Shown: in pieces, positions 1-20,815 of the stretch
Layout: the number at the start of each line of letters is the position of its first letter
Position numbering within the stretch: position 1 is the first letter of the stretch
Origin: a virus
DNA length: 20,815 nucleotides
Strand: one strand, 5' to 3'
IMG/VR virus record: IMGVR_UViG_3300042691_029886
Coordinates: 1-20,815 of that record
The notes under the pieces: model-generated
The model's input: only the letters and a program-made list of their open reading frames with translations
Databases searched by the model: none
Told to the model about the DNA's origin: nothing
Translations under genes and position numbers: made by a program

Positions 1-2
1 TG

Positions 3-1331
3 AGACGTCTTGCTGCTCAGGAAAGAAGAGCAGGTAAGTCTGATAGAACGGATGCTAAGGCAGCAAGTAAATATGCAGAGTCAGAAAAAAAATCTGCAGA
101 AAGAGAAGATAAGAAATCTAGAGGTAAGCACATTCATGGAATGGCAGATTCTGTTGAAGTAGATGGAGATCTTGTCGATGAAGGAATGACTATGAAGGAC
201 TTCAAGGCAAATCGTAAAAAAGCAAAAGCATCTGCTGCTCGTGCTGATGCTGTGAAGAGAGGTCATGTAGGTAAGGAATGGTATAACAGTGGTAGAAGAT
301 ATTCTCCAGATGAAGCAAAGAGAAGTCGTGCAAACATGGATGATGAAGAAAGACGTACTAGACATCGTAGTGCTGTAGATCCTGATAATGAGGATGATAA
401 TAACTACTCTGCAGATAAGACGAAGAATCCTAAGAAGCTTCGTAAGCAAAAAGCAATGGGAGAGTCTGCAGTTCCTGGTAAACCAGCAGAAAAACTTGGT
501 GCTGTAACTGCTATTCCAAAATCAGAACAGGAAGCTGCTAGAGAAAGACTCCTTGCAAAGGCAAAGGCTATGAGAGAAAAAAATATGAAGAAGGAAGAAG
601 CAGAATTAGAAGAGAAGAGAGGTCTTTGGGATAATATTCATGCTAAGAGAAAGCGTGGCGAAAGACCTGCTAAACCAGGAGAAAAGGGATATCCTAAGAC
701 TCTTAATGTAGAAGAAGTAAGAGCACTTGTAGAAGGTATCAAACAGGCTAGAAAGAATGTTGGTGCTTCTAAGTGCTGGACTGGTAAGAAACTTGGCAAT
801 CCTTCAACCAAAATGAAGGGTGGTAAAGAAGTACCTAACTGTGTTCCTGAAGCACTTGTTTATGGTGGTGAGAAAAAGGAACCAGAAGATAAGAGAATGA
901 CAGTGACTGCTGCTGATAAAAAAGCAAATACCAAAGCATGGCAGAAGTACAAAGCAGGCAATCCAGCATACAAAGCTGCTGCACATGTAGGTGAAGAAAC
1001 TGTTGTAGAAAGAGCACTTGATACTGCAGAAACAGGTGAGAAGGAAAGACTTGTAAAAGGAATGAAGAAGTCTGCTGCAGACTTTAAGAAGAGATATGGC
1101 GAAAGAGCAAAGTCAGTGATGTATGCTACTGCCACTAAGATGGCAAAGAAGCATATGGATACTTCTAAATCAGATCGTAGATACGCTGTGGAGGAAACTT
1201 CAATGGAAGAGAATGCTGATCTTGAGAACAGAAAGAAGGGACCAAGAAAGCCATCACAAATGGCTAAGAGAGAAAAACTCAATAAACTTATTGATGAAAT
1301 AAGAACAAAGAGAGAAGGTGAATCTAAGTAA
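3..1331 (+). CDS. Lys/Glu/Ala-rich virion-type cyanophage protein (5' truncated)
   Basis: The reading frame is open from base 3, so the gene starts upstream of the window; the first internal ATG (141) is not a convincing start. The visible 442 residues are extremely rich in Lys, Arg, Glu and Ala and look largely helical or disordered, with no membrane segment. Three stretches resemble motifs that recur in large structural proteins of T4-like cyanophages: NPKKLRKQKAMGE near base 427, a Cys pair ending in VPNCVPE (bases 774-851), and ERAKSVMYATATKMAKK near 1100-1150. The family likeness is from memory; the role in the particle is unknown. The stop codon overlaps the next frame by 14 bases. Virion-type is an inference from composition and motifs, not a demonstrated location. 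Confidence 0.7.
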   Translation, partial: RRLAAQERRAGKSDRTDAKAASKYAESEKKSAEREDKKSRGKHIHGMADSVEVDGDLVDEGMTMKDFKANRKKAKASAARADAVKRGHVGKEWYNSGRRYSPDEAKRSRANMDDEERRTRHRSAVDPDNEDDNNYSADKTKNPKKLRKQKAMGESAVPGKPAEKLGAVTAIPKSEQEAARERLLAKAKAMREKNMKKEEAELEEKRGLWDNIHAKRKRGERPAKPGEKGYPKTLNVEEVRALVEGIKQARKNVGASKCWTGKKLGNPSTKMKGGKEVPNCVPEALVYGGEKKEPEDKRMTVTAADKKANTKAWQKYKAGNPAYKAAAHVGEETVVERALDTAETGEKERLVKGMKKSAADFKKRYGERAKSVMYATATKMAKKHMDTSKSDRRYAVEETSMEENADLENRKKGPRKPSQMAKREKLNKLIDEIRTKREGESK

Positions 1332-1734
1332 GAAGCAGAAGCAATTAATCTTTGTTAGTATTATTACTTCTGGATTAATTACTTCACTTTCTCAATGTAC
1401 TAAAATATCCGAAGATAGTCTGTGGGATCTCTTTGATGAAATTCAAAGAAAGTTCTTCCCACAGACTATTTTTAATGAATTGATAATTAAAGATCCTGAG
1501 AAATTAGACAGAAGAATTCAAAGGGATGTGGATCATGCCATCAGGGATTATGAGAGATGGGAATCCTCATTGCCTCCTAGGATGACCAACAAGACCATCC
1601 TGGAGGGTCTAAAGTCCCCAAGGTTCTCTGACACCCAGAGACTAGTGGTGAAGGATGCAATTTATTATGAGTGTCCTGGAGGTGTTATGGGCATCAGAGG
1701 AGTGTGGGTTGACAAGGATCCAGAATGTACCTAG
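1318..1734 (+). CDS. Hypothetical protein with hydrophobic N-terminus
   Basis: 138 residues, probably from a GTG start that overlaps the end of the preceding gene by 14 bases; no in-frame ATG occurs before the region encoding the conserved-looking core. A purine-rich AGAGAAG lies directly against the start, so the start is uncertain. Residues 10-24 are hydrophobic and are followed by Cys27, which could be a signal or lipoprotein-type leader, but LSQC is not a good lipobox. The rest is charged and soluble-looking, with a helical DSLWDLFDEIQRKFFPQ stretch and a C-terminal part containing two Cys. I do not recognise the family. The position immediately after a virion-type gene suggests late expression. 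Confidence 0.6.
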   Translation: MNLSKKQKQLIFVSIITSGLITSLSQCTKISEDSLWDLFDEIQRKFFPQTIFNELIIKDPEKLDRRIQRDVDHAIRDYERWESSLPPRMTNKTILEGLKSPRFSDTQRLVVKDAIYYECPGGVMGIRGVWVDKDPECT

Positions 1735-1756
1735 AATCACTCTGTTGGGTTTGAAG

Positions 1757-1764
1757 GATAAATA
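1757..1764 (+). promoter_or_regulatory. Possible T4-type late promoter box
   Basis: GATAAATA lies in the 53-base gap before the SegE-like gene, 24 bases upstream of its ATG. It differs from the T4 late consensus TATAAATA only at the first base. Position and match support the call; there is no expression evidence. Confidence 0.5.
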
Positions 1765-1787
1765 AGGCTTAAATTATTAAAGGCTTT

Positions 1788-2246
1788 ATGACCTATGAGA
1801 ACCCTTGGATATATCAGGGAGAAACTTTTGATTCACCTGACATATTGGATTACTATGGTTTTGTTTATCTTATTGAATGCAATGAAACTTCTAGGAGCTA
1901 CCTGGGAAGAAAGTATTTTTGGTCTTTTAGAAAACAAAAGGGTAAGTCTAGAAAAACTAAACAGGAAAGTGACTGGAAAAAATATTATGGATCCTGTCCA
2001 GAATTAAAAGAAGATGTTAAGAAGTATGGTAAGAGCAAGTTCAAAAGAACCATACTATCATTACATAAAACCATAGGTAAAACTAATTACGAAGAGACTA
2101 GGCAACTATTCTTAAATAATGTCTTAACTGAATCACTTGACAATGGAGATCCCAAGTACTATAATAGCAACATCTTGGGAAGATACTTCAGAAAAGATTA
2201 TTATGAACAAAAAACAAATGCAGATGATGTGCCAAAGCAGAGTTGA
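1788..2246 (+). CDS. SegE-like GIY-YIG endonuclease-fold protein
   Basis: 152 residues. The N-terminal part carries a GIY-YIG-like signature: GFVYLIEC (about residues 24-31) followed by SYLGRKYFWS (about 37-46). A basic stretch, a KYYGS motif with LKEDVKKYGK, and a helix with a Glu pair (NYEETRQLF) follow in the order seen in SegE-type phage proteins. GIY-YIG enzymes cut DNA, and T4 Seg proteins act as free-standing homing endonucleases, but family members also occur as fixed conserved genes in cyanophages. The catalytic Arg and Glu seem to be present. An AAGG lies four bases before the ATG and a possible late box lies upstream. The last 44 bases overlap the next frame. Family call fairly sure; nuclease activity and mobility are inferred. 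Confidence 0.72.
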   Translation: MTYENPWIYQGETFDSPDILDYYGFVYLIECNETSRSYLGRKYFWSFRKQKGKSRKTKQESDWKKYYGSCPELKEDVKKYGKSKFKRTILSLHKTIGKTNYEETRQLFLNNVLTESLDNGDPKYYNSNILGRYFRKDYYEQKTNADDVPKQS

Positions 2247-2391
2247 TAGTGTCTTTGACAGAATTCATGAACTATGTGATTCTGGAAGAGTTGATGATGC
2301 TTCTGCTTTGTATGCAGAAATTAAAGATTGGGTTGTTCAGAAATATGATATTGAGGTTCTATCTTTAGATTATATTAATGATGTAATTTAA
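2203..2391 (+). CDS. Small hypothetical protein (62 aa)
   Basis: The start at ATG 2203 gives 62 residues and overlaps the SegE-like gene by 44 bases. Downstream in-frame ATGs (2218, 2224, 2227) could also be used, as none has a good ribosome binding site; the frame is open further upstream to 2137, but that would lie deeper inside the neighbouring gene. The product is acidic, contains one predicted helix pair around RVDSVFDRIHELCDSGRVDD, and has no membrane segment or recognisable catalytic motif. It ends just before a CTAAATA late box. Coding status is supported by the continuous frame beyond the upstream stop; the function is unknown. Confidence 0.5.
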   Translation: MNKKQMQMMCQSRVDSVFDRIHELCDSGRVDDASALYAEIKDWVVQKYDIEVLSLDYINDVI

Positions 2392-2395
2392 AAAC

Positions 2396-2402
2396 CTAAA
2401 TA
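2396..2402 (+). promoter_or_regulatory. Possible late promoter box (CTAAATA)
   Basis: CTAAATA lies five bases after the preceding stop and 37 bases before the next ATG (2439). The same heptamer occurs at 19403 and 19590, also in gaps before genes, which supports a shared role. A short imperfect hairpin (CTCAT/ATGAG arms, about 2407-2429) follows it. Confidence 0.5.
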
Positions 2403-2438
2403 ATCACTCATAATGATTTTTAGAATGAGTCTTTGATT

Positions 2439-2522
2439 ATGAAATTAGAGCCCAGGAAGGTGCCCTTCGAGAGAGGTGGTGTACCCCCCTTCTATTGGGA
2501 TGTAGAGTTCAACAAATTTTAA
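2439..2522 (+). CDS. Very small ORF (27 aa) coupled to the RlpA-like gene
   Basis: ATG 2439 opens a 27-codon frame that is basic at its N-terminus and contains a PPFYWD stretch. Its stop overlaps the start of the next gene as TAATG (2520-2524), an arrangement typical of translational coupling. There is no clear ribosome binding site, but it is the first ATG in this frame after the CTAAATA box. It may be a real small protein or a leader that helps translation of the RlpA-like gene. Function unknown. Confidence 0.4.
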   Translation: MKLEPRKVPFERGGVPPFYWDVEFNKF

Positions 2523-2884
2523 TGCTTTTTAAAACAATTTCAATTATTGCTTTTGGTCTTGTAGGTCTGGCACCCTTAACAGCAAAAGCAGCAAGCGGAT
2601 GTTCCCTTGCATCACATTATGGAGTAGGTGATGGATATCACGGACAAACTACTGCCAATGGCGAAAGATACAATGCATATGGGTTGTCAACTGCCCATAA
2701 ATTCCTTCCCTTTGGAACTAGACTAAGAGTTACAAACCAGTCAAATGGTCGTTCTGTTATTGTAAGAGTTAATGATAGAGGACCCTTTGTTGCTGGTAGG
2801 TCACTTGACTTGTCCTATGGAGCATTTGGTAAAATTGCATCTCCTGGACAAGGGGTTGCCAATGTATGCTATACTAGGGTATAA
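2522..2884 (+). CDS. Secreted RlpA-like double-psi beta-barrel protein
   Basis: From ATG 2522 the product is 120 residues. The first 23 form a classical signal peptide (Lys4, hydrophobic core, AKA cleavage site). The rest is almost entirely one double-psi beta-barrel domain with the RlpA pattern: SHYGVGDGYHGQTTANGERY, then TAHKFLPFGTRLRVTN, then RVNDRGPF and GRSLDLSYGAF. The Asp in VNDRGPF matches the residue essential in RlpA lytic transglycosylases, which cut peptidoglycan strands lacking stem peptides. Unlike bacterial RlpA there is no lipobox and no SPOR domain. In a phage it could loosen the wall before lysis or change septal peptidoglycan; both are inference. An upstream TTG (2495) is possible but would spoil the signal peptide. 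Confidence 0.8.
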   Translation: MLFKTISIIAFGLVGLAPLTAKAASGCSLASHYGVGDGYHGQTTANGERYNAYGLSTAHKFLPFGTRLRVTNQSNGRSVIVRVNDRGPFVAGRSLDLSYGAFGKIASPGQGVANVCYTRV

Positions 2885-2893
2885 TATACATAC

Positions 2894-2922
2894 TTGACAA
2901 CTGAATAGTAGGGAGTTATAAT
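2894..2922 (+). promoter_or_regulatory. Consensus sigma70-type promoter for tRNA-Gly
   Basis: TTGACA (2894-2899), a 17-base spacer and TATAAT (2917-2922): both hexamers match the consensus exactly. The expected start near 2929 lies just before tRNA-Gly (2937). This would allow early transcription by the unmodified host polymerase. The -10 box is the exact loop of a perfect inverted repeat, listed separately. Confidence 0.85.
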
Positions 2923-2929
2923 ACTCCCT
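2910..2929. repeat. Perfect inverted repeat centred on the -10 box
   Basis: Arms AGGGAGT (2910-2916) and ACTCCCT (2923-2929) pair perfectly over 7 bp; the six-base loop is the -10 hexamer TATAAT itself. There is no T-run behind it, so it does not look like a terminator. It may be an operator-like dyad or an upstream terminator remnant merged with a promoter. Confidence 0.75.
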
Positions 2930-2936
2930 TACATGT

Positions 2937-3008
2937 GCGAGATTAGTTCAGTGGTAGAACGCTATCCTTCCAAGTTAGATGTCAGGGGTTCGAATCCCCT
3001 ATCTCGCT
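2937..3008 (+). tRNA. tRNA-Gly (anticodon TCC)
   Basis: A full 72-base cloverleaf can be folded by eye: acceptor GCGAGAT with ATCTCGC, D-stem GTTC/GAAC with an AGTGGTA loop, anticodon loop CTTCCAA with anticodon TCC at 2969-2971, and T-arm AGGGG/CCCCT around TTCGAAT. The CCA end is not encoded. The anticodon stem CTATC/GTTAG has one T-T mismatch at the fourth pair. It would read GGA and GGG; GGA is common in the AT-rich genes of this window. It is served by its own consensus promoter. Confidence 0.92.
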
Positions 3009-3010
3009 TC

Positions 3011-3026
3011 CCCAGAAACATCTGGG
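3011..3026 (+). terminator. Short hairpin after tRNA-Gly
   Basis: CCCAGA and TCTGGG form a 6-bp stem with loop AACA two bases after the tRNA. No run of T follows; AATTATAAATA follows instead. It may be a weak terminator or a tRNA 3' processing signal. Confidence 0.4.
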
Positions 3027-3029
3027 AAT

Positions 3030-3037
3030 TATAAATA
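3030..3037 (+). promoter_or_regulatory. T4-type late promoter of the porin gene
   Basis: TATAAATA, an exact match to the T4 late promoter box, 31 bases upstream of the porin ATG. The gap holds no sigma70-type pair that I can see, so the porin appears to be late-expressed. Confidence 0.75.
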
Positions 3038-3068
3038 AACACTGTAGTTGTAATTCTTAACAAACTAT

Positions 3069-4538
3069 ATGAAATTTTTCAAACAACTGATGCTTGCACC
3101 TGTTGCTCTGGGGATTGTTACTCCTTCTGCTTTTGCTGCAGACCTTAATATGAATGGAGTATCCCAATATACATCCAATGAGCAGGTTACAAGCGTCACT
3201 CAATTCTCTGATGTTCAACCTACTGATTGGGCATATCAAGCACTCTCACAACTTGTAGAGCGTTATGGTTGTGTTGCTGGTTATCCCAATGGAACCTTTG
3301 GTGGTGGTCGTGCAATGACTCGTTATGAGGCAGCAGCACTTCTGAATGCTTGTCTGGATCGTGTGACTGAAGTTACTGATGAACTCAAGCGTCTTACCAA
3401 TGAGTTTGCACAGGAACTTGCAGTGCTTCGTGGTCGTGTAGATAAACTGGAAGCACAAGTTACTACTCTTGAAGCACAACAGTTCTCCACTACTACCAAA
3501 CTGCGTGGTGAAGCAAACTTTGTTCTTGGTGGTGTTGATAATTACCAAAGTAAAGCAGGTGACATTACTCACACTGCATTCAACTATGATCTTCGTCTGA
3601 ACCTGGATACTTCATTCACTGGTAAGGACCTTCTGCGTACTCGTCTGCGTTCTTCTAACTTTAGTAGCAATCCTTTTGGATCTAGTTCTTCTATCTTCAA
3701 ACTGGATAAAGCAGACAACACCCAAGGAGATATGGGCGATGCTGTAGTTATTGATCGTCTGTACTATCAGTTCCCTGCTTTTAATAACAAAGCAACTATT
3801 ACTGCTGGTGCTCTTGTTCGTAACACTGAAATTGCCTGGATTCCTTCAGCATATGAATCCAAGATCCTTGACTTCTTCCAAGTAGCAGGTGCTCCTGGTG
3901 TTTATAACAAGGCAGTTGGTTCTGGTTTTGGTATCCAGTACGGTAAGAAAGGTCTTGTTGCTGGTGTAAACTATGTTGCACAGAATGGTGCTGATAGTTC
4001 TACTGGTGAGTTTGATAAGTCTGGTGCTCTGAATACTCTGGCACAGATTGGTTATCGTGGTGATAACTGGGGTGCTGCTTTTGGTTATCGTTATGGTACT
4101 GAAGGCACTCGTGTTCGTACCTATAATGGTCTGAATGGTGCATCTGGTTCTCTGGTTCCTGGTCAAACTTCTAATGGTTATGCCATTAATGCTTACTGGC
4201 AACCCACTCAATCTGGTTGGATTCCTTCCATCTCTGCAGGTTATGGTTGGAACACTGTAAGTGGTACTCAAAGTGCTGCTACCAACAGTCAATCTTGGAT
4301 GGCTGGTCTGACTTGGAACGATGTGTTTGTTGATGGTAACTCTGCTGGTGTTGCTGTTGGTCAGGCTCCTACTGGTGAAGATCTTGAGAAGTCCACTCTT
4401 CTTGAAATCTTCTACAAGTACCAAGTGTCTGATAATATCAGTATCACTCCTGCTATCATCTATGGTAGTGACAACCAACGCCTGGTTGGTAACTCCTCTA
4501 ACTGGGGTGGTGTAATTCAGACTACATTCAAGTTCTGA
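3069..4538 (+). CDS. Cyanobacterial-type outer-membrane porin with SLH domain (Som/OprB family)
   Basis: 489 residues, within the usual range of cyanobacterial Som porins. Residues 1-23 are a signal peptide ending SAFA. An SLH domain follows at about 45-105 (FSDVQPTDWAYQAL, YGCVAGYPNGTF, MTRYEAAALLNACLD). Next comes a short coiled coil at about 105-140 (DELKRLTNEF, LRGRVDKLEAQVTTLEAQ), then a beta-rich barrel ending in FKF, the terminal aromatic expected of outer-membrane proteins. In the host family the SLH domain anchors the barrel to the wall and the pore passes small solutes. Next to pstS, a role in phosphate or nutrient entry is plausible but inferred. No Shine-Dalgarno is visible; a late box is upstream and a strong terminator downstream. 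Arginine codons are all CGT/CGC, unlike the glycan operon, which suggests host origin or very high expression. Confidence 0.85.
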   Translation: MKFFKQLMLAPVALGIVTPSAFAADLNMNGVSQYTSNEQVTSVTQFSDVQPTDWAYQALSQLVERYGCVAGYPNGTFGGGRAMTRYEAAALLNACLDRVTEVTDELKRLTNEFAQELAVLRGRVDKLEAQVTTLEAQQFSTTTKLRGEANFVLGGVDNYQSKAGDITHTAFNYDLRLNLDTSFTGKDLLRTRLRSSNFSSNPFGSSSSIFKLDKADNTQGDMGDAVVIDRLYYQFPAFNNKATITAGALVRNTEIAWIPSAYESKILDFFQVAGAPGVYNKAVGSGFGIQYGKKGLVAGVNYVAQNGADSSTGEFDKSGALNTLAQIGYRGDNWGAAFGYRYGTEGTRVRTYNGLNGASGSLVPGQTSNGYAINAYWQPTQSGWIPSISAGYGWNTVSGTQSAATNSQSWMAGLTWNDVFVDGNSAGVAVGQAPTGEDLEKSTLLEIFYKYQVSDNISITPAIIYGSDNQRLVGNSSNWGGVIQTTFKF

Positions 4539-4560
4539 TAATCTACTCATAAGTTGAGTT

Positions 4561-4590
4561 AGACCACTCCTTTCTGGGGTGGTCTTTTTT
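4561..4590 (+). terminator. Rho-independent terminator of the porin gene
   Basis: AGACCACTCC and GGGGTGGTCT form a 10-bp stem with one G-T wobble, loop TTTCT, followed by TTTTT up to 4590. It lies 22 bases after the porin stop and isolates it from pstS. Confidence 0.9.
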
Positions 4591-4606
4591 GTTAGGTAAT
4601 GGAAAC

Positions 4607-4634
4607 CTTAACCAAATCTTAGTGGACTTTAAGA
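4607..4634 (+). promoter_or_regulatory. Possible degenerate Pho box upstream of pstS
   Basis: CTTAACCA (4607-4614) is one base from a cyanobacterial Pho-box repeat unit (CTTAACCT). A weaker CTTAGTGG follows at 4618, exactly 11 bases on, then CTTTAAGA at 4627, whose TTAA lies at 4629, two 11-base periods after the first unit's start. TATCAT (4646-4651) could be the -10. Host PhoB control of cyanophage pstS is established for other cyanophages; here only the first unit is a good match. Confidence 0.45.
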
Positions 4635-4686
4635 TTGTCTTCCAGTATCATTATCTACGAAGTCAATTTACTTCTAAAAAACTTTT

Positions 4687-5658
4687 ATGAAATTCAAAAA
4701 CTTTATTGCTGTTGGTCTGGTTGTTGCTCCTGTTGCTCCTGTTGCTGCACTTGCTGGACCTGCTTTGAATGGTGCAGGCGCCACCTTCCCTGCACCCATT
4801 TATCAACGATGGTTCCAAGACTATGCACGAACTTCTGGGAGTAGGGTTAATTATCAGTCCGTTGGTTCTGGTGCTGGTGTTCGTCAATTCATTGCGGGCA
4901 CAGTTGACTTCGGAGCAAGTGACGAACCAATCTCCGCAGCAGATGCCTCCAAAGTGAAGCGTGGTGTTGTTCAGATTCCTATGGTGGGTGGAACGATTGC
5001 TGTGGCTTACAATAAGCCTGGATGTAATCTGAGACTTACTCAAAAGCAAACTGTAGATATTTTTGCTGGTCGTATTAGAGATTGGAAAGCACTTGGATGT
5101 GCTGCTGGTCCCATTACTCCTGTGTATCGTTCTGATGGTTCTGGAACCACTTATGCATTCACTAACTCTCTTGATGCCTTTGGTGGTTGGGGTCCAGGTG
5201 TAGGTAAGGCAGTTAAATGGCCTACTGGTGTTGGTGCAAAAGGTAATGAAGGTGTTTCTGGACGAATTCGCCAGACTCCTGGTTCTATCGGTTATGTGAA
5301 TACTGGATTTGTAAAAGCAAATCGTATTCAAGCAGCAGCAATTCAAAACCGAGCAGGTAAGTTTGTTCTTCCTACTGCTGCATCTGGTGCTGCTGCTCTG
5401 AATAACATCAAACTGGACGCAAACCTTGCTGGTGAAAATGCAAATCCTGCTGGTGCAACTGCATATCCTATTTCTACTTTGACTTGGGTTCTTGCATATC
5501 GTACTGGCAATGGTGCTAAGGCAGATGATATTCGTGCTGCTCTAAACTATGCTCTGAGTTCTAAAGCACAATCTATTGCTGATGATCTTGGATATGTTCC
5601 TCTGTCTGGTTCTATCCTGAACCGTGCAAGGATTGCTGTTGGTCGCATTGGGCAATAA
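4687..5658 (+). CDS. pstS: Periplasmic phosphate-binding protein PstS
   Basis: 323 residues, normal for PstS. A signal peptide occupies about residues 1-23 (hydrophobic VAPVAPVAALA). The mature part starts with GPALNGAGATFPAPIYQRW, the hallmark N-terminal phosphate-loop region. GSGAGVRQF, FGASDEPI and SDGSGTTYAF follow, which are the other phosphate-contact segments of the family. PstS binds phosphate in the periplasm and hands it to the PstCAB ABC transporter; no pstC, pstA or pstB is here, so it would work with the host transporter. pstS is a known auxiliary metabolic gene of marine cyanophages. Arginine codons are mixed (CGT, CGA, AGA, AGG), between the porin and the glycan genes. No good ribosome binding site is visible. 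The gene follows the porin after a terminator and a possible Pho box. Confidence 0.95.
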   Translation: MKFKNFIAVGLVVAPVAPVAALAGPALNGAGATFPAPIYQRWFQDYARTSGSRVNYQSVGSGAGVRQFIAGTVDFGASDEPISAADASKVKRGVVQIPMVGGTIAVAYNKPGCNLRLTQKQTVDIFAGRIRDWKALGCAAGPITPVYRSDGSGTTYAFTNSLDAFGGWGPGVGKAVKWPTGVGAKGNEGVSGRIRQTPGSIGYVNTGFVKANRIQAAAIQNRAGKFVLPTAASGAAALNNIKLDANLAGENANPAGATAYPISTLTWVLAYRTGNGAKADDIRAALNYALSSKAQSIADDLGYVPLSGSILNRARIAVGRIGQ

Positions 5659-5663
5659 ATTAG

Positions 5664-5671
5664 TATAAATA
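5664..5671 (+). promoter_or_regulatory. T4-type late promoter box before the CAT tRNA
   Basis: TATAAATA exact match, six bases after the pstS stop and 22 bases before the tRNA. A short GC-rich hairpin (GGGGGC/GCCTCC, 5674-5689, loop ACCT) follows between it and the tRNA. It would serve the tRNA and the zinc-ribbon gene. Confidence 0.6.
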
Positions 5672-5693
5672 TTGGGGGCACCTGCCTCCTTAC

Positions 5694-5764
5694 CGTGGGT
5701 GAGTGTAAAGGTAGCACAGAAGTCTCATAAGCTTCAGGAGAGGGTTCAATTCCCTCACCCGCCA
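5694..5764 (+). tRNA. tRNA-Met or tRNA-Ile2 (anticodon CAT), atypical
   Basis: A cloverleaf can be drawn: D-stem GTGT/GCAC, anticodon stem GAAGT/GCTTC with loop CTCATAA (anticodon CAT, 5726-5728), T-arm GAGGG/CCCTC around TTCAATT. The acceptor CGTGGGT with ACCCGCC has six pairs, one a wobble, and a C-C mismatch at the first pair; position 8 is G instead of the near-invariant U. The anticodon stem lacks the three G-C pairs of initiator tRNA, so this is an elongator Met or a lysidine-type Ile tRNA, or a decaying gene. Sequence alone does not tell Met from Ile2. Confidence 0.7.
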
Positions 5765-5782
5765 TTATTTGAGGTACATACA

Positions 5783-6034
5783 ATGATAAAAATAAGATGC
5801 AAGAATTGTAACATAGAATTAATATCACATCCTACTAAATCTAAATGCTGTGGTTGTGATAATTTAACCACAGTTAAAGGTGAAACTATTACTGCTATTG
5901 ACTTGACAAAGGTAGAGTTAATCAGTAACATGGTAAAGAAGGAATCAAAAAATGTTCTTTCAAAGGAAGATATTGCTTGGCAAGAAGCAAGAAAACATCG
6001 TAAAATTAGAAAACTGGAGTTTGATATTAAATGA
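5783..6034 (+). CDS. Small zinc-ribbon protein (83 aa)
   Basis: Starts at ATG 5783 with GAGG eight bases upstream; the same frame is open further upstream but would run through the tRNA. Residues 6-24 contain CKNC, a 12-residue spacer and CCGC, a likely zinc ribbon or knuckle. The C-terminal half is charged, with helical KEDIAWQEARKHRKIRKLEF. It resembles a conserved small protein of T4-like cyanophages that I recall only as hypothetical. A zinc-bound nucleic-acid or protein adaptor is the likely type; the target is unknown. The last four bases overlap the next small ORF (ATGA). Confidence 0.72.
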   Translation: MIKIRCKNCNIELISHPTKSKCCGCDNLTTVKGETITAIDLTKVELISNMVKKESKNVLSKEDIAWQEARKHRKIRKLEFDIK

Positions 6035-6186
6035 CTTGGGAAACCCCAAAACTTTCAAAGGGTGATGTAGAACTACTCACTATTGCATTAGATGAATATC
6101 TGTATGTTTCAAATTTAGAAATACCAGATATTCCAAAAATGGAAAAACTATTGCATAGACTGGAAGATCATTTGGACAAGTTTTAA
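6031..6186 (+). CDS. Small acidic hypothetical protein (51 aa)
   Basis: ATG 6031 overlaps the zinc-ribbon stop by four bases (ATGA), so translation is probably coupled. The 51 residues are acidic and look helical, with KGDVELLTIALDEYL and a C-terminal MEKLLHRLEDHLDKF amphipathic helix. No motif is recognised. It is supported by the overlap and by coding-like composition. It ends 11 bases before a long inverted repeat. Confidence 0.55.
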   Translation: MTWETPKLSKGDVELLTIALDEYLYVSNLEIPDIPKMEKLLHRLEDHLDKF

Positions 6187-6197
6187 AATCAACACAT

Positions 6198-6250
6198 AAA
6201 TTTGTATCTAAAACTACTATCTGTAAATAGTAAATCTAAGATACAAATTT
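6198..6250. repeat. 12-bp perfect inverted repeat with nested hairpin before a start codon
   Basis: AAATTTGTATCT (6198-6209) and AGATACAAATTT (6239-6250) pair perfectly over 12 bp. The 29-base loop contains a second stem, TACTAT/ATAGTA (6215-6220, 6227-6232). The right arm ends one base before ATG 6252, so in RNA it would cover the ribosome binding region of that gene. No T-run typical of a terminator follows. Confidence 0.85.
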
Positions 6251-6251
6251 T

Positions 6252-6410
6252 ATGGACAATCATACTTTTAGTAATTGGTTGAAAATAAAAGAAACATTTG
6301 AAAAATCTGGTAATACAGATAACATGTTCTATAAGAGAGCATGTGCAATTGTTAAAACTGGTAAAGATCCATTAGAAAAATTTTTAAATCATGATACATT
6401 TAATCAGTAA
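6252..6410 (+). CDS. Small hypothetical protein (52 aa)
   Basis: ATG 6252 starts directly after the right arm of a 12-bp inverted repeat. The 52 residues begin MDNHTFSNWLKIKETFEKSG and contain NMFYKRACAIVKTGKDPLEKF, which I recall as similar to a family of very small conserved cyanophage proteins (FYKRA core). It looks helical and soluble, without Cys pairs or membrane segments. Function unknown. The start site may be occluded in RNA by the repeat, hinting at structure-controlled translation. Confidence 0.6.
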   Translation: MDNHTFSNWLKIKETFEKSGNTDNMFYKRACAIVKTGKDPLEKFLNHDTFNQ

Positions 6411-6414
6411 TTTA

Positions 6415-6513
6415 ATGGAAAATGATTTGTTTGTTTCTTTTCTAGCAACTCTCTTGACAATGGTTCCCATAACAGGTATCATGCTCTTAGGAAATCAATC
6501 AAACAAAGAATGA
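6415..6513 (+). CDS. Tiny single-pass membrane peptide (32 aa)
   Basis: A 32-codon frame from ATG 6415 with one hydrophobic segment (about residues 5-26: LFVSFLATLLTMVPITGIMLL) between an acidic start and a polar tail. Its stop overlaps the next gene as ATGA (6510-6513), pointing to translational coupling with the Phd-like gene. No clear ribosome binding site. It may be a real membrane peptide; the pairing with an antitoxin-like gene is noted as a finding. Confidence 0.45.
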   Translation: MENDLFVSFLATLLTMVPITGIMLLGNQSNKE

Positions 6514-6698
6514 AATCTTTTACAGTTGAGGAATTTGAAGAAAACTTCGATGAACTTTTCTCAAGAGTAGAAAATGGTGAAACATTTATCATTACAAGTG
6601 AGTCTGGAAATGTAGTAATTCTTCCTCACAAAGAAATTGAATCTATTACTGATGATGAATTAGTGAGGATTCATACTGATCACGAAGAAGGATCGTGA
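6510..6698 (+). CDS. Phd/YefM-like antitoxin-type protein, unpaired
   Basis: 62 residues. The first about 45 match the Phd/YefM fold pattern: FTVEEFEENFDELFSRVENGETFIIT, then a short loop and VVILPHKE. In toxin-antitoxin systems this fold dimerises and binds operator DNA, while the C-terminal tail neutralises the toxin. Here the tail is short and acidic and no recognisable RelE-, Doc- or YoeB-type toxin gene is adjacent: downstream are two tRNA genes, upstream a 32-residue membrane peptide with a 4-base overlap. It could block a host toxin, act as a small repressor, or be half of an unusual pair. The fold call is fairly sure; the role is open. Confidence 0.72.
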   Translation: MKSFTVEEFEENFDELFSRVENGETFIITSESGNVVILPHKEIESITDDELVRIHTDHEEGS

Positions 6699-6702
6699 TT
6701 TT
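6679..6702 (+). terminator. Terminator-like hairpin overlapping the Phd-like stop
   Basis: ATCACGA (6679-6685) and TCGTGAT (6693-6699) form a 7-bp perfect stem with loop AGAAGGA; the last stem base plus three T's make TTTT (6699-6702). The stop codon lies inside the right arm. The T-run is short, so termination may be partial. Confidence 0.5.
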
Positions 6703-6704
6703 AT

Positions 6705-6776
6705 GGGACTGTTGCTTATTGGTTAAAGCCCACTGCTTATAACGGTGTGAACAGGGTTCAATTCCCTGCAGTCCTA
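6705..6776 (+). tRNA. tRNA-Ile (anticodon TAT)
   Basis: 72-base cloverleaf: acceptor GGGACTG with CAGTCCT (G-T at the first pair), TT at positions 8-9, D-stem GCTT/AAGC, anticodon stem CACTG/CGGTG with loop CTTATAA, anticodon TAT, T-arm CAGGG/CCCTG around TTCAATT, discriminator A. It would read the Ile codon ATA directly. Most bacteria read ATA with a CAT tRNA modified by TilS, so a TAT anticodon is uncommon. ATA codons do occur in the neighbouring glycan genes. Confidence 0.85.
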
Positions 6777-6779
6777 CTT

Positions 6780-6852
6780 GCTCCTTTAGCTCTCTGGTGA
6801 AAGCACTGTCCTCATAAGACAAGAAAGGTGAGTTCGATCCTCACAAGGAGCA
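6780..6852 (+). tRNA. tRNA-Met-type (anticodon CAT)
   Basis: Three bases after tRNA-Ile. Acceptor GCTCCTT with AAGGAGC is a perfect 7-bp stem; TA at 8-9; D-arm GCTC/AAGC with a TCTGGTGA loop and one mismatch; anticodon stem of four pairs (TGTC/GACA) around CTCATAA, anticodon CAT; T-arm GTGAG/CTCAC around TTCGATC; discriminator A. No encoded CCA and no initiator-type G-C run, so an elongator Met or a TilS-dependent Ile2. A sigma70-type -35 box starts two bases after it. Confidence 0.88.
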
Positions 6853-6853
6853 C

Positions 6854-6882
6854 TTGACACAATGACTGAATATCATTAGAAT
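6854..6882 (+). promoter_or_regulatory. Sigma70-type promoter of the glycan operon
   Basis: TTGACA (6854-6859), 17-base spacer, TAGAAT (6877-6882, one mismatch from TATAAT). The predicted start near 6889 leaves only about 14 bases before the gmd ATG. Arms ATTAGAA (6875-6881) and TTCTAAT (6894-6900) form a 7-bp inverted repeat that takes in most of the -10 and ends three bases before the start codon. No late box is seen here, so the operon seems to be early. Confidence 0.75.
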
Positions 6883-6902
6883 AGTAAAAAATGTTCTAAT
6901 AT

Positions 6903-7904
6903 ATGAAAGTTGCATTAATTACTGGAATTACTGGGCAGGATGGATCCTACCTTGCAGAACTTCTTTTGGAAAAAGGATATGAAGTTCATGGAATTGTTAG
7001 AAGAGCATCCTTAATCAACACTGATAGAATTGATCACATTTATCAAAAATTACATCTTCATTATGGTGATCTTACTGATTCTACTAATCTGATTAGTGTT
7101 ATTCAGAAAGTACAACCTGATGAGATTTATAATCTTGGTGCTCAGAGTCATGTAAAAGTTTCATTTGAAGTTCCTGAGTATACTGGACAGGTTGATGCTT
7201 TAGGAACCTTGAGAGTTCTAGAAGCAGTTAGACTTCTTGGGATGGAGAAGAAAACTAAAATCTACCAAGCATCAACATCTGAACTTTATGGATTGGTTCA
7301 GGAAACTCCTCAGAAGGAAACCACACCATTTTATCCAAGGTCCCCATATGGTGTTGCAAAGATCTATGGTTATTGGATTACCAAAAACTATCGTGAATCA
7401 TATGGTCTTTATGCTTGCACTGGGATTCTTTTTAATCATGAATCACCTCGCAGGGGAGAGACATTTGTTACTAGGAAGATTACAGTAGGTCTTTCTAGAA
7501 TCTCTGTTGGTCTTCAAGATTGTCTTTATCTTGGTAACTTGAATGCAAAGAGGGATTGGGGTCATGCCAAAGACTTTGTAGAAGCAATGTGGTTAATGCT
7601 TCAGCAAGATCAACCAGATGACTTTGTGATTGCTACTGGAGTTCAGTATTCAGTCAGAGAGTTTGTAGAGGAAGCAGCACCATACTTTGGAATGAAAATT
7701 AGATGGGAAGGTGAAGGTCTAGATGAGGTTGGCATTGATGAGTATAGTGGTAATGTGATCATTAGAGTCAGTCCTAAATATTTCAGACCTGCTGAAGTAG
7801 AGACTTTATTAGGTGATGCCACTAAGGCAAAGGAAAAATTAGGTTGGGAACCTAAGATTTCATTTAAACAATTAGTTGAGGATATGTGCATTCATGGACA
7901 ATAA
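6903..7904 (+). CDS. gmd: GDP-mannose 4,6-dehydratase
   Basis: 333 residues, slightly shorter than typical bacterial Gmd. It converts GDP-D-mannose to GDP-4-keto-6-deoxy-D-mannose with bound NADP in the cytosol, the first committed step to GDP-L-fucose, GDP-colitose and related sugars. Visible features: Rossmann motif [15 protein letters not shown] (residues 8-22), VRRAS (32-36), catalytic Thr125/Glu127 in STSELYG, Tyr149 and Lys153 in [10 protein letters not shown], and the Gmd signature [16 protein letters not shown] (178-193). The residues match the Thr-Glu-Tyr-Lys set of the E. coli enzyme. It is the first gene of the operon; no manB or manC is present, so GDP-mannose must come from the host. 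Gmd genes are known in some cyanophages. Confidence 0.96.
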
Positions 7905-8460
7905 AAAAATAAATCATATTTATGATCAACCCCAATTTGGGGAAGATTGGTTTTCTTATTCAAGATTATATTCTGAGATGGTAAATAGATTTCCCTCAGG
8001 AAGTCATTTTGTTGAAATTGGATCTTGGAAAGGGAAGTCTTCTGCTTACATGGCAGTAGAAATTGCAAACTCAGGAAAGTCTATACAGTTTGATTGTATA
8101 GATCCTTGGCCAGATTGGAAACCTGAAGGTGAATATTTTGAAACTATGTGTCAAAATTTGCATGAAACTTTCTTGAATAATGTAAACCCAGTAAAAGAAT
8201 ATCTAAATCCAATAAAGTTAACTTCTATGGAAGCAGTTAAGCAATATGAAGATAACTCTTTAGATTTTGTTTTTATTGATGGTAATCATGAATATGAATA
8301 TGTCTTTGAGGATATTAATTTTTGGATAAAAAAAATAAAGAAAGGAGGTGTTTTATCTGGACATGATTACCACTATCCCCCAGTGATTAAAGCAGTTTCT
8401 GATAATGGTTTAACTGATGTTGTTGCTAGGGAGGGGTGTTGGTACTATGAAGTTAGATAG
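7894..8460 (+). CDS. Class I SAM-dependent methyltransferase
   Basis: ATG 7894 gives 188 residues and overlaps gmd by 11 bases; an in-frame ATG at 7876 would deepen the overlap. Motif I is [15 protein letters not shown] (residues 40-54), the SAM-binding loop. CIDPWPDW (68-75) is the acidic second strand, and [13 protein letters not shown] (125-137) resembles the Asp/His motif of Methyltransf_24-type enzymes. A C-terminal [14 protein letters not shown] fits the same family. Its place between gmd and the fucose synthase suggests it methylates a nucleotide sugar or a finished sugar residue, but the acceptor is not deducible from sequence. Confidence 0.8.
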
Positions 8461-9391
8461 TAAAATTTTTGTTGCTGGCCATAGAGGATTAGTTGGATCA
8501 TCTATTACTAGGAAGTTAAAAGAACTTGGTTATACTAATGTTCTTGGTTTGAGAAAATCTTTATTAGATCTCACTTCTCAAGAACAAGTAGAAGAGTTCT
8601 TTGAAACTCAAAGACCTGAGTATGTGTTTCTTGCTGCAGCTAAAGTTGGAGGAATTGGACATAACAAAGAAAACCCAGCAGATTTTATTAGAGAAAATCT
8701 TCAAATTCAAACTAATGTAATTGATGCTTCATATAGAAATGGTTGTAAGAAACTTTTGTTTTTAGGTTCTGCTTGCATCTATCCTAAACATGCACCAGTT
8801 CCAATTAAGGAAGAATACTTAATGACTGGACCCCTTGAAGAAACTAATATTGCATATTCTCTTGCAAAGATATCTGGATATTTGATGTGTAAAAAGTATA
8901 CAGAACAGTATGGATTCCCAACTGTTTCTGTTATGCCAAATAACCTCTACGGAATTAATGATAACTTTATTATTGAACAGTGTCATGTAATTCCTAGTTT
9001 CATTAACAAGTTTATTCATGCAAAAGAAAATAATCTTAATGAAGTAGTTTGCTTTGGTGATGGAACTCCAACTAGAGAATTTTTGTTCTCTGATGATCTT
9101 GCAGATGGTCTTATCTTCTTGATGAACAACTACAATGATCCAGAAATTATTAACATAGGTCCACAGAGAGAAGTAAGTATCAAAGAGTTGTCTGAACTTG
9201 TTGCTAATCTTGTTGGATATAAAGGAAATATTGTTTGGGATACTACTAAACCAAATGGAACTCCTAGAAGAGCATTGGATACTTCCAAAATGGATTCTCT
9301 TGGTTGGAAAGCAAAGACATCACTAGAGGATGGATTGAAAGTTACTATTGATTGGTTTTTACAAAATAGGGAGAATTATGTCAGAGTATAA
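8447..9391 (+). CDS. fcl: GDP-L-fucose synthase (epimerase/reductase), or ColC-like
   Basis: Start at ATG 8447 with GGGAGGGG about 11 bases upstream; it overlaps the methyltransferase by 14 bases and gives 314 residues. It epimerises C3/C5 and reduces C4 of GDP-4-keto-6-deoxymannose with NADPH. Visible: VAGHRGLVGSSI Rossmann motif (9-20), AAAKVGGIGHN (63-73), Ser108 and Cys110 in GSACIYP, Tyr137 and Lys141 in YSLAK, NLYGINDNF, and His180 in CHVIP. These match Ser107, Cys109, Tyr136, Lys140 and His179 of E. coli Fcl. Colitose synthase ColC is a relative with a similar core; since a ColD-like gene follows directly, ColC activity alone or both activities are possible. Confidence 0.88.
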   Translation: MKLDSKIFVAGHRGLVGSSITRKLKELGYTNVLGLRKSLLDLTSQEQVEEFFETQRPEYVFLAAAKVGGIGHNKENPADFIRENLQIQTNVIDASYRNGCKKLLFLGSACIYPKHAPVPIKEEYLMTGPLEETNIAYSLAKISGYLMCKKYTEQYGFPTVSVMPNNLYGINDNFIIEQCHVIPSFINKFIHAKENNLNEVVCFGDGTPTREFLFSDDLADGLIFLMNNYNDPEIINIGPQREVSIKELSELVANLVGYKGNIVWDTTKPNGTPRRALDTSKMDSLGWKAKTSLEDGLKVTIDWFLQNRENYVRV

Positions 9392-10541
9392 GTGGCCTCT
9401 TATGAAAAATACTCTCTCCTTTTTGGATAGGGTAAAACTTGCGAAGTTTGTATTATCATCAGATAAGTTTACTCAAGGTAAAAAAGTTCAAGAATTTGAA
9501 AATGCTTGGTCTGAGTGGATTGGATCTAAACACTCCCTGTTTGTAACTTCTGGCAGCACTGCAAATTTTCTGTTAGTTGCTGCTGTGATGGAAAAATATG
9601 GATTGAAACCTGGAGATAAAGTAGTTCTTCCTGCATGTACATGGGTTACAAATATCAATCCTATTTTTCAGTTAGGTCTTACTCCAATCTTCTGTGATAT
9701 CAATCTTCAAAATTACAGTTTTGATATTGATAATCTGAGGAGAATATCTGAGAAACATTCAGATATTAAAATGATATTTGTTACACATCTGTTAGGCATT
9801 CCTGCTGACAATGCTAAGTATCAAGAGATCTTTCCAGATGCAATTATTCTAGATGATGTTTGTGAATCTCATGGATGCACTTCTTATGATGGATCTAAAG
9901 TGGGTTCAAAAAGTTTGGGTGCAACTTTTAGTTTTTATTTTGGTCATCACATGTCAACCATTGAAGGTGGTATGATCTCTACTAATGATAGTGAACTGTA
10001 TGATCTGATGAAACTTAAAAGGTCTCATGGTCTTGCAAGAGTATCTGATAAATTTGAATATTATTCAAATCAAAATCCAGAAATTGAAAGATCATTCCTT
10101 TTTGTAACTGATGGATATAACTTTAGAAATACCGAACTTGCAGCAGTTCTAGGTCTTTCTCAACTTAAAAGACTTGATCAGTTTATCAAAATAAGAAGAG
10201 ATAACTATTTTAAGTTTCTTGGTGCTGTATATGAAAATAAAAATCTACATCCAGTCTATCCAAGTTTGGGTAATAGTTGTTTTTGTTTCCCATTTATTTG
10301 TAAAACAAAAGAAATCAAACAAAAACTGATTAGTCTCTTTGATAAGTATTCTATAGAATATAGACCTGTTGTTGGAGGTAATTTACTTAGACAACCATAT
10401 ATGGTAAACTACTCAGTGGAATGCCCTTCGAAGGTTTTGAATGTAGATATCCTTCACGAAAATGGGGTATACATAGGTAATAGTCAGTTTGTTTCTGATA
10501 AAGAAATCGAAATCATTAAAGAAATTATTGGAGAAATTTGA
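9378..10541 (+). CDS. ColD-like GDP-4-keto-6-deoxymannose 3-dehydratase
   Basis: ATG 9378 (GGGAG nearby) gives 387 residues and overlaps fcl by 14 bases. It has the DegT/DnrJ/EryC1 aminotransferase fold: FTQGKKVQEFE, VTSGSTANFL (56-65), LPACTWVTN (84-92) and DDVCESHG (159-166). At the position of the PLP-binding lysine the sequence reads GHHMSTIEGG (189-198), so His190 replaces lysine. That swap marks the dehydratases ColD (His188 in E. coli) and the RfbH/E1 group. With a GDP-mannose dehydratase adjacent and no obvious [2Fe-2S] cysteine cluster, ColD is the better match. It would remove the C3 hydroxyl of GDP-4-keto-6-deoxymannose, using PLP and glutamate, en route to GDP-colitose. The stop overlaps the next start (TGATG). 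Confidence 0.82.
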   Translation: MSEYKWPLMKNTLSFLDRVKLAKFVLSSDKFTQGKKVQEFENAWSEWIGSKHSLFVTSGSTANFLLVAAVMEKYGLKPGDKVVLPACTWVTNINPIFQLGLTPIFCDINLQNYSFDIDNLRRISEKHSDIKMIFVTHLLGIPADNAKYQEIFPDAIILDDVCESHGCTSYDGSKVGSKSLGATFSFYFGHHMSTIEGGMISTNDSELYDLMKLKRSHGLARVSDKFEYYSNQNPEIERSFLFVTDGYNFRNTELAAVLGLSQLKRLDQFIKIRRDNYFKFLGAVYENKNLHPVYPSLGNSCFCFPFICKTKEIKQKLISLFDKYSIEYRPVVGGNLLRQPYMVNYSVECPSKVLNVDILHENGVYIGNSQFVSDKEIEIIKEIIGEI

Positions 10542-10885
10542 TGGAAAAACTTGGTGAATTTATTGAAAACATTATTAAGGAAACAGTAGATAGAGTTCTT
10601 TTTTCTGGTGAAGAAGTTCCAGATGTAGAATACATTGCAACTGATAATCTTGGAGAAATTGTTGAGAAACTAGCGATCCTTCACATCAGAACATGGATGC
10701 TTGAAGATGCAATTCAAGAAGCAACAACAGATGAAGAGATTGCTCATTTAAAAAGAAAAATTGATATCTGTTTTAAAGTAAAAAGACCTAAGTTGGTACA
10801 AGCAATCAACATTATGATTGATGATGCAATTACAAATGAAAAAAGTCTACGAGAAGACTCTGTAAAACTTTATAAGGGGGTTTGA
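10541..10885 (+). CDS. DUF4254-like helical protein
   Basis: ATG 10541 overlaps the ColD-like stop by one base (TGATG) with GGAG eight bases upstream; 114 residues. The core at about residues 43-94 (EKLAILHIRTWMLEDAI, DEEIAHLKRKIDICFKVKRP, LVQAINIMIDDAI) matches the pattern I recall for DUF4254: an all-helical domain with a W-x2-ED motif and a KR-x-ID helix, often found in glycan gene clusters. No catalytic residues are evident. It may be an accessory or regulatory protein for glycan synthesis. The family call is tentative and the function unknown. Confidence 0.65.
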   Translation: MEKLGEFIENIIKETVDRVLFSGEEVPDVEYIATDNLGEIVEKLAILHIRTWMLEDAIQEATTDEEIAHLKRKIDICFKVKRPKLVQAINIMIDDAITNEKSLREDSVKLYKGV

Positions 10886-10898
10886 GGAATAACAGTTG

Positions 10899-11786
10899 AT
10901 GACTGAAATTAAAAAAATTTGTTTCTTCAATCATTATCATAATGGAGATATTGTAAATAACAGGGCATTTGTGGAAGAAATAATTCAACACATTGATGTT
11001 GAATATTACTATGCTCATCCAAATAATCCTGCCATAATTAAAGATTTAAATATACAAAATGCTTCTAGTGATATTTTGAGTTCTTTAAGTATAACTACAA
11101 AACTTTCTCAAATTGAAGATACTTTGTATATCAACACTTGGATTGGGTCTTCTTTTGGACCTGAAAATGAATACACTGGCAATTGTTCTTTAGTCAGTAT
11201 ATACAATATGTTTTCACACATATACGAAGAATTAAATAAAATATTTGGAACCAATTTAAAACTATCAAATCCTGAAAATTATTTTCCATTAATAGATTAT
11301 ACCAAATATAATATTTTTAAAGTTTCTGATTTTGTTTCACAGCATCAAAATCAAAAAATTCTTTTTTGTAATGGACCATGTTTATCTGGACAATGTGAAT
11401 ATTCTGGTGACATGAAATCTATTATAATTGAATTGGCAGAAAAAAATCCTAACAAAATTTTTATAGCAACTCATAAGTTCGAATCTAATATTAGCAACAT
11501 TAAATTTACTGATGATATTATTCAATCTGATTCTACAGATTTGAATGAAATTGCTTATCTTTCTTTGTCTTGTGATCTAATTGTTGGAAGAGCTTCTGGT
11601 CCACTTTGTTTTTGTTGCAACTCAGAAAATATGAATGATCCTACAAAAACATTCTATGTGTTTGGTATTAATGAAACTGATTGCCCTCCTTGGAATTTAA
11701 ATGTAAATTGTAATTTCATATTTGAAGAATATTCTAATTATGAAGATTTAAAGTCTTCTATATTTGATTTAATTTTAGAATCATGA
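10899..11786 (+). CDS. Probable GT-B-type glycosyltransferase of unknown family
   Basis: ATG 10899 (GAGG 11 bases upstream) gives 295 residues. The N-terminal strand-loop KICFFNHYHNGDIVNNR resembles the first loop of GT-B enzymes such as the GT9 heptosyltransferases. The C-terminal half has ILFCNGPCLSG (154-164) and, at about 208-235, IIQSDSTDLNEIAYL and CDLIVGRASGPL, which resembles the donor-site segment of GT9-like enzymes. Nine or more cysteines are present, which is high. It sits among glycosyltransferases, and its stop overlaps the next ATG (ATGA). The family cannot be fixed from motifs alone. It is very AT-rich, with arginine encoded by AGA/AGG. Confidence 0.55.
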   Translation: MTEIKKICFFNHYHNGDIVNNRAFVEEIIQHIDVEYYYAHPNNPAIIKDLNIQNASSDILSSLSITTKLSQIEDTLYINTWIGSSFGPENEYTGNCSLVSIYNMFSHIYEELNKIFGTNLKLSNPENYFPLIDYTKYNIFKVSDFVSQHQNQKILFCNGPCLSGQCEYSGDMKSIIIELAEKNPNKIFIATHKFESNISNIKFTDDIIQSDSTDLNEIAYLSLSCDLIVGRASGPLCFCCNSENMNDPTKTFYVFGINETDCPPWNLNVNCNFIFEEYSNYEDLKSSIFDLILES

Positions 11787-12433
11787 AACATCCTTTAAAT
11801 AAATTTTTTGATAAAGTTATAGTTCTTACCACAACTCATGAGTCATGTAAGGACAGGATAGAGAGGTTTAAAACTAGAAGTAAAAATCTAGAATATGAAT
11901 TTTTCTATGGGACACATGCTGCAGATATGAACATTGATTTTTATAGGGAAAATGGATGTGAGCCCATAACTGATGGTCAAATATCTTGTGCAGTAAATCA
12001 TTTAAATTTATATCAATATATCATTAATAACAATATATCTAATTGTCTTATATTGGAAGATGATGCAGTTATAACAGAAGATATTCAATATATTGAAGAT
12101 TGTTTATCTAAACTTCCTTCAGATTGGAAGTTAGTTTACCTTGGGTATATAAACTATCATTATATTCATCCTAATTATTCTGATCATTTATTTAAATTTT
12201 CTTCTAAAAATTATGTTGTTTTGGATTGTACTTTTGGGTTTGCAATAACTAAAGATTTTGCTTCTAAACTATATGATGCAAATAAAACTATAAACAATAC
12301 TGCTGATGGATCTATTCAAAGATTGATTAGGGAAGATGATATTGATGTTTATGCTACAGTTCCTAAAGTAGTAGAGCATGAGGGATTGGAATCTATTCTT
12401 GCTATGGTAGATAGGGGAGACTTTAAAAGATGA
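11783..12433 (+). CDS. GT25-like glycosyltransferase (first of three)
   Basis: 216 residues, joined to the previous gene by an ATGA overlap. GT25 pattern: KVIVLTTTHESCKDRIERF (11-29) as the N-terminal donor-site strand, FFYGTHAADM, GQISCAVNHLNLYQYI (65-80) as the conserved acidic/His segment, LILEDDAVI (89-97) as the metal-binding EDD, LPSDWKLVYLGY, and a C-terminal Asp-Val-Tyr-rich end. GT25 enzymes of bacterial LPS clusters transfer galactose or glucose in a GT-A fold; the actual sugar cannot be told here. It differs clearly in sequence from the other two GT25-like genes downstream, so these are not recent duplicates. Confidence 0.83.
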   Translation: MKHPLNKFFDKVIVLTTTHESCKDRIERFKTRSKNLEYEFFYGTHAADMNIDFYRENGCEPITDGQISCAVNHLNLYQYIINNNISNCLILEDDAVITEDIQYIEDCLSKLPSDWKLVYLGYINYHYIHPNYSDHLFKFSSKNYVVLDCTFGFAITKDFASKLYDANKTINNTADGSIQRLIREDDIDVYATVPKVVEHEGLESILAMVDRGDFKR

Positions 12434-13347
12434 AAAAAATAAAACTTTATTTTGATAATTTTTGGCCAGAATTTAATTATCAAAATAATATTTTTACATG
12501 GGCTCTTTCTCAATCATATGATGTTATTATTGATAAAGATTCTCCAGATTTATTAATTACTACTAATCACTTACTTGAGGATAAAAAATCTAAATTAATT
12601 TTTTATCAATCAGAACCTTGGTTTTTAACTTCAGATGGGACTTTAGATAGATCTAAATTTTCACATGCTATCTCAACCTTTAATTTTAATGATCCATTTT
12701 TAAAAAGAGTTCCTTTATGTTTATGGTATCATTATGAATATTTCTCTCATGGACTTATAGATGACTATGAATATTTTCTAAATCATACTCCTGAAATAAA
12801 AAATATTCCTAATGATTTTTGTTCTTTTGTATCTAGAAATCCAACTTATCCAAGAAAAGAATTTTTTGATCTGTTGAGTCAATATAAGTTTGTAACTGCT
12901 TCTGGAAGTTTGTGTAATAATTCTTCACTAGTTCCTGGGAATATTGGGACATTAAGTGGATCAGTAGAAAAAACAAAATACTTATCAAATTTTAAATTTA
13001 ATATTTGTTTTGATAATTCTGAAGGATGTATAAAATCTTTTTCAGATTCAACTCTTATTAGTAAATCTGGCATCTTCACTGAAAAATTATATGAGGCAAT
13101 GTTAGCAAATACCATACCAATTTATTGGGGAAATGCTGATATATCTAATGATATTAATACTAAATGTATAATTAATGTTCATGACTATGATAATTTGAAT
13201 GATGTAGTTGACAAAGTTATTGAAATTGACTCTGATGATAATTTATATTTTGATTATATAAATCAAAAATATGTAGAAGACACTAAAGATAATATTTTTA
13301 GTAAAGAATATATTGTAGAATTAATGAAAATTTTGGTAGAAACATGA
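12430..13347 (+). CDS. GT10 alpha-1,3-type fucosyltransferase
   Basis: 305 residues, ATGA-coupled on both sides. It carries the GT10 C-terminal donor-domain hallmarks in order: CSFVSRN (131-137), YPRKEFFDLLSQYKFVTASG (140-159), KYLSNFKFNICFDNS (183-197), and GIFTEKLYEAMLANTIPIYWG (214-234), with the conserved Asn, Ser, Thr-Glu-Lys and Tyr-Trp-Gly residues. GT10 enzymes use GDP-L-fucose, which the upstream Gmd and fucose synthase can supply; enzymes using GDP-colitose are also conceivable. No signal peptide, so it acts in the cytosol or at the inner membrane. It is strongly AT-rich: the 60 bases at 12481-12540 contain only 14 G or C. Confidence 0.85.
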   Translation: MKKIKLYFDNFWPEFNYQNNIFTWALSQSYDVIIDKDSPDLLITTNHLLEDKKSKLIFYQSEPWFLTSDGTLDRSKFSHAISTFNFNDPFLKRVPLCLWYHYEYFSHGLIDDYEYFLNHTPEIKNIPNDFCSFVSRNPTYPRKEFFDLLSQYKFVTASGSLCNNSSLVPGNIGTLSGSVEKTKYLSNFKFNICFDNSEGCIKSFSDSTLISKSGIFTEKLYEAMLANTIPIYWGNADISNDINTKCIINVHDYDNLNDVVDKVIEIDSDDNLYFDYINQKYVEDTKDNIFSKEYIVELMKILVET

Positions 13348-14057
13348 TTAGTATTATTACTGGAACTTTAAATAGAGGACCATTACTTCAAAAATTAATA
13401 GAAAATACAGTTGAAACTAATCCAAATTTGGAATTAGTTTTAGTTGATGGTGGAAGTACTGATGGAACAATAGAATATATTAAAGAAGAAAACAATTCCC
13501 AAATTAAATTAATAGAAGTTGGATGTAGAAGTAGTTATCCACACTTTATGAATCTTGCTATTAAAAATGCAAAATATGATATTGTTTGTCAGTGGAATGA
13601 TGATGTTATTTTGGCAAATGATTGGCAAGAAGTTATTGATAGTGTAGAAGAGGAATATGATGTATACTTATTTAATTGGAAGTATGGATCATATGAATCT
13701 ATAGAAGACCCAAATTGGTTAAGTGGACTTACTTTTGATGATAATGGATGGTGTCTTTTAAATAATACTAAAATAGATGAAAAATCTATTGTTATGAATT
13801 ATGGGTTGTATAAAAAAAAAATATTTAAAAGAATTGGAATGTATAATAATGAATACAAATATTATTATGCAGATGCAGATATGGCTTATCGAGCATATAA
13901 ATTTGGATACAAAGTAAAAGATCTTCGCAATATTAAAGTTTGTTCCTTGTTTACAGATAAGGTGGCTATGCATTATAATGATGATGAAGAAGTTTTTAAA
14001 AATAATGCAAGTTTATATGAACAAAATCAATTACCAAGCACTATAGAATTTTTATGA
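13344..14057 (+). CDS. GT2-type glycosyltransferase
   Basis: 237 residues; ATGA overlaps at both ends. The GT-A fold is clear from MISIITGTLNRGPLLQKLIEN at the start, ELVLVDGGSTDGTIEYI (30-46) and WNDDVIL (84-90), the last replacing the usual DxD metal site. A late segment FKRIGMYNNEYKYYYADADMAYRAY corresponds to the acceptor-side F-D-E/D-D region of family 2 enzymes. No transmembrane helices, so it is not a polysaccharide synthase of the integral type. The donor sugar cannot be predicted. It probably adds a residue to the glycan built by the neighbouring enzymes. Confidence 0.83.
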   Translation: MISIITGTLNRGPLLQKLIENTVETNPNLELVLVDGGSTDGTIEYIKEENNSQIKLIEVGCRSSYPHFMNLAIKNAKYDIVCQWNDDVILANDWQEVIDSVEEEYDVYLFNWKYGSYESIEDPNWLSGLTFDDNGWCLLNNTKIDEKSIVMNYGLYKKKIFKRIGMYNNEYKYYYADADMAYRAYKFGYKVKDLRNIKVCSLFTDKVAMHYNDDEEVFKNNASLYEQNQLPSTIEFL

Positions 14058-14857
14058 AAAGTAAATTTAATTTAGTAGATAATTGTTTTACCCATCTTAC
14101 TGGCGGAAATATGGGATACTCAGTTCATGGGAAAGAGTCTAAGCACATAGAATGGGTATCTGATTTTTCTGCAGATGAAACTTTTTATGTAGATCAGACT
14201 ATAGATCAAGCATTTACAGATGGAATAAGTGGAACTAAATATGCATGGATTCTAGAGTCTAAATTTGTTATTCCTGGAATATCTGAAAGGATCAAATCAA
14301 ATTTAGAAGAATACTTTAATGTATTTAAATATATTTTTACACATGATAAAGAACTTTTTTCTTTAGATCCTAGATTTAAGTGGTGTCCTGCTCAAGGATT
14401 TTGGATTAAAGAACCAAAATTATATGAAAAGACTAAGATGATTTCTATGATTTCATCTAATAAATCTTTCACTGAAGGTCAAAAGAATAGGATTAAGTGG
14501 GTAGAAAGAATTGGAGATCAAGTAGATCTTTATGGTAGAGGATTTAATGAAATTGTAAATAAAGAACAAGGTCTTTGTGATTATATGTTCTCAGTAGTAA
14601 TTGAAAATGGAATTTATGAGTCATACTACACAGAGAAGATTCTTGATTGTTTTGCTACTGGTACTATCCCTGTTTATTTGGGATCTCCTGACATTGCAGA
14701 CCATTTTAACAAAGATGGAATCATTCAATTGAGTGAAGAATTTGAAGTGTCAGAGGAGATTTATCAAAGTAAATTAGATGCTATAAAAGACAATCTGGAA
14801 AGAGTAAAAAAAATTGAAGTTCTTGAAGACTTTATTTACATTAATTATCTACAATGA
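14054..14857 (+). CDS. GT10-like (second fucosyltransferase-fold) protein
   Basis: 267 residues; ATGA overlaps at both ends. The C-terminal part has MFSVVIENGIYESYYTEKIL (178-197) followed by DCFATGTIPVYLGSPDI (198-214), the Glu-Asn ... Tyr-Thr-Glu-Lys ... Pro-Val-Tyr-x-Gly arrangement of the GT10 donor site. An MISSNKSFTEGQKNR segment matches the family's SNxxx-GR region. The N-terminal half is not like the other GT10 gene, suggesting a different acceptor. A general exostosin-like or FucT-C-terminal-domain enzyme is the alternative. A GDP-sugar donor made by the upstream genes is the natural inference. Confidence 0.75.
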   Translation: MKSKFNLVDNCFTHLTGGNMGYSVHGKESKHIEWVSDFSADETFYVDQTIDQAFTDGISGTKYAWILESKFVIPGISERIKSNLEEYFNVFKYIFTHDKELFSLDPRFKWCPAQGFWIKEPKLYEKTKMISMISSNKSFTEGQKNRIKWVERIGDQVDLYGRGFNEIVNKEQGLCDYMFSVVIENGIYESYYTEKILDCFATGTIPVYLGSPDIADHFNKDGIIQLSEEFEVSEEIYQSKLDAIKDNLERVKKIEVLEDFIYINYLQ

Positions 14858-15654
14858 TATCATTTAATAGTCTGGGAAATTTAGGAAGACTTGGCAATCA
14901 AATGTTTCAGTATGCTTCCTTAAGGGGCATTGCTGCTAATAGAGGATTTGATTTTTGTATTCCCCCAAAAAATGTATTTGGTGTTAGTGATCTAAATGTA
15001 AAAAATTGTCCAACAAACATTTACACTGCTTTTGACATTAGTAAATATCCTCAAGGTATTCCAGATAATACTATAGTAAAAGAATCTGGGTTTCATTTTG
15101 ATGAGGATCTGTTTAACACTTGTGATGATAACACAGATCTTTATGGATACTTCCAATCGGAAAAGTACTTCAAACATATTGAAGATGAGATTAGGAAAGA
15201 TTTTACTTTTGGGGATAATATTGTAAAATCTTGTGAAGATATTATTACCAATGAAATAGGAACTACTGAATTAATTTCTTTGCATATTAGAAGAAGTGAT
15301 TACTTGCACCTTCAGACATTTCATCCAGTTCCTCCAATTGAGTATTACATTGAATCATTGAAAAAACTTCCTAATGTTCCTGTGTTAATATTCACTGATG
15401 ATATTGATTGGTGTATGAAGCAAAGTGTATTTGATCCTAACAGATTTTTTATATCTCAATCTAATTCAGCTGAGCATGATATGTGCTTTATGACTATGTG
15501 TAAGTATCATATCATTGCAAATAGTTCATTCAGTTGGTGGGGTGCTTGGTTGGCAAAAAGTGAAAAAGTTATTGCTCCTAAAACTTGGTTTGGATCTTCT
15601 TTGATGGATCATGATACTTCAGATCTTTATTGTAATGGGTGGGAAACACTATGA
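14854..15654 (+). CDS. GT11 alpha-1,2-type fucosyltransferase
   Basis: 266 residues; ATGA overlaps at both ends. GT11 landmarks are all visible: the N-terminal GRLGNQMFQYASLRG (11-25), LYGYFQSEKYF (97-106), HIRRSDY (144-150, the GDP-fucose-contacting HxRRxD motif), VLIFTDDIDWC (177-187) and NSSFSWWGAWL (223-233). This family includes WbiQ-, FutC- and Wbs-type enzymes of bacterial surface glycans, which transfer fucose from GDP-L-fucose to galactose O-2. It is the strongest evidence in the operon that L-fucose (or a close GDP-sugar analogue) is being transferred. The acceptor is unknown. Confidence 0.9.
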   Translation: MISFNSLGNLGRLGNQMFQYASLRGIAANRGFDFCIPPKNVFGVSDLNVKNCPTNIYTAFDISKYPQGIPDNTIVKESGFHFDEDLFNTCDDNTDLYGYFQSEKYFKHIEDEIRKDFTFGDNIVKSCEDIITNEIGTTELISLHIRRSDYLHLQTFHPVPPIEYYIESLKKLPNVPVLIFTDDIDWCMKQSVFDPNRFFISQSNSAEHDMCFMTMCKYHIIANSSFSWWGAWLAKSEKVIAPKTWFGSSLMDHDTSDLYCNGWETL

Positions 15655-16298
15655 CTTTAACTGATTATTTTGATAGAACTTTTTGTATTAACTTAGACTC
15701 AAGACCAGATAGATGGGAAGAAGCACAGAAAGAATTTGCAAAGCATTCATTTAATGTAGAAAGAGTTCCTGGAATTGAGGGGTCTAAGTTGAATCTTGAC
15801 TTCCCTCCAGAGATTAAAGAGGGTGCTGTAGGATGTGCTCTTTCTCAGTTTTTCTGTATCAAATACGCCAAACAATTAGGTCTTGATACTTTTCTTTTGT
15901 TAGAAGATGATATTCAATTTGATGAAAATGTTAATGAACTATTTGATCAATATATCAAAGAGGTTCCTTCCGATTGGGATATGTTATATCTTGGGGGGCA
16001 GCATTTCCATGGAATGAATCTTCAGCAGGTTTCTGAACATGTTTATAAGTGTGAGTATACTTTAGCAGCACACTCAGTTGCTTTTAATAATAAGGTATTT
16101 GATAAATTTATTGATAAACTAATTGATATTACAAAACCTTGTGATGTTCATTATGCAGAGTCTCATAAAGAAATTAATGCATATGTAATTATTCCCCACT
16201 TAACATGGCAAAGGAATAGTTATTCTGATATTGAAAAAGTAAACGTAGACTATACTTTTCTGAAGCATCATAGATATCCACAGTGGGGTAAACCATGA
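15651..16298 (+). CDS. GT25-like glycosyltransferase (second of three)
   Basis: ATG 15651 (ATGA overlap with the GT11 stop) is preferred over an in-frame GTG at 15639; 215 residues. GT25 features: FCINLDSRPDRWEEA (11-25), ERVPGIEG, EGAVGCALSQFFCIKYAKQ (57-75), FLLLEDDIQF (81-90) with the EDD metal site, and VPSDWDMLYLGGQHFHG. The N-terminal NLDSRPDRW is the canonical GT25 start. Probably transfers a hexose from a nucleotide sugar in a surface-glycan pathway; the specific sugar is unknown. Its stop overlaps the next gene by four bases. Confidence 0.87.
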   Translation: MTLTDYFDRTFCINLDSRPDRWEEAQKEFAKHSFNVERVPGIEGSKLNLDFPPEIKEGAVGCALSQFFCIKYAKQLGLDTFLLLEDDIQFDENVNELFDQYIKEVPSDWDMLYLGGQHFHGMNLQQVSEHVYKCEYTLAAHSVAFNNKVFDKFIDKLIDITKPCDVHYAESHKEINAYVIIPHLTWQRNSYSDIEKVNVDYTFLKHHRYPQWGKP

Positions 16299-16987
16299 CA
16301 AAAGTTATTTCCTTTTCATTGTATGGAGATTCTCCAAAGTATAATGTTGGAGCTATTAAAAACTCTGAACTTTATGCAAAATTTTTTCCTGATTGGGAAA
16401 TGTGGGTTTATCATAATGATTCTGTTCCTGATCAAACGTTAACTTCTCTTAGTAAAAATAAAGTTAAGTTAATTAATATGGAAGTTGAAGAAGGTCCAAG
16501 AAATTCTCTTTGGAGGTTTCTTCCTGCACAAGATAATTCTATTGAGTATTTTATTTCTAGAGATTGTGACTCTAGACTTTTTGAAAGGGATGTTTGTTCT
16601 GTTAATCAATGGATTGAATCTGGAAGTCCATTCCACATTATTAGAGAACATCCTTGGGGACATACATGGGTAATTAATGCAGGTATGTGGGGATGTGTTG
16701 GAGGATTTGTTGAAAATATACAAGACTCTATGACTGAATATTTTAAAACTAGCAAATGGGCAGATGTTAGAGAAGTAGATCAATGGTTTTTAAAAGAATG
16801 CATTTATCCAGTTGCTAAGGATCATGCATTTATCAATGATCAATTTGTTAATTTTGAAGGTAAATCAATTCCTATTAATAGAAATAGGGAACTTGATGAT
16901 TATGCTTTCATAGGAGAACCATTTGATGAAAACGATAATCAGTTAGATAATTATAGAGATTTAATCATTCAATATAGTAATAGATAA
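16295..16987 (+). CDS. Putative GT-A glycosyltransferase, family unassigned
   Basis: 230 residues, ATGA overlap upstream. It starts with a strand-rich KVISFSLYGDSPKYNVGAIKNS, which resembles a nucleotide-sugar site. FPDWEMWVYHNDSVP follows, then YFISRDCDSRL (85-95) with a likely DxD metal motif (Asp90-Cys-Asp92), and later HPWGHTWVINAGMWG and DQWFLKECIYP. This pattern recurs in uncharacterised proteins of cyanobacteria and phages that lie beside glycosyltransferases. I cannot place it in a numbered family. The stop is one base before the next gene. Confidence 0.65.
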   Translation: MTKVISFSLYGDSPKYNVGAIKNSELYAKFFPDWEMWVYHNDSVPDQTLTSLSKNKVKLINMEVEEGPRNSLWRFLPAQDNSIEYFISRDCDSRLFERDVCSVNQWIESGSPFHIIREHPWGHTWVINAGMWGCVGGFVENIQDSMTEYFKTSKWADVREVDQWFLKECIYPVAKDHAFINDQFVNFEGKSIPINRNRELDDYAFIGEPFDENDNQLDNYRDLIIQYSNR

Positions 16988-16988
16988 A

Positions 16989-17771
16989 ATGACTGACACA
17001 TCTACAATAAAAAAGAAACTTAATGGAATTGGTCCAATTCTCTGGATTAATTTGGATACTGAAGTTGACAGACAACAACATATGAATGATCTGTTTAACT
17101 TTTATGGTATAGAGAACACAAGGATTTCTGCCATTGATGGCAGAGGAAACAATGATGTAAGTGAGTTTTTAGTTGGTAAATGGCCAGAACTTATAACTCC
17201 TGGAGAACTTGCTTGTACAATGTCTCATTTGAAAGCAATTAAATATTTTTATGAAGAGACTAGTTTAGATCATATTATTATATGTGAAGATGATATTGTA
17301 TTTGATACGGTCCCTTACTGGCCATTTACTTGGTCTGGATTTATGGGATCTGTTCCTTTTGATTGGGATGTATTACAGTGTGCAATTACCAGCACAAAAA
17401 ACCTTAGAGCAAACCTGCACCCAAGATTGATTAATGATTTCTGTGCTGCCTTCTATGTTATTACAAGGCATCATGCAGAGAAAATAGTTAAGCATCATAT
17501 CAGAGGAAACAAGTTTAGACTGGATCAAAATTTAAAACCAAGGGCAGCATCTGAGGAAGTAATCTATAATTCAGGTAGAACATATTCAATGCCTTTGTTT
17601 ACTTATAGATATGATTTTAGTTCTGGAATACATCAAGATCATGTAGAAATCTTTCATAAGAATAATGTAGAGGGTGTTTTAAACTTCTGGAAGAACAGAC
17701 CTCCTGAGTTGGATACTAAAAATCTCTTAGATTATGACTTCTATGGGTTCTGGGAACCTTTGGTGGGTTAG
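16989..17771 (+). CDS. GT25-like glycosyltransferase (third of three), end of operon
   Basis: 260 residues; starts one base after the previous stop. GT25 features: PILWINLDTEVDRQQHM (16-32), ISAIDGRGNND, PGELACTMSHLKAIKYFYEE (71-90), IIICEDDIVF (96-105) with the EDD site, and FDWDVLQC. It is longer than the other two, with a C-terminal extension ending YDFYGFWEPLVG. Related proteins are widespread in marine cyanophages, so this may be an ancestral phage gene to which the rest of the glycan operon was joined. Base composition is less extreme than in the 11-14 kb genes. A late box and a hairpin follow. Confidence 0.87.
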   Translation: MTDTSTIKKKLNGIGPILWINLDTEVDRQQHMNDLFNFYGIENTRISAIDGRGNNDVSEFLVGKWPELITPGELACTMSHLKAIKYFYEETSLDHIIICEDDIVFDTVPYWPFTWSGFMGSVPFDWDVLQCAITSTKNLRANLHPRLINDFCAAFYVITRHHAEKIVKHHIRGNKFRLDQNLKPRAASEEVIYNSGRTYSMPLFTYRYDFSSGIHQDHVEIFHKNNVEGVLNFWKNRPPELDTKNLLDYDFYGFWEPLVG

Positions 17772-17791
17772 TAAATCCTGACACAAGTAAG

Positions 17792-17799
17792 TATAAATA
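17792..17799 (+). promoter_or_regulatory. T4-type late promoter box before the hli operon
   Basis: TATAAATA exact match, 20 bases after the last glycan gene. Its expected start near 17805 would place the following inverted repeat at the very 5' end of the late transcript. With the sigma70-type promoter at 17814 it gives the hli operon both an early and a late promoter. Confidence 0.65.
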
Positions 17800-17804
17800 C
17801 TTAC

Positions 17805-17830
17805 AGAGTGCCCTTGACATAGGGCACTCT
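17805..17830 (+). terminator. Inverted repeat, terminator-like, with -35 box in the loop
   Basis: AGAGTGCCC (17805-17813) and GGGCACTCT (17822-17830) form a perfect 9-bp stem. The 8-base loop TTGACATA contains the -35 hexamer of the hli promoter. Only TT follows before GC, so termination would be weak despite the strong stem. Confidence 0.7.
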
Positions 17831-17842
17831 TTGCTATATACT
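17814..17842 (+). promoter_or_regulatory. Sigma70-type promoter of the hli/petF operon
   Basis: TTGACA (17814-17819), 17-base spacer, TATACT (17837-17842, one mismatch from consensus). Predicted start near 17849, 21 bases before the hli ATG. Strong match, consistent with expression early in infection by host polymerase. Confidence 0.85.
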
Positions 17843-17869
17843 GTTGTAACAATTTGATACAAAAGTACA

Positions 17870-18079
17870 ATGACTGTAACCAAAAATGAATTTGGTCAAA
17901 TGAATATGTGGGCAAAAGAGCCTTCAATGTACATGACAAAGGAGGATCTTGATCGTTATGGGATTGAACCTTATGCAGAGAAAGCGGAGAAGATGAATGG
18001 GCGTTGGGCAATGCTCGGTTTTATTGCTGCTATTGTTTCTTATGCTAGCACTGGTAAACTCTTCTTCGGAGTCATCTGA
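17870..18079 (+). CDS. hli: High-light-inducible protein (Hli)
   Basis: 69 residues. The C-terminal half has the single Hli/ELIP helix: AEKAEKMNGRWAMLGFIAAI (about residues 37-56), with the Glu-x2-Asn-Gly-Arg-x-Ala-Met chlorophyll-binding motif, then VSYASTGKLFFGVI. Hli proteins sit in thylakoid membranes, bind chlorophyll and carotenoid and protect photosystem II during high light; cyanophage copies are thought to sustain photosynthesis during infection. The N-terminal extension is soluble and specific to this group. First gene of a tightly coupled operon; its stop overlaps the next start as TGATG. Early and late promoters both lie upstream. Confidence 0.95.
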   Translation: MTVTKNEFGQMNMWAKEPSMYMTKEDLDRYGIEPYAEKAEKMNGRWAMLGFIAAIVSYASTGKLFFGVI

Positions 18080-18165
18080 TGATTGAGGCAGTTTGGACAA
18101 TCACAGCAGTTGCATTTTTTGTGATTCTGGGTTATGCTGTAGAACAACTTTCTGAAACTTACTGA
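18079..18165 (+). CDS. 28-residue single-pass membrane peptide
   Basis: The ATG at 18079 overlaps the hli stop and the TGA at 18163-18165 overlaps the petF start, both as TGATG, so the frame fits exactly between two recognised genes. The product has an acidic start (IEA), one hydrophobic helix (about residues 5-20, [16 protein letters not shown]) and a polar tail EQLSETY. In size and shape it resembles the tiny subunits of photosystems and cytochrome b6f, but I do not recognise it as PetG, PetL, PetN, PsaM or a Psb peptide. The double coupling is strong evidence that it is translated. Confidence 0.65.
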
Positions 18166-18455
18166 TGACATTTAAAGTTACACTTCAATCCCCTGATGGC
18201 ACTGAAACTACAATTGAATGCCAAGATGACCAATACATTCTTGAAGCAGCAGAAGAAGCAGGTGTTGACCTTCCTTCTTCATGTAAAGCAGGTGCTTGTT
18301 CAGCTTGTGCAGGAAAACTCATCTCTGGCACCGTAGATAATGAAGAACAATCTTTCCTTGATGATGATCAACTTGCTGATGGTTGGGTCCTGACTTGTGT
18401 AGCATACCCCACCAGCGATTGTGTGATCCTGACCGAACAGGAAGAGAATCTGTGA
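18165..18455 (+). CDS. petF: Plant-type [2Fe-2S] ferredoxin
   Basis: 96 residues, the usual size. Cluster ligands Cys40, Cys45, Cys48 and Cys78 fit C-x4-C-x2-C-x29-C, within [15 protein letters not shown] and WVLTCVAYP. The acidic surface (many Asp and Glu) fits interaction with photosystem I and ferredoxin-dependent reductases. PetF carries electrons from photosystem I; phage copies may redirect reducing power to nucleotide or pigment synthesis. petF is a known but not universal cyanophage gene. Its stop overlaps the next gene's GTG start (GTGA). Between hli and peroxiredoxin genes it forms part of a light and redox module. Confidence 0.96.
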
Positions 18456-18730
18456 GCAGTGCTGGTATGTTGGGGCAATTTGCTATTGCTCTTGAAACAC
18501 TTGGATGGGATAAAGATGATGACATCACAGTTGAGATAGGTGGTGTAGCAGTTACAGGGACTGCTACTCACCCAAATGCAAACCCTAAATGGGCAAAACC
18601 ATTTGGAACAGTGACCTATCAAAATGATGCTTTCATCGTAATTAAAAATAAATCAAGGAACCCTATTGTTCCTTCACAACCAAACCCTGAACTTAAACAA
18701 AAACATTCTTATCAAGGAGAAAAACAATGA
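18452..18730 (+). CDS. Hypothetical protein in the redox operon (92 aa)
   Basis: GTG 18452 overlaps the petF stop by four bases (GTGA) with GGAAGAG a few bases upstream; 92 residues. ATG 18467 is an alternative start. An N-terminal helix [15 protein letters not shown] is followed by a beta-rich stretch ([31 protein letters not shown]) and a Pro/Gln/Lys-rich tail. No cysteines and no membrane segment. I do not recognise the family. Its stop overlaps the mini-hli ATG (ATGA), so it is translated together with petF and hli; a role around photosynthetic electron flow is only a guess from position. Confidence 0.7.
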
Positions 18731-18834
18731 ACGAAAGAGCTGAACGTATTAATGGTTGGGCTGCAATGATTGGCATTGTTGCTGCTATTGGATCTTATGC
18801 AGTAACTGGTCAAATTATTCCTGGAATTTGGTGA
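18727..18834 (+). CDS. hli: Minimal high-light-inducible protein (35 aa)
   Basis: Only 35 residues, nearly nothing but the Hli helix: ERAERINGWAAMIGIVAAIG with the Glu-x2-Asn-Gly ... Ala-Met core, then SYAVTGQIIPGIW. The Arg usually found after Asn-Gly is Trp here, which may alter pigment contacts. The C-terminus parallels the longer Hli (SYASTGKLFFGVI), so the two are related. Such short Hli proteins are typical of cyanophages. ATGA overlap with the preceding gene; peroxiredoxin follows after 11 bases. Confidence 0.9.
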   Translation: MNERAERINGWAAMIGIVAAIGSYAVTGQIIPGIW

Positions 18835-18845
18835 TGGAGGTTACT

Positions 18846-19373
18846 ATGCGTAAAGAGCAATATCAAATCCCACAAGTAGAATTTATTTTTCGTGAGAATG
18901 GTGAGTTTATAACTCGTACTTCTTCTGAACTCTTTAATGGAAAACGTGTGGTCATTTTTAGTCTCCCTGGTGCTTTCACTCCTACTTGCAGTGCCTATCA
19001 GTTACCTGGATTCGAAGAGAAATATGAAGACTTTATTGGTAGTGGCATCGACTATATTTACTGCATCTCTGTTAATGATGGGTTTGTGATGAATGCCTGG
19101 GCACAAGATCAGAACATCAAGAATGTAAAACTTATTCCAGATGGCAATGCTTACTTCACTCGTTCTATGGGTCAACTCGTTACCAAGACCAATCTTGGTT
19201 TTGGTGAGCGTTCTTGGAGATATGCTGCTGTGGTAGATAATGGAGTTATTGAAAAACTCTTTGAAGAACCTGGAAAGAGAGACAATGCACCAGAAGATCC
19301 TTATGTTGCAACTACTCCAGAAGCAGTTTTGGATTATGTGAAATCAACTGTCAGGGAAACAGCACAAGTTTGA
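18846..19373 (+). CDS. Peroxiredoxin, Prx5/AhpE-like redoxin
   Basis: ATG 18846 is preferred because GGAGG lies five bases upstream; ATG 18834 in the same frame overlaps the hli stop as TGATG. 175 residues. Peroxidatic site: PGAFTPTCS with Pro41, Thr45 and Cys48, plus the conserved Arg125 in SWRYAAVV, in a thioredoxin fold. A second Cys (73) is at IYCISVND and has no obvious resolving role, so it may be a one-Cys type or use glutaredoxin. The enzyme reduces hydrogen or alkyl peroxides in the cytosol. Following hli and petF it fits protection from photosynthetic oxidative stress during infection. A strong terminator follows. Confidence 0.93.
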   Translation: MRKEQYQIPQVEFIFRENGEFITRTSSELFNGKRVVIFSLPGAFTPTCSAYQLPGFEEKYEDFIGSGIDYIYCISVNDGFVMNAWAQDQNIKNVKLIPDGNAYFTRSMGQLVTKTNLGFGERSWRYAAVVDNGVIEKLFEEPGKRDNAPEDPYVATTPEAVLDYVKSTVRETAQV

Positions 19374-19393
19374 AATAATAAGTAATCATACTT

Positions 19394-19426
19394 AACTCTG
19401 CTCTAAATATTGAGCAGAGTTTTTTT
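19394..19426 (+). terminator. Rho-independent terminator of the hli operon
   Basis: AACTCTGCTC (19394-19403) and GAGCAGAGTT (19412-19421) form a 10-bp perfect stem with loop TAAATATT, followed by TTTTT. The loop, with the last stem base, contains the late box CTAAATA. Confidence 0.92.
19403..19409 (+). promoter_or_regulatory. Possible late promoter box inside the terminator loop
   Basis: CTAAATA begins at the last base of the left stem and fills most of the loop. It lies 22 bases before the next ATG (19432), the spacing seen at other late boxes here. If active, late transcription would begin inside the right arm and so not form the hairpin. Confidence 0.5.
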
Positions 19427-19431
19427 GTATT

Positions 19432-19593
19432 ATGCCAAGAGGGCAACTTACTAAAGATAGTATTAAGTGTGATATTTTAAAAATTAAAAATGAATTATAT
19501 TATGAGAATGTTTCTTGGACATCGGATCCAAAAGGAATTGCTCATAAGTATTTGAATAAAATATTAGACAAGATAGATGAGTATAGAGTCTAA
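19432..19593 (+). CDS. Small conserved-type cyanophage protein (53 aa)
   Basis: ATG 19432, 53 residues, basic N-terminus MPRGQLTKDSIKCDILKIK followed by YYENVSWTSDP and a C-terminal helix AHKYLNKILDKIDEYRV. I recall a family of very small cyanophage proteins with the same RG-x-LTKD start and a final helix with a Leu/Ile-Asp-Glu-Tyr-Arg ending; function is unknown. No Shine-Dalgarno is visible apart from the preceding T-rich terminator tail. It lies between two CTAAATA boxes, the second overlapping its stop codon, so it belongs to the late lysis-side group. Confidence 0.65.
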   Translation: MPRGQLTKDSIKCDILKIKNELYYENVSWTSDPKGIAHKYLNKILDKIDEYRV

Positions 19594-19596
19594 ATA
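19590..19596 (+). promoter_or_regulatory. Late promoter box overlapping a stop codon
   Basis: CTAAATA spans the TAA stop of the 53-residue gene. The predicted start near 19602-19604 argues against ATG 19606 and for ATG 19618 as the transpeptidase start. Confidence 0.55.
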
Positions 19597-19617
19597 ATTT
19601 TTTAAATGGGGAATAAG

Positions 19618-20127
19618 ATGATCGGACCAAAAAAGAAACCACAAGACTTTGGATTTAAACAAGGTGATACTCATATCATTGTGAATGATATTTCAGAAAC
19701 TGCAAAGGCATATGATTTCACTGGAAAACTTCTTTGGGAACTTCCAGCATTAGCAAGAGGTCAGGGTAGTGATTTTGAATTTAAATTCACTAATACTGAT
19801 ACTCCTCCAGGTCTTTATAAGATTGGAACAATCTATAAAGATTATGAACGCAACTCAAATCCCCCATACTCTAGAGATGTAATGGCATTTGGTTGGTATA
19901 GTTTTGACCTTGTTGAACTTGAAGGTCAAGAAGCAAAGTATGGTCGTGCTGGAATTATGATTCATGGTGGTGGTTCTGCTTGTGGTTGGCCTGGTGCTTG
20001 GGCAGCAAAGCAACCTCTATATTCCACTCATGGATGTGTAAGAATGCACAATCAAGATTTGAGAGACAAAGTTCTTCCTCTGACTAAAACTGGTACAGTC
20101 TATGTTTCTGTCTTCCAAGAAGGTTGA
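19618..20127 (+). CDS. YkuD-type L,D-transpeptidase without signal peptide
   Basis: ATG 19618 is chosen over 19606 because GGGGAATA precedes it and the late transcript probably starts near 19603; 169 residues. The YkuD active-site pattern is complete: GIMIHGGGSACGWPG with His116, then YSTHGCVRMHNQDL with His138, catalytic Cys140 and Arg142. Such enzymes make or remodel 3-3 peptidoglycan cross-links, or attach proteins to the wall, by acting on tetrapeptide stems. There is no signal peptide, so export would need a holin or release at lysis, or the enzyme acts from the virion. It is directly followed by a lysozyme, which suggests a wall-targeting pair; whether it cross-links or cuts is unknown. 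Confidence 0.85.
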   Translation: MIGPKKKPQDFGFKQGDTHIIVNDISETAKAYDFTGKLLWELPALARGQGSDFEFKFTNTDTPPGLYKIGTIYKDYERNSNPPYSRDVMAFGWYSFDLVELEGQEAKYGRAGIMIHGGGSACGWPGAWAAKQPLYSTHGCVRMHNQDLRDKVLPLTKTGTVYVSVFQEG

Positions 20128-20129
20128 AT

Positions 20130-20744
20130 ATGACTATTAAATTTATTGATGCTGCTGAAAATCATAAAGGTTTGCCTCATCAAAATGATGCCTGGGCATT
20201 TCTTCAGTCATCAGTTCATAAAGAAATACTTGATGAGTTTGCTAGAAGATATCGTAATGAAAAAGTAGAACCAACATTGGATGGTCTCCCAATTCCAGGT
20301 GTAGAACTAATTAAAGAATTTGAAGGTTGTCATTTAAGAGCATACTATGACCCTCTTACTGGTGGATTACCTATTACAATTGGATGGGGTTCTACCAGAA
20401 GAAAGGATGGAACTCGTTTTATGATTGGAAATACCATTACTCAAGATGAGGCAGATGACCTTTTATATTTTCAACTCAGAAGAGAGTTTCTTCCTTCACT
20501 GCAAAAAATACCTTACTGGAGTGAGATGAATGACAACCAAAGAGGGGCTTTACTTTCTTTTGCATATAATCTTGGTGCAGGTTTTTATGGTGCTTCTAAC
20601 TTCAATACTATTACAAGGGTCTTGAAGAACAAGGAATGGGATAAAGTTCCTGATGCTTTGTATCTTTATAGAAATCCTGGTACTAATGTTGAGGCAGGTC
20701 TAGCAAGAAGAAGAAAAGCAGAAGGGAACTTGTTTAAACTATAA
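20130..20744 (+). CDS. GH24 (T4-type) lysozyme, probable endolysin
   Basis: ATG 20130, two bases after the transpeptidase stop; 204 residues. The catalytic triad of T4 lysozyme can be aligned: Glu65 in LIKEFEGCHLRAYYD, Asp74 nine residues later, and Thr83 in PITIGWGST (Glu11, Asp20 and Thr26 in T4). Later MNDNQRGALLSFAYNLG and GLARRRKAEGNLF are typical GH24 segments. It cuts the bond between N-acetylmuramic acid and N-acetylglucosamine. The first about 57 residues (HKGLPHQNDAWAFLQ) are an extra N-terminal part not in T4 lysozyme, perhaps for wall binding. No signal peptide and no holin gene is in view. Confidence 0.92.
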   Translation: MTIKFIDAAENHKGLPHQNDAWAFLQSSVHKEILDEFARRYRNEKVEPTLDGLPIPGVELIKEFEGCHLRAYYDPLTGGLPITIGWGSTRRKDGTRFMIGNTITQDEADDLLYFQLRREFLPSLQKIPYWSEMNDNQRGALLSFAYNLGAGFYGASNFNTITRVLKNKEWDKVPDALYLYRNPGTNVEAGLARRRKAEGNLFKL

Positions 20745-20747
20745 ATA
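20740..20747 (+). promoter_or_regulatory. T4-type late promoter box
   Basis: TATAAATA exact match overlapping the lysozyme stop, 21 bases before the ATG at 20769. Confidence 0.7.
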
Positions 20748-20768
20748 CTTAAAAAAGTATTCATAAAA

Positions 20769-20815
20769 ATGGACACACGAGAACTTCGCAATCTTCAAGA
20801 AGCATATATGGAAGT
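20769..20815 (+). CDS. Start of a virion-type cyanophage gene (3' truncated)
   Basis: Only 15 complete codons and part of the next are in the window: MDTRELRNLQEAYMEV. An LQEAY-type N-terminus is, as I recall it, characteristic of large Lys/Glu-rich structural proteins of T4-like cyanophages, the same broad type as the protein that enters the window at its left end. An exact late box 21 bases upstream supports the start. Nothing more can be said of the product. Confidence 0.5.
   Translation, partial: MDTRELRNLQEAYME

Follow-up and report, generated by a model that had tools for sequence, protein, structure and literature searches.

The question raised by positions 2894-2929 of the virus record IMGVR_UViG_3300042691_029886 is why a consensus promoter should carry its -10 hexamer in the loop of an inverted repeat. 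The original prediction likened such symmetry to an operator or a switch. The reading preferred here is that the dyad is, on balance, probably an RNA stem-loop close to the 5' end of a phage tRNA, with the sigma-70 early promoter of that tRNA nested inside it.

The window, which is the whole IMG/VR record of 20,815 bases, is judged from neighbouring genes, matches and motifs, and these point to a T4-like cyanophage as its source. It matches the Synechococcus phages S-SRM01, S-CREM1 and DSL-LC02, its genes include those for a porin, a periplasmic-binding protein, an Hli-like protein and a GDP-mannose dehydratase, and it contains T4-type late motifs, the TATAAATA-type late promoter motif of T4-type phages being described in PMC1524935. 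Fresh or estuarine water would be our guess at the habitat, going by the three relatives.

Anatomy of the locus

The features on either side of the promoter are as follows.

2528-2884, + strand: rlpA, RlpA-like double-psi beta-barrel lytic transglycosylase (Pfam DPBB_1, E 7e-25), its stop ending at 2884
2894-2899, + strand: -35 hexamer TTGACA, 6/6
2910-2916, + strand: left arm AGGGAGT, perfect complement of 2923-2929
2917-2922, + strand: -10 hexamer TATAAT, 6/6, the hairpin loop
2923-2929, + strand: right arm ACTCCCT, perfect complement of 2910-2916
2937-3008, + strand: tRNA-Gly(TCC) (ARAGORN; Rfam RF00005, 70.1 bits)
3011-3026, + strand: hairpin CCCAGA-aaca-TCTGGG, no U-run, after a 2-nt gap from tRNA-Gly
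3030-3037, + strand: TATAAATA, late promoter motif of T4 type, upstream of the porin gene
3069-4538, + strand: SLH/OprB porin, the downstream gene (Pfam OprB, E 3e-14; SLH, E 7e-9)

The sigma-70 promoter at 2894-2922 matches the consensus at 12/12 positions with a 17-nt spacer, confirming the perfect TTGACA 17 bases upstream of a TATAAT flanked by perfect 7-bp arms that had been reported. The arms are exact reverse complements, with 14 bases paired and the 6-base -10 unpaired; the further description as a 20-base perfect dyad holds for these arms but not for TATAAT, which is not itself palindromic, and the structure is better written 7+6+7. Nowhere else in the window does the 20-mer recur, and none of 100 shuffles contained it. 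Two 12/12 promoters were found in window positions 1-20000, the other being at 2137-2165, within an ORF (1788-2246), and probably due to chance. Chance was gauged with chimeras, each made of the left half of one promoter and the right half of a promoter belonging to a different cluster: stems of at least 7 bp centred on the -10 arose in 0.25 of 55 promoter clusters, or about 0.5% per promoter. A coincidental dyad at a perfect promoter is thus improbable yet possible, and it is comparative evidence that decides.

The tRNA-Gly(TCC) gene, which the original prediction missed, begins 7 nt past the right arm, and 2894-2929 is its promoter. Because the usual start lies 6-7 nt past the -10, which here is the outer edge of the right arm, the tRNA transcript probably begins at about 2929-2930, and the hairpin would form in read-through RNA only. 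Folding of 2905-2936 as RNA gave -12.1 kcal/mol. The stem is followed by TTACATG and not by a U-run, and a terminator scan of window positions 1-20000 did not include the 2910-2929 hairpin among its predictions. A known structured RNA was considered for the dyad and set aside, the Rfam matches in the window at gathering thresholds being four tRNAs only. A host origin of the element was likewise rejected, the sole match of the 18-mer GGGAGTTATAATACTCCC in genome_contigs lying in a Sphingobacteriaceae MAG.

The dyad has counterparts elsewhere in the window, where each tRNA that is first in its run (Gly, Met and Ile) has a hairpin ending at most 7 nt upstream; a further composite precedes a protein gene.

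5674-5689, + strand: hairpin GGGGGC-acct-GCCTCC with one G-T pair, ending 4 nt short of tRNA-Met (Rfam bound 5694)
6678-6700, + strand: hairpin GATCACGA-agaagga-TCGTGATT, outer pair G-T, with a 4-nt gap to tRNA-Ile(TAT)
17805-17830, + strand: second composite, 10-bp stem AGAGTGCCCT/AGGGCACTCT

The tRNA-Met and tRNA-Ile hairpins each contain one G-T pair. For tRNA-Met the automatic search chose a weaker register, 5673-5692, and a late motif, TATAAATA, lies just 5' of the hairpin at 5664. The tRNA-Ile(TAT) hairpin overlaps the 3' end of a Phd/YefM-like antitoxin ORF (6510-6698), which scored 28.8 bits, slightly under the Pfam cut-off of 29.8. In the second composite it is the -35 that is enclosed: the loop and the last base of the left arm hold TTGACA (17814-17819), and the -10 (17837-17842) is followed by a short Hli-like gene at 17870-18079. 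A TATAAATA late motif is also present at 17792, upstream of this composite, with the Hli-like gene beyond.

Pairing in relatives and before other tRNAs

Fourteen distinct members of the tRNA-Gly family (alignment A1) were gathered by a TTGACA-to-tRNA-Gly pattern, and TTGACA is constant in 14/14 members, as is to be expected of a pattern that starts with it. Arm pairs were read by eye and not by the pair counter, because MAFFT puts the loop gap inside the arm. The innermost pair varies between T-A, G-C and A-T. The outermost is A-T or T-A, is open in four members (L031, L033, L211 and L230) and is G-T in L193; the loop is of 5-7 nt, and L033 has one G-T pair. In L029 the perfect stem is kept while the -10 has drifted to TATTTT. 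The arms had been expected not to change without compensation in relatives that keep the promoter, and in these relatives they vary in compensating pairs. A simple count of the pattern GGGAG-TATAAT-CTCCC against a non-dyad control (at least 119 versus 30) tells little on its own, since only 13 of 80 unique dyads (401 loci) have a 6/6 -35. Twelve of these 13 run into tRNA-Gly, and the thirteenth (L008) is cut short by the end of its contig. In the remaining 67 the -35 is matched less well, and many of them resemble ordinary hairpins or terminators.

Recurrence was assessed beyond this family. ARAGORN found 1749 tRNAs in the 401 loci, redundancy included, and the distinct promoters of 11 or more matches out of 12 before tRNAs, isolates included, numbered 159 in 55 clusters. 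The dyads centred on -10 boxes that the original prediction proposed to seek in related phages are indeed there: stems of 6 bp or more occur in 27 of the 159 and of 7 bp or more in 20, the latter amounting to 8.2 weighted clusters against 0.25 in chimeras, with none of 300 chimera sets reaching this value. An unbiased set, from which Gly promoters and the loci fetched by the dyad pattern (L002-L015, L278-L371) were left out, retained 110 promoters in 50 clusters and gave 6.1 weighted clusters with 7 bp or more on the -10 (chimera mean 0.21, maximum 2.0), an excess of about 29-fold that was again reached by 0/300 chimera sets. Promoters of tRNA-Arg were sought independently through their TATAAT, with no dyad in the pattern; among the matches listed were 77 distinct promoters in 32 clusters whose -35 had 5 or more matches, 4 others without such a -35 being left out. 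Of these 77, 23, in 7 clusters by our own reading, had 6 bp or more (chimera mean 4.1, maximum 9). Allowing loops of up to 26 nt and a stem ending 0-14 nt from the tRNA gave 6 bp or more in 29.7 of the 104 clusters that do not come after a tRNA, against a chimera mean of 5.9 and maximum of 10.2; loci fetched by the dyad are retained in this count. The hairpin is not required, most surveyed tRNA promoters being without it. A wobble test, comparing tolerance of G-T with that of A-C as a means of telling action as RNA from action as DNA, gave 7 versus 1 by one method and 4 versus 3 by a stricter one, the outcome differing with the method.

The arms found at different tRNA promoters are mutually unrelated (AGGGAGT, CCCACAT, TTGCCTAG, TGCCTTGTG, GGTTTCC and GGGTATT); what is conserved is complementarity and not a binding sequence. 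Those of the tRNA-Arg promoters include CCCACAT, CCCTCAT, CCCTTAT, TTGCCTAG, TGCCTTGTG, GGGTATT and GGTTTCC, each with its own exact complement. The unrelated arms bear directly on the idea of a DNA operator, in which a dimeric phage or host protein bound to the -10 palindrome would repress the tRNA promoter or set its timing. In favour of an operator are the perfect symmetry about the -10 and, within the tRNA-Gly family, a left core GGGAG kept in 13/14 members and a right core CTCCC in 14/14, the arms also being conserved in close contigs. Unrelated arms elsewhere, however, would demand a separate repressor for each tRNA; loop length and centre vary (within search bounds of 4-12 nt for the loop), similar hairpins occur at tRNAs lacking a promoter match, and there is no enrichment at non-tRNA promoters. 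An operator is therefore improbable, and in its sequence-specific form it is disfavoured by the lack of a conserved half-site across tRNA promoters. Of the operator or switch originally suggested, then, the meaningfulness of the symmetry is upheld by the compensating changes while the operator is not; a structural switch role may still apply.

The comparison with non-tRNA promoters comes from 11 named cyanophage records (2.19 Mb) with 308 promoters of 11 or more. Among the 18 isolate tRNA promoters, 6 bp or more are centred on the -10 in 3 (chimera mean 0.37, maximum 2) and 7 bp or more in 1, which is within chance (mean 0.15, maximum 1). Isolates carrying the element include S-RSM4 (at tRNA-Arg, L524), S-CREM1 (at tRNA-Met, L421) and SynMITS9220M01 (at tRNA-Gly, L412). 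The non-tRNA promoters show no enrichment, with 8/290 against a chimera mean of 5.2 and maximum of 12, nor do those 158 whose -10 lies outside ORFs of 90 or more amino acids (5/158; mean 3.0, maximum 10). In the same 158 the -35 lies in a hairpin in 14 cases versus 6.6 at 6 bp or more, and in 7 versus 2.0 at 7 bp or more, single chimera sets reaching 15 and 7, respectively. Thus the version with the -10 in the hairpin goes with tRNAs, and the version with the -35, exemplified in the window by 17805-17830, may go with protein genes.

A second explanation at the DNA level is that negative supercoiling pairs the arms within strands and presents the -10 to sigma as a single-stranded loop. In the recurrent cases the loop does contain all or part of the -10, and the dyad folds as single-stranded DNA at -5.3 kcal/mol (z -2.56). 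Part of the -10 is nevertheless in the stem in L121, L186 and L555, most surveyed promoters have no hairpin, similar hairpins stand where no promoter is matched, and short arms with such loops make poor cruciforms. This is a very improbable account. The early hairpin promoters of phage N4, used by the virion RNA polymerase, likewise offer a promoter element in a short inverted repeat, but have a 5-7 bp stem and 3-nt loops, whereas the loop here is of 6 nt and the consensus is of host sigma-70 type.

L025 and L018 agree at 100% in the promoter-hairpin, at 100% in the 20 bases that follow the tRNA and at 94.7% in the upstream 300 bases, while the tRNA itself is 79.2% identical; between the window and L031 the tRNA is 100% identical, the promoter-hairpin 79.5% and the 20 bases after the tRNA 68.2%. 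Different types of tRNA-Gly body stand between identical or near-identical flanking hairpins in L025 compared with L018 and L021, and in the window compared with L022. These comparisons suggest that tRNA bodies are moved about while their flanks stay conserved, which modular exchange would predict. The hairpins might then serve recombination of tRNA cassettes, or be an unselected mutational by-product of template switching on quasi-palindromes. The exchange of bodies between near-identical flanks (L025 versus L018) speaks for this pair of ideas, yet a general mutational bias leaves unexplained the restriction to tRNA promoters and the placing at 0-9 nt from the tRNA, and we regard them as quite improbable. 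At the place 3' of tRNA-Gly equivalent to 3011-3026, the relatives L031, L047 and L033 have other hairpin sequences.

Hairpins without promoters and the upstream transcript

The preferred reading, an RNA stem-loop beside the tRNA, draws on tRNAs with no promoter in their hairpin. Perfect hairpins of 7 bp or more with at least 4 GC pairs, ending 0-9 nt before the tRNA, were sought at first-in-run tRNAs; the test left out L002-L015, L278-L371, the Gly rows of L164-L277, tRNAs 70 nt or less after another tRNA, and promoters scoring 9. Among 102 clusters whose promoter scored 10 or more, 8.8 had such a hairpin (shuffles 0.08); among 301 clusters without a match of 9 or more, 7.3 had one (shuffles 0.51). 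Stems are also found 3' of tRNAs: in 9.9 of 625 clusters one begins 0-5 nt beyond the final tRNA of the run (block shuffles 0.39), loci fetched by the dyad being retained. Named phages were sampled by hand, the 15 phages with tRNA-Gly comprising S-SRM01 and others chosen from 60 of 98 records. A perfect stem of 6-9 bp ends 2-6 nt before tRNA-Gly in 10 of the 15 (S-SRM01, S-PM2, S-RIM32, S-RIM44, Sf-CH11, S-CAM3, SynMITS9220M01, S-RSM4, S-WAM2 and S-TIM5), and the hairpin was not found in S-CREM1, S-CRM01, B23, Syn1 and S-SCSM2R. Nine of the ten lack a promoter match: only SynMITS9220M01 has one (10/12), its TAGAAT divided between loop and right arm, and in S-TIM5 the loop holds TATAAT, though no -35 with at least 4 matches accompanies it. 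A hairpin before tRNA-Gly is thus often present without a promoter, and its occurrence at tRNAs with and without one favours a role that is independent of the promoter and hence at the RNA level.

What that role might be is suggested by the region 3' of rlpA, read in the 80 closest of 377 IMG/VR homologues with a hairpin defined as 6 or more pairs, G-T allowed. Where tRNA-Gly is in reach, all 18 loci, representing 12 distinct sequences, combine a hairpin with TTGACA and lack a U-run. The 60 loci without tRNA-Gly comprise 52 with a hairpin and U-run, 5 with a hairpin only and 3 with neither, and TTGACA occurs 3' of rlpA in none of them; L023 and L028, which end at contig ends after and before the hairpin, respectively, stand outside the 18 and the 60. 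The place 3' of rlpA is therefore mostly that of a terminator, and where tRNA-Gly is present it holds a stem-loop without a U-run together with a promoter. In six tRNA-less loci (L037, L038, L040, L042, L086 and L087) the TATAAATA late motif lies directly 3' of the U-run of the post-rlpA terminator; of the 106 T-run terminators that the isolates and the window contain, 6 have a late motif at a like offset.

These loci invite the view that the element is a degenerate or weak intrinsic terminator, whose hairpin halts or pauses upstream transcription and so acts as an insulator with a nested promoter, the tRNA being expressed only from that promoter. The post-rlpA terminators share its place and have similar arms (GAGGAG..CTCCTC, GGGGAGT..ACTCCCC), and in S-CRM01 (L438, 17104-17126) a terminator-like hairpin, GACTCCTC-TAGAATT-GAGGAGTC, followed by T6 and then by an ATG, is a full terminator with a U-run whose loop is the -10 (TAGAAT) of a full -35/-10 promoter. 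PeSL composites of T4-like phages, to be considered below, are promoter-terminator units according to PMC4503421. The present element differs from the post-rlpA terminators in having no U-run, a loop that is the -10, and a TTGACA. Its -12.1 kcal/mol hairpin runs into TTACATG, and a canonical intrinsic terminator was rejected, the GC-rich stem being followed by no T run here or in any of the 18 tRNA-bearing relatives. A weak terminator is, all told, unlikely, though the least unlikely of the alternatives.

If the dyad is instead an RNA stem-loop, read-through transcripts from rlpA would contain the whole of it, RNase P cutting at the 5' end of the tRNA would produce an rlpA mRNA ending in the hairpin, and the hairpin would cap that mRNA against 3' exonucleases, replacing the U-run terminator that most tRNA-less relatives have. 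The tRNA's own transcript, starting at the outer edge of the right arm, could not form the hairpin and would have a leader of about 7 nt. The promoter would come to lie within the hairpin, we propose, because both need the same 25 or so nt before the tRNA. Action as RNA, the RNase P end, protection of the mRNA and the transcription start are all points that we infer from sequence. In mitochondria, where tRNAs punctuate transcripts, the mRNA upstream of a tRNA is released by RNase P cleavage, as is proposed here; the difference is that in the phage the released end would be capped by a hairpin, and that the tRNA has a promoter of its own. A structured leader beside the cleavage site might also hinder RNase P rather than serve it.

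This reading predicts that hairpins should favour an upstream mRNA over an upstream tRNA. In raw numbers they do (26/108 versus 1/49), but by cluster the preference is not significant (11/45 versus 1/10, p 0.43; unbiased set, 8/40 versus 1/9, p 1.0). Judged from stop-to-promoter distances, the stop codon of the upstream ORF apparently lies inside the -35 (TGA of TTGACA) in L164, L170, L177, L179, L186 and L524.

Known composites and tandem tRNA spacers

The known kind that appears closest by analogy is that of the PeSLs, which are said to be promoter-early stem-loops of T4-like myoviruses and whose stem-loops reportedly sit nearer the -35. The likeness lies in a compact intergenic composite that unites a sigma-70-type early promoter and a stem-loop in a T4-like phage; neighbouring genes may also have been exchanged between copies, tRNA bodies differing between near-identical flanks. 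The sequence provides both a predicted strong, sigma-70-like early promoter (12/12, spacer 17) and, in the same short cassette, a stem-loop (7-bp perfect stem, -12.1 kcal/mol). The differences are that the -10 is in the loop, that the hairpin is close to a tRNA, that arm sequences diverge freely with complementarity kept, and that the stem-loop lacks the U-run of a terminator, both in the window element and in its 18 tRNA-bearing relatives. For this last reason we place it outside the PeSLs, among variants of the promoter/stem-loop composite; the composite at 17805-17830, with its -35 in the hairpin, resembles the PeSL layout. PMC1524935 mentions that in T4-like phages early promoters lie 5' of tRNA genes. 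Potential stem-loops and one host-like early promoter, and not the -10-in-loop arrangement, are described for cyanophage S-PM2 in PMC4503421, and the main text of the S-CREM1 paper (PMC9964418) does not use the words promoter, hairpin, terminator or stem-loop. No description of a -10 in a hairpin abutting a tRNA was recognised in the literature searched, most subscription papers lying outside that search.

We suggest, tentatively and with something short of even confidence, that the element represents a hitherto undescribed class of cyanophage tRNA unit, in which a hairpin conserved in structure only and lying near the tRNA houses the sigma-70 -10, or in tandem arrays the -35 pairs with the start region. 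One element of 25-35 nt would then drive the tRNA as its promoter and at the same time cap the 3' end of the preceding transcript or insulate it, and presence of the hairpin would separate read-through from early RNAs. Promoter sequence and predicted RNA structure are here encoded in the same few bases, and in some families promoter hexamers drift in step with their pairing partners. If true, this would explain how compact phage genomes house intergenic tRNAs without losing the 3' end of the upstream message; the hairpin would be a structural mark by which early tRNA promoters could be recognised in metagenomic cyanophages, and the suggestion predicts concretely which transcripts carry the hairpin.

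Promoters directly after another tRNA follow a different layout, in which the -35 arm pairs with bases at and after the -10 (GACAATCA..TGATTGTC). Pairing of this type, of 6 bp or more, occurs in 48 of 62 promoters after tRNAs versus 10 of 231 elsewhere, loci fetched by the dyad being retained. The wide-loop class centred in the spacer is not enriched by cluster, though dominant after tRNAs, and is largely one family. The base that follows TTGxCAAT covaries with base 4 of the -10 in 47 cases compared: T:A in 26, C:G in 16, T:G in 3, and C:A and G:G in 1 each (Fisher 1.5e-8 on the four main cells, kinship ignored). In tandem tRNA arrays (e.g. L034, L071, L098, L103 and L148) promoter hexamers pair with each other's flanks and drift jointly, and in single cases the -35 itself has changed together with its partner, as in TTGCCA..TTGG (L098), TTGACT..AGTC (L071) and TTGACC..GGTC (L503).
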